From: Massilibacillus massiliensis
Lineage (GTDB): Bacteria > Bacillota > Negativicutes > FLKF01
Assembly: GCF_900086705.1 (NCBI RefSeq)
Contig: NZ_LT575483.1
Location: 1,755,534 to 1,819,533 of the forward strand
Direction: 5' to 3'
DNA: 64,000 nucleotides
In this document: in pieces, positions 1-64,000 of the stretch
Layout of the letters: every line of letters starts with the position of its first letter
Numbering within the stretch: the first letter of the stretch is position 1
Notes under the pieces: model-generated
Seen by the model: only the letters and a program-made list of their open reading frames with translations
Database searches by the model: none
What the model was told of the DNA's origin: nothing
Program-made: the position numbers and the translations under genes

Positions 1-312
1 TGCCTCAATCAGCATGCATAAGTTTACCCCGGCAACGGCAGCAATTTTTCTCTGACTTGCGACGGCCGCCGAAACATTGGACGGTGTGCCGCCAAACAAA
101 TCACTCATGATCAATGACCCTTCAGGCATCGTATCTAAAATTGTCTGCACATCGATAATTAAATCCGCTGGATCCATTCCCGGTAACAAAGACAAAGCTT
201 TCACATTTTCCTGGGCACCGACGATCATCTCAGCACTCTTTATAAGTTCCTCTCCAAAAATCCCGTGTGTTATTACAAGAATTCCTGGAATCGCATGTTG
301 ATATTCTGACAT
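1..312 (-). CDS. PTS mannose-family EIIA component (C-terminal part outside window)
   Basis: This is a phosphocarrier that accepts phosphate from HPr and passes it to the EIIB of a mannose/fructose/sorbose-family sugar permease, acting in the cytoplasm. The first 104 residues are visible and run off the left edge. They start MSEYQHAIPGILVITHG; His16 in the ITHG motif is the expected phosphorylation site, and SDLFGGTPSNVSA is the typical EIIA-Man helix motif. A clear GGAGG site lies 8 bases before the ATG. It follows the aldolase gene with a short gap, so it is probably the third gene of a leftward operon driven by the sigma-54 promoter at 2031-2046. The family assignment is firm; the sugar is not readable from this part. 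Confidence 0.9.
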   Translation of the reverse strand, partial: MSEYQHAIPGILVITHGIFGEELIKSAEMIVGAQENVKALSLLPGMDPADLIIDVQTILDTMPEGSLIMSDLFGGTPSNVSAAVASQRKIAAVAGVNLCMLIEA

Positions 313-340
313 ACAAAATTCCTCCATTTAGACGTTTTGC

Positions 341-988
341 TTATTGACGAGCTTTGGCAATCGCTGCTAAAAATTCTTGCGTTGCCTGCGTTACCTTGCC
401 ATAGTCTCCATCTTTTTTATGTGCCTTCGCAATATAACTTCCCACACCAACTGCAACGCATCCAGCTTCTAGCCATTCACCAACATTTTCAGGGGTTACA
501 CCGCCGAAAGGTACAAGTGCTGCAGTTGGCATTGGCGCACGTAAGGTTTTTACATATTTAGGACCATAAAAATCTGCTGGGAATAACTTAATGATATCTG
601 CTCCAGCTGCCATAGAATCTGAGATCTCTGTCGGAGACATCGCACCCGATACAGTAACCGCCTGATAACGATTCGCTATACGTATCATATCTTCATTAAA
701 GCTTGAGCTTACCAACATTTCTGCACCGGCTAAAAGAGCTGCACTCGCGTTTTCAGCATCTAAAACCGTACCAACACCAATCACAATTCCTTGACTGCTA
801 TATTTACTTGTCAATCTTTTAATAATTTGCAATACATCTGGAACTGCAAAAGGAATCTCTAATGCCTTTGCTCCACCGGCAATCGCCGCTTCAGCAATTT
901 TATAAGCATCTTCGGCATCATCAGACCGAATAATTGCAATCATTCCAGTTTCATAGATTGATTTTAAATTCTCTAATTTTTTCCACAT
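341..988 (-). CDS. KDPG/KHG-family aldolase (2-dehydro-3-deoxy-phosphogluconate aldolase-like)
   Basis: This is a class I aldolase of the Eda family. It cleaves 2-keto-3-deoxy-6-phosphogluconate or a related keto acid to pyruvate and an aldehyde. The 215-residue protein carries the Schiff-base lysine in GADIIKLFPADF, the GGVTPEN phosphate-binding loop and an early Glu in ALEIPF. I start at the ATG encoding MWKKLENL because GGGG sits about 9 bases upstream; a longer reading from 1009 has no ribosome site. It lies between a 2-hydroxyacid dehydrogenase, whose stop it nearly touches, and a PTS EIIA, which suggests degradation of a sugar acid or keto sugar made from an imported sugar. Confidence 0.9.
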   Translation of the reverse strand: MWKKLENLKSIYETGMIAIIRSDDAEDAYKIAEAAIAGGAKALEIPFAVPDVLQIIKRLTSKYSSQGIVIGVGTVLDAENASAALLAGAEMLVSSSFNEDMIRIANRYQAVTVSGAMSPTEISDSMAAGADIIKLFPADFYGPKYVKTLRAPMPTAALVPFGGVTPENVGEWLEAGCVAVGVGSYIAKAHKKDGDYGKVTQATQEFLAAIAKARQ

Positions 989-1005
989 AGTCTTTATCCC
1001 CTTTA

Positions 1006-1962
1006 TCATTTTATCACAGAATATTTAGCCTTCTGCCCCGACAAAACCCTTGCAACTTCTTCTGCTGCCATTACACCAGCTCCAACAATCGCTTCTCTGG
1101 TATATGCACCAGCATGCGCTGTTAAAATAACATTTTCTAATGCCAACAACGGAGAATCTCCCAATGGTTCACGCGGATGTACATCTAGTGCCGCACCGGC
1201 AATCACGCCCGATTGCAGCGCCTCATATAAATCTGCCTCCACAACAAGCTCCCCACGCGCCGTATTGATGAGAAATGCAGTCTTTTTCATGCCCTGTAAT
1301 CGTTCTTTATTCACCATGCCGATGGTCTCTTCGATTGCCGGTGCATGCAAAGAAACAAAATCTGCTTCTTTAAAAAGTTCATCTAAGGAAACATACGTTA
1401 CACCATACTGTTCAATAAAGTCCTGACGAGGATATACATCATACGCTAAAATTTTCATTCCAAACGCATACGCCCTTTTCGCAACTTCACCGCCGATATT
1501 TCCCATTCCGACGATTCCAAGCACTTTGCCTCCAAGCTCTACGCCTGTATGACGATACCAGCCTTTATCTCTGATTTTGCGATCCATTGCCGGAATATTT
1601 CTTGCGATAGACAACATCATGCCCACAGCCAAATCCGCAACAGATTTACTATTCGCCCCCGGTGTAATCGTAACATCAATGCCATGCTCTTTTGCCGCAT
1701 CAACATCGATTGTATTATACCCAACACCCTGTTTTGCAACAATTTTAAGCGTAGGTGCGCCAGCAGCCAAAACTGCGGCAGTTACCTTATCACTTCCCGC
1801 GATCATTCCATCCGCACCTTGTATCATATCGACCAACTCAGCTTCTGTTAATGTGCGGTCATAAGGATTCAAAATCAATTCATAGCCTTGCGCTTCTAGA
1901 ATTTTCATTGCTTCTGCGGACCTTGATCTCGCTCTCGATCCAACGAGAACTTTTTTCTTCAT
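1006..1962 (-). CDS. D-isomer-specific 2-hydroxyacid dehydrogenase (phosphoglycerate dehydrogenase-like)
   Basis: This is an NAD-dependent reductase/dehydrogenase of 2-keto/2-hydroxy acids. The 318 residues fit the short form without ACT domains. Visible motifs are the Rossmann GIVGMGNIGGEVA, the catalytic Arg in NTARGELV, and the acid/base His in LTAHAGAYTREA. It is the promoter-proximal gene of the operon with the KDPG-type aldolase and PTS EIIA, so it probably acts on the incoming sugar acid and not in serine synthesis; the true serA lies at 32189-33775. A good AAGGGG site precedes the ATG. A sigma-54 promoter lies about 70 bases upstream. The substrate is unknown. Confidence 0.88.
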   Translation of the reverse strand: MKKKVLVGSRARSRSAEAMKILEAQGYELILNPYDRTLTEAELVDMIQGADGMIAGSDKVTAAVLAAGAPTLKIVAKQGVGYNTIDVDAAKEHGIDVTITPGANSKSVADLAVGMMLSIARNIPAMDRKIRDKGWYRHTGVELGGKVLGIVGMGNIGGEVAKRAYAFGMKILAYDVYPRQDFIEQYGVTYVSLDELFKEADFVSLHAPAIEETIGMVNKERLQGMKKTAFLINTARGELVVEADLYEALQSGVIAGAALDVHPREPLGDSPLLALENVILTAHAGAYTREAIVGAGVMAAEEVARVLSGQKAKYSVIK

Positions 1963-2030
1963 TTACTCAACCCCTTATCATGGCAACTTCGATTCATTTC
2001 ATCTTTTTCAGAATCTTGACTACATAGAAT

Positions 2031-2046
2031 TGCAAAAACCGTGCCA
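2031..2046 (-). promoter_or_regulatory. Sigma-54 (-24/-12) promoter of the dehydrogenase-aldolase-PTS operon
   Basis: On the minus strand the sequence reads TGGCACGGTTTTTGCA, an exact match to the RpoN consensus TGGCACG-N4-TTGCA. It lies about 70 bases before the start codon at 1962. Sigma-54 control by LevR-type activators is established for mannose-family PTS operons, and this operon encodes a mannose-family EIIA. The cognate activator may lie left of the window. Confidence 0.85.
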
Positions 2047-2087
2047 CTACACTAAAACCTTATAAAGATTGGGGTATGCAGAGCGAA

Positions 2088-2114
2088 ATACTACACTACA
2101 CTACACTGTTGTAT
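2088..2114. promoter_or_regulatory. Candidate upstream activator site: TACAC tandem repeat within a dyad
   Basis: Three perfect TACAC repeats lie inside a larger imperfect dyad (ATACTACAC ... TGTTGTAT) about 45-65 bases upstream of the sigma-54 promoter. Enhancer-binding regulators usually bind such repeated or dyad sites upstream of -24. The assignment is inferred from position only; a simple repeat tract is the alternative. Confidence 0.4.
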
Positions 2115-2213
2115 CTTTATCTTAAAATAAACAACACTTATGTAGAGTGAAAATGGAGATTTTGTATTAAAATTTTATTTATAAAAATCTAATGTATCCA
2201 TCCACACGCAGAT

Positions 2214-2240
2214 CTCCTTTTGTCATTGCCACAAAAGGAG
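2214..2240. terminator. Hairpin, 10-bp perfect arms (terminator-like)
   Basis: CTCCTTTTGT and ACAAAAGGAG form perfect arms around a 7-base loop. A weak A/T tract follows on both sides. It lies in the 700-base gene-free block and could end leftward transcripts from the tauE operon before the sigma-54 promoter region. Confidence 0.45.
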
Positions 2241-2275
2241 CAAAAAGTCTAGGCCACGATCCTCCAAAATACTTG

Positions 2276-2353
2276 AAAAAATAGTGGCTTGCTAAAATCC
2301 TTAACTCGCTTCGCTCAAACAAACGGATTTCTTCACGCAAGCCACTATTTTTT
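2276..2353. repeat. Long inverted repeat, 17-bp perfect arms
   Basis: AAAAAATAGTGGCTTGC (2276-2292) is exactly mirrored at 2337-2353. The interior also pairs (AATCC with GGATT), and matching outer segments (AAAATAC near 2266 and GTATTTTT near 2369) extend the palindrome to roughly 2230-2400. No protein is encoded. It resembles a non-autonomous palindromic (MITE/REP-like) element. Confidence 0.65.
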
Positions 2354-2434
2354 CATCCTTCGGAACGTATTTTTCCGGAAAAGGCCGTGAACGAAAAAAC
2401 TGCCGCATTAGAATGCGACAGCTAGACTGTAACC

Positions 2435-2474
2435 TCATCAAGGCGTATTCACATAAGTGAATACGCCTTGATGA
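2435..2474. repeat. Perfect 18-bp hairpin with 4-base loop, no T-tract
   Basis: TCATCAAGGCGTATTCAC is followed by ATAA and its exact complement. There is no run of T on either side, so it is not a normal intrinsic terminator. It belongs to the structured block downstream of tauE. Confidence 0.7.
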
Positions 2475-2503
2475 AATTCGTTCCTCTTATAAACTAGTAC
2501 CAA

Positions 2504-2645
2504 GATAGGTTGCCGGTTGGCGAGAAGTGCCTAGATGCTAGGCGCATGAAGGAGCTGTGAAGGAGTCGTACTGCCGTACGTCGACGAACAGCGCCTTCAT
2601 GCAACGACGCAGATAGGTACTTATCGCCGACCCGCCGCCGATCTG
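2504..2645. repeat. Imperfect ~140-bp palindrome (structured non-coding element)
   Basis: Nested arms pair across the whole element: GGCGAGAAGTGCCT (2519-2532) with AGGTACTTATCGCC (2615-2628), GCATGAAGGAGCTG (2544-2557) with CAGCGCCTTCATGC (2589-2602), and an apical CGTAC-TGCC-GTACG at 2567-2580. Many mismatches are G-T compatible, as in a transcribed RNA stem. It abuts the tauE stop. It is GC-richer than its surroundings. Candidates are a dispersed palindromic repeat or a structured RNA. Confidence 0.6.
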
Positions 2646-2660
2646 TCCCAATTATCAGTT

Positions 2661-3446
2661 TTAGTCTGTGATTCCCGACATAATAAACTTAATCCCCATA
2701 ATGAATACAATCAATGACAATAAAGTAATAATCGCGCGCGGTTTGGTTTTACTGGCAATTTTTGCACCAATTTGCGCTCCAAAAATCGCACCTATGCCGA
2801 TAAACAAACCAGGCACCCATAAAACATGACCTAATATAAAATGAGAAATTACGCCGACAAAACTCGATAGTGCAAGCACACAAGTAGAGGTCGCCGTTGC
2901 CACATGCGTCGGAAAGCCAAGCAAATAAATCATCATTGGCACATGAATAATACCGCCGCCAACGCCCAAAATACTTGAAATAAAACCAACCCCAAGACTG
3001 CTTACAATTCCCAAAAGACTGTTATAACGAAAAGTCCTAGGATCAAAAGAATGCACTGCTTGTTCCTTTGAAGACTTAAAATACATGACAAGTGCCATAA
3101 GTACAAGAAAAATACCAAACGTCAAACTAAATGTTGCACCCGTAAAATACGTTGCAATATAACTGCCTAAAAAAGCCCCCGGTATCGTTGCCAACCCAAA
3201 TCGAATCGCCGCATGAAAAAAGACTTTTTTCTGCTGAATATAAGCCCAAGTCCCCGATATAGCATTTAACAATACAATAAATAGTGATGTGCCAATCGTT
3301 TGCTGTGCAGGATAACCAAACACCCACAAAAACACGGGTACTAAAATCAGCCCACCGCCAATCCCTACCAAAGTACCAAAAGCACCCACTACACTGCCAA
3401 GCAAAAAAAACATAACCGCTGTTATAATAATACGACTCTCCTCCAT
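2661..3446 (-). CDS. TauE/SafE-family (DUF81) anion exporter
   Basis: This is a polytopic inner-membrane protein of 261 residues. TauE/SafE members export sulfite, sulfoacetate or other organosulfur and organic anions. Two halves of hydrophobic segments are visible, each opening with the family's glycine-rich motif (GTLVGIGGGLILVP near residue 25 and SSILGVGGGIIHVP near 160). It starts 3 bases after the lrgB stop, so it is the last gene of the GntR/glycyl-radical-enzyme operon. That placement suggests removal of a product, possibly sulfite, of the enzyme at 5585-7948; the link is inference. Confidence 0.88.
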   Translation of the reverse strand: MEESRIIITAVMFFLLGSVVGAFGTLVGIGGGLILVPVFLWVFGYPAQQTIGTSLFIVLLNAISGTWAYIQQKKVFFHAAIRFGLATIPGAFLGSYIATYFTGATFSLTFGIFLVLMALVMYFKSSKEQAVHSFDPRTFRYNSLLGIVSSLGVGFISSILGVGGGIIHVPMMIYLLGFPTHVATATSTCVLALSSFVGVISHFILGHVLWVPGLFIGIGAIFGAQIGAKIASKTKPRAIITLLSLIVFIMGIKFIMSGITD

Positions 3447-3449
3447 TTT

Positions 3450-4148
3450 CTATGCAAACATGGAAATTCCTAAGGCAATAACAACTGAAACTAGACCTGT
3501 TACAACAACAGCAATTCCGGCTAATGCACCTTCAGTTTCACCAATTTCTACTGCTTTTGCACTGCCCAAAGCATGACTTGATGTTCCAATCGCAATTCCT
3601 ATGGCAATACTATGCTGTATTCGAAAGAATTTCAACGCAAACGGTATCAGCATCGTGCCTAATATCCCCGTACAAATGACGGATGCAACGGTTAATGCCG
3701 GAATACCGCCTAAAATACTCGATATATCCATAGCAATCGCCGCTGTCGTCGTTTTCGGCACCATGGAAACAGCTACCTGCTGATCAACCCCCATAAAAGA
3801 ACACAACATATAAATACTGTACATACTTGTGATAGACCCAACAGCACTACCAACAAAAATCGGTACAATATTTCTACGAATCGTTTTACGCTGCTTATAC
3901 ATAGGTAAAGCAAACATAATCGTAGCCGGGCACAATAAAACATTAAGAATTGTTCCGCCCTTATTAAATGTATCCAAAGAGATATCAAACAGCTGCATAC
4001 CACAAACAATAAATACAATGGCAATAAATAACGGATTTAATAATTGCAGTTTTGTTTTCTGATAAATATAGATTCCGATTTGATATGCGAAAATACAAAT
4101 TCCCACAATGGCAATTGGTAACATTGGGCTATCAATGATTTGTTCCAT
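3450..4148 (-). CDS. lrgB: LrgB/CidB-family membrane protein
   Basis: A 232-residue polytopic membrane protein with the LrgB family signature (PKTTTAAIAMDIS, then the GTSSHALGSAKA motif near the C terminus). LrgAB proteins were first described as holin/antiholin-like; several act as transporters of small carboxylates such as pyruvate (Bacillus PftAB) or glycolate/glycerate (plant PLGG1). Its start lies inside lrgA (17-base overlap), indicating translational coupling. Being in an operon with a glycyl-radical enzyme favours a transport role for its substrate or product over a lysis role. Confidence 0.9.
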   Translation of the reverse strand: MEQIIDSPMLPIAIVGICIFAYQIGIYIYQKTKLQLLNPLFIAIVFIVCGMQLFDISLDTFNKGGTILNVLLCPATIMFALPMYKQRKTIRRNIVPIFVGSAVGSITSMYSIYMLCSFMGVDQQVAVSMVPKTTTAAIAMDISSILGGIPALTVASVICTGILGTMLIPFALKFFRIQHSIAIGIAIGTSSHALGSAKAVEIGETEGALAGIAVVVTGLVSVVIALGISMFA

Positions 4149-4515
4149 GTTGCTTATTCTTCCTCATTTTATTTTGCAAATACAGTACCAATTTTACAGC
4201 AATTCCAGTCATTGCGAAAGTCAACAACGTCGAAATTAAGGTAATAACCGCATACTGTAATAAGATGTTTTCAATTAAAGTATACTTACCAATCATAGAT
4301 ACGCCGGCAGCAATAAAAAAGAACCCCATATTGTGTAAAAAGAAATTTGCAATATCTTCAATATAATTTATTTTAATAATATTTAACATCAAACAAGCCA
4401 GTAAGAGAAGAATGCCGATCACGCTTACTGGAACAGCAAGTGGCAAAAGGCGTGAAAGAATATCAGCGCAAGCCACCAATAAAAATACAATGCCGATCTG
4501 TACCAATATTTTCAT
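4132..4515 (-). CDS. lrgA: LrgA/CidA-family membrane protein
   Basis: A 127-residue small membrane protein with four hydrophobic segments and the family's VPVSVIGILLLLACL motif. It is the partner of LrgB in a small-carboxylate transporter or holin-like complex. I prefer the ATG at 4515 because AGGAG lies 8 bases upstream; the GTG at 4524 abuts that site. The MITE-like palindrome at 4534-4695 separates it from the activase gene; otherwise it continues the same operon. Confidence 0.9.
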   Translation of the reverse strand: MKILVQIGIVFLLVACADILSRLLPLAVPVSVIGILLLLACLMLNIIKINYIEDIANFFLHNMGFFFIAAGVSMIGKYTLIENILLQYAVITLISTLLTFAMTGIAVKLVLYLQNKMRKNKQHGTNH

Positions 4516-4533
4516 CTCTTTCACTCCTATCCT

Positions 4534-4695
4534 GGGGCGTGTCTGAAAACTATCAAAACGGCCACTGACGATGCTTTTTGCGCCATACTTCGTTAAAACT
4601 TCTTGAAATAAAGATCATTATTCCTGCGAAGTTTTGCCTCGTCTGACACAAAAATCACTCGTCATTGACCATTCCACTAGTTTTCAGACACACCC
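4534..4695. mobile_element. MITE-like element, ~162-bp near-complete palindrome
   Basis: The ends are inverted copies: GGGGCGTGTCTGAAAACTA at 4534 and TAGTTTTCAGACACACCC ending at 4695. The similarity continues inward (ACTGACGATGCTTTTTG against AATGACGAGTGATTTTTG) to a centre near 4615. No protein is encoded. The structure is that of a non-autonomous DNA transposon fold-back. A target-site duplication is not clear. It sits between the activase gene and lrgA and would fold into a strong RNA hairpin in the operon transcript. Confidence 0.75.
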
Positions 4696-4698
4696 TAA

Positions 4699-5598
4699 TT
4701 AAAAATGAATTACAGTAAAACCGTATGAAACAATGATTGCTTCTAAATTTCTAATATCTGCTTCCGCTGGCGTTTTATATGCCTCGACATCGATTCCAAG
4801 CGCTTCCATTTTATGCTGCCCTAACGTATGATACGGCAATAATTCAACCTGTTGCACTTTCGTATGCGCCTGTAAAAATTGGCACATATTGTGCATATTT
4901 TCAGTAGTTGCATTGACCTCTGCTATGATAGGAACGCGTAAGATCACATTGTGATGAACTTTAGAAATTTCAATGATATTCTCTAAGATTTTTTGATTGC
5001 TGACACCGGTCAGCAATCGATGCGCTTTATCATCCATATGCTTCAGATCAATAAAAATCGTATCGAACGCTGCGATAATATCGCGGTTTTCCTTAAAATC
5101 AAAATACGCACTCGTCTCTACTGCTGTATCTATTCCAATCTCCTGACACGCCTTTACCAACTGTCTTAAAGTATCACTTTGCATGAACGGTTCACCACCC
5201 GAAAAAGTGACACCGCCGCCAGATTCCTGATAAAAGATACAATCTTTGCGAATCATATGCATAACATCGTCTACTGTAACAGATTCCCCAATACACTTGC
5301 GAGCTCCGACCAAGCACACAGGAAGACACTTACGGCAATACACACAGTTTTCCCGCACAAAGTGTATCTTTCCGTCGGGCCGCTGCACGATTGCATTATG
5401 CTTACACACCGCTAGACAACGCCCGCATTGCGTACATTTCTGTGGATAAAACATAATCTCTAGTTTCTGAAGCCAAGATTCCGGATTGGCACACCATTTA
5501 CACCGCAGCGGACATCCCTTAAAAAACACCGTCGTCCGAATTCCATCACCATCATGAACAGACCAGCGTTGCACTTGAAAAACATTAAAGGGTTTCAT
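4699..5598 (-). CDS. Glycyl-radical enzyme activating protein (radical SAM)
   Basis: This radical-SAM enzyme installs the glycyl radical on the neighbouring glycyl-radical enzyme. The 299-residue protein begins MKPFNVFQVQRWSVHDGDGIRT, followed by the SAM-cluster motif C29-x3-C33-x2-C36 and then two ferredoxin-type clusters (CTQCGRCLAVC and CVYCRKCLPVC), the usual insert of activases other than PflA. The SAM-binding GGEP is visible (TFSGGEPFMQ). I use the ATG at 5598, which overlaps the end of the enzyme gene by 14 bases; a longer start at 5631 has no usable ribosome site. The overlap shows that enzyme and activase are made together. Confidence 0.92.
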   Translation of the reverse strand: MKPFNVFQVQRWSVHDGDGIRTTVFFKGCPLRCKWCANPESWLQKLEIMFYPQKCTQCGRCLAVCKHNAIVQRPDGKIHFVRENCVYCRKCLPVCLVGARKCIGESVTVDDVMHMIRKDCIFYQESGGGVTFSGGEPFMQSDTLRQLVKACQEIGIDTAVETSAYFDFKENRDIIAAFDTIFIDLKHMDDKAHRLLTGVSNQKILENIIEISKVHHNVILRVPIIAEVNATTENMHNMCQFLQAHTKVQQVELLPYHTLGQHKMEALGIDVEAYKTPAEADIRNLEAIIVSYGFTVIHF

Positions 5599-7948
5599 AC
5601 GTCGTCCGCTCAATAATCGCTTCTTGTGCATCCCGTGATAAATTCACAAACTGCGTACTGTAACCTGCCACACGGACCAATAGGTCTTTGTATTTTTCCG
5701 GATCTGCCTGTGCTTCACGTAAAATTTCGGTCGAGATTACATTAAACTGTACATGAAACGCCCCCAATGCAAAATACGCTCGAATCAGTGAGGCAAGATT
5801 CTTAAGGTTACGCTCCGATTCTAATAGTGCCGGCGAAAATTTAACATTGAGCAAAGTGCCTCCCGTATGCATATCGTGATTGATTTTTGCCGCCGAACGC
5901 ATTGCTGCTGTAGGACTGGTCAAATCAGTACCAGCATGCGGAGATACACCTTCTGTCAACGGTGAACCAGATTTTCTGCCATCCGGTGTTGCACCGATCA
6001 CAGCTCCGGCCGGAATATAATTAGAAATTCCCATAAAGGCTGAATTAAAAGGAGAGCCGAAGAAATCTTTATACCCGACGATTTCGTTATGATAAAAATC
6101 TGTAATCTCAATCGCAATTGTATCAACATAATCATCATCATTGCCGTATTTCGGACAAGCAATTGCATCTTTACGCATTTCCTCATGCCCGAGCCAATCA
6201 GCTTTCATCGCTTCGCGAATTTGTATTAACGTATATTTCCTTTCTTCAAACACCAATTTTTTTATCATTGCTAACGAATTTGCAGCATCGGCAACACCAA
6301 TTCCCGTAAGAACCGGCCCTAAATTATAGATTGCCCCGCCACGGCTCAAATCTTTCCCTTTTTCCATACATCCATCTACTAGCATTGACAGATATGGGCG
6401 CGGCACCATCTCAGCATGAATTTGCTGCGCCGTAACACTGCCGATTACAGAATGTTTGATCAGATTTGCCAACTGCGCAAAAAAGGCCTCTTTTACTGCC
6501 TCATAGCTGCTTAATATTCCCAGATCAGTTTCTAATCCCATGATTTCATCAGTGATATTGCTTTGACCTCGATTCAAAGTATACTCAATTGCCGCAGCAA
6601 AATTAATATTAACAGCCGAAGTCCATTCGCCAACTTTTCTAAAATGCGGTACAACACAACCACAATTGCTCCAATCACGGGCATCTTCCGGGGAAAGCCC
6701 TGCCGCCATCAGCATTTCTGAACCTACACGATCATTGTGCACCGCAGGAAATCCTGTACCTACACGAATTAATTTACAAACTGCCATCAAAAACTCCGGC
6801 GGACAATCCGGATGAATACGCACACTCAGCCCCGGTTGATGTGTTTTTACATGCTCACTTGCCTTCAAGCACATATAAGAAATCGCATTCGTTCCATCAC
6901 GTCCATCACGACGTCTGCCACCTACCGTTAAATTTTGAAAAGAATTATATCCCGCAAAAAATTTTGCCGTATTGCTGGAAATCGCCCACACCCATTCTGA
7001 TAATTTGATCCAAAGCGCATCAATCAAGTCCTGCGCACGCTCTTTCGTAATCCGCCCAGCTTTCAAGTCTGCTTCATAATATGGGTACATATACTGATCA
7101 AAACGCCCTAAATTAAGTGCCAAAGAATTCTCTGAAAGAATCGAGCCGATCTGCGTAAACCAAACCGTTTGGATTGCTTCTGCAAACGTAGTCGGCGGAT
7201 TCTCCGGAACACGCTGACAAATGGCTGCAATCACCAAAAGTTCCTGCTTCCTTTCATCATCTTGTTCACTTTCAGCCAAAGCCAGCGCTTTTTCTGCATA
7301 CCGATTTGCCAGTGTGATGATTCCTTCACAAACAAGAATCGCACTTTGATAAAACTCGATTTTTTCAATATTTTCTTTCGAGATCGGCTCGATCCCATCT
7401 AATTTGGTCTGCGCCTCAGCTTTAAATCCGCCAAACCCTTTCTTAAATACTAAATCTTGATAATCGGCAGTAACCTCACCAACTGCACTGCGCCATTTTG
7501 AATCGTTATCAATAATGCCTGTATCAATCAGAAGTTTTGCAGTCTTCTTATTTAAGCGTGAAAGAAAGGTTTCTTCCAGTGACTTACCTTTCCAATAAGG
7601 AAAAATATCTTCTCTTAAAGTTTTTTTTGCTGTTTCATCAATCAAATACGGATCTTGGGTACGATTTTCAAAACGATCCATCTCTTGATCTACCCATTGC
7701 CAAGAATATTCCGGACATATAATTCCGTTGCGTCTAAACTCACCAATTGAACCGACAATCCATTCTTGATCAAAAATTGTGACCGGAATCGTTTTACAAA
7801 CTTCACGAAAGGCTTTTGCTCTTCTAATAATAACAGCTTCTCCTTCCGTTTCTTGATGCGACTTTGTAAAAGCAATCGCTCTTTGTACACTAATCGCCGG
7901 CTTCGTATTTACATAAATCTCTTTAAATTTATCAATTCTTTGGCTCAT
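5585..7948 (-). CDS. Glycyl-radical enzyme (pyruvate formate-lyase-like family), substrate unknown
   Basis: A 787-residue anaerobic enzyme. The glycyl-radical domain is complete: RVAGYSTQF with Gly762 near the C terminus. The thiyl cysteine is Cys431 in NCGCVVPH. Dehydratases and C-N/C-S lyases of this family (glycerol, propanediol, hydroxyproline, choline, isethionate) carry Glu two residues after this cysteine (GCVEP); here it is Val433, so a classical elimination mechanism is doubtful. The operon context is a GntR regulator just upstream (18-base gap), the activase overlapping its end, then LrgAB and a TauE exporter. Family membership is certain. The substrate is not known to me; a decarboxylase, a C-C lyase or a variant desulfonase are possibilities. 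Confidence 0.93.
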   Translation of the reverse strand: MSQRIDKFKEIYVNTKPAISVQRAIAFTKSHQETEGEAVIIRRAKAFREVCKTIPVTIFDQEWIVGSIGEFRRNGIICPEYSWQWVDQEMDRFENRTQDPYLIDETAKKTLREDIFPYWKGKSLEETFLSRLNKKTAKLLIDTGIIDNDSKWRSAVGEVTADYQDLVFKKGFGGFKAEAQTKLDGIEPISKENIEKIEFYQSAILVCEGIITLANRYAEKALALAESEQDDERKQELLVIAAICQRVPENPPTTFAEAIQTVWFTQIGSILSENSLALNLGRFDQYMYPYYEADLKAGRITKERAQDLIDALWIKLSEWVWAISSNTAKFFAGYNSFQNLTVGGRRRDGRDGTNAISYMCLKASEHVKTHQPGLSVRIHPDCPPEFLMAVCKLIRVGTGFPAVHNDRVGSEMLMAAGLSPEDARDWSNCGCVVPHFRKVGEWTSAVNINFAAAIEYTLNRGQSNITDEIMGLETDLGILSSYEAVKEAFFAQLANLIKHSVIGSVTAQQIHAEMVPRPYLSMLVDGCMEKGKDLSRGGAIYNLGPVLTGIGVADAANSLAMIKKLVFEERKYTLIQIREAMKADWLGHEEMRKDAIACPKYGNDDDYVDTIAIEITDFYHNEIVGYKDFFGSPFNSAFMGISNYIPAGAVIGATPDGRKSGSPLTEGVSPHAGTDLTSPTAAMRSAAKINHDMHTGGTLLNVKFSPALLESERNLKNLASLIRAYFALGAFHVQFNVISTEILREAQADPEKYKDLLVRVAGYSTQFVNLSRDAQEAIIERTTYETL

Positions 7949-7966
7949 GATCGATCACCCTTCCCC

Positions 7967-8641
7967 TTATTTTTCGCTGTTTAACAAATATTTACTAAGC
8001 ATTTTACTTGCGTATTCCATATGCGTTTTTAATAACTTCTTCGCTTTTTTTATATCCCTTTGCTTACAGGCCTCTAACAGCGATCGATGCTCCGTTTGCG
8101 ATTGATCTTGGTAATGCATTTCTTTTAAGTAAAGGCGCATATAACGTTCCACATTATTATGCAACACACGAATCATATCCAGTAATCTCGTTTTCCCTGA
8201 AGCTTCATAAAGATGCTCGTGAAACAAGCAGTTAAGTTCACTCCATCGATCAAAATTTTCCTCCTTCTCTAGCAATGCCAAAATCCTCTCGGCTTTTTCT
8301 AAATCTTCTTCTTCGATCTGTGGCAATGCAAATTCCAATGCACCAAGTTCCAACAAAATTCGAATTTGAAAAATCTCCTGTGCTTCCTCAGCCGACAGCT
8401 CAGTTACAACGGCACCTCGATTCGGATAAAACTTTACCAACCCTTCGGATTCCAACGTCTTCAATGCCTCTCTCAGCGCACTCATACTCACGTTAAACTG
8501 CAATGCAAGTTCTTCTTGCTTTAAAGGAGTTCCCCCGAGCAGTTCACCTGACAAGATAAGCTGCCGCAATTGATTCCCAACTTTTAACGGTATCGTCATT
8601 CTTCCCAATTTATCTGTTGTTTTAAAATAATTTGTTTTCAT
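7967..8641 (-). CDS. GntR-family (FadR/FCD type) transcriptional regulator
   Basis: A 224-residue repressor-type protein. The N-terminal winged helix-turn-helix reads LKQEELALQFNVSMSALREALKTLESEGLV, followed by a helical FCD ligand-binding domain with metal-site histidines (near FHEHLYEASG and HRSLLEACK). It is the first gene of the glycyl-radical-enzyme operon and faces the divergent peptidase operon, so it may control both through the palindromes in 8668-8775. No strong ribosome site precedes the ATG at 8641; a second ATG at residue 15 is possible. Confidence 0.9.
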   Translation of the reverse strand: MKTNYFKTTDKLGRMTIPLKVGNQLRQLILSGELLGGTPLKQEELALQFNVSMSALREALKTLESEGLVKFYPNRGAVVTELSAEEAQEIFQIRILLELGALEFALPQIEEEDLEKAERILALLEKEENFDRWSELNCLFHEHLYEASGKTRLLDMIRVLHNNVERYMRLYLKEMHYQDQSQTEHRSLLEACKQRDIKKAKKLLKTHMEYASKMLSKYLLNSEK

Positions 8642-8667
8642 GTTGTTAATATACTATAACTTTTTTT

Positions 8668-8712
8668 AATTCGATATATTGTTTTCGAAAATATACAGTA
8701 TACAATCGAATT
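8668..8712. promoter_or_regulatory. Candidate regulator operator: inverted repeats upstream of gntR
   Basis: AATTCGAT at 8668-8675 is mirrored by ATCGAATT at 8705-8712. Between them lies the dyad TATACAGTATA. FCD-type GntR regulators commonly bind short dyads in their own upstream region. Position supports autoregulation; binding is inferred. Confidence 0.4.
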
Positions 8713-8755
8713 TTCAGAATTTCGAAAGAATACAATGTACATGATAAATTCTATA

Positions 8756-8784
8756 TTGACACGATAAAATTTATCAGCTATCAT
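8756..8784 (+). promoter_or_regulatory. Sigma-70-type promoter of the peptidase operon with operator in the spacer
   Basis: TTGACA (8756-8761), a 17-base spacer and TATCAT (8779-8784) form a near-consensus housekeeping promoter. The spacer contains the perfect palindrome GATAAAATTTATC (8763-8775), so a repressor bound there would block polymerase. Transcription would start near 8791. Confidence 0.75.
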
Positions 8785-8850
8785 TTGTCCATAAGTCAAA
8801 TTCATTTAACAATATTTTTTCACCCCCAAAACTTCATACGAATAAAAAGC

Positions 8851-8902
8851 AATGACGCTATTGTATCTAAGCTAAAGAAACAATAGCGTCATTTTTATTT
8901 TT
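8851..8902 (+). terminator. Intrinsic terminator/attenuator hairpin in the peptidase leader
   Basis: Perfect 14-bp arms (AATGACGCTATTGT, 8851-8864; complement 8880-8893) with a 15-base loop are followed by TTTTTATTTTT. It lies between the promoter at 8756-8784 and the peptidase start at 8937, in a divergent gap where an ordinary end-of-gene terminator has no obvious use. A T-rich tract also follows on the minus strand, so it could work in both directions. Confidence 0.75.
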
Positions 8903-8936
8903 CATGAAAATAAATTCGAAAGCGAGATTGAGAAAT

Positions 8937-10109
8937 ATGGGCTATGACAAACGCAAAGCATTTGATTTCATCGACACAAAACAAAATGAAATGATCCAAT
9001 TATGGAAAGACCTTGTCAATTTAGAATGTGGTGCACTGAATAAACCAGGTGTCGATATCGTCGGCAAGAAGCTGGCAATATTATTTGAAGAACTCGGCTG
9101 CAACATACGATTTGTTGAGTTCGAAAAATCCGGCAATATGCTAATTGCAGAATATGGGGACACGACAAAAGAGCCTTACATTATTTTCACCGGACATATG
9201 GACACTGTTTTTGCGGATGGTACTGCTGCCCAACGACCTTTTGCAATCAAAGACGGGCGCGCTTACGGCCCAGGTGTGCTGGACATGAAAGGTGGCATTG
9301 TGATCCTCCTTTATGCACTAAAGGCACTTCATGAAATCGGCTATAAAACATTGCCAATTAAAATTGTTCTCCTTGGCGATGAAGAAAACGGTCATTTATT
9401 TTCAAATGCAGGAGAATATATTGTCCAGGAATCCAAAGGAGCAATCGCCGCCTTCAATTTTGAAACCGGATTTATGGACGATGGTATCGTCATTGCCAGA
9501 AAAGGTATGTTTCAATTTTGCCTCGAAGTATTCGGCATCGCCGCTCACGTTGGCAATGACCCCGAAAATGGGCGCAGTGCAATTTTAGAAATCGCTCACA
9601 AAATTATTGATATAGAAAAATTAACTGATTTTGAAAAAGGCAATACGTTCAATGTCGGCGTAATAGAAGGCGGAACAGTCGCCAATGCAACGCCCGATTA
9701 TGCAAAAATTACAGTTGATTTAAGATTTCTAGATCCGGCACATTTACCGGAAGCCTTAGCGCAAATTGAAAAAATTGTGAATCGAACCTACATTGCCGGT
9801 ACTACAACAACATTCTCTAAAAAAGTCGAATTAACGGCAATGAAAAAAACGAATACCTCACTGCAATTATTCGAAATTGTAAAACAAGCTGCAGAAGATG
9901 AGAATCTAGGTACACCTTATCCAAAAACAGTTGGCGGTGCTTCTGATTCAGCCTATACGGTTTTAGCCGGTGTTCCAACTGTATGCGCTATGGGCGTCAA
10001 AGGCGGCCGCAATCACAGCAAAGATGAATTCGCAGTCATTGATACCTTGTTTGAAAGAGCCAAACTAACAGTTGCAACCATACTCAAATTGAAATCGATA
10101 GAATCTTAA
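8937..10109 (+). CDS. M20-family metallopeptidase (carboxypeptidase G2/ArgE/DapE-like)
   Basis: A cytoplasmic zinc hydrolase that removes C-terminal or N-acyl groups from small peptides or acylated amino acids. The 390-residue protein shows the M20 metal-site motifs in order: TGHMDTVF, GPGVLDMKGG, GDEENGH with the catalytic Glu pair, FETGF, and the final RNHSKDEFA. I start at MGYDKRKAFDF with GAGATTGAG upstream; an in-frame ATG at 8904 lies in the terminator's T-tract. The next two genes encode YjiH/YjiG-like membrane proteins. In Escherichia coli that pair is linked to the isoaspartyl dipeptidase iadA, so import or export of a dipeptide or amino acid coupled to hydrolysis is a fair inference. 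Confidence 0.9.
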   Translation: MGYDKRKAFDFIDTKQNEMIQLWKDLVNLECGALNKPGVDIVGKKLAILFEELGCNIRFVEFEKSGNMLIAEYGDTTKEPYIIFTGHMDTVFADGTAAQRPFAIKDGRAYGPGVLDMKGGIVILLYALKALHEIGYKTLPIKIVLLGDEENGHLFSNAGEYIVQESKGAIAAFNFETGFMDDGIVIARKGMFQFCLEVFGIAAHVGNDPENGRSAILEIAHKIIDIEKLTDFEKGNTFNVGVIEGGTVANATPDYAKITVDLRFLDPAHLPEALAQIEKIVNRTYIAGTTTTFSKKVELTAMKKTNTSLQLFEIVKQAAEDENLGTPYPKTVGGASDSAYTVLAGVPTVCAMGVKGGRNHSKDEFAVIDTLFERAKLTVATILKLKSIES

Positions 10110-10217
10110 AAAGCAGAAGAATTTATTCCATGATCACCTGTCTTTACAGCTACCTAACGAGTTGGAGTAAAGCCAGCAAAATCTTTGGATAAAAATAAAG
10201 ATTGAGGAGTGTTTCTT

Positions 10218-10880
10218 ATGACAGACGTTGAGCACAAATTAACTTGGCGAGGCTGGTTATCCTTCCTATTTATCGTAATCTCTTTTTCTGGAGTCTTAGC
10301 ACATGCCGGTGCCTGGAGCGCAATTGATTTTCAAACATTAATCGGCGCTTTTGGTAAAATCGGTGACTTGGGCGCATTTTCAGGCAAGGGAGGAACTGGC
10401 GCAAGAGAAGGATTTCTTTTCGGTTTAACCTTAATCCCGACTGTTATGTTCGCCTTGGGCTTGATTCGCGTTGTAGAATCTTTAGGAGCACTGCTCGCTG
10501 CAGAAAAACTCATTCGTCCTATCCTAAAGCCTTTAATGGGAGTTCCCGGTGTAACCGGACTTGCACTTGTGAGCAGTATGACCAGCTCCGATGTCGGCTC
10601 GGCAATGACCAAACAACTGCATGACGATGGAAAATTAACGGATGATGAAAGGACTATTTTCGTATCTTATCAGTATGCGGCTTCTGCAACACTTACCAAT
10701 ACAATTGACTGCGGTGCTCCTTTATTGGGAATTGCCCTCCTGCCAATTGGTGCTATTCTTGCGATAGAATTATTTGTAAAAGTATTAGGTGCAAACATCG
10801 TAAGATTGATACTTGCGCGTCAAACGGTAAAAGAATCTGATCCACAAGAAACAAATATTTCAATGGGAGGTATCGCATAA
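10218..10880 (+). CDS. YjiH-like nucleoside-recognition/gate-domain membrane protein
   Basis: A 220-residue polytopic membrane protein of the YjiH/SpmA type gate-domain family. It opens MTDVEHKLTWRGWLSFLFIVISFSG, with the conserved segments GFLFGLTLIPTVMFALG and SSMTSSDVGSAMTKQL. I use the ATG at 10218, 8 bases after GAGGAG; the GTG at 10209 overlaps that site. It overlaps the next gene by one base (TAATG). The role is probably transport of an amino acid or peptide produced or consumed by the adjacent peptidase. Experimental functions for this family are few. Confidence 0.82.
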   Translation: MTDVEHKLTWRGWLSFLFIVISFSGVLAHAGAWSAIDFQTLIGAFGKIGDLGAFSGKGGTGAREGFLFGLTLIPTVMFALGLIRVVESLGALLAAEKLIRPILKPLMGVPGVTGLALVSSMTSSDVGSAMTKQLHDDGKLTDDERTIFVSYQYAASATLTNTIDCGAPLLGIALLPIGAILAIELFVKVLGANIVRLILARQTVKESDPQETNISMGGIA

Positions 10881-11377
10881 TGTCAACAGAGACCGTTGCC
10901 ATTTCTCCTAAAAGAACCTTAATTGAAGAATTCTGTTTTGGTGCTAAAAATGGATTCTATCTAGGCGTAGAAAGAATCATTCCAGCTATGATCCTAGCTT
11001 ATGTACTCATCATGTTCTTAAAAATCACTGGTCTTATGACCACGCTCGGTAATTTTATGGGCCCATTCATGGCCATTTTCGGACTTCCCGGTGAAGCGGT
11101 TGTCTCACTCGTCGCCGCTTTCTTTGCCAAGGCTGCCGGAGCATCCACTGCCGCTTCGCTCTACGCTGAAGGCGTCATCAATGCCGCACAGGTAACCATT
11201 TTATTCCCGGCAACCATAACAATGGGAACACTCGTCGGACACTTCGTCCGCGTTGTCGTTGCTTCTGGTACAAATGCCAAATGGCATCCCTTACTTCTGT
11301 TCATTCCGCTTTTTGATGCGGCTGTTTCTATGCTTCTAGTTCGTATTGTTTTAAACCTTATGGGCATATCTGCATAA
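10880..11377 (+). CDS. YjiG-like nucleoside-recognition/gate-domain membrane protein
   Basis: A 165-residue membrane protein and partner of the preceding YjiH-like subunit, translated through a TAATG overlap. It has four hydrophobic segments and the gate-domain motif FGLPGEAVVSLVAAFFAKAAGASTAA, split over a membrane hairpin. The two halves together resemble SpmA/SpmB and E. coli YjiH/YjiG. A terminator follows at 11404-11444, closing a three-gene peptidase-transporter operon. Confidence 0.82.
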   Translation: MSTETVAISPKRTLIEEFCFGAKNGFYLGVERIIPAMILAYVLIMFLKITGLMTTLGNFMGPFMAIFGLPGEAVVSLVAAFFAKAAGASTAASLYAEGVINAAQVTILFPATITMGTLVGHFVRVVVASGTNAKWHPLLLFIPLFDAAVSMLLVRIVLNLMGISA

Positions 11378-11403
11378 GCACAATCATCCTTTATCGACAT
11401 AAC

Positions 11404-11444
11404 AAAAATCCCGGAAAATGTTCTCACATTGATCCGGGATTTTT
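11404..11444 (+). terminator. Intrinsic terminator of the peptidase operon
   Basis: AAAAATCCCGGA pairs with TCCGGGATTTTT, capped by the inner hairpin AATGT-TCTC-ACATT. T-tracts lie on both sides, so it can act in both directions. The cap is identical to that of the terminator at 13051-13094. Confidence 0.85.
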
Positions 11445-11615
11445 GTTTGCAAAATTATCCTTAACTGCTTTAAATTGCTTACAGTACGCACTTTCAGCAC
11501 TCTTTCCCGCACATCCAACTTTATTTTCCGTATAAAGTTCTTCTTCTGTACTTTGGTATGAATCTACATGATACTGGAATTTCCATTTTGTATATGATAA
11601 ACTTGAACCATGCAT
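11424..11615 (-). pseudogene. IS200/IS605 TnpA transposase remnant (N-terminus, frameshifted)
   Basis: The first residues (MHGSSLSYTKWKFQYHV) match the start of Y1 transposases TnpA of the IS200/IS605 family. A shift to another frame then gives FIPKYRRRTLYGK, the next conserved block, and a further shift gives IKLDVRE. An intact gene would be about 130-150 residues and carry the catalytic Tyr; neither that region nor an HUH motif is present. An AGGAGG site precedes the start. The region just upstream (11625-11690) holds AACCTCC/GGAGGTT inverted segments that could be the element's left-end hairpin. Two frameshifts and the truncation make this a dead relic. Confidence 0.75.
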
Positions 11616-11786
11616 GTAGGATAACCTCCTAGGCTTATGATATTGACTTGCGACATCATGATCATACTAACATTGGAGGTTTCTTAATTCACTTGAAGAT
11701 AGCTGAACAATGCAGACAATCCTGTCTATAGAATCAATAGTAGAATCAGCTTGACTCTCAATTAAATACTGTTAGGAGATTAAATA

Positions 11787-12851
11787 ATGGAAACAAATAC
11801 GCAAATAAATGAAGATTCAAAACCAAAATACAATAGAAAGCTACTTTCAATATCGGTACTCTTAATCATTATATTTGGGGGTCTCGCATGGTACTTTCTT
11901 TATTTTATCAAAACGCCATCCTATTCTTTGAATTTAATTAAAGATTCTGTAGAGAGACATGATGTTGCAAAATTTAATAAACATGTTGATTTGGATAGTG
12001 TTTTATCTCGAGGATATGACGATCTTATGGCTGTAATGATTGAAACTGATAAATCAATTACTCCAGAAGCAATGACTTTTGTAAATGGATTCGTTAAAAT
12101 GTTTAAAGCCCCTGTAGTAAGCGGTTTAAAAGACGGTTTAACTCGCTTCGTTGAAACCGGGAACTGGGAAGACAATCAAGAAACCGATGTTGCAAAAGGA
12201 AATCAGCCTAAAATAGATCCTAATAAATTAACTGATAAATCAGGTTTAAAAAATTCTTCTTTTAAAGGTGTTGCATATACCAAAAAAGACGGAAAAATAG
12301 CAACTGTTGGTTTGAAAATATTTGATAAAGAAGCAAACCAAGAATTTACACTTGATGTTAAAATGAGAGAATTAGACGATGGTACATGGCAACTTGCAGA
12401 AATATCAAATTTTAAAGAATACATATTAGCCATTGAAAAAGTAAAAAATGAGCAAATAAAAAAATATATAGAAGATACGCAACCAATCATAGATAAATAT
12501 AATAATCAGGGTAAAGAATCAAGCGAAAAGATAAATTCTATTATCGTTAGCTCAAATCTTGCTGACGCTAATACAAAGAAACAATTAAAAGAAATTATTG
12601 AAAACGAACTACTGACAAATTGGAACGACAGACTAGCTGAACTGAATAAACTTACAGTTCCAGAAGCAGCAAAAGAATTATATAATCTACGTCAAAAAGT
12701 AGCCGAACTAAGAATACAACAATTACAAAAAAACATTGAATGGTTAGATAATGAAAGTCCTCAAACAATGCAAGAGATAAATTCTCTTCGGAATCAAGCT
12801 GACAATACGAATTTACAAATAGATAATTTAATAAATAAAGCAAAGAATTAA
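11787..12851 (+). CDS. DUF2939-like membrane-anchored protein of unknown function
   Basis: A 354-residue protein with a short lysine-rich cytoplasmic start, one transmembrane helix (about residues 23-42), then an extracytoplasmic domain beginning PSYSLNLIKDSVERHDVAKFNKHVDLDSV, as in DUF2939 proteins. The last ~130 residues are a charged, coiled-coil-prone helix region (AKELYNLRQKVAELRIQQLQ). The gene is markedly AT-rich compared with its neighbours and stands alone between the IS relic and a terminator, suggesting acquired DNA. An AGGAG site precedes the ATG. No function can be assigned. Confidence 0.7.
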   Translation: METNTQINEDSKPKYNRKLLSISVLLIIIFGGLAWYFLYFIKTPSYSLNLIKDSVERHDVAKFNKHVDLDSVLSRGYDDLMAVMIETDKSITPEAMTFVNGFVKMFKAPVVSGLKDGLTRFVETGNWEDNQETDVAKGNQPKIDPNKLTDKSGLKNSSFKGVAYTKKDGKIATVGLKIFDKEANQEFTLDVKMRELDDGTWQLAEISNFKEYILAIEKVKNEQIKKYIEDTQPIIDKYNNQGKESSEKINSIIVSSNLADANTKKQLKEIIENELLTNWNDRLAELNKLTVPEAAKELYNLRQKVAELRIQQLQKNIEWLDNESPQTMQEINSLRNQADNTNLQIDNLINKAKN

Positions 12852-13050
12852 TCACTTAAAATGTATAAGATAGTACTTCAACCAGTAAAAACATCATAAA
12901 ACAATCGATCAGTCAAATGCCGTCCAATCTACCGATCTATTTGACTACTCAAAAAATCAGTGGGTTTATCCAAAAACGAAAAATGATTAGATCAGCGCAC
13001 AATACAACACAACTAGATTTTGTTATCTTAAAATTCCCTATTCACCTATT
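12852..13050. other. Non-coding gap after the DUF2939 gene
   Basis: I see no convincing gene. One 8-bp inverted repeat (AGTCAAAT/ATTTGACT, near 12912-12947) is present. The end is occupied by the terminator described separately. Confidence 0.5.
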
Positions 13051-13094
13051 AAAAATCCCAGACAAATGTTCTCACATTTTGTCTGGGATTTTTT
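13051..13094. terminator. Bidirectional intrinsic terminator between convergent genes
   Basis: AAAATCCCAGAC pairs with GTCTGGGATTTT and is capped by AAATGT-TCTC-ACATTT, with T-tracts on both sides. It separates the rightward DUF2939 gene from the leftward MFS gene. The cap matches that of the terminator at 11404-11444. Confidence 0.88.
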
Positions 13095-13132
13095 CATTTC
13101 ATTCTAGGATTTTTGTGAATATTATACTAAAT

Positions 13133-14422
13133 TTAAGCTGCTGTTTTTTCTACTTCGATATGTTTTACTTTACCAAGTAAGAATGCATAGTTTAAGATAC
13201 CAACAATTAAAAGAGCTGCGGAAAGCAACAATGCCATATTGAATGAACCCGTTGCCTGTAAAATTGCCCCGGTAACGATAGGGCCTACAACCCCGCCCAT
13301 GTTAGAAACAGAGTTTTGCAGTCCGGCAACCACAGAGGTCATATTTTTTGGTGCAACATCACCCGGAAGCGCCCACACCTGAGATGCAGCTACAGTTGTG
13401 CCGGATTTGGCAAGACATAAAAGTGCCACTGCCATAATTGGCGATTCTGCAAACGCCGCTAAACCGATTGTAGATGCCATCAAAAGGCCGCCGACTAAGA
13501 ATGTTTTACGTGTTGCAGTTAGAGATAACCAGCCTTTTGCATATACTTTATCCGATGCCCAGCCTGCTACGACTTCCACAACCATGGAAACTAAGAGCGG
13601 CAGCATTGCTGCAAATCCCATTGCGAGCATTCCCATGCCTTTTTCTTTTACAAGATACGTTGGCAACCAAGTAATGAAGAAATAAGACGTGTAATTAATC
13701 ATAAAGAAACCAATACACATTGCCCAAATATTTCTGTATTTCAAGAGTTCATACCATTTCATCGGTTGTTCGTTGTCAAGACCTTCTTTTTTGGCCTGTC
13801 CATCACGAATATATTTCAATTCGGCGGCATTTACACCCTTATGTTCTTCAGGAATATTTTTATAATACCAGAACCATACAACAGACCATACAACCCCAAC
13901 AAGTCCGATAATAACAAAGGTCCATCTCCAGTCAAAAATTGAAATCAACCATACGATGAGCGGCATTGCAACTGCACCGCCAAATTTAGACCCACTGTCG
14001 AAAAGACCGCCAACCGTCGCTCTTTCCTTGTCCGGGAACCACTTAGATGAAATTCCGGCGTTGCTTGGATACGCAGCGGCCTCCCCAATACCAAGTCCCA
14101 TACGAAAGGCCAAAATAGATTTAAAGCCTGTCGCAAGTCCGGTCATAGCAGTGGCAATAGACCACCAAGCTACAGCAAATCCCAACGTAATTTTTTGTCC
14201 CAAGCGATCGGCAAACCACCCTGCCGGAATCTGCAATAAGGCATAAGTCCAAAAAAAGCCCGACATGATAATCCCCATCTGACTCGGTGTAATTCCAAAT
14301 TCTTGCGTAATATGAGGAGCGGCGGCAGCAAGTACAGTACGGTCAATATAATTGACAGCGATTGCTGTCCACATTAATCCGGCAACAACCCAGCGCACAT
14401 TTGATTTTTTCTCATTCACCAT
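13133..14422 (-). CDS. MFS transporter, anion:cation symporter (sugar-acid) family
   Basis: A 429-residue carrier with twelve predicted membrane helices. The N-terminal VNYIDRTVLAAAAPHI and IPAGWFADRLGQK loop motifs and the RMGLGIGEAAAYPSNAG helix are typical of the ACS family, which includes galactonate, glucarate and hexuronate transporters. It is the last gene of the leftward acid-sugar operon, 305 bases after the Fe-alcohol dehydrogenase. It most likely imports the four-carbon (or related) acid sugar phosphorylated by the DUF1537 kinase. A GGAGG site lies 8 bases before the ATG. Confidence 0.9.
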   Translation of the reverse strand: MVNEKKSNVRWVVAGLMWTAIAVNYIDRTVLAAAAPHITQEFGITPSQMGIIMSGFFWTYALLQIPAGWFADRLGQKITLGFAVAWWSIATAMTGLATGFKSILAFRMGLGIGEAAAYPSNAGISSKWFPDKERATVGGLFDSGSKFGGAVAMPLIVWLISIFDWRWTFVIIGLVGVVWSVVWFWYYKNIPEEHKGVNAAELKYIRDGQAKKEGLDNEQPMKWYELLKYRNIWAMCIGFFMINYTSYFFITWLPTYLVKEKGMGMLAMGFAAMLPLLVSMVVEVVAGWASDKVYAKGWLSLTATRKTFLVGGLLMASTIGLAAFAESPIMAVALLCLAKSGTTVAASQVWALPGDVAPKNMTSVVAGLQNSVSNMGGVVGPIVTGAILQATGSFNMALLLSAALLIVGILNYAFLLGKVKHIEVEKTAA

Positions 14423-14727
14423 GATAATACCTCCACTTTTAATAAATTCATTCCATAAATAAAATATAAACCAGTGCTTTTATCATAAATATAGGGTTTT
14501 TATAAAATATCGAGAATATTTTTAATCTTCTCTCTACATTTATCAATCAAATTATTCTGACTTTTATTGAACGGCTGCAGTGCTTTTCTACTTATTTTAG
14601 ATAGAAGCCGCCTGCGCCTCCTCTTGGGACATTTCAATTTAGGTTCAGATGGAGACGAACTCCATCTGAACTATAGAACCATTGCTCTTTGTAAAATAAG
14701 CAGTTGTATTCCAGCGCTACGCAGATA
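14423..14727. other. Gap in the acid-sugar operon, with one strong hairpin
   Basis: No gene is seen in this 305-base gap. A perfect 12-bp hairpin (GTTCAGATGGAG-ACGAA-complement) lies at 14643-14671, with a possible outer GGTTC/GAACC pair, but no T-tract follows it on the minus strand. It may stabilise or partly terminate the upstream message, lowering MFS expression relative to the enzymes. Confidence 0.5.
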
Positions 14728-15888
14728 CTACATTAATTTTTTATAAATCTCCCGCATATCATCTTTCGTAACAACTTTAGGATTGTTATCTAAAAGTCTG
14801 GTAACCTTCGCAGCCGCATCAACCAAATCATCCAGAACGGATTCATTGATACCTTTTTCGCGCAGATCACATGTTACATTCATATCTTCGATCATAGAAT
14901 ATAAATTTTCGATCATTTTTTCTGCTGCCTGTCTTGTTGTACAATTTTCTATATCAAGTTCCATGGCAACTGCGATATCTTTAAATTTGTCTTCACAGAC
15001 ATCTAAATTGAACTTCATTACATCCGGCAATAGAATTGCATTGGACAGACCATGTGGAATATGATACTTACCACCCAAAGGATAGGACAACGCATGGACT
15101 GCCGTTGTACTGGATGTTGCGATAGAAATCCCGCCAAAAGTTGCTCCTAAAAGCATATCTTCACGTGCTTGCAGATTTTTTCCATCGTTGTAAGCCGTCC
15201 GAATACTGCGAGAAATAAGTTTGATTGCTTTTAACGCAAATGTATCACTGAACGGATTTGCTTTTTTCGAAATATAGCATTCAATTGCATGGCATAAAGC
15301 GTCCATACCTGTGTTTGCCGTAATATGTTTTGGCAAGCCAACTGTCATTTCCGGATCTAAAATTACACAGTCAGAAACCATTTTTTCACTGACGATTCCA
15401 ACTTTTAGTTCTTCTTCAGGTACTAACACAATCGCATTTGGCGTTGCTTCCGAACCAGTACCGGCAGTTGTAGGAATCATTAGCGTAGGAACGCCACGAC
15501 GTTTGAACTGTTTCTTGCCTTTTACCAAATCATATAACGTTACATCATTGGTCAATAGCAAAGATACTAATTTCGCCGTATCCATGGAGCTGCCGCCGCC
15601 AATGCCGATAATCATCTGACATTCAAAACTCTTTGCGGCATCAAAGATCGCATTGACTTGTTCAAGTGCTGGTTCCGGCGGTGTATCATTGATAATATGC
15701 ACATTGATGCCGGCATCTTCAAGAATTTTCTTTGGTTTTTCAACCAAACCTGTTTGCCAAACGCCTTTATCGGTGATGACAACTACATTTTTCGCTTCGA
15801 AGCTTTCTACAACATCTTTGATTTGTGCAATAGAGCCTGCACCAGCTATAATTTTTCCTATATTCAAAAGTGAATATGTTTTATTCAT
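14728..15888 (-). CDS. Iron-containing alcohol dehydrogenase
   Basis: A 386-residue group III (Fe-dependent) NAD(P) alcohol dehydrogenase. Visible are the nucleotide-binding IGIGGGSSMDTAK, the metal ligands in GMDALCHAIECYI and IPHGLSNAILL, and the usual full length. It follows the 2-hydroxyacid dehydrogenase within about 35 bases in the acid-sugar operon. It probably reduces an aldehyde produced by the aldolase, or oxidises a terminal hydroxyl of the substrate. The exact reaction is not readable. Confidence 0.9.
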   Translation of the reverse strand: MNKTYSLLNIGKIIAGAGSIAQIKDVVESFEAKNVVVITDKGVWQTGLVEKPKKILEDAGINVHIINDTPPEPALEQVNAIFDAAKSFECQMIIGIGGGSSMDTAKLVSLLLTNDVTLYDLVKGKKQFKRRGVPTLMIPTTAGTGSEATPNAIVLVPEEELKVGIVSEKMVSDCVILDPEMTVGLPKHITANTGMDALCHAIECYISKKANPFSDTFALKAIKLISRSIRTAYNDGKNLQAREDMLLGATFGGISIATSSTTAVHALSYPLGGKYHIPHGLSNAILLPDVMKFNLDVCEDKFKDIAVAMELDIENCTTRQAAEKMIENLYSMIEDMNVTCDLREKGINESVLDDLVDAAAKVTRLLDNNPKVVTKDDMREIYKKLM

Positions 15889-15922
15889 TTTTCATCGCTT
15901 CTTTCAAGATAGTATAGTCTAC

Positions 15923-16900
15923 TTATTTATTCCAACGCGGATGTTCATACGCTTTAGGATTGCAAACTTTCGGCCAGCGCTGTCCGTTCATCACAGCAAT
16001 TACGCCTTCTGCCGCCATTGTTGCCACTCCGGATGCCGCTTCTTTTGTCTGTCCCGCCATATGAGGGGACACAATAATGTTTTCATATTGAAATAATGGA
16101 TCTTCTGCAGTTACCGGTTCAGTTGTAAATACATCTGTCGCCGCCGCATGAATTTGATTTTCTTCCAGTGCTTTTGCCAATGCTTTCTCATCTACAATGC
16201 CGCCGCGCGCGCAGTTAATCAAAATCGCATTTGATTTCATTAATTTCAATTCGGCTTCACTAATTAGATTTTTCGTTTTTGGTGTTAAAGGTACATGCAG
16301 TGAAATAACATCCGCCACTTTTAAGACTGCATTGATGTCAGTTTCATGCTGATAGCCTTTCTCCGTAATGACTTCTGGTTTCACAAACGGATCATATACT
16401 ACAACTTTCATTCCAATACTGGATGACATCTGCGCTAAAATGCTGCCGATATTTCCATATCCAATGAGTCCCAAGGTTTTTCCATATAACTCAAAGGCTT
16501 TATAGCTGCTTCTTATGTTAAAATTGCCTTTGCGAAGTTCTTTATCACTATGCAGCATATCTTTCGCCGCAGCGAACATAAAGGCAAATGCATGTTCTGC
16601 AACGGAACGCGTATTTGCACCTGGTGCAATAACGACAGGAATACCAAGCTCTGTTGCCGCTTCAACATCAACATCATCTACGCCAACGCCAGGGCGTCCA
16701 ATGACCTTCAAATTTTTTGCCGCCAGCATCGTTTCTCTATCAATTGAACCGATACGGATAATCAGTCCTTCTGCATCCAATAATTCCGGCAGCATTGCTT
16801 TTGGATCACCATTATTCGTAATTGCCACTTTTACATTGGCTTTTTCTAAAACAGCCATGCCATCATCATGTAATCTATGCGATATAACAACTTTTTTCAT
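15923..16900 (-). CDS. D-isomer-specific 2-hydroxyacid dehydrogenase
   Basis: 325 residues, NAD-dependent, with GLIGYGNIGSILA for cofactor binding, the Arg in NCARGGIVDEKA, and the catalytic His in VSPHMAGQT. The short C-terminus lacks ACT domains. It lies between the DapA-like aldolase and the Fe-alcohol dehydrogenase in the acid-sugar operon and probably acts on a 2-keto or 2-hydroxy acid intermediate there. AAAGGAG precedes the ATG. It is one of four members of this family in the window. Confidence 0.88.
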   Translation of the reverse strand: MKKVVISHRLHDDGMAVLEKANVKVAITNNGDPKAMLPELLDAEGLIIRIGSIDRETMLAAKNLKVIGRPGVGVDDVDVEAATELGIPVVIAPGANTRSVAEHAFAFMFAAAKDMLHSDKELRKGNFNIRSSYKAFELYGKTLGLIGYGNIGSILAQMSSSIGMKVVVYDPFVKPEVITEKGYQHETDINAVLKVADVISLHVPLTPKTKNLISEAELKLMKSNAILINCARGGIVDEKALAKALEENQIHAAATDVFTTEPVTAEDPLFQYENIIVSPHMAGQTKEAASGVATMAAEGVIAVMNGQRWPKVCNPKAYEHPRWNK

Positions 16901-17022
16901 TTAGCGTGCTCCTTTGCTTAAATTTAAGTTTTGAGCCAAAAGCATAGAGTTTATCGCATCCGCTATACAAAGAATGTACAAACTCCATGCCGTGCTCTCT
17001 ATAAAAAACTAGGGGTAGTATT

Positions 17023-17898
17023 TTATTTATATAATTTGAAAACTTCTTTCAATGCCGCGTCGATTTCAGGTTTAGCACAATTCGATGGTTCGCGTGCCGG
17101 GCCAACAGGATAGCCAAGTAAATTAACGGCACGTTTTACAACGGAATTCGGATTGCCCATTTGCATTACATTGCGGAATGGTCTGATTTTCTTTTGTGCT
17201 TCGTTTGCTTCAGCAATTTTTCCTTCTGACCATAATTTATAAATACTGACCATAAGTTCAGGGAATACATTGGAACAACCAGAAATTGCGCCACTGCCAC
17301 CTGCCATTAAAGTCCAAAGAATCAAAGAGTCACTGCCTGCAAGAACGCTTAAGCGCTCATCGGTATTTTCAATATATTTTAATGTGTTGTCAAAGTTTCC
17401 GCTGCTGTCTTTGATCCCAATGATATTTTTATATTTCGCTAATTTTGCTACTGTTTTATAGTCGATGTTATTGCCGGTTCTCGCCGGAATATTATAAAGC
17501 AGAATCGGTAAATCAACAGCTTCAGCTACTGCACTGTAATGACGATAAAGATCGTCTTGTGATATTCCAACGAAATATGGAGAAATGACGGATAATACAT
17601 CCACGCCTAAATCTTTGGCAATTTTGGATAATTCAATCGTTTCTTTCGTCGTAACACAACCGGTACCTGCATATACAGGAACTCTGCCATTTACTTCGTC
17701 TACTGCCACTTTGATGATTTCAATTTTTTCTTCTTTGGAGAAAGCATAAAACTCTCCGTTTGTGCCTAATGGGAAAATACCGCTGATTCCAGCGTTAATC
17801 AAACGATTGATCTGCACGCGATATTCTTTTTCGTTGAATTTTTCATCCTCTGTTAAAGTCGTTAGAATAGGTGTAATAATTCCTTGTGGTTTAAACAT
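17023..17898 (-). CDS. DapA/NAL-superfamily aldolase
   Basis: A 291-residue class I lyase of the dihydrodipicolinate synthase / N-acetylneuraminate lyase superfamily. It forms or splits C-C bonds with pyruvate through a lysine Schiff base. The catalytic Lys lies in IIGIKDSSGNF, the Tyr in LLYNIPARTG, and the pyruvate-binding loop is PLGTNGEFY (canonical GTTGE altered to GTNGE, seen in sugar-acid aldolases). The operon context (DUF1537 kinase, PdxA2, 2-hydroxyacid dehydrogenase) points to sugar-acid cleavage and not lysine synthesis. Confidence 0.88.
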   Translation of the reverse strand: MFKPQGIITPILTTLTEDEKFNEKEYRVQINRLINAGISGIFPLGTNGEFYAFSKEEKIEIIKVAVDEVNGRVPVYAGTGCVTTKETIELSKIAKDLGVDVLSVISPYFVGISQDDLYRHYSAVAEAVDLPILLYNIPARTGNNIDYKTVAKLAKYKNIIGIKDSSGNFDNTLKYIENTDERLSVLAGSDSLILWTLMAGGSGAISGCSNVFPELMVSIYKLWSEGKIAEANEAQKKIRPFRNVMQMGNPNSVVKRAVNLLGYPVGPAREPSNCAKPEIDAALKEVFKLYK

Positions 17899-17931
17899 AT
17901 TGCATCATCCCTTCATATTGTATAATAAATT

Positions 17932-18942
17932 TTATTTATTCAAAAGATCAGCAAATTTAACAGTTGCCATCTGTGCACCCAAAACTAAAGATTCCGTCAT
18001 GCTTGTGCTGCTTGCAATTCCCTGTCCTGCAACCGGGAAGGCTGTCCCATGGTCAACAGAAGTACGAATACAAGGCAACCCCACAGTTACATTGACGCCG
18101 GAATCAAAGCCCAATACTTTAATTGGAATATGGCCTTGATCATGGTACATCACGACGACAATATCAAATTCTTTTTTGATCGCCGCACGATAAAATACCG
18201 TATCCGGTGGTACAGGTCCTGTGACATCAAGTCCTTCTTTTTGCGCAGCTTCTACTGCCGGCAGAATTTCCTCTTGATCTTCTGTGCCAAATAATCCGCT
18301 TTCGCCTGAATGCGGATTAAGTCCTGCAACAGCAATGCGAGGTTTTTCTATTCCCATCATTCTTACTGTTTCATCGGCCAAATGAATGACTTTTAAAACG
18401 CGTTCTTTTTTCACTAAGTCACAGGCTTTTCTGAGTGGGACATGGGTCGATACATGAATTACCTTTAACGCTTCACTGGATAACATCATGGAATAATCTT
18501 TCTGTCCTGACAATGCACCCAAAATTTCGGTATGTCCGGGATAATGATTACCGCCAAGATTTAACGCTTCTTTATTAAGAGGTGCTGTTACAATTGCATG
18601 AATCTCATGTTTCAAGGCGTAACCAACTGCTTTTTCAATATATTCGTAAGCAGCTTTACCGGCTCTTGCATCTACCTTTGCAAATGGCAAATCTGCCGGC
18701 AGGTTATCTAAATCGATGATATCAATTGTTCCATAGGTGTTGCCGCCAACGCCCGGATGTTCAATCACATTGCAGGTTACATCTGCTCCAACAATTTTGA
18801 CTGCCCGTTCCATAATTTTTTTATCTCCAAATACAACCGGTCTGCCAATCTCATAGATTTTTTTATCGGTTAAGGCTTTTACGATAATCTCCGGGCCAAC
18901 CCCTGCTGCATCTCCCATTGTAATTCCTAAAATCGGTTTCAT
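17932..18942 (-). CDS. pdxA2: PdxA2-type four-carbon acid-sugar phosphate dehydrogenase
   Basis: A 336-residue NAD- and metal-dependent oxidative decarboxylase of the PdxA family. Signature segments are GITMGDAAGVGPEII, the metal site HYPGHTEIL and YHDQGHIPIKVLGF. Next to a DUF1537 kinase, PdxA homologues (PdxA2) are known to oxidise and decarboxylate D-threonate or D-erythronate 4-phosphate to dihydroxyacetone phosphate; the vitamin B6 role is less likely here. It starts 20 bases after the kinase stop with a strong GGAGG site. The exact C4 acid is inferred. Confidence 0.85.
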   Translation of the reverse strand: MKPILGITMGDAAGVGPEIIVKALTDKKIYEIGRPVVFGDKKIMERAVKIVGADVTCNVIEHPGVGGNTYGTIDIIDLDNLPADLPFAKVDARAGKAAYEYIEKAVGYALKHEIHAIVTAPLNKEALNLGGNHYPGHTEILGALSGQKDYSMMLSSEALKVIHVSTHVPLRKACDLVKKERVLKVIHLADETVRMMGIEKPRIAVAGLNPHSGESGLFGTEDQEEILPAVEAAQKEGLDVTGPVPPDTVFYRAAIKKEFDIVVVMYHDQGHIPIKVLGFDSGVNVTVGLPCIRTSVDHGTAFPVAGQGIASSTSMTESLVLGAQMATVKFADLLNK

Positions 18943-18962
18943 TTACGTTCCTCCTTTGATGA

Positions 18963-20264
18963 TCAACTTTTGTTTATTGGCAATTTTCTGATTGTTTGTA
19001 CTGCTTGTACAAAACTCTGTTTGGTTCCAAACGCACCAGCTTTCGTCACAACCTGAAGCCCGTCGCAGAATCCGCCTACCAGTTTTCCCAGCGGTATACC
19101 CAGTTCCACTTCTGCGACCACTTCGATCGCTTCTGCTTTCAGTGCTCTGCAAACATGTACTGCTGTATCTCCGCCCGTTAAGACCATACCTGCCAATTCT
19201 TGATCTGCCAGTGCGGCAACAATTTCACCTAACGCGACAGCAATCTGTTCACTTACGCTCTCGCCGCTCATGCCTTTTTGTTTGCCTGCTTCGATTGCAA
19301 GTCTTACATCCTTATCATCAAGTGCACTGGCAATCAATACATCCTTCTTTTCCTGCAGCAATTGTTTTGCTTCTTGGATACATCGATTGATTTCAATCTT
19401 TTTTTGCATGACCAGACGCTGTACATTCATTTTTACCAAATCCATGTGCTCTAACTTTAGCGCCTGATCAATCTGCCCTTGTGTCGTTTTACTTACACTG
19501 CCGGCAATGATCAGAATGGAGCCCTCTGCAGCATATGATGTTTGCTGCATTTTCTTTTCCCATTGATAAAAATCGGGCAAACACTCTGCTAAAGCTGCCG
19601 ATCCTACGAGCAAAACTTCTTTGGAAAAACTCGTTGCTGCAACAATATCCGCTAAATGGCTGTCTTTGGTACTATCAAATACAATCCAGCTCTGGCCTTT
19701 GTCAATACACTGCTTAACGGCCTTTTCAATTTCCTCTGCACCTTTTTCAATGATCGGCAGAGTTACCAGCCCAATATTTTTATTCGGTGTCTGCTTTTTC
19801 AGCAAATCAATGATACGTGATTCCTTGACCGGACTTTTCGGGGCATAGGCAAATTCAGTCCGTTCTATCGGTATGCCATCAACTAGATGAACTCCAGCAA
19901 CTGTTATTCTCTTATTGCGGGGAAACGCTGGCGCAATTACTGTAATTTCCGGTTGAAATACATCTGTAATCGCCTCAATCTCAGCACCCAGATTTCCTCT
20001 TAATGTAGAGTCTACTTTTTTATAGATATGCGTAACGCCACTCTTTTGCAGAGCTCTACATAAAGTCTGCACTTTATCATAAGCATCCGATGATGCAACA
20101 TCTCTGCTATCTGTATCAAAAACAATGACTTCCGCAGTTTCTTTGCTTACATTTGTTTGATCGAAATTAATTCTTACACATGCGCTAATATGATGTTTTG
20201 CAAACTGCACCGCTGTATCATTAGCACCTGTAATATCATCTGCTATCACCGCTAGCTTTATCAT
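18963..20264 (-). CDS. Four-carbon acid-sugar kinase (DUF1537, OtnK/DtnK family)
   Basis: A 433-residue ATP-dependent kinase that phosphorylates D-threonate, D-erythronate, 3-oxo-tetronates or related acids at O4. The N-terminal domain begins with the family motif LAVIADDITGANDTAVQF and has KKVDSTLRGNLGAEIEA; the C-terminal nucleotide-binding domain has LTGGDTAVHVCRAL and GIPLGKLVGGFCDGLQVVTKAGAFG, split over two strands. It is the first gene after the sigma-54 promoter at 20305-20320, so substrate phosphorylation is the committed step of this operon. Confidence 0.92.
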   Translation of the reverse strand: MIKLAVIADDITGANDTAVQFAKHHISACVRINFDQTNVSKETAEVIVFDTDSRDVASSDAYDKVQTLCRALQKSGVTHIYKKVDSTLRGNLGAEIEAITDVFQPEITVIAPAFPRNKRITVAGVHLVDGIPIERTEFAYAPKSPVKESRIIDLLKKQTPNKNIGLVTLPIIEKGAEEIEKAVKQCIDKGQSWIVFDSTKDSHLADIVAATSFSKEVLLVGSAALAECLPDFYQWEKKMQQTSYAAEGSILIIAGSVSKTTQGQIDQALKLEHMDLVKMNVQRLVMQKKIEINRCIQEAKQLLQEKKDVLIASALDDKDVRLAIEAGKQKGMSGESVSEQIAVALGEIVAALADQELAGMVLTGGDTAVHVCRALKAEAIEVVAEVELGIPLGKLVGGFCDGLQVVTKAGAFGTKQSFVQAVQTIRKLPINKS

Positions 20265-20304
20265 TTATCTCACCTTCTTTTCCAACCGCTTGCCCAATTA
20301 ATAA

Positions 20305-20320
20305 TGCAAGCAGCGTGCCA
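20305..20320 (-). promoter_or_regulatory. Sigma-54 (-24/-12) promoter of the acid-sugar operon
   Basis: The minus strand reads TGGCACGCTGCTTGCA, an exact match to TGGCACG-N4-TTGCA, 41 bases before the kinase ATG. The adjacent regulator at 20425-22299 carries a complete sigma-54 activation domain, so it is the probable activator. Confidence 0.92.
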
Positions 20321-20368
20321 ACCTCTTTTTTGCACGAATATACTAAATTTTTTATCTTTTCAAACAAA

Positions 20369-20414
20369 AAAGTGTTGCAATTTACAATATTTTTAATGTA
20401 AATTGCAACACTTT
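20369..20414 (-). terminator. 18-bp perfect dyad: terminator of the regulator gene, possible activator site
   Basis: AAAGTGTTGCAATTTACA (20369-20386) and its exact complement (20397-20414) flank a 10-base loop. On the minus strand TTTTTTGTTTG follows, so it can terminate the regulator gene that stops at 20425. The dyad also lies about 50-95 bases upstream of the sigma-54 promoter, where an enhancer-binding protein would be expected, and its TTGCAA-type half-sites suit a dimer. It may do both jobs. Confidence 0.75.
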
Positions 20415-20424
20415 ATCTTATTTA

Positions 20425-22299
20425 TTATTTTGCATTTAATTTCCGCCACAACGTTGTTCGATGTATCCCCAATCTCGCAGCCGCACGGCTATAATTGAAG
20501 TTTTCCTCTGCCAGAACACGCATTAAAGTATGTTTTTCTAAATTTGCTAAATTATCCTTCTGTTCATCAATTTGCTTAACTTCAACCAGCTGCCCCTCTT
20601 CATCCCGCGCTTCCATAATATCTTGTTTCGTAATAGCCGGACCATCGCTGAGCAGCATGACACGCTCTATCGTATTGGCAAGCTGTCTGATATTGCCCGG
20701 CCAAGCACAGGTTTTCAGATATTCCCTTGCTTCCAAATCAATCCCTGTAATCTTCTCATTCATGCTTTGCATCTGATACACCATTCTTTTTGCAAGTAAC
20801 GGAATATCCTCTACGCGTTCTTCTAAGGTCGGCATATGAATTCTCAAAATATTTAAGCGATAATAAAGATCCTGACGAAATTGTTTATCTTCCACCATCT
20901 TGGCTAAATTTTGATTCGTTGCCGCTACAATACGAACGTCGACAGGAATTACACTATCGCCGCCTAGATGCATCACCGCCTTTTCCTGCAAAACTCTGAG
21001 CAGCCTTGATTGCAGTGACATTGGCATTTCACCGATTTCATCCAGAAAAAGTGTTCCGCCATGTGCAAGCTCAAACAATCCCTGTCTGCCGCCTCGTTTC
21101 GCACCAGTAAATGCACCTTCTGCATAGCCAAACAATTCGCTCTCCAGTAAATTCTCCGGTAATGCTGCACAGTTAACCGCTACAAACGGTCCACCAGAAC
21201 GCGTGCTGATATTATGAATGCTTTGTACCAACATTTCCTTACCTGTTCCGGATTCACCCGTAATTAAAATCGTCGATTGCGTTAGGGCATATTTCGTCGC
21301 TTTACGTTTCATCGTCATACACGCCGTTGAAGCCCCAATGATATCTTCCATCTTAATACGTGCAATCAACCCTTTTGCATGCAATTTTTTCCGCACATTT
21401 TGTTCTAATTGCTGTAACTGCGATACATTTTGAAAGGTATAAATATTTCCGATTGTTTCATCTCTCACTTTAATATGACGCTCTTTTACAGTCACTGTCT
21501 TATCCCCAATTTTTTGCACATCGTTATCGACGCGCTTTTTCGAAAGCTCCAAATCAGGAATTACGTGTTTGAGTGACTTTCCCATGACTTCCAAATGCGA
21601 TACTTTAAACATTTTTTCTGCCATTGGATTAAAAATCGTAATCTGTGCTGCAGTATCCGTTGCAATAATGCCCTCTGCCGATTGGTCAATTACAGTTCTA
21701 AGCAGTTCTGCTTTTTCTTGTTCCTCCCGGCGAATCTTCGCGATCAACTCAGCTTCTTTCATCGCCTTATAAATCGCCTCGCGTCCGGAGTGAATCAATA
21801 CACAGGATACCCCCAAATTTCTTGCAATTTTAATCGAAATTGCATCTCCGACAATCAATTCTACACCATTTTCAATTGCAGCCGTAATTCTTTCCTTTGC
21901 CTCTGATTCATCCTGCAATGTAATTTCACAAAAGGTAATTCCTAATAACTTAGCTAAATCCTCATAACCATAAATTACATTTTTAAAACCAGCAACGCCA
22001 ACCTTTTCCGGATATTTTCCGTTTTGCATCATTGCTCGTAAAATATCAATGACCGTAACTTGAATCGGTACAATGGGTATATTAACATTCTGTTCAATCA
22101 AGGTAGCCGTCCCACCGCGGCTGACAATCACTTCTACCCCGTCTTCCACTTCCTGCTTTACCATCGCAATACATTCGTGCAAATCACCCTTCACGATTTT
22201 TATTTGATTTGCAGCATCAGCAAATTGTTCTTTTACTACATCTTCTGCAACCTCTACCAAATCTGTAAACGGTGCCACAAACAAAATTCGTGCATCCAT
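20425..22299 (-). CDS. Sigma-54-dependent activator with PrpR-N and PAS domains
   Basis: A 624-residue enhancer-binding protein. Residues 1-180 form a PrpR-type sensory domain, which in propionate regulators binds a small acid. A PAS domain follows at about 195-300, then the AAA+ domain with Walker A GESGTGKE (348-355), the sigma-54 contact loop GAFTGA and the Walker [12 protein letters not shown] Fis-type helix-turn-helix ([17 protein letters not shown]) ends the protein. It is encoded just upstream of, and in the same direction as, the acid-sugar operon with its consensus sigma-54 promoter, so it most likely activates that operon on sensing the acid sugar or a phosphorylated intermediate. 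Confidence 0.93.
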
Positions 22300-22402
22300 A
22301 CGCTCACCCCAATTTTATAAAAAGATATCTGATTCTTATTAAAAATTATTGTACCATAAATACAATGCATTTTATAATCCTGGTAAATTTTTTATTTTAA
22401 AA

Positions 22403-22450
22403 TAGAATGAGCCGACAACCTCTCAAACCAAGATTGCCGGCTCTATTCAC
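22403..22450 (-). terminator. Intrinsic terminator at the left end of the injection-type island
   Basis: On the minus strand AGCCGGCAATCT pairs with AGGTTGTCGGCT (two G-U pairs) and is followed by ATTCTATTTT. It ends the island operon. It is a diverged copy of the terminator at 32056-32104 that lies beyond serA. Confidence 0.75.
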
Positions 22451-22493
22451 AACTTATACTGCAAGCCCAAAACGGTCTATTTTCTTCTACAGC

Positions 22494-22530
22494 ACTGTTG
22501 TTTTTCTGCTTTTAAAATGCAACTTTCTTC
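22494..22530. repeat. Direct repeat, left copy (37 bp, 36 identical)
   Basis: The 37 bases starting ACTGTTGTTTTTCTGCTT recur at 32145-32181 with one mismatch. The terminators 90 bases to their left also correspond, so the duplicated unit is about 140 bp. The two copies bound the VgrG/effector island. Confidence 0.85.
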
Positions 22531-22535
22531 CCATT

Positions 22536-23039
22536 TCATATTGCTTTGATTCTTTCAAACCGAATGCCAACGGGATTTGTTCGCAATATTTTTTCCGCTA
22601 TTTCCAGGTTTACAATTAAAAATGGTTCAAAAACACTCATTATTATAAAAAAATCATAGCCATGCTTTTTTACTTTTTGATGGTCGATCATGATATTTTT
22701 AAAATCAAGCTTTTCACATTTGCATGTGTCAGCAATAAAGTCAATCTCTTTGAGCGCAAATAACCAATATATCATTTGCTGCGTCTTTGAAGGATCAATG
22801 ATTGCTACCCGTTTGAAAATCGTGTTGGGATTGGACTCCTCTAAGATTTTTTTTATTTTATCGGACACCATTCGCCTTGGAAATTCAAAGAAATCTAGGT
22901 AATACTGGTTCGGCTCGTTCACACGAGCAATGTTTACCTCACCTAAATCGCATACCTTTTTGTATCGCTCCAGACCATAAGGGCGGGCTGTATTTAAGAT
23001 ATTAGTTTCTGCGCATAACAAGAAATATTCTGTATCCAT
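22536..23039 (-). CDS. Imm11-like (DUF1629-like) protein, possible immunity protein
   Basis: A 167-residue soluble protein and the last gene of the island. The end (PFLIVNLEIAEKILRTNPVGIRFERI) resembles the C-terminal pattern of Imm11/DUF1629 immunity proteins, which close with a hydrophobic strand, a helix and GxxF; the resemblance is moderate. I start at MDTEYFLLCAE, four bases after the pentapeptide gene stop; a reading from 23063 would overlap that gene. A decayed paralogue of its C-terminal end lies at 24812-24912, showing that the gene has been duplicated and shuffled within the island. Function is inferred from resemblance and location. Confidence 0.65.
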   Translation of the reverse strand: MDTEYFLLCAETNILNTARPYGLERYKKVCDLGEVNIARVNEPNQYYLDFFEFPRRMVSDKIKKILEESNPNTIFKRVAIIDPSKTQQMIYWLFALKEIDFIADTCKCEKLDFKNIMIDHQKVKKHGYDFFIIMSVFEPFLIVNLEIAEKILRTNPVGIRFERIKAI

Positions 23040-23043
23040 ATTT

Positions 23044-24234
23044 TCACTCTTCGACCCAATCAATTTCAGCTATTTGTTCTGGCGTAAGCTGTAAGCTGGT
23101 ACGATCCTTTTCTAAAAAAATTGCTCCATCGAGCAAGCATCCGGTAAAAATAGTATTATGAAAAATCGCTTTGCGAAAATCGCCAAAACGCAAATCCGCC
23201 TCGGTAAAGTTTGTTTGTGTAAGATCGCTTCTATAAAAAGATACTCCAAGAAACGAAGGAATACCGTCACTTTCTATTTCAGCATCTTCTTGTGTACAGC
23301 CCTTTAGCATTTGCGGTATGTTTAGTATATCAAGCCCTAACCTTCTACCACCTTTTACACCGGAAAAATTTGCTTGTGCCAAGCTGCTATCTCTAAAGTC
23401 CGCATCAAAAATATTGCTGTTGCTAAAGTCACTGCCAACACAGTTACTCTCTTTCATTCGTGTATTAACATACATGCCGCCGCTCATTTTGCTGCCCTTA
23501 AAATTGCCGCCACTCACATCACTGCAGCTAAAGTTAATATTCGCATATTCACGATCCGTTACATTTATATTTTTCAATGTTTGGAAACATTGACACGGCT
23601 TTCTTTTAAGCCGATTTTTCATGTTAGGAATGACCTGTGATGGACCACTGTCCATGTATATCGGTTTATATGTATCTAAAAATTCACCCACATGGATGCT
23701 AAAGGGGAAACATTTTTCAATAGCCTGAAATTCTGGGATATTCGTCAAGTCATACCATCGCAAAACATTATACATAAGTTGTCTAATATAAACGAAAAAG
23801 TTCTCTATGTACGTTTGTTTGATACCTGCTAGATCGTGTCCGATTAAATTGAATAAATATTTTTTCCGCTCCGGCTCCAAGGTTTCAATTATTTCACTAA
23901 GGTAATGTGCGGCCCAGGTAATATCATAAGTTTGATACTCTGTTTCCCATTCCCAACGGCCTGCATCGTCAAACACATCCCAGCGGCAAAAGGCATTGCC
24001 TTCATTCAGCGAGGTACGTAATAAGGAAAGGTTAATCGAGTGTATAGGTCTACCTTTTTCCTGCTCTTGTTGACTTACGATGTATTTACAAATCTGCTTA
24101 AAATTCTCAAGAAATGTTTCGCTTAATCGGGTTTTATTTTCTATAAAATAATGATTTGCTTCTTCGATTTTCTCTATCAACATCGGGTTTAAATACCGTT
24201 CGTGAAAATGGGTAAGTGCTTCTGCCCGGTTCAT
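23044..24234 (-). CDS. Pentapeptide-repeat protein of the injection-type island
   Basis: A 396-residue protein. The first ~215 residues are a helical domain I do not recognise (NAFCRWDVFDDAGRWEWE, KPCQCFQTL). The rest is a right-handed pentapeptide-repeat helix of A(D/N)LXX type (NINFSCSDVSGGNFKGSKM, SDFSNSNIFDADFRDSSLAQANF, DLTQTNFTEADLRFGDF). No signal peptide is present. Pentapeptide-repeat proteins accompany VgrG and DUF4280 genes in several Firmicutes loci and, as DUF2169 fusions, in type VI secretion, where they are thought to help load effectors. Here an adaptor or a structural role is equally possible. A GGAGG site precedes the ATG. Confidence 0.8.
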   Translation of the reverse strand: MNRAEALTHFHERYLNPMLIEKIEEANHYFIENKTRLSETFLENFKQICKYIVSQQEQEKGRPIHSINLSLLRTSLNEGNAFCRWDVFDDAGRWEWETEYQTYDITWAAHYLSEIIETLEPERKKYLFNLIGHDLAGIKQTYIENFFVYIRQLMYNVLRWYDLTNIPEFQAIEKCFPFSIHVGEFLDTYKPIYMDSGPSQVIPNMKNRLKRKPCQCFQTLKNINVTDREYANINFSCSDVSGGNFKGSKMSGGMYVNTRMKESNCVGSDFSNSNIFDADFRDSSLAQANFSGVKGGRRLGLDILNIPQMLKGCTQEDAEIESDGIPSFLGVSFYRSDLTQTNFTEADLRFGDFRKAIFHNTIFTGCLLDGAIFLEKDRTSLQLTPEQIAEIDWVEE

Positions 24235-24442
24235 TGCAATTTCCTCCTTTAGTTAATTTTTACTCGGGTTCGCGCAGAGTAACTGAATAGTCATAATATA
24301 TACCATGATTCGTCATACTTATATACCTCTCATTACTTTTTCTTCCTTCTTAGGCGTCAAATACTATAAAAATACTATAGGAATTGCTGGAAAGCCCAAA
24401 AGCGTAAACTTATTTCAGAAAATCAATAAAACCCTTCTGCGC

Positions 24443-24793
24443 CTATTGCCCATCAGCAACGACTTTGATCACCCCGCCATGCGAACAAACGATAATAGCG
24501 GTACTCAACAATGCCGGAGTACTGCCAAGGCACACGGTCGCTTTCCCTTGCTGCCATTGCATATTTGTACTAGGCACACACGGCGGAAGCTGGTCCCTAT
24601 TCTTGCACTGCCCCATACAGCCGATACAAGCTAATGATTGATTATCTTGTATCGTCAATACCTTTTTACCGTTAATCGTCGCTTTATGGCTATAAGGCAG
24701 GTGCAGTTTTCCTACCGAAGTTCCGGCACTGCATTGGATCGTCGCTCCATCTACTACATATTTCTCCCCTTGCCCATTTGCTACACTGCTCAT
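24443..24793 (-). CDS. DUF4280 (PAAR-like) spike-tip protein
   Basis: A 116-residue protein. DUF4280 is a PAAR-like fold that caps VgrG-type spikes and can carry toxins. The sequence has the typical opening YVVDGATIQCSAGTSVGKLHLP, the central cysteines CIGCMGQCKN and a closing CSHGGVIKVVADGQ, with histidine and cysteines that could bind the tip metal. I start at MSSVANGQGEKY because AGGAGG lies 6 bases upstream. It has no C-terminal toxin extension, so effectors would be separate proteins such as the amidases in this island. Confidence 0.88.
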   Translation of the reverse strand: MSSVANGQGEKYVVDGATIQCSAGTSVGKLHLPYSHKATINGKKVLTIQDNQSLACIGCMGQCKNRDQLPPCVPSTNMQWQQGKATVCLGSTPALLSTAIIVCSHGGVIKVVADGQ

Positions 24794-24811
24794 ATGGTTC
24801 CTCCTTGCCAT

Positions 24812-24912
24812 CTTACATATTTGATTCTTTTAAGCCTGCTACCGACGGGGTTTATACGCAATATTTTTCCATTATCTCCAGATTTAAAACTAAACACGAT
24901 TCATAAAGTGCA
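24812..24912 (-). pseudogene. Decayed fragment of the Imm11-like gene
   Basis: Read leftward, one frame gives YESCLVLNLEIMEK and, after a one-base shift, ILRINPVGSRLKRIKYV. These match FEPFLIVNLEIAEKILRTNPVGIRFERI at the end of the gene at 22536-23039. The single-base deletion in an A-run breaks the frame. It lies just upstream of the DUF4280 gene and directly follows the truncated amidase, so it marks a recombination joint. Confidence 0.75.
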
Positions 24913-24927
24913 GCACAACCAAATAGC

Positions 24928-25065
24928 TCAGCCGTGTGTTTCACTTTTTAATGCCTGGATTTTTTCTATCAACATCTGGTTTCTGGTGCAATCCTTTTCA
25001 AACTCGTATTCTCCATCCCAATTCCTTAACGCATAGTTTACCGCTAAGTTCCAGTTAAATATCAT
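24928..25065 (-). pseudogene. Truncated Amidase_6-type hydrolase (N-terminal fragment)
   Basis: The 45-residue reading starts MIFNWNLAVNYALRNWDGEYEFEKDCT, matching the first 27 residues of the amidases at 25927 and 27484, then runs into unrelated sequence (RNQMLIEKIQALKSETHG) and stops. The catalytic Cys is kept, but the rest of the domain and the peptidoglycan-binding region are lost. It is the third hydrolase of the tandem array, while its upstream membrane-anchored partner (25089-25820) is intact. Confidence 0.82.
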
Positions 25066-25088
25066 TTTTTTCCCTACTTGCTTTAGTT

Positions 25089-25820
25089 TTATATTTGGCT
25101 AGCTAGACGACCAATTCCATAAAAATTGCTTCTGTCTTTAGCTAAGATTAAAGAGCAACTTTTTGTTAGGCCTGTACCATCTTTACTGACGCCAGCACTT
25201 GCTGTTGTCCACTCAGTATTAAACTCAGAATTTATAATAGGCACCCGCTCATCATGTGGGGGGCTGCCAGACATCTTGCTATTAAATTCTTTATAGGGTA
25301 TCACTGTATAGTGAACGCTAAATACTTGTTTGTGGCTGGCTGTATGTGGAATAGCGCCAACTATATTAAAGTAAGCTCTAAATATTTCTTCATGGTTGTT
25401 GGCTGTCTCGGGCAATATAACTGCAAATGCTATAGGGATAATCATCGTAGCTAGATTTTCCCTATATACCCAGTCAATTGTATAACCTTTTATATACAAT
25501 GAATGTTCGGGGGGAAGCGCTCGAAAGTAATCTAAATACCTACTAAATAATTGTCTTACGATTTCTGTATCATTTAACCCTTCAACTTCCGCCACAGGAA
25601 TTTTGGTATTTACCCGGAAAACAGCAAAGATTTTACCAGAATCTTCGGCATCGGGATTATTACCTAGAAGAGTTTTAATTTCGCTTGTCGTATATCTTGG
25701 TGTATGTATCGCATCACCAGACCGATTCTCAGCCGCCTTATCAAGCACGTTAACCGCCCAAACCGCTGATAATGCAAACAAGCCGAGGAAAAACACGAGC
25801 ATTAATTTTTTAAAACGCAT
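25089..25820 (-). CDS. Membrane-anchored partner protein, copy 1 (candidate immunity protein)
   Basis: A 243-residue protein with an N-terminal signal/anchor helix (MRFKKLMLVFFLGLFALSAVWAV) and a ~215-residue extracytoplasmic domain that I do not recognise. It is one of three paralogues that alternate with Amidase_6 hydrolases. This copy diverges from the other two in its first third and at its C-terminus. A GGGAGG site precedes the ATG at 25820. Its hydrolase partner downstream is truncated, so it survives as an orphan, which is expected for an immunity protein still protecting against kin. The immunity role is inference. Confidence 0.75.
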   Translation of the reverse strand: MRFKKLMLVFFLGLFALSAVWAVNVLDKAAENRSGDAIHTPRYTTSEIKTLLGNNPDAEDSGKIFAVFRVNTKIPVAEVEGLNDTEIVRQLFSRYLDYFRALPPEHSLYIKGYTIDWVYRENLATMIIPIAFAVILPETANNHEEIFRAYFNIVGAIPHTASHKQVFSVHYTVIPYKEFNSKMSGSPPHDERVPIINSEFNTEWTTASAGVSKDGTGLTKSCSLILAKDRSNFYGIGRLASQI

Positions 25821-25926
25821 TGCATAACCACCTCCCCACATTGATTAGCCTATATTCGTAATCGCTATCTGCATCTTAAGAAACTCCGCGGTCACAAAGA
25901 TGTCTTTTCAACCTTAAACCTCCATT

Positions 25927-26643
25927 CTAACGCCTCGTAATCCCTAGAGCGTTGAGAGTTTGAGGACCAACAACACCGTCTGGATACAGGCCGTTCTCTC
26001 TCTGAAAATCTTTAACCGTCTCTGTCGTAGCCGGTCCCTGTATACCATCTGGATCGCAATCAAGCGCTTTCTGAACCTGTTTGATAATATTATCTATGTT
26101 GCCAAAGTCATCTGTCGGCGGGTTAGTGTCGTCAAGTTCACCGTCGTCAGACCGATACTCGTCTTTTATATGTAGTAATCTCACGGGGCCTGCCATCAAG
26201 GCCCAGGCAAGGTCTTTACATCTGTGGGGATATGAATGGCAGGCATAGTATAAATAATTATTGCTCAACCATCCCTCTTCAATTTTAGTTATAATCGCTG
26301 AATGGTACCAACCATCAATAGGCCCCCAAAATTGGACAACATCGCCTAATTCGGCTTTTTCATGGGATGAAACCCAACCATCCTCATACACGTCACAGTA
26401 TTCTTTGATATTAACCATAAAGTTATGAAAAGTGTCTACATTTTTCCAAGCGGACGCGTGATGGCCATTAAATCTATTATCAAAATACCATCCGTCTGTC
26501 GGGTCATACGTTACCCTTCCCTCCGGAATGCCCGCTTCACGCCAGCAATAAGATACGAAGCTGGTGCAATCGTCTTTAAACTCGTATCCTCCATCCCAAT
26601 TTCTTAGCGCATAATTTACCGCTAGTTTCCATTTAAATATCAT
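25927..26643 (-). CDS. Amidase_6-type peptidoglycan hydrolase with PG-binding domain, copy 1
   Basis: A 238-residue protein without a signal peptide. Residues 1-150 resemble the putative amidase domain Amidase_6 (NlpC/P60-like fold): WKLAVNYALRNWDGGYEF, then the nucleophile in DDCTSFVSYCW and the His in GWYHSAIITKI. After a linker, a PG_binding_1 domain closes the protein (DGIQGPATTETVKDFQREN, DGVVGPQTLNALG). Its first helix is shortened in frame compared with copy 2. A leaderless cell-wall hydrolase beside VgrG and a PAAR-like protein fits an injected effector. A GGGG site precedes the ATG. Confidence 0.85.
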   Translation of the reverse strand: MIFKWKLAVNYALRNWDGGYEFKDDCTSFVSYCWREAGIPEGRVTYDPTDGWYFDNRFNGHHASAWKNVDTFHNFMVNIKEYCDVYEDGWVSSHEKAELGDVVQFWGPIDGWYHSAIITKIEEGWLSNNYLYYACHSYPHRCKDLAWALMAGPVRLLHIKDEYRSDDGELDDTNPPTDDFGNIDNIIKQVQKALDCDPDGIQGPATTETVKDFQRENGLYPDGVVGPQTLNALGITRR

Positions 26644-26667
26644 TTTTTCCCCTTCTTTTCATTAGTT

Positions 26668-27396
26668 TTATAATCCGTTACCTTCACTATCAATTGCATA
26701 AAAATTGCTGTCTTTAGATAAGTATAAATAGTAACCTTTTGTTAGGCCTGTCCCATCCTTACTGACGCCAGCACTTGCTGTTGTCCACTCAGTATTAAAC
26801 TCGACATTTGTAACAGGCACCCGCGAATCACGTGGAGGGTTACCAACTATCATAGTATTAAATGCTTTGTAGGGTATCACTGTATAGTGAACGCTAAATA
26901 CTTGTTTGTGGCTGGCTGTATGTGGAATAGCACCAACTATATTAAAGTAAGCTCTATATACTTCTTCATGGTCGTTGGCTGTCTCGGGCAATATAACTGC
27001 AAAAGCTATAGGGATAATCATAGTCGCTAGATTTTCCCTATATACCCAGTCAATTGTGTAACCTTTTATATACAATGAATGTTCGGGGGGAAGCGCTCGA
27101 AAGTGATCTAAATACCGAATCAATAGCTGTCTTACGATTTCTGTATCATTTAATCCTTCAACTTCCGCCACGGGAATTTTACTGTTTCTCTGGAATATAC
27201 CAAAGATTTCATTAGGCTCTTTGGCATTGGGGTCATTATCCAGAAGAGCTTTAATTTCGTCTGGTGTATATCTTGGTGTATGTATCGCATCACCGGACCG
27301 ATTCTCAGCCGCCTTATGAAGCACGTTAACCGCCCAAACCGCTGATAATGCAAACAAGCCGAGGAAAAACACGAGCATTAACTTTTTAAAACGCAT
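26668..27396 (-). CDS. Membrane-anchored partner protein, copy 2 (candidate immunity protein)
   Basis: A 242-residue protein with the same N-terminal anchor as copies 1 and 3 and nearly identical to copy 3. The conserved core includes PEHSLYIKGYTIDWVYRENL and GAIPHTASHK. It starts 87 bases after the copy-2 hydrolase stop and ends about 25 bases before the copy-1 hydrolase start. The location outside the cytoplasm is where protection against an injected peptidoglycan hydrolase would be needed. No known family recognised. Confidence 0.75.
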   Translation of the reverse strand: MRFKKLMLVFFLGLFALSAVWAVNVLHKAAENRSGDAIHTPRYTPDEIKALLDNDPNAKEPNEIFGIFQRNSKIPVAEVEGLNDTEIVRQLLIRYLDHFRALPPEHSLYIKGYTIDWVYRENLATMIIPIAFAVILPETANDHEEVYRAYFNIVGAIPHTASHKQVFSVHYTVIPYKAFNTMIVGNPPRDSRVPVTNVEFNTEWTTASAGVSKDGTGLTKGYYLYLSKDSNFYAIDSEGNGL

Positions 27397-27483
27397 TGCA
27401 TAACCATCTCCTCACCTTGATTGTCCATATTCGTAATCGCTATCTGCGTCTTAAGAACCGCCGCGGTCACAAAGATGTTATTT

Positions 27484-28212
27484 TTAGTCTTGAATCCCCA
27501 GAGCGTTAAGCGTTTGAGGACCAATAATACCATCCGGATACAGGCCGTTCTCTCTCTGAAATGCTTTAAGCGCCTCTGTTGTAGCCGGTCCCTGTACGCC
27601 ATCTGGATCGCCACAGTCATAGCCCGCACTGTTAAGCGCTTTTTGAACTTTAATAATAATATTATCTCCTACATCGTCAAAAAATCCCTCTGACTCCGGG
27701 TTAGGGTCGTCAAGGGTACCGTCGTCAGATCGATACTCATCTTTTATATGCAGGATTCTCACTTCGCCCCAGAAACGAGCAAGGCTTTTGCATCTGTGAG
27801 AGTCTGTATGCGCGGCATAATATAAAGATTTACCCAAAACTCCCTCATCAATTCTAGTTATAATTGCTGAATGATACCACCCCTTACCAGGCACCAAAAA
27901 TTGGATAACATCACCTAACTTAGCGTTTTCATGGAATGAAACCCAACCATCCTCATACACGTCACAGTATTCTTTGATATTAACCATAAAGTTGTGAAAA
28001 ATTTCTACATTTTTCCATGCAGCTGCGTGGTGGTTAGCACGTCTATCTTCAAAATACCAACCGTCGGTCGGGTCATACGCCACCGTTTCTTCAGGAATGC
28101 CCGCTGCTCGCCAGCAATACGATACGAAGCTGGTGCAATCGTTTTCAAACTCGTATTCTCCATCCCAATTGCTTAGTGCATAATTCACCGCTAGTTTCCA
28201 TTTAAATTCCAT
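27484..28212 (-). CDS. Amidase_6-type peptidoglycan hydrolase with PG-binding domain, copy 2
   Basis: A 242-residue leaderless hydrolase, the best preserved of the three. The catalytic Cys lies in NDCTSFVSYCWRAAG, the His in GWYHSAIITRI; the PG_binding_1 domain is complete (VQKALNSAGYDCGDPDGVQG, FQRENGLYPDGIIGPQ). The ends match copy 1 closely, while the middle (about residues 95-145, around the second active-site region) has diverged, as seen in effectors under diversifying selection. It follows partner copy 3 by 24 bases. Confidence 0.85.
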   Translation of the reverse strand: MEFKWKLAVNYALSNWDGEYEFENDCTSFVSYCWRAAGIPEETVAYDPTDGWYFEDRRANHHAAAWKNVEIFHNFMVNIKEYCDVYEDGWVSFHENAKLGDVIQFLVPGKGWYHSAIITRIDEGVLGKSLYYAAHTDSHRCKSLARFWGEVRILHIKDEYRSDDGTLDDPNPESEGFFDDVGDNIIIKVQKALNSAGYDCGDPDGVQGPATTEALKAFQRENGLYPDGIIGPQTLNALGIQD

Positions 28213-28235
28213 TCATGTCCCTACCTTCTTCAGTT

Positions 28236-28964
28236 TTATAACCCGCTAACTTCACGATCAATTGCATAAAAATTGCGGTCTTTAGATAAGTATAAATAGT
28301 AACCTTTTGTTAGGCCTGTCCCATCCTTACTGACGTAAGCACTTGCTGTTGTCCACTCAGTATTAAACTCGACATTTGTAACAGGCACCCGCGAATCACG
28401 TGGAGGGTTACCAACTATCATAGTATTAAATTCTTTGTAGGGTATCACTGTATAGTGAACGCTAAACACTTCTTTGTGACTGGCTGTATGTGGAATAGCT
28501 CCAACTATATTAAAGTAAGCTCTATATACTTCTTCATGGTTGTTGGCTGTCTCGGGCAATATAACTGAAAAAGCCATAGGGAAAATCATAGTAGCTAGAT
28601 TTTCCCTATATACCCAGTCAATTGTATAACCTTTGATGTACAATGAATGTTCGGGGGGAAGCGCTCGAAAGTGATCTAAATATCGAATCAATAGCTGCCT
28701 TACGATTTCTGTATCATTTAATCCTTCAACTTCCGCCACGGGAATTTTACTGTTTCTCTGGAATATACCAAAGATTTCATTAGGCTCTTTGGCATCGGGG
28801 TCATTATCCAGAAGAACTTTAATTTCGTCTGGTGTATATCTTGGTGTATGTATCGCATCACCAGACCGATTCTCAGCAGCCTTATGAAGCACGTTAACCG
28901 CCCAAACCGCTGCTAATACAAACAAGCCGAGGAAAAACACGAGCATTAATTTTTTAAAACGCAT
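28236..28964 (-). CDS. Membrane-anchored partner protein, copy 3 (candidate immunity protein)
   Basis: A 242-residue paralogue lying directly after the VgrG-like gene (24-base gap) and before hydrolase copy 2. The N-terminal helix MRFKKLMLVFFLGLFVLAAV is an uncleaved anchor or signal peptide. Its near identity with copy 2 indicates recent tandem duplication. Function is unknown; see the immunity argument for copy 1. An alternative is that it assists folding or export of the hydrolase. Confidence 0.75.
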   Translation of the reverse strand: MRFKKLMLVFFLGLFVLAAVWAVNVLHKAAENRSGDAIHTPRYTPDEIKVLLDNDPDAKEPNEIFGIFQRNSKIPVAEVEGLNDTEIVRQLLIRYLDHFRALPPEHSLYIKGYTIDWVYRENLATMIFPMAFSVILPETANNHEEVYRAYFNIVGAIPHTASHKEVFSVHYTVIPYKEFNTMIVGNPPRDSRVPVTNVEFNTEWTTASAYVSKDGTGLTKGYYLYLSKDRNFYAIDREVSGL

Positions 28965-28988
28965 TGCATAACCACCTCCTCACATTGA

Positions 28989-30425
28989 TTAGCCCATCTT
29001 AATGTCAGAACCATCGATTCTCACTCCACCAGGCGTCATATTGATATTGCTGCCACCGCAAGTGATCTGGACTTTTTCTTCACCATCTACCCTAATTTCC
29101 GCAGCCGATATATTGATCAGTTCATCGGCACGAATTTTAATATTATTTTTCGTCGTTATAGTCACCCCATCTTCATCATGCCAGGTAATTGACACATCTG
29201 TTGCTTGCATAATAATCCGATCAGGCGCCAGGATGATTTCTTTTCCATGCGCTTTGATGCTTTTAACTGCCGGGTCTTTCCAGCGGTCACGTTCCAGCCC
29301 AAATTGCGACTCATCACGTTCTTTATAATAAGGCCATAGCCGGTTAACCGAGTTTATTACAAAACATCCGGCTTCGTGTACGTCAGCAAAATACAATCGT
29401 ACACGATCCCCGATTTCAGGCATCATGTATATTCCCGAAATAATGCCGGAGCTATACATACTGGCATACTCAAACCAACGCGCTTTTTCTTTATCTTGAT
29501 ATTCATCAATGGATAAATGCAATTTTACCCTTGTGCCTTGAACAGCAAGTACCATTGCTTCCATTGCTGTTCCGACAATTTTTTCATTATAAATACGTTT
29601 TTGCTGCAATCCCTCGGCATCAGTCAGACTGTATCCGTGCACTAATTCCCCCTTTTCGATATGTGTATCAATACTTTCTACATAGAGGGTTTGCCCTTGG
29701 AAAAGTACTGGCTGCCCCATGGTTAGCAGCATGTTGCTTTGTACACGATAAGCCATAGAGTATCCACCATCATAGGCACTGGGACCTGCATCTGCCGGTA
29801 ATATTCTTTTTTCAGTTGTATAGTTTGTTTCTGTTAATGTCACGGCAGGCATATTTTTCATGATGCCAAAATATAGTTTAGGAGTAGACGATTCACAACT
29901 AGCAATTATGCCTGTATGAAATTCTGACGCCAGCATCACTAAAAAATCCCAGTCGTTTTGAACGAACTGCAGAAAAAAATTATATAATGTCAGCGTATCA
30001 TTTTTGTAAAAAATCACACCGGCACCTTCATATGGAGCGAGAACCTGTTTCACTATTTCACTTATAGGCATTTTGGCGTCCTGAAAAGAACGTGACCGAT
30101 TCATAAGTGACAGCTTGTAAGTCATAGAAGCTGCTTCAATACACAGATGATATACGTCTCGTACTACTTTTACTTTAATATGCGTAACCATGCCCTGGAA
30201 CAAAACTAGCGCTTCCTCGCCGATTCCTTCCGATTGTACTGTTATCATGGTTTCTATCGAGGTCATTGCTACATAAAGGTCTTTTATTTCCTCTGTGACA
30301 ATCGCATCAAGCGTCAGCATAGCATGGTTAGAAATTGTCTGGACAAGCTTGATGTCATGGATTCCTACAATCTGGTCATATGGGTATACCTTTAAAAATC
30401 TAAATAGTATAATTGGTAGTTTCAT
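28989..30425 (-). CDS. VgrG/phage gpD-like contractile-injection spike protein
   Basis: A 478-residue protein. The N-terminal two thirds follow the gpD/VgrG base fold (ANDWDFLVMLASEFHTGIIA-type segment: QNDWDFLVMLASEF), then a gp5-like OB domain (VQGTRVKLHLS, SGIISGIYMMPEIGDRVRLYF) and a C-terminal beta-needle with repeating short strands (DGVTITTKNNIKIRADELI). It has no toxin extension. It would form the trimeric spike that the DUF4280 protein sharpens. Sheath, tube and baseplate genes are absent from the window, so this is an orphan spike locus. AGGAGG precedes the ATG. Confidence 0.88.
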   Translation of the reverse strand: MKLPIILFRFLKVYPYDQIVGIHDIKLVQTISNHAMLTLDAIVTEEIKDLYVAMTSIETMITVQSEGIGEEALVLFQGMVTHIKVKVVRDVYHLCIEAASMTYKLSLMNRSRSFQDAKMPISEIVKQVLAPYEGAGVIFYKNDTLTLYNFFLQFVQNDWDFLVMLASEFHTGIIASCESSTPKLYFGIMKNMPAVTLTETNYTTEKRILPADAGPSAYDGGYSMAYRVQSNMLLTMGQPVLFQGQTLYVESIDTHIEKGELVHGYSLTDAEGLQQKRIYNEKIVGTAMEAMVLAVQGTRVKLHLSIDEYQDKEKARWFEYASMYSSGIISGIYMMPEIGDRVRLYFADVHEAGCFVINSVNRLWPYYKERDESQFGLERDRWKDPAVKSIKAHGKEIILAPDRIIMQATDVSITWHDEDGVTITTKNNIKIRADELINISAAEIRVDGEEKVQITCGGSNINMTPGGVRIDGSDIKMG

Positions 30426-30458
30426 ACATGTTCCTCCTTCTATAATATAGTTTTAACC

Positions 30459-31757
30459 CTAGGCTAATTCTCCAATCCAGTGGTACTCAGGGTAGCGATA
30501 CTGGAGTTCTGAAACTAGAAAACTCATTTGTTCTACGGTAATAAATGTGGGATTTTCTGCTTCGAAAATAACTTTCATCATCTCTTTAGTGTGCTCGTCG
30601 CGAATCTCATCTGCGACAAAGTAGTTTACATCGCGAGTTTCCCCTACAGTGTCTTGGGTTACCTGGCTGTCGAGCTTATAAAATTTGATTTTCTCTGCCG
30701 CGTAAAAATTGTTGACTATACGAATGAACTCTCCTTTCGTTCGTATCGACTGCTTGTTTTTCGCTGCCGCAAAGCGCTCAATAAAGCTGTCTTTACGACG
30801 GTTGTTAATAATTGGGTAATTGAGCCAAGGTATATCCGTAGCTGAAGGTATATGAAATTTGACTACTCTCCATTTTGGCATTTTTGGTATATTCGTGATA
30901 ATCACGAGTTTATCAGCATCATATCTTACGGAAACAATATTCGAATTGGACGGATGGACCAGGTAGCCGTGGTCAGCTCCTAATTCCGACAGAAAAAATC
31001 GATGTTCAAAAAGACCTTGCTTAGGTAGCGGGATAGGAAAAGCGTTCTTGGAAATCATCAGTTGTTGGACATTCCAGAGCAATATCATATCGTCTTTTTT
31101 ATACTGCTCATAAGCACCTAAATGTACTGTAAGTGCATTGATTTTTTCATTAGGTTGAAAGGGAGGCAATTCTTTAATCGCTACGCTGACAAATTTATAC
31201 GCATAAGGGTTGTTAACAGTTTTCCATTCAATATTATTAAACTGAAAAAGCTTATAGACTTTTTCAATTGGTTTCAAATATTTACTACTTGGAGATAGTT
31301 CGATATTTGTTATGTATGTATGATTTCTGTCCGTCACTATTTCAACGTGATAGTTACATTCCGTTTGTTCGTCGAGCATCTGCTGAATGATTTTTCCTTC
31401 ACATTCCATGAAAATATTGCACAGGACTGCTTTTCCATCTTGTTTAATTTTTTCTTTCATCCAATCAACATCATCAATACCTCTTCTAAGCTCTCCCGGA
31501 ATCATAGGAAACAAGCCTGCATTATCTTGCAGATAGTCACTTCTATTACACACTGTTGTATAAATTGCACATTTTGTATGATCTAAAGGTAACTCTTTCA
31601 TTACTCTTTCTTCTAATGCTCTATCCGCGTTCAATTGGTACTGTACAATATCCATAAAAAGACCTTGTAAGACTTCTTTTACGATACTCCGCACCTCGAG
31701 ATTGTTTATACTCATAATTCTGTCTCGAACTAATTTTCTCCATTTCGTTTCATTCAA
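30459..31757 (-). CDS. Unknown protein heading the VgrG island operon
   Basis: A 432-residue soluble protein of a family I do not recognise, without signal peptide or membrane helices. Features include a helical N-terminal third (IVKEVLQGLFMDIVQYQLNADRALEERV), a central beta-rich part and a C-terminal helix region ending YRYPEYHWIGEL. I prefer the TTG at 31757, which lies 9 bases after GGAGG; the first ATG at 31715 lacks a site, and the open frame to 31826 is not supported. It is first in the operon and 33 bases before VgrG, so a chaperone, adaptor or baseplate-like role for the spike is a reasonable guess. Confidence 0.7.
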   Translation of the reverse strand: MNETKWRKLVRDRIMSINNLEVRSIVKEVLQGLFMDIVQYQLNADRALEERVMKELPLDHTKCAIYTTVCNRSDYLQDNAGLFPMIPGELRRGIDDVDWMKEKIKQDGKAVLCNIFMECEGKIIQQMLDEQTECNYHVEIVTDRNHTYITNIELSPSSKYLKPIEKVYKLFQFNNIEWKTVNNPYAYKFVSVAIKELPPFQPNEKINALTVHLGAYEQYKKDDMILLWNVQQLMISKNAFPIPLPKQGLFEHRFFLSELGADHGYLVHPSNSNIVSVRYDADKLVIITNIPKMPKWRVVKFHIPSATDIPWLNYPIINNRRKDSFIERFAAAKNKQSIRTKGEFIRIVNNFYAAEKIKFYKLDSQVTQDTVGETRDVNYFVADEIRDEHTKEMMKVIFEAENPTFITVEQMSFLVSELQYRYPEYHWIGELA

Positions 31758-32055
31758 ATTGCATAACCTCCATACAACAAAACAATATCCCTTAGCCACG
31801 ACCACCACTTCAAATGGTGGTTTCACCCTTCCACTGACTCTGTTCTCCCCAGCTTAGCCGAGAAATTGAGAAATTCATTCAATTTGTTCTTTCTTGACAT
31901 AGTGCCGTTCGTCACCACCATTGTTTTGCATGTTTTTAAAATTTATACTTCATTATAAATTTAAACTAAATTTGTATAATATATAAAATTCGCCAAATAT
32001 ATTCCTAAATACTCTTTTTTTACATGGGTAATTTTTACTATTTTACACTTAAAAA
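31758..32055. other. Upstream region of the VgrG island
   Basis: No gene is visible. A perfect 7-bp hairpin (ACCACCA/TGGTGGT, about 31800-31820) lies just upstream of the first gene, and the 31950-32000 stretch is very AT-rich and could hold the leftward promoter; I could not settle on one hexamer pair. Confidence 0.4.
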
Positions 32056-32104
32056 TAGAAAGAGCAGGCAATCTCTCAGTTGAGATTACCTGCCCTAAAT
32101 TCAC
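32056..32104 (-). terminator. Intrinsic terminator after serA
   Basis: On the minus strand GCAGGTAATCTC-AACT-GAGAGATTGCCTGC folds into a strong stem followed by TCTTTCTATTTT. It ends serA. It corresponds to the terminator at 22403-22450 on the other side of the island. Confidence 0.82.
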
Positions 32105-32144
32105 CTAATAAGCATATCCTAAAAAATTAAATATTTCCTATTTG

Positions 32145-32181
32145 ACTGTTGTTTTTCTGCTTCTAAAATGCAACTTTCTTC
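32145..32181. repeat. Direct repeat, right copy (37 bp, 36 identical)
   Basis: This partner of 22494-22530 lies between the serA stop codon and its terminator. The duplicated unit including the terminator is about 140 bp. Confidence 0.85.
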
Positions 32182-32188
32182 TATTATA

Positions 32189-33775
32189 TTATATTGCGTA
32201 AAAATTTACTAATTTTGCGCCAAAAATTCCTTCAATTGCAACTACCTCATCCAACACATGACTCGGAATATCATTATCCACACTCAATACCATAATGTTT
32301 GTACCCGAAACGTCTGTCTTACCGACCTGCATACTAGAAATATTAATACCAGCTGCGCCCATAACAGAACCAACTTTACCAATAATACCAGGGCAGTTAA
32401 TATGCGGGCAGATCAAAATTCTCGCATGTGGATCAACGTCAACTCTATAACCGTTAATCGAAACGATACGCGCTTCTTCTCCAAATAATGTGCCTTGTAT
32501 CGAAATCACTTCATCTTTTTTTGCTTTGATACGAACCGTAAGTAAATTGGCAAAATTCTCAGCTTCTTTATATTTTACTTCCTTTACTTTAATATTACGT
32601 GATTTTGCAATACTTGGCGCATTTACATAATTTACAACTTCCTGTAAAATCGGATTCAATATTCCTTTTAATACCGCGGTCGTAACCATTTTGGTATCGA
32701 GTTCAGAGATTTCTCCTTTATATTCGACCTCCACCTCATGAATTGCTCCATTTGCCAATGAACGTGCGGTACACCCCATACGCTCTGCCAAGGTAAAATA
32801 AGGTTTAATTAACTTCATCACTTGTGCAGAAACCGGCGCCATATTCACCGCTGTCAATACTGGTTCGCCTTTAAGTGCTCCAGCAACACCGTGCGCAACA
32901 TCAACTGCAACACCAACTTGCGCTTCCATCGTAGAGGCACCGAGATGCGGCGTTAAAACAATGTGATCTACACCAACCAATGGATGTTCTAGGCCAAGTG
33001 GTTCACTTGTAAATACATCAATTGCAGCACCTGCCACAATCCCTTCCTTTACCGCTTCTGCAAGATCTTTTTCATCAATAATTCCGCCGCGGGCACAATT
33101 TACCAAACGAACACCCTTCTTCATTTTTGCCATGATTTCTTTATTAATCATGCCTTTTGTTTGTGGTGTCAGCGGCATATGCACCGTAATAAAATCTGCT
33201 CTTTCATAAATTTCATCTAAAGAGACAACTTCAATCCCCAGATTTTTTGCTCGTTCTTCATTGATATATGGATCATAGCCGATTATATTCATATCAAAAG
33301 CTTGTGCACGTTTTGCAACTCCACTGCCAATGCGCCCTAAGCCAATAACTCCAAGTGTTTTTTCTCTAAGCTCAACCCCAACATATTTGCTGCGATTCCA
33401 TTCTCCCTTTTGCAAAGTTTCATTTGCAATCGGAATATTTCTTGACATAGCAAGCATCATTGCCATCGTATGCTCCGTTGCCGCAATCGTATTCCCCTCA
33501 GGTGCATTCAATACAATCACACCTTTATCGGTTGCAGCCTGCACATCAATATTATCCACGCCGACGCCAGCCCGACCGATGACTTTTAAATTTGCTGCAG
33601 CTGCTAATACTTCTTTTGTCACCTTACTCGCACTGCGTACGATAAGTCCATCAAACTGCGGTATAATTTCCAGCAATTCATCCGCAGGCAATTTAGGTTT
33701 TACAACAACTTCAAAATCCTTACTTAAAATATCAATTCCTTCTTGCGATACACCATCAGCAATTAAAACCTTCAT
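32189..33775 (-). CDS. serA: D-3-phosphoglycerate dehydrogenase (long form)
   Basis: Oxidises 3-phosphoglycerate to 3-phosphohydroxypyruvate, the first step of serine synthesis. The 528-residue type I protein has the substrate domain, NAD-binding GVIGLGRIGSGVA, the Arg in NCARGGIIDE, the catalytic His in LTPHLGAST, then the intervening ASB domain and a C-terminal ACT domain (ILICPHINCPGIIGKVGSVM) for serine feedback. I start at the ATG; a TTG one codon upstream is equally spaced from the ribosome site. It is controlled by the T-box at 33847-34108 and diverges from serC. Confidence 0.95.
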   Translation of the reverse strand: MKVLIADGVSQEGIDILSKDFEVVVKPKLPADELLEIIPQFDGLIVRSASKVTKEVLAAAANLKVIGRAGVGVDNIDVQAATDKGVIVLNAPEGNTIAATEHTMAMMLAMSRNIPIANETLQKGEWNRSKYVGVELREKTLGVIGLGRIGSGVAKRAQAFDMNIIGYDPYINEERAKNLGIEVVSLDEIYERADFITVHMPLTPQTKGMINKEIMAKMKKGVRLVNCARGGIIDEKDLAEAVKEGIVAGAAIDVFTSEPLGLEHPLVGVDHIVLTPHLGASTMEAQVGVAVDVAHGVAGALKGEPVLTAVNMAPVSAQVMKLIKPYFTLAERMGCTARSLANGAIHEVEVEYKGEISELDTKMVTTAVLKGILNPILQEVVNYVNAPSIAKSRNIKVKEVKYKEAENFANLLTVRIKAKKDEVISIQGTLFGEEARIVSINGYRVDVDPHARILICPHINCPGIIGKVGSVMGAAGINISSMQVGKTDVSGTNIMVLSVDNDIPSHVLDEVVAIEGIFGAKLVNFYAI

Positions 33776-33846
33776 CAATCGTTCGCCCCTTTTTATTTTA
33801 AAATGTTAAAATCTTGTACAAACTATACATCAACAGACAAATAAAA

Positions 33847-34108
33847 AAGTTTCGCCCCAAAATCAATTGGGGCGAAACTTTTATTTCGCGGTACCACCCA
33901 AGTTTGTGCGCTTATGCGCCAACTCTCGTTCGCTGTATCGGGCGATCCCGTCATAATTCATCATCAGATACTCAAGGGCGGAACAAAGCATTTCTTCTAT
34001 CGACTCACACCAACCGCCGACTCTCTGGAAGATAAAAACATCCTGCTTCCCTATCATCACATTTACTTCGACCTCTTTACAGGTCAATTTATCATTTGTC
34101 ATGTTACT
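33847..34108 (-). promoter_or_regulatory. T-box leader of serA (probably serine-specific)
   Basis: A tRNA-sensing antitermination leader. Minus-strand landmarks in order: stem I with AGAGAGTCGGCGGTTGGTG and GTGAGTCGA; a candidate specifier TCC (Ser) at 33981-33979, just before GCCCTTGAG; the T-box sequence GGGTGGTACCGCG at 33899-33887; and the terminator AAGTTTCGCCCCAA/TTGGGGCGAAACTT at 33847-33880 with a T-run. Uncharged tRNA-Ser would stabilise the antiterminator and switch on serA. The T-box itself is certain; the specifier reading rests on its position. Confidence 0.93.
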
Positions 34109-34115
34109 GTAATAG

Positions 34116-34144
34116 ATTATATTTTATCCATCTTCAAACGTCAA
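34116..34144 (-). promoter_or_regulatory. serA promoter
   Basis: On the minus strand TTGACG (34144-34139), a 17-base spacer and TATAAT (34121-34116) precede the T-box leader. The -35 lies in the 12-bp sequence CTTGACGTTTGA, which is inverted at the divergent serC promoter. Confidence 0.85.
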
Positions 34145-34186
34145 GTGTATTTTACAAAAAAACATTTTTAAAATTTTCCTTGACGT

Positions 34187-34214
34187 TTGACAAAATTCAG
34201 CGTTAGAATATAAC
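34187..34214 (+). promoter_or_regulatory. serC promoter
   Basis: TTGACA (34187-34192), a 16-base spacer and TATAAC (34209-34214). The preceding CTTGACGTTTGA (34179-34190) is an exact inverted copy of 34134-34145 at the serA promoter. Confidence 0.82.
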
Positions 34215-34284
34215 ACAATTACAGTGTACATGATCCAGTAAAAAACTTTTATATCCATTACGGAAATTTTAGGAGGCTATGATT

Positions 34285-35373
34285 TTGGAAAATCGTATTT
34301 TTAACTTCAATGCAGGACCTGCTGTATTACCACTTGATGTATTAAAAGAAGCGCAAGCGGAATTCTTAAACTTTGACAATACGGGTATGTCAATTTTGGA
34401 AATCAGCCATCGTTCAAAACCTTATGAAAACGTACACAATAACGCTGTTGCTACGGTAAAAGAACTTATGGGATTAGGCGACGATTATGAAGTTCTTTTC
34501 ATCCAAGGCGGCGCTAGTATGCAGTTTAATATGGTTCCGATGAATTTCTTAAAGAGCGGAAAAATCGGCAATTATGTAGTAACGGGTTCCTTTGCCAAAA
34601 AGGCTCTAAAAGAAGGTAAAATCATTGGCGCCACGCATGTAGCTGCAACAAGTGAATCAGCTAATTTCGCCTATATTCCGAAAGCAGAAGATATCAAACT
34701 TAGTGAAAACGCAGCCTACCTTCATATTTGCTATAACAATACAATCTTCGGTACTGAATGGAACTACATTCCAGAAACAAATGATGTGCCGCTCATTGCC
34801 GATATGTCTTCTGATATACTTTCCAGGCCAATAGATTTCTCAAAGTTTTCCATGATCTACGCAGGTGTTCAAAAAAATCTCGGCCCAGCTGGTGTAACAC
34901 TTGTCGTTATCCGCAAATCCATGCTGGAAAATCTGCCAGATCACTTGTCGACCATGCTTCGCTATGATACGTATGCAAACAATAATTCTCTTTACAATAC
35001 GCCGCCAGCTTTCAGTATTTACATCGTGAGTAAAGTTTTAGACTGGATTAAGCATAACGGCGGTCTTACTGCAATGGAAAAACGCAATAAAGAAAAAGCT
35101 ACGCTTGTCTATGATGCAATAGATCACAGCAATGGCTTTTACCGCGGACATGCACAAAAAGACAGTCGCTCTAATATGAATGTAACCTTCCGCTTACCAA
35201 ATGAAGCTTTAGAAAAACAATTCATTGCTGAAGCATCGGCGGCAGGACTCGGCGGCTTGAAAGGACACCGTTCCGTTGGCGGACTTCGAGCTTCCATCTA
35301 CAATGCAATGCCAAAAGAAGGCTGTCAAAAACTCGCTGATTTCATGGCCGAATTTCAACGAAATAACGCTTGA
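34285..35373 (+). CDS. serC: Phosphoserine aminotransferase
   Basis: A PLP enzyme converting 3-phosphohydroxypyruvate and glutamate to phosphoserine. The 362-residue protein starts MENRIFNFNAGPAVLP, the standard SerC opening, has the cofactor lysine in YAGVQKNLGPAG, and ends with the GGLRASIYNAMP motif. I use the TTG at 34285 because AGGAGG lies exactly 8 bases upstream; the ATG at 34279 is only 2 bases from that site. It forms a divergent pair with serA. No T-box is seen on its own leader. Confidence 0.95.
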   Translation: MENRIFNFNAGPAVLPLDVLKEAQAEFLNFDNTGMSILEISHRSKPYENVHNNAVATVKELMGLGDDYEVLFIQGGASMQFNMVPMNFLKSGKIGNYVVTGSFAKKALKEGKIIGATHVAATSESANFAYIPKAEDIKLSENAAYLHICYNNTIFGTEWNYIPETNDVPLIADMSSDILSRPIDFSKFSMIYAGVQKNLGPAGVTLVVIRKSMLENLPDHLSTMLRYDTYANNNSLYNTPPAFSIYIVSKVLDWIKHNGGLTAMEKRNKEKATLVYDAIDHSNGFYRGHAQKDSRSNMNVTFRLPNEALEKQFIAEASAAGLGGLKGHRSVGGLRASIYNAMPKEGCQKLADFMAEFQRNNA

Positions 35374-35391
35374 GTCAACCATGATGTAAAG

Positions 35392-35424
35392 AAAAAGCTT
35401 ATCGCAAAAGCGATAAGCTTTTTT
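35392..35424. terminator. Intrinsic terminator after serC
   Basis: AAAAAGCTTATCGC-AAAA-GCGATAAGCTTTTTT, perfect arms with T-tracts on both sides; it also ends the convergent small membrane protein gene. Confidence 0.92.
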
Positions 35425-35643
35425 CTATTCATCAACCTCATCTATCTCACAAAAATAATTTGGAATAATATAATATGGGATTGCCAAACCTACAAGGAGA
35501 CCTAGCCAAAACGAAAACGTACTGCCCATCAGCAGAACAAACGCCAAAATAATAACCGCACCCCAGAGGATCCAATTATTCATACATTTACCAACCGTAG
35601 AACTTACAACTTCAACAATTTCAGCACGCTCAAATTCTTGCAC
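35425..35643 (-). CDS. Small two-helix membrane protein of unknown function
   Basis: A 72-residue protein with one long or two short hydrophobic helices (WGAVIILAFVLLMG and FWLGLLVGLAIPYYI) and an acidic tail (CEIDEVDE). I prefer the GTG start at 35643, which follows GGAGGTGA at good spacing; the ATG at 35658 contains that site. It stands alone, convergent with serC. No family recognised. Confidence 0.6.
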   Translation of the reverse strand: MQEFERAEIVEVVSSTVGKCMNNWILWGAVIILAFVLLMGSTFSFWLGLLVGLAIPYYIIPNYFCEIDEVDE

Positions 35644-35783
35644 TTTTTTCACCTCCATGAAACATCTATGTTACATAATATGTTTCATTTTCCATCCTGG
35701 TACCATTGAAAGAATACGCTATGCATAACGTAATAAAATGGAGTATAATAAATACGAAATTTATTTTTAGGAGGCTTTAACAA

Positions 35784-36284
35784 ATGAAAGATATTCATTA
35801 TGCTGACTACGCTACAAAAGCAGTTGAAATTCTAAGCAAAGGCGCATTTTTAAATACGACCGCTGAAGGTATAGATAACACGATGACAATTGCTTGGGGT
35901 TCGATTGGCTTTATGTGGGGAAAACCAATTTTTACAGTTATGGTAAGAAAATCTCGTCATACCTTCGAACTGCTTGAAAAAAATCCCGAATTTACGGTAA
36001 GCATTCCACTAAACGATATGAAATCTGCGCTCGGCATCTGCGGATCAAAATCCGGTCGGGATACAGATAAATTTGCCGTTGCCAAGCTCGAAAAATTAGC
36101 AGGTCAAAAAATTTCCACCCCTGCGATCAAAGGTGCCGGATTACACTTTGAATGTAAAGTTGTTTATAAACAAGTCATGAGTGATGATCATTTGCAAAAA
36201 GCTGCTGCTGATAAATGGTACGCTGATAAAGATTGGCATACGCTTTATTATGGTGAAATTGTTTCTGCGTATTTAGAAGACTAA
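35784..36284 (+). CDS. Flavin reductase-like FMN-binding protein
   Basis: A 166-residue split-barrel flavoprotein of the flavin reductase/flavoredoxin family. The opening GAFLNTTAEGIDNTMTIAWG and the strand-helix TVMVRKSRHTFELLEKN are typical of the FMN-binding half; GICGSKSGRDTDKF is the usual loop. It probably reduces or carries FMN for electron transfer in anaerobes. AGGAGG precedes the ATG. It is a single gene with a terminator downstream (36387-36418). Confidence 0.88.
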   Translation: MKDIHYADYATKAVEILSKGAFLNTTAEGIDNTMTIAWGSIGFMWGKPIFTVMVRKSRHTFELLEKNPEFTVSIPLNDMKSALGICGSKSGRDTDKFAVAKLEKLAGQKISTPAIKGAGLHFECKVVYKQVMSDDHLQKAAADKWYADKDWHTLYYGEIVSAYLED

Positions 36285-36386
36285 ATCTATCTCTCAAATT
36301 AAAAATAACACGGAAAAATTTTTATAAAAATGCATTCTAATATACTTTAAGATCTTCTTCATGCAACGATTTAAGATCTTTACATA

Positions 36387-36418
36387 AATATTCCTTGCTT
36401 AGCAAGGAATATTTTTTT
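36387..36418 (+). terminator. Intrinsic terminator after the flavin reductase-like gene
   Basis: AATATTCCTTGCT and AGCAAGGAATATT pair with a minimal loop and are followed by TTTTTT. Confidence 0.85.
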
Positions 36419-36495
36419 GTCCAACGCATTCTCCATTTCTATAGCTCATATGAAACCCAAATTCGTAAATATTTTTAATTCATTCATATATAATA

Positions 36496-36587
36496 AACTT
36501 TCGAATGAAACTTTTTATTGACTTTTTCATAATTCATTTTATAATATATATTGTAAATGAAACACATCATAAATTCATTCGAAAGTT
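36496..36587 (+). promoter_or_regulatory. deoR promoter bracketed by a perfect 14-bp operator pair
   Basis: AACTTTCGAATGAA (36496-36509) is exactly mirrored at 36574-36587. Between them lies a promoter: TTGACT (36518-36523), 16 bases, TATAAT (36540-36545). The arrangement suits a DeoR-type repressor that binds both sites and closes the promoter in autoregulation. Confidence 0.75.
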
Positions 36588-36655
36588 ATTCGTTTTGTTT
36601 TAAAATATGATTATGTTATAATAGGCATAAAAATAATTATGCAAGGATGATCATG

Positions 36656-37414
36656 ATGATAGAGAGACATAACAAAATACTCAATCTCGTAAATACAAAT
36701 AGAAAAATTGAGGTTGCAAAACTTTCTGACGCACTACAGGTTTCACAAGTTACCATTCGTAAAGATTTAATTGCCTTAGAAGAAAAAGGGCTTTTAAAAC
36801 GTGAACATGGCTTTGCAGTGATGGTTGCCAGTGATGACATCAATCATCACCTAGCTTTCAATTATAATCTTAAACACGAAATTGCCGTCAAAGCCGCATT
36901 GCTCGTCAACGACGGAGAAACGGTTATGATAGAATCTGGTGCATCTTGCGCACTCTTGGCCGAAGAAATCGCAAAACAAAAACGCGATATCACCATTATT
37001 ACAAATTCCGCTTTTATCGCCGCTTACATCCGTAAGATTCCATTTGTAAAAATTATTTTGTTGGGCGGAGAATACCAAAATGAATCACAAGTTATGGTAG
37101 GCCCTATTACAAAGCAATGCATTGAGAATTTTTACGTAGACAAAATTTTTGTTGGTACGGATGGCTTCAATCCAAAATTCGGCTTTACCGGTAACAATTA
37201 TATGCGTGTAGAAACAATAAAAGCGATGGCAGAGCGAGCGAACAAAATTATTATCCTCACTGAATCCGCAAAGTTTATGCAGCAAGGTGTAGTCGCGCAA
37301 TTCGAAGCTGCAAAAGTAGACTATGTGTTTACCGACAGTGACATTCCGCAAAAAGCATTGACCTATCTTCAAGACAAAAAAGTCAATGTACAGCTTGTCC
37401 CTGTTGAATCATAA
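36656..37414 (+). CDS. DeoR/GlpR-family transcriptional regulator
   Basis: A 252-residue sugar-phosphate-responsive repressor. The N-terminal helix-turn-helix reads IEVAKLSDALQVSQVTIRKDLIALEEKGLLKREHG; the C-terminal DeoRC sensor carries MIESGASCALLAEEI, the GGEYQNES and FVGTDGFN motifs. The ATG at 36656 is 8 bases after AAGGA; two ATGs further upstream are also possible. It lies 54 bases before a transaldolase-family gene and probably controls it in response to a sugar phosphate. Confidence 0.9.
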   Translation: MIERHNKILNLVNTNRKIEVAKLSDALQVSQVTIRKDLIALEEKGLLKREHGFAVMVASDDINHHLAFNYNLKHEIAVKAALLVNDGETVMIESGASCALLAEEIAKQKRDITIITNSAFIAAYIRKIPFVKIILLGGEYQNESQVMVGPITKQCIENFYVDKIFVGTDGFNPKFGFTGNNYMRVETIKAMAERANKIIILTESAKFMQQGVVAQFEAAKVDYVFTDSDIPQKALTYLQDKKVNVQLVPVES

Positions 37415-37468
37415 ATCAGAACTAGCAAAACTGGTTATATTATCAGATAATAAAGGAGAGATTGAATC

Positions 37469-38149
37469 ATGGAATATTTATTTGACACAGCGAACCTTGA
37501 GGACATAAGAAAATACAGCGAAATTTTTCCTATCACCGGGATTACCAGTAACCCTAGCATTGTAAAATTAGAAGGTAAAATCGAATTTTTTCAACATTTC
37601 AAAGAAATTCGTCAAATCATCGGCTTTGATAAAACACTACACATCCAGATTTTAGCCGAAAACGCTGAAGATATCATTGCCGAAGCAAATACGCTTCTCA
37701 GTAAAATTGATGACCAAATCTTCATCAAAATTCCTGTCACACCACAAGGTTTAAAAGCAATGCGTCTTTTAAAAGCAGACGGTGTTCATATTACGGCAAC
37801 TGCAATTTATACAAAAATGCAAGGTTTATTAGCCCTAGAGGCTGGGGCAGATTTTATTGCTCCTTATGTAAACCGCATGCAAAATCTAGATATTAATGCA
37901 TATGAAGTCATTCAAACGTTTGCAAAAATGATTGAGCAATATCATTACCCTGCAAAAATTGTAGCAGCCAGCTTTAAAAATATGCATCAAGTCAACGCAG
38001 CCTTTGAATATGGTGCCCAAACAGTCACAATTCCACCTTCCCTTCTGATCGATGCCTTTAAAATGCCGTCAATTCAAAAAGCAATTGATGATTTTTCTGC
38101 GGATTGGGGAAAAACCTTTGGGGATATTTCAATCACTAAATTGAAATAA
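37469..38149 (+). CDS. Transaldolase-family fructose-6-phosphate aldolase-like enzyme
   Basis: A 226-residue protein of the short TalC/FSA subfamily of transaldolases. The Schiff-base lysine is Lys87 in FIKIPVTPQG. ITSNPSIV at the first strand and ITATAIYTKMQG match the family. FSA cleaves fructose 6-phosphate to dihydroxyacetone and glyceraldehyde 3-phosphate; classical transaldolase or sedoheptulose activity is also possible. It is co-transcribed with the DeoR-type regulator. AAAGGAG precedes the ATG; a terminator follows at 38174-38220. Confidence 0.9.
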   Translation: MEYLFDTANLEDIRKYSEIFPITGITSNPSIVKLEGKIEFFQHFKEIRQIIGFDKTLHIQILAENAEDIIAEANTLLSKIDDQIFIKIPVTPQGLKAMRLLKADGVHITATAIYTKMQGLLALEAGADFIAPYVNRMQNLDINAYEVIQTFAKMIEQYHYPAKIVAASFKNMHQVNAAFEYGAQTVTIPPSLLIDAFKMPSIQKAIDDFSADWGKTFGDISITKLK

Positions 38150-38173
38150 ACCGGGAACAATACAGCATAAATA

Positions 38174-38220
38174 AAAATCCATGGTATAGCAGTAGATCTC
38201 TACTGCATATCATGGATTTT
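38174..38220 (+). terminator. Intrinsic terminator after the transaldolase gene
   Basis: AAAATCCATG...GCAGTAGA pairs with TCTACTGC...CATGGATTTT over about 20 bp, with A- and T-tracts at the base. Confidence 0.82.
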
Positions 38221-38264
38221 CTGTTATACTATAAATAAAAACCATTCATCAAGGAGATGATTTT

Positions 38265-38870
38265 ATGTTTAGAAAGAGCTTTGTTACTTACATAATTTTT
38301 TCTTTGCTTGTTCTTTTCACAACGACCTGCTTTGCTGCTGAAAAACAACCAAAACGTATTGCCATACTCCCAGTGATTAATCAAACTGGCAATGTCCAAC
38401 CTGAAATTGAATCTTATATTAAAGCTGAACTCGAAGATAAACTTCATATTCCCTTAAATGCTATATTAAATATCTACGAATACATTCCGCAAGAGGAAAT
38501 TTTAAAGGTTCTACCGGAACTATCCGACAAAAAGCTTAAAACTTTCGATAGCAGTCGCCTGAAAACAGCCGCCGATGAATTATCTGCCGATTTAGTAGTC
38601 GGCATTTGCATAACATCGCTCTACGAGCGTCAATATCCGCATCTAGAGGACACTCTTTTAGACAGCAATGTTACACTTCATCTCATTGGTTACGACAAAA
38701 GAAAGAATGAATTGTTGAACATAAAATCACAAAAATCCTATACAGATGACTACTCTCTAGCTGGCACGCTCCCTGCACTTACGCGCGAAGCACTCACTAA
38801 ATTACTAAATAAAGTAGATTTCAAAAAAGATGTTTTCCCTATCACCCCAACGAAAAATCTACATGAATAA
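38265..38870 (+). CDS. Secreted protein of unknown function
   Basis: A 201-residue protein with a clear signal peptide (SFVTYIIFSLLVLFTTTCFA, cleavage probable after CFA). The mature part begins KRIAILPVINQTG, resembling the first strand of CsgG/TolB-like periplasmic folds, and continues with LSADLVVGICITSLYER. That likeness is weak and no family is claimed. AAGGAG precedes the ATG. A bidirectional terminator follows and separates it from the convergent gene at 38911-39534. Confidence 0.72.
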   Translation: MFRKSFVTYIIFSLLVLFTTTCFAAEKQPKRIAILPVINQTGNVQPEIESYIKAELEDKLHIPLNAILNIYEYIPQEEILKVLPELSDKKLKTFDSSRLKTAADELSADLVVGICITSLYERQYPHLEDTLLDSNVTLHLIGYDKRKNELLNIKSQKSYTDDYSLAGTLPALTREALTKLLNKVDFKKDVFPITPTKNLHE

Positions 38871-38912
38871 AAGATGCTGCTGCACGGATTTCCAGTGCAG
38901 CAGCATCTTTTT
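38871..38912. terminator. Bidirectional intrinsic terminator between convergent genes
   Basis: AAGATGCTGCTGCAC (38871-38885) and GTGCAGCAGCATCTT (38895-38909) form a perfect 15-bp stem followed by TTTT. Confidence 0.9.
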
Positions 38913-39534
38913 ATTCAACCGACTTCGATTGCTCTAATCCAGCGATATAATCGTTCATGACTGTATCAATCTTGTCCATAACAAAACTTCGCGTAAAAAT
39001 ATCAATTTTAAAATTCTGATCTTCATCATCATTTCTCGATATTTTAAAAATCAGCGGAACTTTTGTTCCTTCATAGGTCACATTCGCTTGACAATTTTTC
39101 TCTATATCTTTTTCAGCATTGCGTGCTGTATCTAAAACGCGCTCCTGTTCTAAGGGATCAAGCGCCTTGTCAAAAATGCAATTTAACTGCTCCATAAATC
39201 CTTCGATTTCAATTAAAGAATCCAACACAATCGTTGCGCGTTCTACCTCATACATCTTTTCTGGATAATATTCCTCGATGAATGCACGCATATCTGGATC
39301 ATCTTCATACTTTTCAACTTCATTTTTATTCCCGAATAAGCCCTGCACCCAGCTTACTGCCTGCAAAACCGGTAAACTGAAAAACATAATTAAAAATGCA
39401 ACTTTTAGCATTCTATCATTCACTGGCACCTGAGAGTTTAGGTAATGCTCTAACACTGCCATATCTTTTCTTTCTCTATAATATAAAACTCCGGCAATCA
39501 CAACATATGCCGCCAAACTTAAACTAACGATCAA
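38911..39534 (-). CDS. Two-helix membrane protein of unknown function
   Basis: A 207-residue protein. Two membrane helices are visible (LSLAAYVVIAGVLYY at the start, VAFLIMFFSLPVLQAVSWV near residue 50). The remainder is an acidic soluble domain (EDDPDMRAFIEEYYPEKMYEVE, RNDDEDQNFKIDIFTRSF). The apparent start is TTG at 39534, following GAGGTGGAAGAGG. It stands alone. No family recognised. Confidence 0.6.
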   Translation of the reverse strand: MIVSLSLAAYVVIAGVLYYRERKDMAVLEHYLNSQVPVNDRMLKVAFLIMFFSLPVLQAVSWVQGLFGNKNEVEKYEDDPDMRAFIEEYYPEKMYEVERATIVLDSLIEIEGFMEQLNCIFDKALDPLEQERVLDTARNAEKDIEKNCQANVTYEGTKVPLIFKISRNDDEDQNFKIDIFTRSFVMDKIDTVMNDYIAGLEQSKSVE

Positions 39535-39707
39535 ACCTCTTCCACCTCAAATTCTCTAACCAAACCAATGATCTTTATGCATTGCGACTTATATTATAAC
39601 ATATTTTCGCTCGCAACTTCCTATGTTAAAGAATTTTATTCGATAAAAATTGATCTTTTTCGACATAGAAATAGCCCTCTATGCTTCTTCTTTACAGCAT
39701 ATGGAAC

Positions 39708-39767
39708 AAAAGGTCTGTCGCCTTAAAGATTTTATCAATCAAAATCTTAATACGACAGACCTTTTTT
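39708..39767. terminator. Bidirectional intrinsic terminator after the DUF4127 gene
   Basis: AAAAGGTCTGTCG and AAGATTTT pair with AAAATCTT and CGACAGACCTTTTTT in a long stem with T-tracts on both sides. Confidence 0.82.
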
Positions 39768-39769
39768 GG

Positions 39770-41341
39770 TTATTCTTCTATTTTCACACTTGCTTCAAAC
39801 ATTCTATTCCAAGGAAAATCAACATCGACTTTCTTCACCGTGAACTCCTCTAAATGCTGCGCAGCAAATGCATTCATTTTTTCATTTGCCGATTTTACGA
39901 TTGCAGGTTTTACCGCATCAAGCTGGCTGTATGTGCCCCCTTGCATGCCTTGTAGCTGGGCAGCAAGCGTTTGTCTGATATTCGCTTGATACGCCCAATC
40001 GTCCATAAAACGAACACTAAGCAATTGATTCTTATCTTCCACTTTCATTTTATCCGCTAAGATCCCTTGCCCAATTGCAAAACCAGCACTGTTGTTGGCT
40101 GTATTCCATCCGGAATACGATGATAATTTACTCAGCAAACCTTCTTGCTCAAGCGCTGCCAGTAAGGCATTATCTGCACCATTGGCAAAAGAAATATCAG
40201 CAACAGCAACCGGATATCCGGCATCCAAATACGCTTTCACCTGTTTTACAAATTTTTTCGTATTCGAACGTAAACTTGCTGTATTATCAGGATAATTTGC
40301 TTCTGAGGTGCTGCCATCCTGTGCTGTATTTACCATCAAAATCAAATCAGCTCGTTTGCTTGTAGCCACGGGAACCGCTCCGGCAGCAAATAAATGAGAC
40401 CGAATTGACTTTCCAATTGCTTCGTCAGAATAAGTAGGTACAGTGTCTGCACCCACACCATCTGCGTAATGCACAGCAACCAGCGGAATATGCCAGCTCA
40501 TATCATTAATCGCTCTGGTTAACATCACCATACCCATTTCATCAATCCCAGCTAACGTCTGGAACTTCGAGACACCCAAATCCCCAGCTTGCTCGCTCAG
40601 CAGCCGGCTCTCTTTATGTGTCTGCGAATAAGGCGCATTATCATCACGACCTAAAGCCAAATATGCAAACACATCTTTCTTGGCAAGTTCAACTAATTTT
40701 TCATTCGCAGTGAAATTCTTACCGCGTCTTTCCATCCAGTCTTCCATTGCCGCTTCCGGTATCATCTTTTTCAATTTCTCAACTTGTTTCTTTTCTGACC
40801 TTGTCAGCTTATCGCTTTCCGCTTTGTCTTGCAACGAAGTTAATGTAAAAATATCCGGTCCATACTTTGCGTAATAACCAGGTTCCTCACCACCGGAACT
40901 ACTTCGCGGTGAACGCATAATCGATCCAAAAGCGTAGATTTTTAAACGTGGATTATCCGCATGCAATTTTTCAAATCGTCCCACACGATCTACAACCGTA
41001 TCAAGATCCAGCGTATGTTTTCGTGAAGCGACTAAACTTCCATACAACAAAGAATCTGAAGATAAAACCACCGCATCCGATTGCTTTGCATTTTCAAATA
41101 ACCACTGCCATAGTTCTTCAGACATTCCTAGTGATGTTCTATTCCCCAATAATTCCTTAGGCGGCACAAGAACATCATAGTCAAGTTTTTTTATCGTATC
41201 AATCGTTTGCTCAAACGATATCGGCCGATCATCATGCGGGATGAAAATAACCTGCGGCCGTATCCCTGCAAACGCAGGTACAGACATAAAAACCATCAAC
41301 AAACAAACACTAAATAAAATCCTTAGTTTTCTATCCACCAA
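39770..41341 (-). CDS. DUF4127 family exported protein
   Basis: A 523-residue protein with an N-terminal signal peptide (LRILFSVCLLMVFMSVPAFA). The mature protein opens with VIFIPHDDRPISFEQT, then PPKELLGNRT, GSIMRSPRSSSGGEEPGYYA and YLALGRDDNAPYSQTHKE, which are hallmarks of DUF4127, an uncharacterised family found in Firmicutes and with conserved acidic and His residues that suggest an enzyme. It starts at TTG 41341 (or GTG 41338) after GGGAG. It follows the 225-residue unknown gene by 15 bases, so the two may be co-transcribed. Confidence 0.85.
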   Translation of the reverse strand: MVDRKLRILFSVCLLMVFMSVPAFAGIRPQVIFIPHDDRPISFEQTIDTIKKLDYDVLVPPKELLGNRTSLGMSEELWQWLFENAKQSDAVVLSSDSLLYGSLVASRKHTLDLDTVVDRVGRFEKLHADNPRLKIYAFGSIMRSPRSSSGGEEPGYYAKYGPDIFTLTSLQDKAESDKLTRSEKKQVEKLKKMIPEAAMEDWMERRGKNFTANEKLVELAKKDVFAYLALGRDDNAPYSQTHKESRLLSEQAGDLGVSKFQTLAGIDEMGMVMLTRAINDMSWHIPLVAVHYADGVGADTVPTYSDEAIGKSIRSHLFAAGAVPVATSKRADLILMVNTAQDGSTSEANYPDNTASLRSNTKKFVKQVKAYLDAGYPVAVADISFANGADNALLAALEQEGLLSKLSSYSGWNTANNSAGFAIGQGILADKMKVEDKNQLLSVRFMDDWAYQANIRQTLAAQLQGMQGGTYSQLDAVKPAIVKSANEKMNAFAAQHLEEFTVKKVDVDFPWNRMFEASVKIEE

Positions 41342-41356
41342 CTAGCGCTCCCTTCC

Positions 41357-42034
41357 TCATTTAAGAATATTAAGCAACATATTTTTAACTGTATCAGGTA
41401 CATCTAGAGAAGTTTTAAATTCTATATACCCATCTTTTGGAATCGCTTCTTCAACCACGATTACATCACTCAGTGCATAACCAAAAAAGCTCGTTTGACC
41501 GGCAGCCGACTCCTTCACAGCCTGCTGAAAATCAACCGTAACTGTATTTCCGGAAATTTTAGTTTTTATCGTCGACCCTAGATCCACCTTGCCAACGAGT
41601 TTTTCTGCCATAGACAAACTAATGCGCGAAAAAATCCAGGACATCGTTCCATGATCCGGCAGGTCTTTTTCTAACACCTTAAATTTTAATGTAGAAGTCT
41701 CTTTATTATGCACAAATTGATCTATGCGGCATAATAATACAACTCTGCCAAATTTCTTCGTTTCTGCGGATAATTTCAGTTTGCCCTCACCGACAGAGGT
41801 TATGTTAAGAGCCTGAATGCCTGTATTATTTTCAATTCCTTTTGCGATAGATTCATTCACTACATCATCAGGAACTGATACTCTTCCATCTCTCAATTGT
41901 TCAAATGTCTGCGTATCCCAAGTCTCACGTACAACCTGAATCACAGGTGTAAAGTCTTCAACTCGGCCGCTCACTGCACGCACATCGATATCACCAAGCA
42001 TCTGACTTGGTATATCAATCGGCATATCTATCAT
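41357..42034 (-). CDS. Unknown soluble protein
   Basis: A 225-residue protein without signal peptide or membrane helices, rich in alternating beta-type sequence (STLKFKVLEKDLPDHGTMSW, GNTVTVDFQQAVKES). The ATG at 42034 follows AGGAGG by 8 bases; a GTG two codons upstream is too close. It lies upstream of the DUF4127 gene. No family recognised. Confidence 0.68.
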   Translation of the reverse strand: MIDMPIDIPSQMLGDIDVRAVSGRVEDFTPVIQVVRETWDTQTFEQLRDGRVSVPDDVVNESIAKGIENNTGIQALNITSVGEGKLKLSAETKKFGRVVLLCRIDQFVHNKETSTLKFKVLEKDLPDHGTMSWIFSRISLSMAEKLVGKVDLGSTIKTKISGNTVTVDFQQAVKESAAGQTSFFGYALSDVIVVEEAIPKDGYIEFKTSLDVPDTVKNMLLNILK

Positions 42035-42133
42035 ACTCACAGCCTCCTAAGTAATACTTCTATTAACATCTATATGTTAATCAATTATACATCAACTGTG
42101 AGGTAAATTCCATTTCCTTATTTTACAGTTATT

Positions 42134-42811
42134 TTATTCTGCTTCCTCTTCTTTACGCATATCCTGCCATAAATCACGTGCCAAATTATAAATTGCTGGC
42201 TCCATCCGTGAACGTTGATCACCAATGACCCGGCTCAAATATTGCACTGCCTTTTCCTTATTCCCGGTTCGTCTATAAAGTTCACCAATTAAATACGTGA
42301 CCATCGTATCCGTCATGCTGCCGATCGGAAAACGTTCTGTAGTCAAAGCCTTATCATACGCTTCTAATGCTCTCTTTAAAACTTCCTGTTCTTTTTCCTC
42401 TTCGCCGGCTTCACGATACAACCAGCTCAGTTTTAAATACAATCCTGCCATCCTGCTCGACGGTGCCTCAATCAGATCCGCGAAATAAATCGCTAGTTTA
42501 AAAGCATTGACCGCTTCTTCACGTGTTCGAACTTCACTATATTGAATTTTTACCTTGCGATCCTTTAGAAATTCACTAATTTTAACTTTTTCTTTTTCCC
42601 GTAATGTATTAAAATGCTTTTCATCCGAAGCATATCCACAATTTGAACACACCCAAATATCATAATAATATGGATTAAAATCTTTATAATGCACACAAAA
42701 ATCACTGTCTTGTTTGACCTTAATCAAGCGCGACCGTGTTTTTGTTACCTGCATCTTCTCTCCGCAAATTGGACAATCTCTTTCTACTGAATAAGTAAAT
42801 CCCACTGCCAT
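42134..42811 (-). CDS. DUF2225 family protein
   Basis: A 225-residue cytoplasmic protein. The N-terminal zinc-ribbon pairs (CPICGEKM and CSNCGYASDEKHF) and following TPR-like helices (LKLSWLYREAGEEEKEQEVL, YLIGELYRRTGNKEKAVQYL) define DUF2225, common in Clostridia and Negativicutes. I use the ATG at 42811 (MAVGFTYSVERDCP), 9 bases after AAGGGG. Function is unknown; protein binding by the TPR region is likely. Confidence 0.85.
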   Translation of the reverse strand: MAVGFTYSVERDCPICGEKMQVTKTRSRLIKVKQDSDFCVHYKDFNPYYYDIWVCSNCGYASDEKHFNTLREKEKVKISEFLKDRKVKIQYSEVRTREEAVNAFKLAIYFADLIEAPSSRMAGLYLKLSWLYREAGEEEKEQEVLKRALEAYDKALTTERFPIGSMTDTMVTYLIGELYRRTGNKEKAVQYLSRVIGDQRSRMEPAIYNLARDLWQDMRKEEEAE

Positions 42812-43036
42812 CGTATTCATCCCCTTATCTTGCATATACGCTATCCGCTTATTTTATCTAATACACAATCACATCGTATGCCGCAATAAAATACACCATA
42901 GATTTTACTATCATTCTATATATCGAATAAATCCGCAATTTCATAAAGACCTTACCATATCAAAACTCTGCAAATGCAAAAAAGACTGCTTTTATCCTGA
43001 TAAAACCATCAGAAAGTAAAACTTTCCCACCAATGA

Positions 43037-43366
43037 TTATTCTTCTTCCTTAAATCGATCCAACATAGAAATTGTATCCACCAGATGATTGTTAAAAATC
43101 TGCTTAGCAACTTCAAGCAATTCGAGAATCATCGGATCACGTAAGGAATAGGTCACTTTGTTTCCATCTTTTGTCCCGTGCACAATATTTTTATTGCGCA
43201 ATATCGCCAATTGCTGTGAAACCGCGCTACCTTCACTGCCCAGCAAGGATTGCAGCTCATTTACATTCTTATCCCCTTGCGCCAACAGTTCCAAAATACG
43301 AATTCGAAGTGGATGCGCCAAAGCCTTGAAAAATTCTGCTTTAAACTGTTGTAATTCTAAATTCAC
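43037..43366 (-). CDS. ArsR-family winged-helix regulator at the end of the hydrogenase operon
   Basis: A 109-residue dimeric repressor: FFKALAHPLRIRILELLAQGDKNVNELQSLLG followed by the recognition helix GSAVSQQLAILRNKNIV. I use the GTG at 43366, which follows GGGGTG and starts just after the hydrogenase small-subunit stop. The typical metal-binding ELCVC motif is absent, so it may sense redox or a metabolite. As last gene of the Hyf-like operon it is a candidate regulator of that operon. Confidence 0.85.
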   Translation of the reverse strand: MNLELQQFKAEFFKALAHPLRIRILELLAQGDKNVNELQSLLGSEGSAVSQQLAILRNKNIVHGTKDGNKVTYSLRDPMILELLEVAKQIFNNHLVDTISMLDRFKEEE

Positions 43367-43367
43367 T

Positions 43368-43835
43368 CTATTCACCCCGTTTAAGAATTTTTTCATATTG
43401 ACCAAGCGCAAGTAGAATTCCTTGTATCAATGCCTGCGGTCTTGGCGGACACCCCGGAACATAAGCATACACCGGCACAAATTGATCCACACCGCCCGCA
43501 TTGGCATACGTTTCACCAAAAACGCCGCCGCCACAAGCACATGCGCCAACTGCCAGTACCATTTTCGGATTCGGTACTGCTTCATAAGTTCTCTTCAATG
43601 CTTTTTCAAGATTACGTGTTACACCGCCAGTTACCATCAACAGATCCGCTTGACGTGGTGAAGGAACAAAACTAACACCAAAACGGCTTATATCATAAAT
43701 TGGATTCGACAAAGTTGACATTTCAAAATCGCACCCATTGCAAGATCCCGTATCAACGTGCCGAATATGAAGTGACCCATTTAAAACTTCTTGAATCCGT
43801 TTCTTTAAGTCATTTCCTAATTCTTCTTCATTCAC
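43368..43835 (-). CDS. hyfI: Hydrogenase small subunit, NuoB/HyfI/HycG family
   Basis: 155 residues. This subunit holds the proximal 4Fe-4S cluster that passes electrons to the [NiFe] site, in the cytoplasmic arm of the membrane complex. Cluster ligands are C32 and C35 (GSCNGCDFE), one in GACACGGG and one in VPGCPPRP. The GTG start at 43835 has a GGAG site 7 bases upstream. It is followed at once by the ArsR-type regulator. Confidence 0.92.
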   Translation of the reverse strand: MNEEELGNDLKKRIQEVLNGSLHIRHVDTGSCNGCDFEMSTLSNPIYDISRFGVSFVPSPRQADLLMVTGGVTRNLEKALKRTYEAVPNPKMVLAVGACACGGGVFGETYANAGGVDQFVPVYAYVPGCPPRPQALIQGILLALGQYEKILKRGE

Positions 43836-43850
43836 TTTGCTATCTCCTTC

Positions 43851-44177
43851 CTATTGCACTGGATCTTTATCCACAGAGACCAATAAATCTGTTGTTGACC
43901 TTGCCGCCAAATAACAATCTGTTGTTTGCACAATCGCATCCGTCTGACAAACCTTTACACACTGACCACACATAATACAATTGCCATGAAACAAGCAGAT
44001 TTTATCACCCTGCTTATAAAGTGCCCCCGTCGGACACGCGGCGATACATGCCTCCCAATCGGTATTCGGTACGGCTGTAAGCACGAGTTTTCCTCTATAT
44101 TTTTTCGGCGCAGAATCAAACGGCTGCTTTTGTGTAACCGTTCCGATTTTCCAAACCTTTCTAAACATATCAAACAT
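43851..44177 (-). CDS. hyfH: HyfH/HycF-like ferredoxin subunit, with one incomplete cluster motif
   Basis: 108 residues. The second 4Fe-4S motif is complete (CIMCGQCVKVC). The first should read CxxCxxCxxxCP but is reduced to WEACIAACPTGAL, so two cysteine ligands are missing compared with E. coli HycF. The subunit may therefore carry only one intact cluster. I start at the ATG at 44177 after GAGGCG; a GTG at 44195 is possible. It lies between hyfG and hyfI in the operon. Confidence 0.88.
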   Translation of the reverse strand: MFDMFRKVWKIGTVTQKQPFDSAPKKYRGKLVLTAVPNTDWEACIAACPTGALYKQGDKICLFHGNCIMCGQCVKVCQTDAIVQTTDCYLAARSTTDLLVSVDKDPVQ

Positions 44178-44201
44178 TGTATTCGCCTCTTTCACCTATC
44201 T

Positions 44202-45785
44202 CTATCGATCACAACAAGAATAGCACAGTTCAAAACTTTTATTGATGAGCGGAAAATCTGCCACAATATTGCCCGGTACCGCGATCGGCACAACTGGCCA
44301 ATTGCTGTACGAAGCAGAGCGGATGCGATATCGGTAGATTTTTTGCTTCTCATCTACCATAAGCCAGTGACAATTTTCTCCGCGTGCAGATTCTGTCCAG
44401 CCAAAGCTGGTCTCATACGCTGGGATTGCCGGAATTTCCTGAAAAATATCACCTTCGGGCAATGCCTGCAAAATTTGCCGGATCAGTAAGATCGAATTAA
44501 ATACCTCTAGAATCCGAACTTTAATTCTGTCCAGTACATCGCCTTCTTTCTGTAACACCACAGCAAAATCCAGTTGATCATACGCCGCATAAGGTAAATC
44601 GCGACGACAATCTATATCGCGCCCCGACGCACGTGCCGCAACGCCAACAGCCCCTAAATCCGTGACTTGTTTCAAGTTTAATCGCCCTGTAGTTTCCATC
44701 CGATCCACGGCGATTTCATGATTGAGTAAAATATCCGCCAAATCTTGAAAATCAGGATCGAGCGTATTCATCGCCTGCGCAATCCTATCCATTTCGTCTT
44801 TTCTAAGATCTTGTTTTACTCCGCCAGGGACAATCATACCACGCAAATAGCGATGCCCCGTCAATTCTTCATTTAAGTGCAGCAACAGTTCTCGCATACG
44901 CGCACCTTGACTCTTGCCAATTGCAAATCCATACCCCGCACAGATATTGCCAACATCACCCACATGATTATATAAACGTTCCAGCTCTAAATATAACGTT
45001 CTGATATACCTTGCTCTTACAGGAATTTTCATCTGCGCAGCACGTTCTACCGCTTGCGCAAAAGCTACTGCATGAGAAACATTACAAACGCAGCAAACAC
45101 GTTCAATTAAAAACATCGCTTGCGTAAAGGTTTTGCCTTCCAACTGTTTTTCGATTCCGCGATGCGTATAAAAAAGACGAGCATCTAAGTGCAGCACCGT
45201 GTCACCAACTGCCCCAAAACGAAAATGACCGGGTTCGATAATGCCCGCATGAATCGGCCCTACGGGAATTTCAGTTACATCCTCGCCAACATACTGCGTA
45301 AACGCCTCGCTTTCTTGTTCACTTGGAACAAATTTAGACTCCACATAATCCTTGCGAAGCGGATACACATCTTCCGGCCAATTTCCATGAAAAATTAATG
45401 GACTACGATTCGGATGACCGATTGCACGAAGCCCAAACAAATCATTGACCTCACGTTCATACCAGTTCAATACCGGTAAATACGCAGCAAGTGATGGAAA
45501 CGTAGGATCATCTTCAGTTATATAAATTTTAATCGATATGAAATGATCAAATGCATCCACGGCAAACACATAATAAAGTGCAAAATACCCATTGATTTGC
45601 CGCTCATCATTGCCCACCATCGTAAACAATCTCCATTGCTTTTCCTGACAAATATATAAACAAGCCTCCGGCAGGTCTTTTTTATCCAGCCTAATACTCG
45701 TTTCTCGTTCCTTCTCCTGCACCTGTAAAACAGCGCCGCCTAAATGCTGCAACAATTTTTTTATCGCTCTTCTCTTCGCATCCAA
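44202..45785 (-). CDS. hyfG: Group 4 [NiFe]-hydrogenase large subunit (NuoC-NuoD fusion, HyfG/HycE-like)
   Basis: A 527-residue catalytic subunit. Residues 1-150 are the NuoC-like domain, the rest the NuoD-like hydrogenase domain. All four nickel-site cysteines are present: CxxC at C231/C234 (ERVCCVCNVSH, a variant of RVCGIC) and CxxC at C521/C524 in the last residues (LCYSCCDR). The protein ends three residues after the last ligand, so there is no C-terminal peptide to be removed by a maturation protease, unlike HycE. The TTG start at 45785 directly follows the hyfF stop. No formate dehydrogenase gene is seen in the window. Confidence 0.92.
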   Translation of the reverse strand: MDAKRRAIKKLLQHLGGAVLQVQEKERETSIRLDKKDLPEACLYICQEKQWRLFTMVGNDERQINGYFALYYVFAVDAFDHFISIKIYITEDDPTFPSLAAYLPVLNWYEREVNDLFGLRAIGHPNRSPLIFHGNWPEDVYPLRKDYVESKFVPSEQESEAFTQYVGEDVTEIPVGPIHAGIIEPGHFRFGAVGDTVLHLDARLFYTHRGIEKQLEGKTFTQAMFLIERVCCVCNVSHAVAFAQAVERAAQMKIPVRARYIRTLYLELERLYNHVGDVGNICAGYGFAIGKSQGARMRELLLHLNEELTGHRYLRGMIVPGGVKQDLRKDEMDRIAQAMNTLDPDFQDLADILLNHEIAVDRMETTGRLNLKQVTDLGAVGVAARASGRDIDCRRDLPYAAYDQLDFAVVLQKEGDVLDRIKVRILEVFNSILLIRQILQALPEGDIFQEIPAIPAYETSFGWTESARGENCHWLMVDEKQKIYRYRIRSASYSNWPVVPIAVPGNIVADFPLINKSFELCYSCCDR

Positions 45786-47255
45786 TTACTTCACCCCTCC
45801 TTGCAAAACAGCCGCTGCCATATACACTGCGCGTTCAATAAACTCCGGTACATACAAACCAAACAGTATAACCAATGACAAGGGAAGAAGCATCGCTATG
45901 CGCATCCACCAGTCTGTCCTTTTTTTACCTATACGAGCCGGCAGTTCGCCAAAACTCATTTTTACCACATAATAACTCATGCCCGCAAAAATTAAAACGA
46001 TCAACAGCGCAAAAATACAGGAAGCCCAAATCTTACCGGCGAGGACACCTGCGATCATAATCGTAAACTCACTGAGAAAAATACTAAATGGCGGTGCACC
46101 TGCTATCGCTAAACCGGCGAGCAAAAAGACGCCACCTGTAAACGGCATCACCTTCACTACCCCTGTAATACGATCCATATACTTAGAATGATATTTCTGT
46201 GCGATATTTCCGGCAGAAAAAAACAATACGGACTTCGTCATAGAGTGATTCATCATATGCAAAAAAGCACCGTAAAGACCGATTGTTCCTCCAAGCCCTA
46301 CTGCAAGTGTTATAATTCCCATATGTTCGACACTAGAAAATGCCAGCATACGTTTTAAATCATGCTGCACCATAATAAACGGTACCGTCACACCAATCGA
46401 AAACAAGCCAAAAGCAATGAGATAATCACCGGCACTGCCCTGCAGGGTAACATTTGCAATTGCATAAACACGAAACAATCCATACAACGCTGTATTTAAT
46501 AAAACACCGGATAATACTGCACTTACCGGCGCAGGTGCTTGACTATGCGCATCCGGAAGCCAAAAATGCATCGGTGCGATTCCTGCTTTCGTCCCAAAAC
46601 CAATTAAGATGAAAATAAAGCCGATTTCAACCCAGCGAGGATTTAGCCCCTCTGCTAATCGAAAGAGCTGTGTCCATTGCAGTGCCGAAGTGGAGTGTTC
46701 ACCAATACTATTCAAACCTGATAGATATAAAAACACAATGCCAAGTAAAGCAAATGCAATCCCGACTACGCCCATAATCAAATATTTCCAAGCAGCTTCC
46801 AAGGCATGCCTTGTACCATAAAAGGCAACCAACATCGCCGAAACTAAAGTTGTAAGCTCAATTCCGACCCATAACAAGCCTAAATTATCTACCGAGCTGA
46901 CAAACAACATCGTCAAAATGAAAAAATGGAAAAAGAAATAATATCGCCCAAGCTGATTTCTGGAAATCAGTCCTTCTTTCACTTCATAACGCATATACCC
47001 CACAGAATAAAGCGATGCTGCAAATCCAACTGCTGCAATTAATACAATATGAAAAGCGCCTAACGCATCGACATAAAACCAACCAAAACTTTGCAAAACC
47101 TGTCCTGCATATACTTGCCAAGCAATCTTCACAGAAATGCAAAGGGTAACCAAAGATCCAATCACCTGCAAAAGATCAGCAAATTTATGTTTACATAACA
47201 GACCTGCACACACACCTGTCAGTAACGGCAGGGCAAGCAATCCTAAAACTAACAT
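45786..47255 (-). CDS. hyfF: HyfF-like proton-translocating membrane subunit
   Basis: 489 residues with about fourteen membrane helices. It belongs to the Mrp/NuoL-M-N antiporter family; conserved helix motifs are WVGIELTTLVSAMLVAFYG, with the pump Glu, and GFGTKAGIAPMHFWLPDAHSQAPAP, which carries the lysine. In group 4 hydrogenases such subunits couple electron transfer to H+ or Na+ translocation. It is adjacent to hyfE (2 bases) and hyfG (0 bases) in the operon. Confidence 0.92.
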   Translation of the reverse strand: MLVLGLLALPLLTGVCAGLLCKHKFADLLQVIGSLVTLCISVKIAWQVYAGQVLQSFGWFYVDALGAFHIVLIAAVGFAASLYSVGYMRYEVKEGLISRNQLGRYYFFFHFFILTMLFVSSVDNLGLLWVGIELTTLVSAMLVAFYGTRHALEAAWKYLIMGVVGIAFALLGIVFLYLSGLNSIGEHSTSALQWTQLFRLAEGLNPRWVEIGFIFILIGFGTKAGIAPMHFWLPDAHSQAPAPVSAVLSGVLLNTALYGLFRVYAIANVTLQGSAGDYLIAFGLFSIGVTVPFIMVQHDLKRMLAFSSVEHMGIITLAVGLGGTIGLYGAFLHMMNHSMTKSVLFFSAGNIAQKYHSKYMDRITGVVKVMPFTGGVFLLAGLAIAGAPPFSIFLSEFTIMIAGVLAGKIWASCIFALLIVLIFAGMSYYVVKMSFGELPARIGKKRTDWWMRIAMLLPLSLVILFGLYVPEFIERAVYMAAAVLQGGVK

Positions 47256-47257
47256 AT

Positions 47258-47893
47258 CTATCCCCTTAAATCTTGCATTTTTTCTGTATTTAAACTATGG
47301 AAAACCGAATGAATCCTAAACGACAAACTCGCGATAATAACAACTGCCACAAACAAATCAAAGAAAATTCCCAGTTCAACCGCCAGTGGCATTCCATAAC
47401 TAATAGACTGCGTGACTAAAAACAAGCCATTTTCAATCACAATAACACCAATCCCCTGCATGAGAATCTGTTTATTATTAATAATCGTAAACGTACCTAA
47501 AAACACCAAAATAATTGCTGCCCCTAAATACCGCATACCATGCTCTGCTCCCGGCAAACTTAAATGTGAGGCCACATACTGTCCTGTGACAACAAGTACC
47601 AGGGCAATCAATAAAGATCCAAACTGCCCCATCGTTCTTTCAACATTTCGTTTCGCCCTTGTTTTTTTCACTGTATAAAACAAAATATAAGGAATGATCA
47701 GCGCCTTAACAACCATCGTCATAACCGCCGCAATCAATAAATGCACCATCCCCGTTTTCTGCCACATCAACAGAGCAATCACCGCCAATCCCGTCGATTG
47801 CACAGCAACAATGATCACAGCATCCATCGTTTTTTTCGTTCTAAAAAGTAATAAAGTACTCAGCAGCAATACTGCTGTAACCAAACTCTCCAT
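47258..47893 (-). CDS. hyfE: HyfE-like membrane subunit
   Basis: 211 residues with six membrane helices, NuoK-like in part (GIGVIVIENGLFLVTQSISYG). It begins MESLVTAVLLLSTLLLF, 6 bases after AGGAGG; a longer open frame to 48016 is not supported. HyfE is a membrane linker of hydrogenase-4 type complexes. The hyfD gene normally found beside it in E. coli is not present. Confidence 0.9.
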   Translation of the reverse strand: MESLVTAVLLLSTLLLFRTKKTMDAVIIVAVQSTGLAVIALLMWQKTGMVHLLIAAVMTMVVKALIIPYILFYTVKKTRAKRNVERTMGQFGSLLIALVLVVTGQYVASHLSLPGAEHGMRYLGAAIILVFLGTFTIINNKQILMQGIGVIVIENGLFLVTQSISYGMPLAVELGIFFDLFVAVVIIASLSFRIHSVFHSLNTEKMQDLRG

Positions 47894-47903
47894 TCTGATC
47901 CTC

Positions 47904-48845
47904 CTATTTTGCGATTTGTAAAACGATCGCCAAAATTGACAATGCCATTGAAGAAGCCAATAACTTCGGTATCTTAAAAATACGAATTTTTGCATACATC
48001 GTTTCAATACAAGCAAGTAATATTCCTACAGCAATTATTTTTAGCACATAAAAACCCAATCCTAAAATAAGTGACGAAGGTGCAAAATCAACCGCAATGC
48101 CCCAAGGAAAAAATAAATTTACAAACATACTAAATAAAATCGTCTGTTTTACAAGAACCGCCCATTGCAAAATACCCCAATACCGTCCCGAATACTCTAA
48201 CATCATCGCCTCATGCAGCATTGTCAGTTCTAAATGCGTATCCGGATTGTCATAAGGAATCCGCCCCGTCTCTGCAATCACCACAATCAAAAAAGCAATA
48301 CAGGAAAGCCAATGTCCATAGTCAAATAAATCCCAATCCAATTGAATCAGCGTTCGAACCACATCACCGACATTGGTTGTTCCAACATTGAGAAGCACGG
48401 CAATCACTGCCAATAAAAGCGCCGGCTCACAAATCGCGGCCATCACCATCTCACGGCTGGATCCCATTCCCCCAAACGCACTGCCTGCATCCAATGCTGT
48501 AATCGCCAAGAAAAATCTCATAACAGCAAACAAATACACAATCAATATGATATCACCTGTAAAAGCGAGCGGTGCTTCAATCCATACGGTTGGAATCAAG
48601 GCTCCCACGCAAAGCACCACCGCAAAACAAATATACGGCGTTGCCCGCGTAAGCCATGAAGCATCTTTTGCAAGTACCGCATCTTTTTTTAAATACTTAA
48701 AAATATCACGATACGGCTGCACAATATCCGCGCCTATGCGATTTTGCAAGCGTGCTTTCGTTTTTTTTATGATGCCCTGCACCAAGGGCGCTAACACTAG
48801 CAAACCTACAATCTGTCCTAAACCAAACATAAAATGCTCTATCAT
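47904..48845 (-). CDS. hyfC: HyfC/HycD-like membrane anchor (NuoH family)
   Basis: 313 residues and eight membrane helices. The NuoH-type loops ARLQNRIGADIVQPYRDIFKYLKK and ETGRIPYDNPDTHLELTMLHEAM are intact. It binds the hydrogenase arm to the membrane and forms the proton path entrance. It starts 4 bases after the hyfB stop. Confidence 0.93.
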   Translation of the reverse strand: MIEHFMFGLGQIVGLLVLAPLVQGIIKKTKARLQNRIGADIVQPYRDIFKYLKKDAVLAKDASWLTRATPYICFAVVLCVGALIPTVWIEAPLAFTGDIILIVYLFAVMRFFLAITALDAGSAFGGMGSSREMVMAAICEPALLLAVIAVLLNVGTTNVGDVVRTLIQLDWDLFDYGHWLSCIAFLIVVIAETGRIPYDNPDTHLELTMLHEAMMLEYSGRYWGILQWAVLVKQTILFSMFVNLFFPWGIAVDFAPSSLILGLGFYVLKIIAVGILLACIETMYAKIRIFKIPKLLASSMALSILAIVLQIAK

Positions 48846-48849
48846 ATCC

Positions 48850-50877
48850 TCACCTACTCCAAAGCAACGTTAAAATTAACGCCACTACCATATAAGACAC
48901 ATACGCCTGTAAATTTCCATTTTGTATAATTCTGATCCGTTTAAATAATTTCACCATAATCCAAATCATCGGTTTATATACTTTATCACCGACTCTGGCA
49001 TTGATATCAATCGCATGATGAATTTTTTTCGGATAATATGCATATTGTTCTTCCATTTTCACCTGCCGTGACAAACCAAAAACCTGATGAAAAATCCTTA
49101 AAACCGGATGCGAATAAGAAGTCGCCGTGTACTCCATTTTCGCAGCATGCTGATAACCACAAGTCCAAGTATCTTCCAGCACATAACGGCTTTTACCATA
49201 ACGTAACCGAAGCCACAGCAATACGCCTAAAAGAATAAGAGCAAAAATTACGCCTATAACACCTACGGATATCATCTGCACATCCTGCGAAGCAAATGGA
49301 ATCGCCAGTAGCAAATTCCCACTGATTTGCGCTGTAAAATAACGCAATGTGACCTCATGGATCAATGTGATTGCCCCACCTGGAAAGAGACCCAAAACCA
49401 AGGACAACACTGCAAGTAATCCCATCCCAATTCGCATACTAATATTAACTTCCGCAGCCTGCTGTGCCACTTGACTGCGTGGTTTTGCCAGAAATGCCGT
49501 ACCAAAATGTTTCACTACAGCAACCATCGAGAGCGCACCGCTAAACCCTAAAACAGCGACAACCATCGCCGCAAAAAATTTCACCATACTTGTGCCACCG
49601 TCAAAAGCCATATGCAAAACTGTTTGCAGGAGCGCCCATTCACTCATGAAACCACCGAGCGGCGGCAATGAAGCAAGCGACATGCCCCCAATAAGAAATG
49701 CCGCTGCCGTCCAAGGCATTCGGTGAATCAAACCGCCGAGTTGTCCCACATTACAAGTTCCGGTAGCCTTTAATACAGCCCCGGCACCCATAAACATTAA
49801 ACTTTTAAATACAGAATGATTCAACACATGATACAACGTTGCCGTAAGTGCCAAGGCACCCAGAACCCCTTGTCCGGTTGCTTGAAAATACAAACCCGCA
49901 CCAATTCCGACACAAATCATTCCCATATTCTCCACACTGCTATAGGCGAGAAAACGTTTCGTATCATTTTGTATCACACCAAGCAGAATCCCAACCATTG
50001 CGGAAAGTGCACCGACTGCCATAACAGTAATGCCCCACCAAGCAGGCCCAGTACCAAAGAAATCAAAACTAACACGCAAAAATGCATACACCGCTGTTTT
50101 AATCATAGCCGAAGACATCAGCGCCGTTGCACTCGTAGGTGCTACCGGATACGCGCGCGGCAGCCAAACATTCATCGGGAATAGACCCATTTTTGCGCCA
50201 AACCCAATCAAGAAACAAAAAAACACAATACTTTGCATATGTGTGGGCAAAACATGTCCAATATTTTTATAAGCAGCAAACTCTAAACTACCAGTATATA
50301 AATATAGAATAAGAAAAGCAAAACTCAAGCACACACCACAAACATGTGTCATGATTAAATACATATAACCGCCTGAACGAACCTTTTGCTTTTCATGCTC
50401 GAACATCACCAAGAAAAAAGATGATACCGCCATAAACTCCCAGAAAATAAGAAAAGTAACCGAAGTATCTACACCGACAACGCCAACCAAAGATAAAATA
50501 AATACATTCATCCCTGCACCCAAATAACCGGCTGCACGCTTTTCATAATACTTCGTCGCATACCCCTGCGCATATAACGCACAAATTGCCGACATAACAC
50601 CTATGATCAATAGAAAAAATGCTGCCAATGAATCAAACTGTACCTTAAGTACAATACCTCCCATAATCCGCCAAGCCACAGCAGATAACTCCTGATGAAA
50701 AAACAGCAATCGCCCTGCAAGAATTGCAATCAAACTGCCTCCAGCTAACGAACAACCATTCGCAAAAGTACTGGCAAGTTTTTGATTTCTATTGAACAGC
50801 ACGGGAAGCAAACTCCCAGCTATGAAACAGACCAAACCGACTTGAAATAAACGCAAATTTAAAACCGTTGCTTCCAT
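48850..50877 (-). CDS. hyfB: HyfB/HycC-like proton-translocating membrane subunit (NuoL family)
   Basis: 675 residues with about sixteen helices. The antiporter motifs LIFWEFMAVSSFFLVMFEHE and GFGAKMGLFPMNVWLPRAYPVAP are conserved, and the C-terminus has the lateral-helix-like extension of HyfB. It is the first gene of the hydrogenase operon; GGAGG lies 6 bases before the ATG. Two antiporter-type subunits (HyfB and HyfF) suggest strong energy coupling, as in Hyf-type complexes. Confidence 0.93.
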   Translation of the reverse strand: MEATVLNLRLFQVGLVCFIAGSLLPVLFNRNQKLASTFANGCSLAGGSLIAILAGRLLFFHQELSAVAWRIMGGIVLKVQFDSLAAFFLLIIGVMSAICALYAQGYATKYYEKRAAGYLGAGMNVFILSLVGVVGVDTSVTFLIFWEFMAVSSFFLVMFEHEKQKVRSGGYMYLIMTHVCGVCLSFAFLILYLYTGSLEFAAYKNIGHVLPTHMQSIVFFCFLIGFGAKMGLFPMNVWLPRAYPVAPTSATALMSSAMIKTAVYAFLRVSFDFFGTGPAWWGITVMAVGALSAMVGILLGVIQNDTKRFLAYSSVENMGMICVGIGAGLYFQATGQGVLGALALTATLYHVLNHSVFKSLMFMGAGAVLKATGTCNVGQLGGLIHRMPWTAAAFLIGGMSLASLPPLGGFMSEWALLQTVLHMAFDGGTSMVKFFAAMVVAVLGFSGALSMVAVVKHFGTAFLAKPRSQVAQQAAEVNISMRIGMGLLAVLSLVLGLFPGGAITLIHEVTLRYFTAQISGNLLLAIPFASQDVQMISVGVIGVIFALILLGVLLWLRLRYGKSRYVLEDTWTCGYQHAAKMEYTATSYSHPVLRIFHQVFGLSRQVKMEEQYAYYPKKIHHAIDINARVGDKVYKPMIWIMVKLFKRIRIIQNGNLQAYVSYMVVALILTLLWSR

Positions 50878-50937
50878 TACAACCTCCGAATATCACTACT
50901 ATTGAATATCTGATTATTTAAAGATACTAAAATAAGA

Positions 50938-50960
50938 GAAATTTCACAAAGTGAAATTTC
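50938..50960 (-). terminator. Hairpin between galE and the hydrogenase operon
   Basis: GAAATTTCAC-AAA-GTGAAATTTC, perfect 10-bp arms, followed on the minus strand by TCTCTTATTTTAG. It could end galE transcription upstream of the hydrogenase promoter. Confidence 0.65.
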
Positions 50961-51104
50961 CCTCACATCGAGCAATAAAACATCTAAATCATAACACACA
51001 GCAACTTATACGCTACTTCTATGGTATCCCGCTTCTTTACTCCACTTTTCAACATATTTCTGCTATATCAGCTAAAACTTACGATTTCTTCATCTTTTTT
51101 ATCT

Positions 51105-52094
51105 TTATTTTAAAAATCCATTTGGATGATTCTTATGCCATGTCCAAGCTGTTTTTATAATTTCCTCCACTTTTACATAAGTGGGTTCCCAGCCAAGAAG
51201 CTTCTTCGCCTTTTCACTGGAAGCAATCAACTGTGCCGGATCACCGGCTCTTCGTTCACCCACCACAACTTGAATCTCTTGCTGCGTCGCTGCCTTTGCT
51301 GCCGTAATCATTTCCTTGACAGAAAAACCCGTACCATTGCCAAGATTGAAAATATCACTCGACTTTCCCGCCCGCAGATATTCTAATGCACGCATATGTG
51401 CAGCCGCTAAATCAATGACATGAATATAATCACGAATGCAAGTCCCATCCGGCGTCGCATAGTCATCACCATAGATGCTAATATAAGGACGTTTTTTCAA
51501 CGGAACCTGTAAAATCAGCGGAATTAGATGCGTTTCCGGTGTATGATCCTCGCCGATACTGCCATCCTCTAACGCCCCGGCAACATTAAAATAACGTAAA
51601 GATACATACTGTATGCCGTTAGCAGCACTTACCCATTTCATCATCTTTTCCATTGCCAATTTCGTTTCCCCATATGGATTCGTAGGACTTGTCTCATCAT
51701 CCTCTCGAATCGGCACGGATTTAGGTTCACCGTATACAGCAGCGGTAGAAGAAAATACGATTTTCTTGACGCCATGCTTTACCATGCTCTCTAGCAGCAC
51801 CTGCATGCCATACACATTATTATGAAAATATTTCAGCGGACTTACCATGCTTTCGCCCACCAAGGAATTCGCCGCAAAATGCAAGACTGCCTCAATTTCA
51901 TTTTCCGTAAAAATTTTATCTAAAACCGCACAGTCCCGAATATCCCCTAAATAAAACTTTGCTTTTGGATGTATCGCTTCTTGATGCCCGGTCTGTAAAT
52001 TATCCACAATTACGACACGTTCATTATGTTCTATCAGTTGATGCACCATATGAGAACCAATGTATCCCGCACCGCCACATACTAAAATTGCCAT
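51105..52094 (-). CDS. galE: UDP-glucose 4-epimerase
   Basis: A 329-residue extended SDR that interconverts UDP-glucose and UDP-galactose for the Leloir pathway and for surface polysaccharide precursors. It has the NAD motif GGAGYIGSHMVHQL, the catalytic YGETK (NPYGETKLAMEKMM), SLRYFNVAGA and the substrate loop. The start has AGGAG upstream. It stands alone. Confidence 0.95.
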   Translation of the reverse strand: MAILVCGGAGYIGSHMVHQLIEHNERVVIVDNLQTGHQEAIHPKAKFYLGDIRDCAVLDKIFTENEIEAVLHFAANSLVGESMVSPLKYFHNNVYGMQVLLESMVKHGVKKIVFSSTAAVYGEPKSVPIREDDETSPTNPYGETKLAMEKMMKWVSAANGIQYVSLRYFNVAGALEDGSIGEDHTPETHLIPLILQVPLKKRPYISIYGDDYATPDGTCIRDYIHVIDLAAAHMRALEYLRAGKSSDIFNLGNGTGFSVKEMITAAKAATQQEIQVVVGERRAGDPAQLIASSEKAKKLLGWEPTYVKVEEIIKTAWTWHKNHPNGFLK

Positions 52095-52219
52095 TCAAGA
52101 ACCACTCCTAAATTTAACTCTTTTTCCCATTGTACAATATTTATGAAAGAAAATCTCTCCAACGTCAATTTTCTTTTATGTTATAAAACTTTTGTAATCG
52201 GTCATTTTAAATTCTAATT

Positions 52220-53581
52220 TTACCCGATTGTAATCTTTCCTTCCGGATATTGAATCGCAGCATTTTTATTCCTTAAAGCCAATGCCAATGCCAGTGTAAC
52301 CGGTCCAACACGACCGATAAACATCGCAATCACAAGCCAAACTTTACTGTAAGAAGTCAAATCTGGCGTAATTCCCGTCGACGAACCCACTGTACAAAAA
52401 GCTGAAACGACCTCAAATAAAATTTTAATAAAAGGAAACGGTTCAACAATACAAATCAGCATCGTAATGGTAACAATCATCATCGCCGCGATAAAAAATA
52501 TTGCAAATGCTTTATAAACGATCATCGGATGAATCGTACGATAAAATAAGATCGTTTCATTCCGACCGCGAATCAACCCCCAAATAGAAGCCACAATCAC
52601 GGCAAAGGTCGTCGTCTTAATCCCACCGCCGGTCGAACCCGGCGATGCGCCAATAAACATCAGAATTAAAATAAACAGCAAGGTTGCATTTGCTAAATCA
52701 TCAACCATGACTGTGTTAAATCCAGCAGTTTGAGAGGCAACCGTCTGAAAATAACTTGCCAAGATTTTCCCTCGTAAAGATAAGCTTGCAAACACCGTAG
52801 AATTTGCACTTTCTAAAAGAAAAATGCCGATGGTCCCAAAAACAATGAGAAAGGCTGTCGTTGACAAGACTACCTTCGAATGTAAGGAAAGACGCTTAAA
52901 CGTTCTGTTTGCGGCAATATCGGCAATGACAGTAAAACCTAATCCGCCAAGAATAATCAGGCATGTGACAACCAAATTAAATACAATATCATCTACATAG
53001 CGAAACATATTACCGTTATGCCCGCCAACAATATCAAAACCAGCACTGCAAAAAGCGGAAATCGCATGCCAATAACCAAAATAAACACCCTGCATCCCGA
53101 ATTCTTGATAAAATTTTATTGCCAATATCGTTCCGCCCAGAAACTCGATAAACAGTGATAACTTAATGATATAAAGTGTCAGCCGTACAATGCCTTCCAT
53201 CGTCAATTGATTTAAGGCTTCCTGCATAATCAAACGGTTTTTAAGCAATAACCGTTTCCGCATAATGACTGCCATCAACGTTGCCATCGTCATAATTCCA
53301 AAACCGCCAGCCTGTACCAGAAGGATCAGCACCACCTGTCCGAATAAAGAAAAGTACGTCCCCGTATCAACAATACTCAATCCTGTAACACATACAGCAG
53401 AAGTTGACATAAACAAAGCATCGACAAAGGACATCGTTTCACCCTTCACATTGGCAATCGGCAGCATCAGCAAAAACGTGCCAAATAAAATCAACCCTGC
53501 AAATCCCAGTGAAAGAATTTGATATGGTGTCAATTTCCACTCTGCAATATCCATAAAATCCGCAACAACTTTTGATTTCAT
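52220..53581 (-). CDS. TrkH/KtrB-type potassium uptake channel subunit
   Basis: A 453-residue membrane protein with the four M1-P-M2 repeats of potassium ion transporters. Selectivity-filter regions are visible as STSAVCVTGLSI, SAFCSAGFD, SQTAGFNTV and SAFCTVGSSTGIT. The GASPGSTGGGIKT loop is the KtrB-type gate. The ATG at 53581 follows GGAG by 8 bases; the longer frame to 53626 lacks a site. It needs a TrkA/KtrA nucleotide-binding partner, which is not in the window. Confidence 0.92.
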   Translation of the reverse strand: MKSKVVADFMDIAEWKLTPYQILSLGFAGLILFGTFLLMLPIANVKGETMSFVDALFMSTSAVCVTGLSIVDTGTYFSLFGQVVLILLVQAGGFGIMTMATLMAVIMRKRLLLKNRLIMQEALNQLTMEGIVRLTLYIIKLSLFIEFLGGTILAIKFYQEFGMQGVYFGYWHAISAFCSAGFDIVGGHNGNMFRYVDDIVFNLVVTCLIILGGLGFTVIADIAANRTFKRLSLHSKVVLSTTAFLIVFGTIGIFLLESANSTVFASLSLRGKILASYFQTVASQTAGFNTVMVDDLANATLLFILILMFIGASPGSTGGGIKTTTFAVIVASIWGLIRGRNETILFYRTIHPMIVYKAFAIFFIAAMMIVTITMLICIVEPFPFIKILFEVVSAFCTVGSSTGITPDLTSYSKVWLVIAMFIGRVGPVTLALALALRNKNAAIQYPEGKITIG

Positions 53582-53752
53582 CTCTTCACTCCATCTATAT
53601 CCCGTCTTAACGTTAATATCACACACGCAAATTAAGTCTCATCCTAAACTTTTATACAAATTAATATTACACATATTACTACATTTTACCGTTTCAAGCC
53701 AGTAAATTTTTCTTTTGTTTATAAAATTCCTCTAAAGTGTTAATCTCATACA

Positions 53753-53795
53753 AAAAGCATTTTGCTTTGCCCAAAAGGGTAAACAAAATGCTTTT
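53753..53795 (-). terminator. Intrinsic terminator after ilvN
   Basis: AAAAGCATTTTG/CAAAATGCTTTT with an inner TTGCCC-AAAA-GGGTAA stem; GCTTTTTG follows on the minus strand. Confidence 0.85.
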
Positions 53796-53802
53796 CCTAT
53801 TT

Positions 53803-54300
53803 CTATATATTTTTTGCCGGAATCGGTCCTCTTGAAAGGGCAATTGCCCCTGTACGTGCAATTTCAATAATTTGATAATCCGCCAGGACTTCACAAAGTG
53901 CATCGATTTTACTCTGTTCCCCCGTGAGTTCAATCACCATCGTTTCACGATTCACATCGACAATTTTTGCTCTGAAAATCTCCACAACATTGATGATATC
54001 TGATCGCGTTTTTGGATTGGCTTTTACCTTGATCATCACCAGTTCCCGCTGAATAGAATCCAGCCTTGTTAAATTCACGATTTTTATTACATCAATCAAT
54101 TTATTCAATTGATTGACCACTTGTTCTAATTCCAGCTCATGATCGACAGATACGACGATATTAATGCGCGTTATATCCGGCTCTTCCGTATACCCGGCTG
54201 CAATACTTTCGATATTAAAAGCTCGACGACTGATCAATCCTGCTACATGCGTCAACACGCCCGGTCTGTTATCCACTAAAACTGCCAACGTATATTTCAT
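53803..54300 (-). CDS. ilvN: Acetolactate synthase small (regulatory) subunit
   Basis: 165 residues with an N-terminal ACT domain (LAVLVDNRPGVLTHVAGLISRRAFNIESI) and the C-terminal IlvN domain. It confers valine feedback and stimulates IlvB. It overlaps ilvB by four bases (ATGA), so translation is coupled. Confidence 0.95.
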   Translation of the reverse strand: MKYTLAVLVDNRPGVLTHVAGLISRRAFNIESIAAGYTEEPDITRINIVVSVDHELELEQVVNQLNKLIDVIKIVNLTRLDSIQRELVMIKVKANPKTRSDIINVVEIFRAKIVDVNRETMVIELTGEQSKIDALCEVLADYQIIEIARTGAIALSRGPIPAKNI

Positions 54301-55994
54301 TTCTTATCCGCCCCTATCACCATCTGATCTAATCGCCCGCCAGCCGGTACCATCGGCAGTACATCCTCTGCCTCAGGCAAAGCAACATCTACCAGAACAG
54401 GTCCCTCCGTCAAAAGTGCTTCTTTTAACACGTCTTCCAGCTTCTCCGGTTGATGGACACGCAGCCCGCGTACCCCCATCGCTTCAGCTAATTTTACATA
54501 ATCCGTTTTCCCCTGTAACTGTGAATGACTATAGCGCTTACCATAAAACATTCTCTGCCATTGTGATACCATGCCAAGTACATGATTGTTCATCACAATC
54601 ACTTTTACTGCGATTCCATAATCAGCCGCCGTGGAAAGCTCCTGACAATTCATCATAATACTGCCATCTCCACTGAATAAAACCACTGTTTTTTCCGGCT
54701 TAGCAAGCTTCGCCCCCAGCGCTGCCGGCAGTCCATAGCCCATCGTTCCCAGTCCGCCGGAAGTTACGAATGAACGCGGTTTTGAGAATTGATAAAACTG
54801 CGCGGCCCACATTTGGTGCTGCCCTACATCTGTCACGACGATGGTATCATCATCTGTTAAAGCGCTGACTGCCTCAATCACCTGCTGCGGCATAATACAG
54901 CCCGCGTCCTTATGATAGGTGAGTGGGACTTCCTTATGCATTTGAATCACTTCATCATGCCATCCTTTATATTGCCCGATAAAATCAACCGGCACTTGCA
55001 GGAGCTGATCAACGAATTTTGGTACAGACCATCTTAAATCGCCCAACACTTTATAGTCTACACGAACATTTTTGTTAAATTCCGCTGCATCAATATCAAA
55101 CTGAACAATTTTTGCCTTCGGTGCAAATTGATCCACCACACCCGTTACACGATCATCAAAGCGGACACCAATACCAATTAATAGATCACAGCTCATCACC
55201 GCCATATTTGCCGCATAACTGCCATGCATACCTACCATGCCCAGATTTCCATCATAAGTTGCCGGTATGCAGCCGAGCCCCATTAAACTAGACACGACCG
55301 GAATACCGGTTTTTTCTATGATGCTTTGCAAACTTTCCGCCGTATCGGACAAAATTGCTCCGCCACCAATAAAGAGCACCGGTTTTTTTGCTGCCTGCAA
55401 AGCATCCATTACCGCATCAAGGGCTTCCATTGATCCCTGTACTTCGCCTGCATAACCTTTCAAGTGAATCGTTTCTGGATACAGATACGCAACTTCTGCT
55501 GCAAAAACATCTTTTGCTATATCAATCAGTACCGGTCCTGGTCTGCCGGAACGCGCAATATGAAAAGCTTCTTTTAAAACACGCGGCAAATCCGCTACCT
55601 TTTTTACCAGGTAATTATGCTTTGTAATCGGTGCCGTAATTCCGCATATATCAGCCTCCTGAAAAGAATCTTTCCCAATTAAGCCTGTGCCCACTTGCCC
55701 TGTAATACAAACCAGCGGAATCGAATCCATGTTGGCAGTTGCAATACCCGTGACTAAATTTGTGCCACCAGGCCCTGAAGTCGCAATACATACACCAACT
55801 TTGCCCGTCACACGTGCATATCCGTCTGCAGCATGTACCGCCCCTTGTTCATGCTTCGTTAGAACATGCGGAAATTTCGATTGATACAAGGCATCATACA
55901 ACGTTAGTACAGCTCCACCAGGATAGCCAAACACGACATCTACATTTTCATTTTTTAAACTCTCTATTACAGCTTGCGCGCCATTGATCTTCAA
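54297..55994 (-). CDS. ilvB: Acetolactate synthase large (catalytic) subunit
   Basis: A 565-residue TPP enzyme making acetolactate or acetohydroxybutyrate for branched-chain amino acids. Motifs: the catalytic Glu in VLTKHEQGAVHAADGYAR, the TPP/Mg site GDGSIMMNCQELSTAADYGIAVKVIVMNN spread over the C-terminal domain, and the FAD-domain loop RFDDRVTG. It starts at a TTG (55994) with GGGGCGAG upstream. No T-box or other leader was recognised in the 137 bases before it. Confidence 0.95.
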   Translation of the reverse strand: MKINGAQAVIESLKNENVDVVFGYPGGAVLTLYDALYQSKFPHVLTKHEQGAVHAADGYARVTGKVGVCIATSGPGGTNLVTGIATANMDSIPLVCITGQVGTGLIGKDSFQEADICGITAPITKHNYLVKKVADLPRVLKEAFHIARSGRPGPVLIDIAKDVFAAEVAYLYPETIHLKGYAGEVQGSMEALDAVMDALQAAKKPVLFIGGGAILSDTAESLQSIIEKTGIPVVSSLMGLGCIPATYDGNLGMVGMHGSYAANMAVMSCDLLIGIGVRFDDRVTGVVDQFAPKAKIVQFDIDAAEFNKNVRVDYKVLGDLRWSVPKFVDQLLQVPVDFIGQYKGWHDEVIQMHKEVPLTYHKDAGCIMPQQVIEAVSALTDDDTIVVTDVGQHQMWAAQFYQFSKPRSFVTSGGLGTMGYGLPAALGAKLAKPEKTVVLFSGDGSIMMNCQELSTAADYGIAVKVIVMNNHVLGMVSQWQRMFYGKRYSHSQLQGKTDYVKLAEAMGVRGLRVHQPEKLEDVLKEALLTEGPVLVDVALPEAEDVLPMVPAGGRLDQMVIGADKK

Positions 55995-56131
55995 AAAAAC
56001 TCGCCCCTTTATTACACATTACAGTCTTTTCACCATATTATATACCAGACTGTGCACTTCTGTCACCAGCTGTTTTTGTAGAAAATAATATTGTATACGA
56101 AAAGACAGTATCATTCATAAAGAAGGTGGTT

Positions 56132-57652
56132 TTATATAGCATTATCCCAATGAGATTCCATAGCCTTATTTAACCGTCGCCATGCTTCATAACGCTTACC
56201 ATAGGACCTTGCCAAATTTGGATTTGGCTGCATTGGAGTTTTAATTTTTACCGCACACGCAAAGGCTTCTTCATAATTTTTATACAAGCCAGCACCAATT
56301 CCGGCAACAAGAGCTGCACCTAAGGCACCGGTTTCATCACAGTCAACAATCTCAACCGGAATCTGCATAACATCCGTAAAGATTTGCGTCCAAGTTCTGC
56401 TTTTTGACATACCGCCTGTTAAACGAATCAAATGCACCGGCAAACCAGCAGTTTTTAAAAAATCGATATGATATTTATGGATAAAGGCAATCCCTTCTAC
56501 AACGGCATAACACATTTCGGCAAACGAAGTATGCGCATCCATTTGAAGAAAAGCAGCCTTTGCGTTTACATGCAAACTTGGCGAAGCAACGTACGGTAAG
56601 AAAAATACGCTTACTTGCTCTGGCGAAACACTTTCAATTTTTTCGTTTAATACATCAAACATCGAAATGCCTTTTTCTGCAGCAATTTTTTTTGCGCGAT
56701 CGCATAACGTCGCTGTAAACCATTCGTAATTTGAAGCCGAAGCCCCAGTATATGAACAATTTAAATATTCACCTTTTTTAATATACGGCATATTAGATGA
56801 AGCATCCGGTATAATGTTTGATGAATGCGTTTCATTGATACACCACGACCCTGCAATCGAAGTAACCACCCCATCCTGCACAGCCCCTGCCCCTACTAAA
56901 CATGCCAAAATATCCATCATTCCAGCAACAACAGGAATTCCCTCACCTAATCCTGTCTCTGCAGCCGCCTTTGCACTGACAGATCCGACGACTTCCTCTG
57001 GCTTAGCCGCCATTTTCGGGAGTTTATCAAACATTTCTGAAATCCCGTAAAGCGCCATCAACTCTTTCGAATATTCCATCGTATCCATATCCACCATGAA
57101 AGAGCCGCCAAATACATTCAAATCTGTAGCAAACACATTGGTCAATCTATACATAATATAATCTTTAAACATCAAAATACCGCCGATTGCATCATAGATA
57201 TCCCGCCGATGTTCTTTATACCAGCGTAAAATTGGACCCGGTTCACCTGCAAATAATGTCCCTTTGACGATTTTGTTAATTTTTTCGTAACTTCCGTCTT
57301 GCTTATAAAGTTCAATAATTTCATTGGCACGATAATCCTGTGAGAAACAGCCCGGCGCAATTGATCGACCGTCTTTATCTAAAAATGTTATACCATTGCC
57401 GAAAGAAGTAACCCCAATGCCAGCTATTGCGTCTGCATGTATGCCCGCTTGTCGGATCGCCTCTCCTATACAGTTCGAAATCAGACGCCACAATTCATCT
57501 ACATCAAATTCCTCAAAGCCAGCGCCTCGATCCACGTGTATACTTCGCATACTCGGAGTTGATGCTGTTGCTACAACACGACCATGTTTTGTAAAAATAA
57601 CAACCTTACTTGAAGTACATCCTGCATCTATCCCCATCAAATATCTTTTCAT
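56132..57652 (-). CDS. FGGY-family carbohydrate kinase
   Basis: A 506-residue sugar kinase with the ATP-site opening MGIDAGCTSSKVVIF, the middle AGMMDILACLVGAGAV, and the C-terminal FGGY-type signature IRLTGGMSKSRTWTQIFTDV plus DCDETGALGAALVAG. The family phosphorylates pentuloses, polyols or aldonates. It lies downstream of a galactitol-type PTS and two dehydrogenases, suggesting phosphorylation of an oxidised polyol or ketose. AAAGGGG precedes the ATG. The exact sugar is unknown. Confidence 0.9.
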   Translation of the reverse strand: MKRYLMGIDAGCTSSKVVIFTKHGRVVATASTPSMRSIHVDRGAGFEEFDVDELWRLISNCIGEAIRQAGIHADAIAGIGVTSFGNGITFLDKDGRSIAPGCFSQDYRANEIIELYKQDGSYEKINKIVKGTLFAGEPGPILRWYKEHRRDIYDAIGGILMFKDYIMYRLTNVFATDLNVFGGSFMVDMDTMEYSKELMALYGISEMFDKLPKMAAKPEEVVGSVSAKAAAETGLGEGIPVVAGMMDILACLVGAGAVQDGVVTSIAGSWCINETHSSNIIPDASSNMPYIKKGEYLNCSYTGASASNYEWFTATLCDRAKKIAAEKGISMFDVLNEKIESVSPEQVSVFFLPYVASPSLHVNAKAAFLQMDAHTSFAEMCYAVVEGIAFIHKYHIDFLKTAGLPVHLIRLTGGMSKSRTWTQIFTDVMQIPVEIVDCDETGALGAALVAGIGAGLYKNYEEAFACAVKIKTPMQPNPNLARSYGKRYEAWRRLNKAMESHWDNAI

Positions 57653-57734
57653 TTTCTGCGTCGCCCCTTTCCAATTACCGTATATCTATCTCTGCATCAT
57701 GTACCGTACAACCACCATGCTTCACACGAGTTTT

Positions 57735-58493
57735 TTAGCGCATGAGCATACCGCCAGTTGCATCAAGTGTAATTCCCGTAAGATAGTCCGCTTTGTCAGA
57801 CGATAAAAATGCGACACTATAGGCAATTTCCTCTGGTTTCGCCACCCGTCCGAGCGGAATGCGTTTTTCATAATAGGCACGTTTTTCTTTGATTGCAGCT
57901 CCAACCATCGGTGTATCCATAATTCCCGGTGCTACAGCGTTAACCTGAATCCCGAACGCCGCCATTTCACGTGCCAAAGAAAGTGTAAATGAAACTAAAC
58001 CACCCTTTGATGCTGCATAATGCGCATGTCCAGTCGTCGAACCATGAAATGCAGCCTGCGAAACAAGATTCACAATCTTGCCTTTCTTTTGATTTGCCAA
58101 CAAATGCTGTACAAAAAGTTTACACATTACAAAAGGCACAACTAAATTCATATGAAGCGTAGTTGTAAAATCCGCTTCTTCCATATCTACAACATAAGCC
58201 TGCGGCCAAATCGCAGCGTTATTAATCAAAATATCCAGCGTCTGATAATGCGACAATGCCAACGAAAATATTGCATCGATGGCTTTCCTCTGCGTTAAGT
58301 CGGCTGCGATTCCTATGGCATCCACCGCGTATTGCGCTCGTAAGCAGGCTGCATATTCGACCGCTTCTTGCTGATTTCTGCTTACCACAATTACATTGGC
58401 GCCTTCCCCTGCCATAACCTCACAAATTGCGCGCCCCAGTCCTTTTGTTCCACCGGTTACCAGCACATTTTTCCCTCGTAAGCCAAAATCCAT
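57735..58493 (-). CDS. Short-chain dehydrogenase/reductase
   Basis: A 252-residue classical SDR. It has TGGTKGLGRAI for the cofactor, NNAAIWP, the catalytic Ser in NLVSQAAFHG and the YAASKGG active-site Tyr/Lys. Sugar-alcohol and 3-oxoacyl dehydrogenases both fit; its neighbours favour oxidation of a polyol or sugar acid. A GGAGG site lies 8 bases before the ATG. Confidence 0.92.
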   Translation of the reverse strand: MDFGLRGKNVLVTGGTKGLGRAICEVMAGEGANVIVVSRNQQEAVEYAACLRAQYAVDAIGIAADLTQRKAIDAIFSLALSHYQTLDILINNAAIWPQAYVVDMEEADFTTTLHMNLVVPFVMCKLFVQHLLANQKKGKIVNLVSQAAFHGSTTGHAHYAASKGGLVSFTLSLAREMAAFGIQVNAVAPGIMDTPMVGAAIKEKRAYYEKRIPLGRVAKPEEIAYSVAFLSSDKADYLTGITLDATGGMLMR

Positions 58494-58508
58494 AGGTCAT
58501 CCTCCACT

Positions 58509-59537
58509 TCAAACATGATTGATATGAAAACGTGACGTTGTTCCATCCAAATAATGAAGCATTTCTTTTGCCAAGAGCTTGGGAGAATTTAAAAATGCAT
58601 CTACCGTGCCGCCTGCCAAATGCGGCGTTGCCGTGACATTCGGCAAAGTTAACAACGGATAATCTTTTGGCGGTGGTTCCACATCAAACACATCAAGTGC
58701 TGCGCCAGTCAATCGCTTAGACTGTAAAGCTTCATATAACGCCTGTTCATCTACAAGCCCGGAACGCGCCGTGTTAATAAAATATGCCCCTGGCTTGACC
58801 TGCCGTAAAAATGCAGCATCAATCATCCGTTCCGTCTCTTTATGCAGTCGCATATGCACCGTCAAAAAATCAGCATTTTCAGCAACTTCCTCTAGCGATG
58901 CCAATTTAATATAAGTGGGAACTTCTTTGACATAGGGGTCATATCCCAAAATATGCATTTCAAATCCATGCAGCCGCTTTGCCACTTTTTGTCCCACCTG
59001 GCCTAACCCAATGATACCTACAGTCTTTTCACTCAGATCCGGCACAGTTGCTGCATTTGTATAATCCCTTACCCAGTATCCCTGCTTGATATTCATATGG
59101 CTTTTAGCGATATTGCGGCATTCACAGATCAACATACCCACAGTAAAATCTGCAACTGCCGTTGCATTTCTTCCCGGCGTATGATACACAACGATCCTTT
59201 TTTCCGTTGCATAGTCGACATTGACATTTTCATAGCCGCTCCGTAAAATGCCGATCGCTTTCAGATTTTTACAAGCATCGATGACCTTGCGTGAAATCGG
59301 GCAAAATTGTGTGATAATGATATCTGCGTCTTGCACTGCGGCAATGATTTCATCCGGCACATCATAAACTTCACTGCCGTTCGTCTCCACTTGTAAATTA
59401 ATCTGCTGCAATTCTTCATAAGAATCTTGCCGCCAATCTATCGTCTCTACCGTAATACCTCTATCGGCAAAACTTTTAAATCCTTTTTGAATCAACTCTG
59501 CTGACAGCAGCAGATCTCCAATTGCCAAAAGCTTCAT
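58509..59537 (-). CDS. 2-hydroxyacid dehydrogenase-family protein
   Basis: 342 residues; D-isomer 2-hydroxyacid dehydrogenase fold with GIIGLGQVGQKVAKRL, the Arg in NTARSGLVDE and the His in ATPHLAGGT. It is a family member commonly found with polyol or sugar PTS clusters. The ATG at 59537 follows GGGAGAG; 15 bases separate it from the SDR gene, so the three catabolic genes form an operon. The terminator-like hairpin at 59579-59616 lies just upstream. Confidence 0.88.
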   Translation of the reverse strand: MKLLAIGDLLLSAELIQKGFKSFADRGITVETIDWRQDSYEELQQINLQVETNGSEVYDVPDEIIAAVQDADIIITQFCPISRKVIDACKNLKAIGILRSGYENVNVDYATEKRIVVYHTPGRNATAVADFTVGMLICECRNIAKSHMNIKQGYWVRDYTNAATVPDLSEKTVGIIGLGQVGQKVAKRLHGFEMHILGYDPYVKEVPTYIKLASLEEVAENADFLTVHMRLHKETERMIDAAFLRQVKPGAYFINTARSGLVDEQALYEALQSKRLTGAALDVFDVEPPPKDYPLLTLPNVTATPHLAGGTVDAFLNSPKLLAKEMLHYLDGTTSRFHINHV

Positions 59538-59578
59538 CTTGCTCTCTCCCATCTTATTTCATACGGTACATAAAAAAA

Positions 59579-59616
59579 CGGTAATAAACTGTAGTTAAAC
59601 CTACAATTTATTACCG
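59579..59616 (-). terminator. Terminator/attenuator between the LevR-like gene and the catabolic genes
   Basis: CGGTAATAAACTGTAG-TTAAAC-CTACAATTTATTACCG (15 of 16 pairs), followed on the minus strand by TTTTTTTATG. Only 41 bases remain before the next start codon, so the hairpin may set the ratio of regulator to enzymes or be bypassed by regulation. Confidence 0.85.
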
Positions 59617-59668
59617 AAATCCAACCGCCTTTCGATATTTACTATTTTGTTGCACTTCATTCCTAATT

Positions 59669-62563
59669 TCAAAAAACCTCCATAAAGGCTTCTGGTGTCT
59701 GCGCGGTTAACAAAGCTTCTACCTTTTTTTCCTGCTTTAACACGCGAAATAATTCTGTCACAATATTGGCATCATGATCCTCGATCGCCAGCATGCAGAT
59801 GAGCTTCACTTTTCGACCATCTGTATCCCAGACAATGGGCTCTTTCAATCGTAAAAATACAATACAGGAATGATTGACATAAGCAGACATCCCATGGGGA
59901 ATCGCGATCTCACCTTTAAAATAAGTGGTATTCATTTTTTCACGTTCTTCTACAGATTCGAGATATCCCTTTTTCACGTAGCCATTATTAAATGCCATCA
60001 CACACATTCGTTCTAAAATTTGTTGTTTCGACGTTAGATCAAAATCCAGTAAAACAAACTCCGCTGTTATAATATTGCCAATCCCCATTGCAGTGTCAGG
60101 TTTCAAGATATAATCGAGAAAAATCTTATTATGATTGATAAAATCATTTTCAAACGGAATAAATTTAATTCCTCCGATCCCGGGATTTATTGTCCCAACG
60201 ATCGCCACAATATGATATTGCTGCTTCAAATCAGCAATTTTTTTATTTAAATTCTCCTCGACCATGCCCAGCGTAAAAATTTTTAAGTTATTGTATTTTG
60301 CGGTCAGAACACGCTGAATGTTCTCTGCCATTCCCCGCCCCGTCAAACACATGGTAACAACTGCCGACGGCTTATGTGACTTGCGCTCCGGCACAATTTG
60401 AAACTTATATTTTAAATTCACCAGCTCATAATAAATATCGTCCAGATCTTTCTCTTCTACATAAACCTTTCTCACTGCTTCTAATACAGTGAGAATGTCA
60501 ATACGATCTATCGTACGCGTCTTTATTCCAGTTCTTTTATAAATCACGTCGCCGACATTTACCAAAGAGCCCATATCTACTAAGAATAAAATGCCTTTTC
60601 CAGTATCAAGAATCTTCGCAATCTCGATTGTTTTTTCAAATATTTTAGAAGGATTTACCGCGAGAGGCATATCAATGGCCACTGGGAAGTCCACATTCAT
60701 GAGTTCATGTACTACTTTTACCATCTCTGTCGCTATTTTTCCATGACACATCACGATAATTCCTATTTTATTGTTTTTTTGTTTGGCTTCAAGCAACTTT
60801 TTAATATACATCGCCATGAAACTTATTTCATCATCTGGAATCTGAATCTTTTCTCTATCTTCAATTTTTAAAGCCAACTGACAGGCTAGTTCGTATTCTT
60901 CTTTCATACTTTCCCTAATATACACAGAATTCGGATTGATAATTTCTACCTTAAACCGTATCCTCTTGATCGCTTCATTGATATGAATCGCCAAGTACAA
61001 GATGATATTGCCATTGATCGTGCTTTGCGAATACTTTTCCCTTAACTCCAAAACAAATTCTTTAAGAAGCGCAAGCACGGTATCTTTTACAACATATTTC
61101 AAATTATCCAGGCAGTTTACATCATATTTCGCATTGCCATCAAAATCTATCATATTAAAATTTTTAATAATAAACGTCCACATAATTTTTTCAATTTCGT
61201 TGTTTGTTAAATCTAAATTTTTAAGTTCTTGATATTTTTTTTCTATTTTTTGATAAATATCCTCCGGCATAGCGTATTTTGTTTCTTTTACCATCGGATA
61301 TTCTACGATTTTGTCATTAGGATCGTTTTGTGGAATTAAAAGTTTATCTTTGATTAGGCTATTTAATTCCGAAATATCATACGTATCAACGCTGACATCT
61401 TCACTAAAAAAATTATTGTACAAAATTTCATTAAGCCCGATATCAATTTCATTTTTTTCTGAATTGATCTTATCAATATACGCATTCGCACAGGTGACTT
61501 GTATTTCACTTTTAATCTGACCGATATTTCCCTGATAGTTTTTTAATACAAAGGATTTGATAATTTTCTTGCTTAAAAAAATTTTAGAATTAATTCGATT
61601 TGCCTCTGCCTGAAAAAAAGAATAAATCAACTGTACCTTCTCACTGACAGAACGATGTTCGAGCGCCGGCATTGAAATAATCATCGGAATTCTACGCCGA
61701 AAACTCGTAAGCAAAGTTGATTCTATATCCTCCGTAGTTGCTCCGATGAAAAAAACGCGAACTTTTCTTTCTCCAGAGGTTTCTCCTAGTCTTCTAAATG
61801 TCCCCTTATCTAAGAGTGAAAAAAGAATTTCTTGCCCTTTGGGCGGCAGTCTGTGTATTTCATCCAAAAAAAGTATATTATGATCCGCTTTTTCTACCAA
61901 TCCTTCTGTATCTGTATCTGCACCAGTAAAGGCACCTTTTTTATAACCATATAAAATAGAAAGTAATAACTGTGGATTATCTGCATAATCGGCGCAATTC
62001 AATGCGATAAATGGACTATTTTCAGCAATGATTTTTTCTTGCATGGCATATTTATGCATATATTCAACAAACAGTGTTTTTCCCGTTCCGCTTTCTCCTA
62101 TAATGAGTGTCGGCAAGCCAAACGGTGGATATCGTACCGAAGCTTTTGCCTGCTTAATACAATTTTTCAGACTTCTATCATAGCCAACCAGATGATGAAA
62201 GATATCCGGTTTTTCTGCTTGCAACTGACCAATTGGAGCTTTTTGCAATTTGCATTCAGTCTCATAGTTTGTAAGTGCTCTATGAATATACGAGATGGAA
62301 ACATCAAAACCATGCTTAGCAAGTTCCATGCTTACTTGTTTGGCATTTATTTTGCTGTTTTTCTGCTTTAAAGCCTCTATAATATGAAAAATTGCGATTT
62401 TCTTTCGCTCTCTTGAATTGGGAATTTGCAATTCATTTCGAACATTGGTCACCGTCTCTCGTAATACAGAAATTTTCCGAGCGATTTCTTCATCGCTCAA
62501 GGGTTGCGTAATATCTTCACGTTCAATAATTTCTTTGATTTTATTTAAGGTATTTGCATTCAT
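59669..62563 (-). CDS. LevR-like sigma-54 activator with PRD and PTS domains
   Basis: A 964-residue PTS-controlled enhancer-binding protein. Domains in order: helix-turn-helix region (1-100), AAA+ sigma-54 activation domain (about 125-340; Walker A GESGTGKT 156-163, GAFTGA at 210-215, LFLDEIHRLP), a PRD (about 455-595, His526 in LAIHINEAIKR), EIIA-Man (His606 in MCHGK), an EIIB-Gat-like segment (Cys739 in TMCLTGRG) and a C-terminal EIIA of fructose/galactitol type (His890 in IAIPHG). Phosphorylation of these sites by the PTS sets its activity. Classical LevR ends with a second PRD; here an EIIA takes that place. The ATG at 62563 follows GGTGG by 7 bases. It lies between the PTS genes and the catabolic genes it probably controls. 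Confidence 0.92.
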   Translation of the reverse strand: MNANTLNKIKEIIEREDITQPLSDEEIARKISVLRETVTNVRNELQIPNSRERKKIAIFHIIEALKQKNSKINAKQVSMELAKHGFDVSISYIHRALTNYETECKLQKAPIGQLQAEKPDIFHHLVGYDRSLKNCIKQAKASVRYPPFGLPTLIIGESGTGKTLFVEYMHKYAMQEKIIAENSPFIALNCADYADNPQLLLSILYGYKKGAFTGADTDTEGLVEKADHNILFLDEIHRLPPKGQEILFSLLDKGTFRRLGETSGERKVRVFFIGATTEDIESTLLTSFRRRIPMIISMPALEHRSVSEKVQLIYSFFQAEANRINSKIFLSKKIIKSFVLKNYQGNIGQIKSEIQVTCANAYIDKINSEKNEIDIGLNEILYNNFFSEDVSVDTYDISELNSLIKDKLLIPQNDPNDKIVEYPMVKETKYAMPEDIYQKIEKKYQELKNLDLTNNEIEKIMWTFIIKNFNMIDFDGNAKYDVNCLDNLKYVVKDTVLALLKEFVLELREKYSQSTINGNIILYLAIHINEAIKRIRFKVEIINPNSVYIRESMKEEYELACQLALKIEDREKIQIPDDEISFMAMYIKKLLEAKQKNNKIGIIVMCHGKIATEMVKVVHELMNVDFPVAIDMPLAVNPSKIFEKTIEIAKILDTGKGILFLVDMGSLVNVGDVIYKRTGIKTRTIDRIDILTVLEAVRKVYVEEKDLDDIYYELVNLKYKFQIVPERKSHKPSAVVTMCLTGRGMAENIQRVLTAKYNNLKIFTLGMVEENLNKKIADLKQQYHIVAIVGTINPGIGGIKFIPFENDFINHNKIFLDYILKPDTAMGIGNIITAEFVLLDFDLTSKQQILERMCVMAFNNGYVKKGYLESVEEREKMNTTYFKGEIAIPHGMSAYVNHSCIVFLRLKEPIVWDTDGRKVKLICMLAIEDHDANIVTELFRVLKQEKKVEALLTAQTPEAFMEVF

Positions 62564-62654
62564 GGTATTTCCACCATCCCTACTATATCTTGAATCCACG
62601 CGTACCTTGTCCGAATTGAAAAAGTATCCCGACGTCATTTCTGATTGTAATTAT

Positions 62655-62682
62655 ACTATACCTTATACAACCCAGCTATCAA
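62655..62682 (-). promoter_or_regulatory. Candidate sigma-70-type promoter of the LevR-like gene
   Basis: On the minus strand TTGATA (62682-62677), 16 bases, TATAGT (62660-62655), with an alternative TATAAT just beyond. The 260-base gap 62564-62823 holds nothing else that I recognise. Confidence 0.5.
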
Positions 62683-62823
62683 ATATTTGCTGCCAATCCA
62701 TCCATAGTTTTACCTACAAGCACAATAACGGCTAAGTGCATCCGAATTTTTATATTTTCTCCAATCAAAGCCTAAAAATTCCGTTGCACTCACCGTCTCT
62801 TCACTGTATCAGCTCTTTTAACA

Positions 62824-63297
62824 TCAACCTAACTGCAAGATCTTCGACATGAAAATTTGCTGCGCTTCTTCCTTAGATGCAACATGATATAAAGCTTCTA
62901 AATTTTCTTCATACTTACAATAATTCACGATATTTTTTAAATAATTTAGATGCTTATTCTCGCCTTTCAAGGCCAGCAAAAAAATAACGCCTGCCTCTAT
63001 TTTCGTCTGATTATTTTCCATTGTATAAAACTCGACTGGATTTTTGCAGATACACAAAATAACAGCTGGACGCAATACATTTTCAGCTTCCGAATGCGGC
63101 ACAGCAATGCCAATCGGCTTTGTATTCAAACCCGTAGGAAACACACGCTCTCTAGCAATCGTAGCCGCAGCATATTGATCATTTACAAAATCTTTTTCTT
63201 TCAAATAGTCCGCAATATGCGCAATTACTTCTTCTTGTGTATTTAAATTTTCGGCGATTAATACATCATAATAAATTCCATCCACTACGCGATTCAT
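62824..63297 (-). CDS. PTS EIIA component, fructose/galactitol (type 2) family
   Basis: A 157-residue phosphocarrier. The active His lies in GIAVPHSEAENV, and the strand-helix region VILCICKNPVEFYTMENN matches the type-2 EIIA fold. It passes phosphate to the EIIB of the adjacent galactitol-type permease. GGGGGG precedes the ATG; the EIIC gene lies 24 bases upstream. Confidence 0.92.
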   Translation of the reverse strand: MNRVVDGIYYDVLIAENLNTQEEVIAHIADYLKEKDFVNDQYAAATIARERVFPTGLNTKPIGIAVPHSEAENVLRPAVILCICKNPVEFYTMENNQTKIEAGVIFLLALKGENKHLNYLKNIVNYCKYEENLEALYHVASKEEAQQIFMSKILQLG

Positions 63298-63321
63298 AAG
63301 ATTCCCCCCTTGAAAAATACG

Positions 63322-64000
63322 TTAAAATCCAAATACAAAACCAAACGCTTGATATACAAGTACGACTAACGGAGTTCCAGTTGCGTCCCAAGCAGAGATT
63401 GTACCTTGCGCAACATCATATTTCATCGTTCCAGCCAAAGCCGTCATTGGTGCAGCCATCAAACTTGCACCCCAGCAGAATAAACAAATAATAATGGATT
63501 CTACGATGATATTATGAAAAATATTGCCCTCTGTAATTGCGTTTACTGCGGCACTTTCCCAAAGAACGATGATGAGACTCACGGTGGCAATCATTTGATT
63601 ACCCGGAAGCGCAAGAGAAATCAATAATGCGATTGGATACATAATTAAAGTTGTCGGCGTAACGGCTGCATGACCAATTACCGTTGAACAATCCAGGGCA
63701 ATCCGAACGTCATCGCGTTTTAATCTGCTCGTAAGTGCCTTTTTCGCAACTCGAATTACCGGGAACCAGCCTTCGACAAGAATGGATGCCATTTTAGGCA
63801 AAAGTAAAAATGCCGCTGCCATTTTAACACCCAATAAAAGTGATCCCATAACGCCGATTTGACTTAAGGCTCCGATAAAGATTCCGACGACAGCCCCCAT
63901 GACTGTACTTTCTCCTAATATTCCGAATTTTCCCTCTATTGTTTCTGCATTTAAATTAATATCTTTCAGCACGGGAGTTCTTCTCAACAACCAAACTAAA
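63322..64000 (-). CDS. PTS EIIC component, galactitol family (N-terminal part outside window)
   Basis: A membrane permease domain; 226 residues of the C-terminal half are visible and the frame is open to the right edge. Segments typical of GatC-type EIIC are RDDVRIALDCSTVIGHAAVTPTT and the helical stretch ending GTPLVVLVYQAFGFVFGF. Galactitol-family permeases also import arabitol, ribitol, erythritol-type polyols and some ketoses. With the EIIA, LevR-like activator, dehydrogenases and FGGY kinase, it defines a polyol-type uptake locus. Confidence 0.9.
   Translation of the reverse strand, partial: LVWLLRRTPVLKDINLNAETIEGKFGILGESTVMGAVVGIFIGALSQIGVMGSLLLGVKMAAAFLLLPKMASILVEGWFPVIRVAKKALTSRLKRDDVRIALDCSTVIGHAAVTPTTLIMYPIALLISLALPGNQMIATVSLIIVLWESAAVNAITEGNIFHNIIVESIIICLFCWGASLMAAPMTALAGTMKYDVAQGTISAWDATGTPLVVLVYQAFGFVFGF

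Follow-up and report, generated by a model that had tools for sequence, protein, structure and literature searches.

Group 4f of the HydDB classification is described as comprising putative formate-coupled [NiFe]-hydrogenases (PMC9431212; PMC9888536; PMC7248197), and six-gene clusters of Desulfitobacterium and Desulfosporosinus have been called 4f in published accounts (PMC9888536; PMC7248197). The Ehr complexes have been described as near 4f (PMC10284858), and MBS, the sulfane reductase, has been presented as a member of the complex I superfamily without a NiFe centre (PMC7684303). D529 of E. coli HycE, the aspartate of its DPCxxC motif, was called strictly conserved, and the two-CxxC cysteine quartet of E. 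coli HycF was described as holding a single metal, tentatively iron (PMC9474812), a precedent for metal binding by two CxxC motifs elsewhere than at the NiFe centre.

We analysed a 64 kb stretch of Massilibacillus massiliensis DNA (the window), which contains on the minus strand an operon with the gene order hyfB-C-E-F-G-H-I-arsR, the genes overlapping or being closely spaced. Its membrane part is composed of the antiporter-like subunit HyfB (48850..50877; PRK06521, hydrogenase 4 subunit B, 598 bits), the NuoH/HycD-like HyfC (47904..48845; PF00146, 148 bits), the small HyfE (about 47258..47893, with an inferred ATG start; PRK11492, 98 bits) and a second antiporter-like subunit, HyfF (45786..47255; PRK06458, 458 bits). 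Alignment shows that most pump and E-channel residues are retained: E135, K239, H328, H332, K336 and E391 in HyfB (HycC numbering), H328, H332 and K336 in HyfF, and most E-channel residues in HyfC, whose loop THLELTMLHE is unlike that of E. coli. The peripheral part consists of the large subunit HyfG (44202..45785), with 30-kDa and 49-kDa domains (PF00346, 183 bits; PF00329, 80 bits; PF00374, 59 bits), the short ferredoxin-like HyfH (43851..44177; PF00037), for which the start was picked by comparison with orthologues, and the small subunit HyfI (43368..43835; PF01058, 110 bits), with a hydrogenase-type proximal cluster of four cysteines (C32, C35, C99 and C129). An ArsR-family regulator (43037..43366; PF01022; start inferred from orthologues) without any cysteine directly follows hyfI.

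The two CxxC motifs of HyfG, L1 and L2, carry the four cysteines that hold NiFe in true hydrogenases (C231 and C234, C521 and C524). L1 (45084..45095) reads CCVC within RVCCVCNVSH, an extra cysteine (C232) replacing the usual glycine, with both ligands intact; L2 (44214..44225) reads CYSC, is preceded by Glu-Leu instead of Asp-Pro, and is followed by C525-D-R-stop, so that the protein (...NKSFELCYSCCDR-stop) ends on an arginine just after the last ligand. In HyfH only the third and fourth cysteines of the first cluster motif are left, and the second motif is complete, giving one complete 4Fe-4S motif. BLAST searches returned no match to fdhF, hyfA, hycB, focB or hypA-E among the open reading frames of the 64 kb window, and its two matches to hyfD are HyfB and HyfF, so a true hyfD is absent from it. 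The nearest PF00384 protein of the genome lies about 80 kb outside the window, and a formate dehydrogenase alpha subunit about 1 Mb away. A sequence-only reading of this locus had listed these same traits, namely the retention of all nickel ligands and of two antiporter subunits, the lack of hyfD, the RVCCVCNVSH motif, the depleted first cluster motif of HyfH, the truncated end of HyfG and the absence of a nearby formate dehydrogenase, and each of them was borne out; the arsR gene was not part of that list. The electron donor different from formate dehydrogenase that it had suggested seems plausible, given the shortened HyfH and the absence of formate dehydrogenase nearby.

Of 300 Negativicutes genomes searched, 161 gave a match to HyfG with an E-value of 1e-30 or lower, and 102 of these were counted as encoding HyfG proteins of the window's own family (about 40% identity or more). 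We aligned 65 four-cysteine HyfG sequences from 64 of these 102 genomes, leaving out one sequence identical to another row (L006, identical to the G098 row), four formate dehydrogenase-linked rows and L007. The C-terminal tail is missing from all 65, and hyfD was found in no family locus examined. Two branches can be distinguished by HyfH, which in branch B is fused to the HyfI N-terminus; branch A (11 rows), to which the window belongs, has the gene order hyfB-C-E-F-G-H-I-arsR, with a HyfH-HyfI fusion in one member (G012). The arsR gene adjoins hyfI in nine of the ten branch A genomes, the tenth having a contig end at that place, and this conservation across the branch indicates that the regulator is part of the operon. 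Only three of 66 rows have CCVC, and the depleted HyfH is confined to the genomes of these rows: the window, a Massilibacillus metagenome-assembled genome (MAG; HyfG 78% identical) and G016 (69%). Where the HyfH part is complete, the remaining branch A members carry CGVC in HyfG and have both cluster motifs of HyfH intact. Thus, CCVC and the depleted HyfH are the special traits of this operon, and the missing hyfD and tail are ordinary for its family. Since they are confined together to three genomes, the CCVC substitution and the loss of the first two cysteines of HyfH motif 1 seem to have arisen in a single event within a small lineage. Judged against the ligand pattern of the related complex I subunit, the missing ligands would be those of the outer cluster, and the cluster that remains would adjoin HyfI; the electron wire would therefore be shorter.

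Outside the operon, a neighbour analysis over the family loci identified no partner gene that is conserved, and most of the large neighbour clusters proved to be opposite-strand frames of the hyf genes.

A first quick tree gave long-branch warnings for L118 and NuoD; the tree used here omits L118 and includes plasmid-borne Ehr-like and formate hydrogenlyase (FHL) sequences. In this tree, the window family and cysteine-less Ehr-like proteins from Methylocalor, Rhizobium, Paraburkholderia, Azospirillum thermophilum and a Ruminiclostridium MAG form one clade (75 rows, support 100), within which the branch separating the two has a support of only 84. The Ehr-like proteins, four plasmid-borne and one from the MAG, were recognised by their motifs. 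Ehr shares with the window family the hyfB-C-E-F-G-I core and a C-terminal NKSF motif, but it has lost the CxxC motifs, whereas all four cysteines are present in 65/65 four-cysteine rows inspected in the family. E. coli HycE and HyfG and the FHL of Azospirillum lipoferum, the latter with hyfD, HycI and the tail, fall outside the clade. The group 4a enzymes of E. coli, Hyc (FHL-1) and Hyf (FHL-2), have homologous subunits, family HyfG being about 34-38% identical to HycE; in contrast to them, the window family has no HyfA, HyfD, HyfJ, formate dehydrogenase partner or HycI-type tail, has ELCxxC in place of DPCxxC, and stands in a separate clade. The tree thus agrees with the proposal that the operon represents a distinct group 4 subtype. 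As for a well-described clade sharing all of its features, most of them are indeed common to a large clade, but this clade is not well described. Judging from the published six-gene 4f clusters and the closeness of Ehr to 4f, HydDB would likely call the window family 4f, and by these published descriptions it is probably part of that group (PMC9888536; PMC7248197; PMC10284858). In contrast to the putative formate coupling of 4f, no formate dehydrogenase partner is present in the window.

The metal site region is strongly conserved. Besides the four cysteines, E193 is kept in 66/66 rows and R478 in 64/66, with lysine in the other two; the S283 position is occupied by asparagine in 66/66 rows, and in HyfI all four cysteine ligands of the proximal cluster are present in 63/63. 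The Asp-Pro ahead of the L2 cysteines, present in 11/11 Hyp-dependent references, is Glu-Leu in all 66 family rows, which places a glutamate at the position of HycE D529 throughout. An AlphaFold2 model of HyfG (window, L005, L006 and L007 sequences) had a mean pLDDT of 50.6, too poor for cysteine distances to be read from it. We consider this pattern of conservation to be that of a putative working electron path ending at a different four-thiolate site, not that of a decaying hydrogenase.

HypD is one of the proteins that build the Fe(CN)2CO moiety of [NiFe] centres. Of the 300 genomes of the class, 213 have it; in the family, 65 of the 102 genomes do and 37 do not. Its distribution there is explained by that of another true [NiFe] large subunit (scored by PF00374 at E below 1e-25), which it tracks: both are present in 64 genomes, neither in 36, and each occurs alone in a single one (a hydrogenase without HypD in G142, 58% complete, and a partial HypD without hydrogenase in G242, 79% complete). 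In family genomes of at least 95% completeness there is no exception (both in 52, neither in 24). We inspected HyfG in 23 of these 24 HypD-less genomes, leaving out G273, and found the four cysteines in 22, the other (G114) having the formate dehydrogenase-linked form with cysteine-to-serine replacement. Altogether, 28 of the 65 four-cysteine rows stem from HypD-less genomes, a conservative count, as G142 was labelled HypD-positive although HypD was not found there.

The genome-wide maturation searches covered HypA, HypD, HypF and HycI. In the 25 HypD-less genomes tested, there was no HypA match above the cut-off and only sub-cut-off partial matches to HypF, and HycI was missing from all nine HypD-less genomes in which it was searched. 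Two genomes lacking HypA, HypD and HypF (G016 and G077) are single contigs. On the tree of HyfG, HypD switches between presence and absence six times or more. None of 60 loci, 59 of them from the family plus L007, contains hyp genes, compared with 9/10 loci in the comparison set (L115-L124). The compact Ech/Coo-type group 4 enzymes of the class served as an internal control: HypD accompanies them in 22 of 24 genomes, and the two genomes without it are 73-75% complete. The absence of HypA, HypD, HypF and HycI in relatives means that the family can do without the whole NiFe(CN)2CO assembly line, the machinery by which a [NiFe]-hydrogenase is defined; it is an Ehr relative with four cysteines that is maintained in the absence of Hyp proteins. 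The protease-free maturation suggested by the sequence-only reading is therefore true but too weak, since relatives lack HypA, HypD and HypF besides HycI. Hyp-independence also puts the 4f hydrogenase label into question, and we regard "[NiFe]-hydrogenase" as a doubtful name for this family. In the open-access literature that we searched, we found no report of the Hyp-independence of the family.

The genome of the window's organism does have maturation genes of its own. HypD, HypF, HycI and HypA are encoded at C6:1855241-1860271, a region that begins some 36 kb beyond the end of the window; a full-length [NiFe] large subunit (1861464-1863185) is encoded beside them, and a second one lies at 1879067. 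The complex of the window could thus receive a NiFe centre, and one may ask whether it is an ordinary H2-evolving group 4 [NiFe]-hydrogenase, matured by these hyp genes and, being tail-less, in no need of a protease. The four cysteines, E193 and R478 do resemble those of a hydrogenase, as does the proximal cluster, and tail-less group 4 enzymes with hyp genes do exist in the same class, since the tail is also missing from 9/9 compact Ech/Coo-type rows. However, orthologues with the same ligands make up the 28 rows from HypD-less genomes, among them that of G016, which shares the window's peculiar motifs, CCVC included, in a genome without HypA, HypD or HypF, and the exchange of D529 for glutamate is universal in the family. 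The argument that the window copy has no NiFe centre is one of homology, resting above all on G016, and on these grounds we consider an ordinary hydrogenase unlikely.

The four cysteines could instead be redox thiols beside the proximal cluster of an MBS-like sulfur or disulfide reductase. MBS, a complex I superfamily member as is the window family, is described as reducing polysulfide in the matching chamber with two of the four cysteines kept (PMC7684303), and the window's subclade has further cysteines (CCVC, CYSCC). MBS differs in combining two large-subunit cysteines with a three-cysteine proximal cluster, where the window family has four and four (PMC7684303), and this reading seems to us improbable.

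Activity as a ferredoxin:menaquinone oxidoreductase, a primitive complex I with structural cysteines or a non-catalytic metal, would fit the clade shared with cysteine-less Ehr complexes, the described correspondence of the complex I quinone site to this place (PMC9474812) and the UbiA of the window genome, but it is very improbable, because no UbiA-type prenyltransferase was found in 12 of 28 genomes tested, all twelve HypD-less and carrying the operon with its four cysteines, and because HyfI has a hydrogenase-type CxxC where complex I is described as having tandem CC (PMC7684303). In these twelve genomes, which lack both HypD and UbiA, the complex is unlikely to have either H2 from a Hyp-built centre or a reduced membrane quinone as its product.

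We therefore favour, with somewhat more confidence than doubt, an ion-pumping oxidoreductase of the group 4/Ehr lineage, presumably fed by ferredoxin, in which the four-cysteine site of HyfG would not be a Hyp-built NiFe(CN)2CO centre. Low-potential electrons, most likely from ferredoxin, would enter at HyfH, cross its single complete cluster and then the proximal cluster of HyfI, and arrive at the HyfG site formed by the four cysteines. This site would most likely hold a metal acquired independently of Hyp proteins, either a mononuclear iron or nickel or an Fe-S cluster, and the electron transfer may power ion export via HyfB, HyfC and HyfF. The scheme builds on the observed anatomy, conservation, phylogeny and co-occurrence, from which we infer the donor, the pumping and the nature of the metal. 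The window genome has a complex I-type operon with no matches to NADH-input genes, and RnfC was above the cut-off in only 8 of 28 genomes, the window's not being among them; given this scarcity of RnfC, the family complex may be an important ferredoxin-linked pump in several lineages.

The enzyme encoded by this operon is probably different from a hydrogenase and mislabelled as one in databases. A broader proposal, which we put forward tentatively and with rather less assurance, is that these widespread complexes may have a new, self-assembling four-thiolate centre with Hyp-free turnover, possibly of H2, and may be extant representatives of a four-cysteine stage that links group 4 hydrogenases to Ehr/complex I. 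Group 4 large subunits, for example those of 4f, are counted as hydrogenases in described surveys of gut and rumen hydrogen metabolism (PMC13383528). If a four-cysteine complex independent of the NiFe assembly line is indeed carried by about a third of the Negativicutes genomes sampled, hydrogenase counts of this kind, and H2 fluxes derived from them, would be wrong for this lineage, and a natural four-cysteine stage between hydrogenases and complex I would be open to experiment.

Immediately C-terminal to the last ligand of HyfG, the hydrogenase-like large subunit, a fifth cysteine is present (C525, window 44211-44213, minus strand), and, when C525 and the additional cysteine of the CCVC motif are counted, the sequence of this site holds six cysteines in total. 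In the HyfG alignment, the C525-type cysteine (CYSCCDR or CYACCDR) is found in all 11 rows of branch A, the branch of the window, and in no row of branch B, in which HyfH is fused to the HyfI N-terminus. Operons of both branches directly adjoin each other in a single genome (G021; L045, 4636-19998). Two ORFs matching HyfR-type activators (20428-22314, 42% identity; 59672-62650, 31% identity) are distant from the window hyf operon.

Elsewhere in the M. massiliensis genome, about 36-61 kb past the window end, a region with hyp genes also encodes HycI and a pair of [NiFe] large subunits, both full-length (C6:1855241-1880788; L125 and L126). A complex I-type operon is located at about 7850-17197 of locus L057, encoding, by similarity, NuoB, C, D, H and I together with three antiporter-like subunits; no matches to NADH-input genes were observed within the fetched stretch (C6:2686000-2705999).

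Within branch B, a subclade is formed by L056 (G114), L114 (G146), L128 (G082) and L129 (G142), and in the alignment its four rows all have serine in place of metal-site cysteines 1 and 3 and glutamine in place of R478. Genes similar to fdhF (formate dehydrogenase) adjoin the HyfG operon in L056 and L129, and the operon of this subclade looks like a formate-hydrogenlyase operon. A normal NiFe centre would nevertheless not be expected in the subclade.
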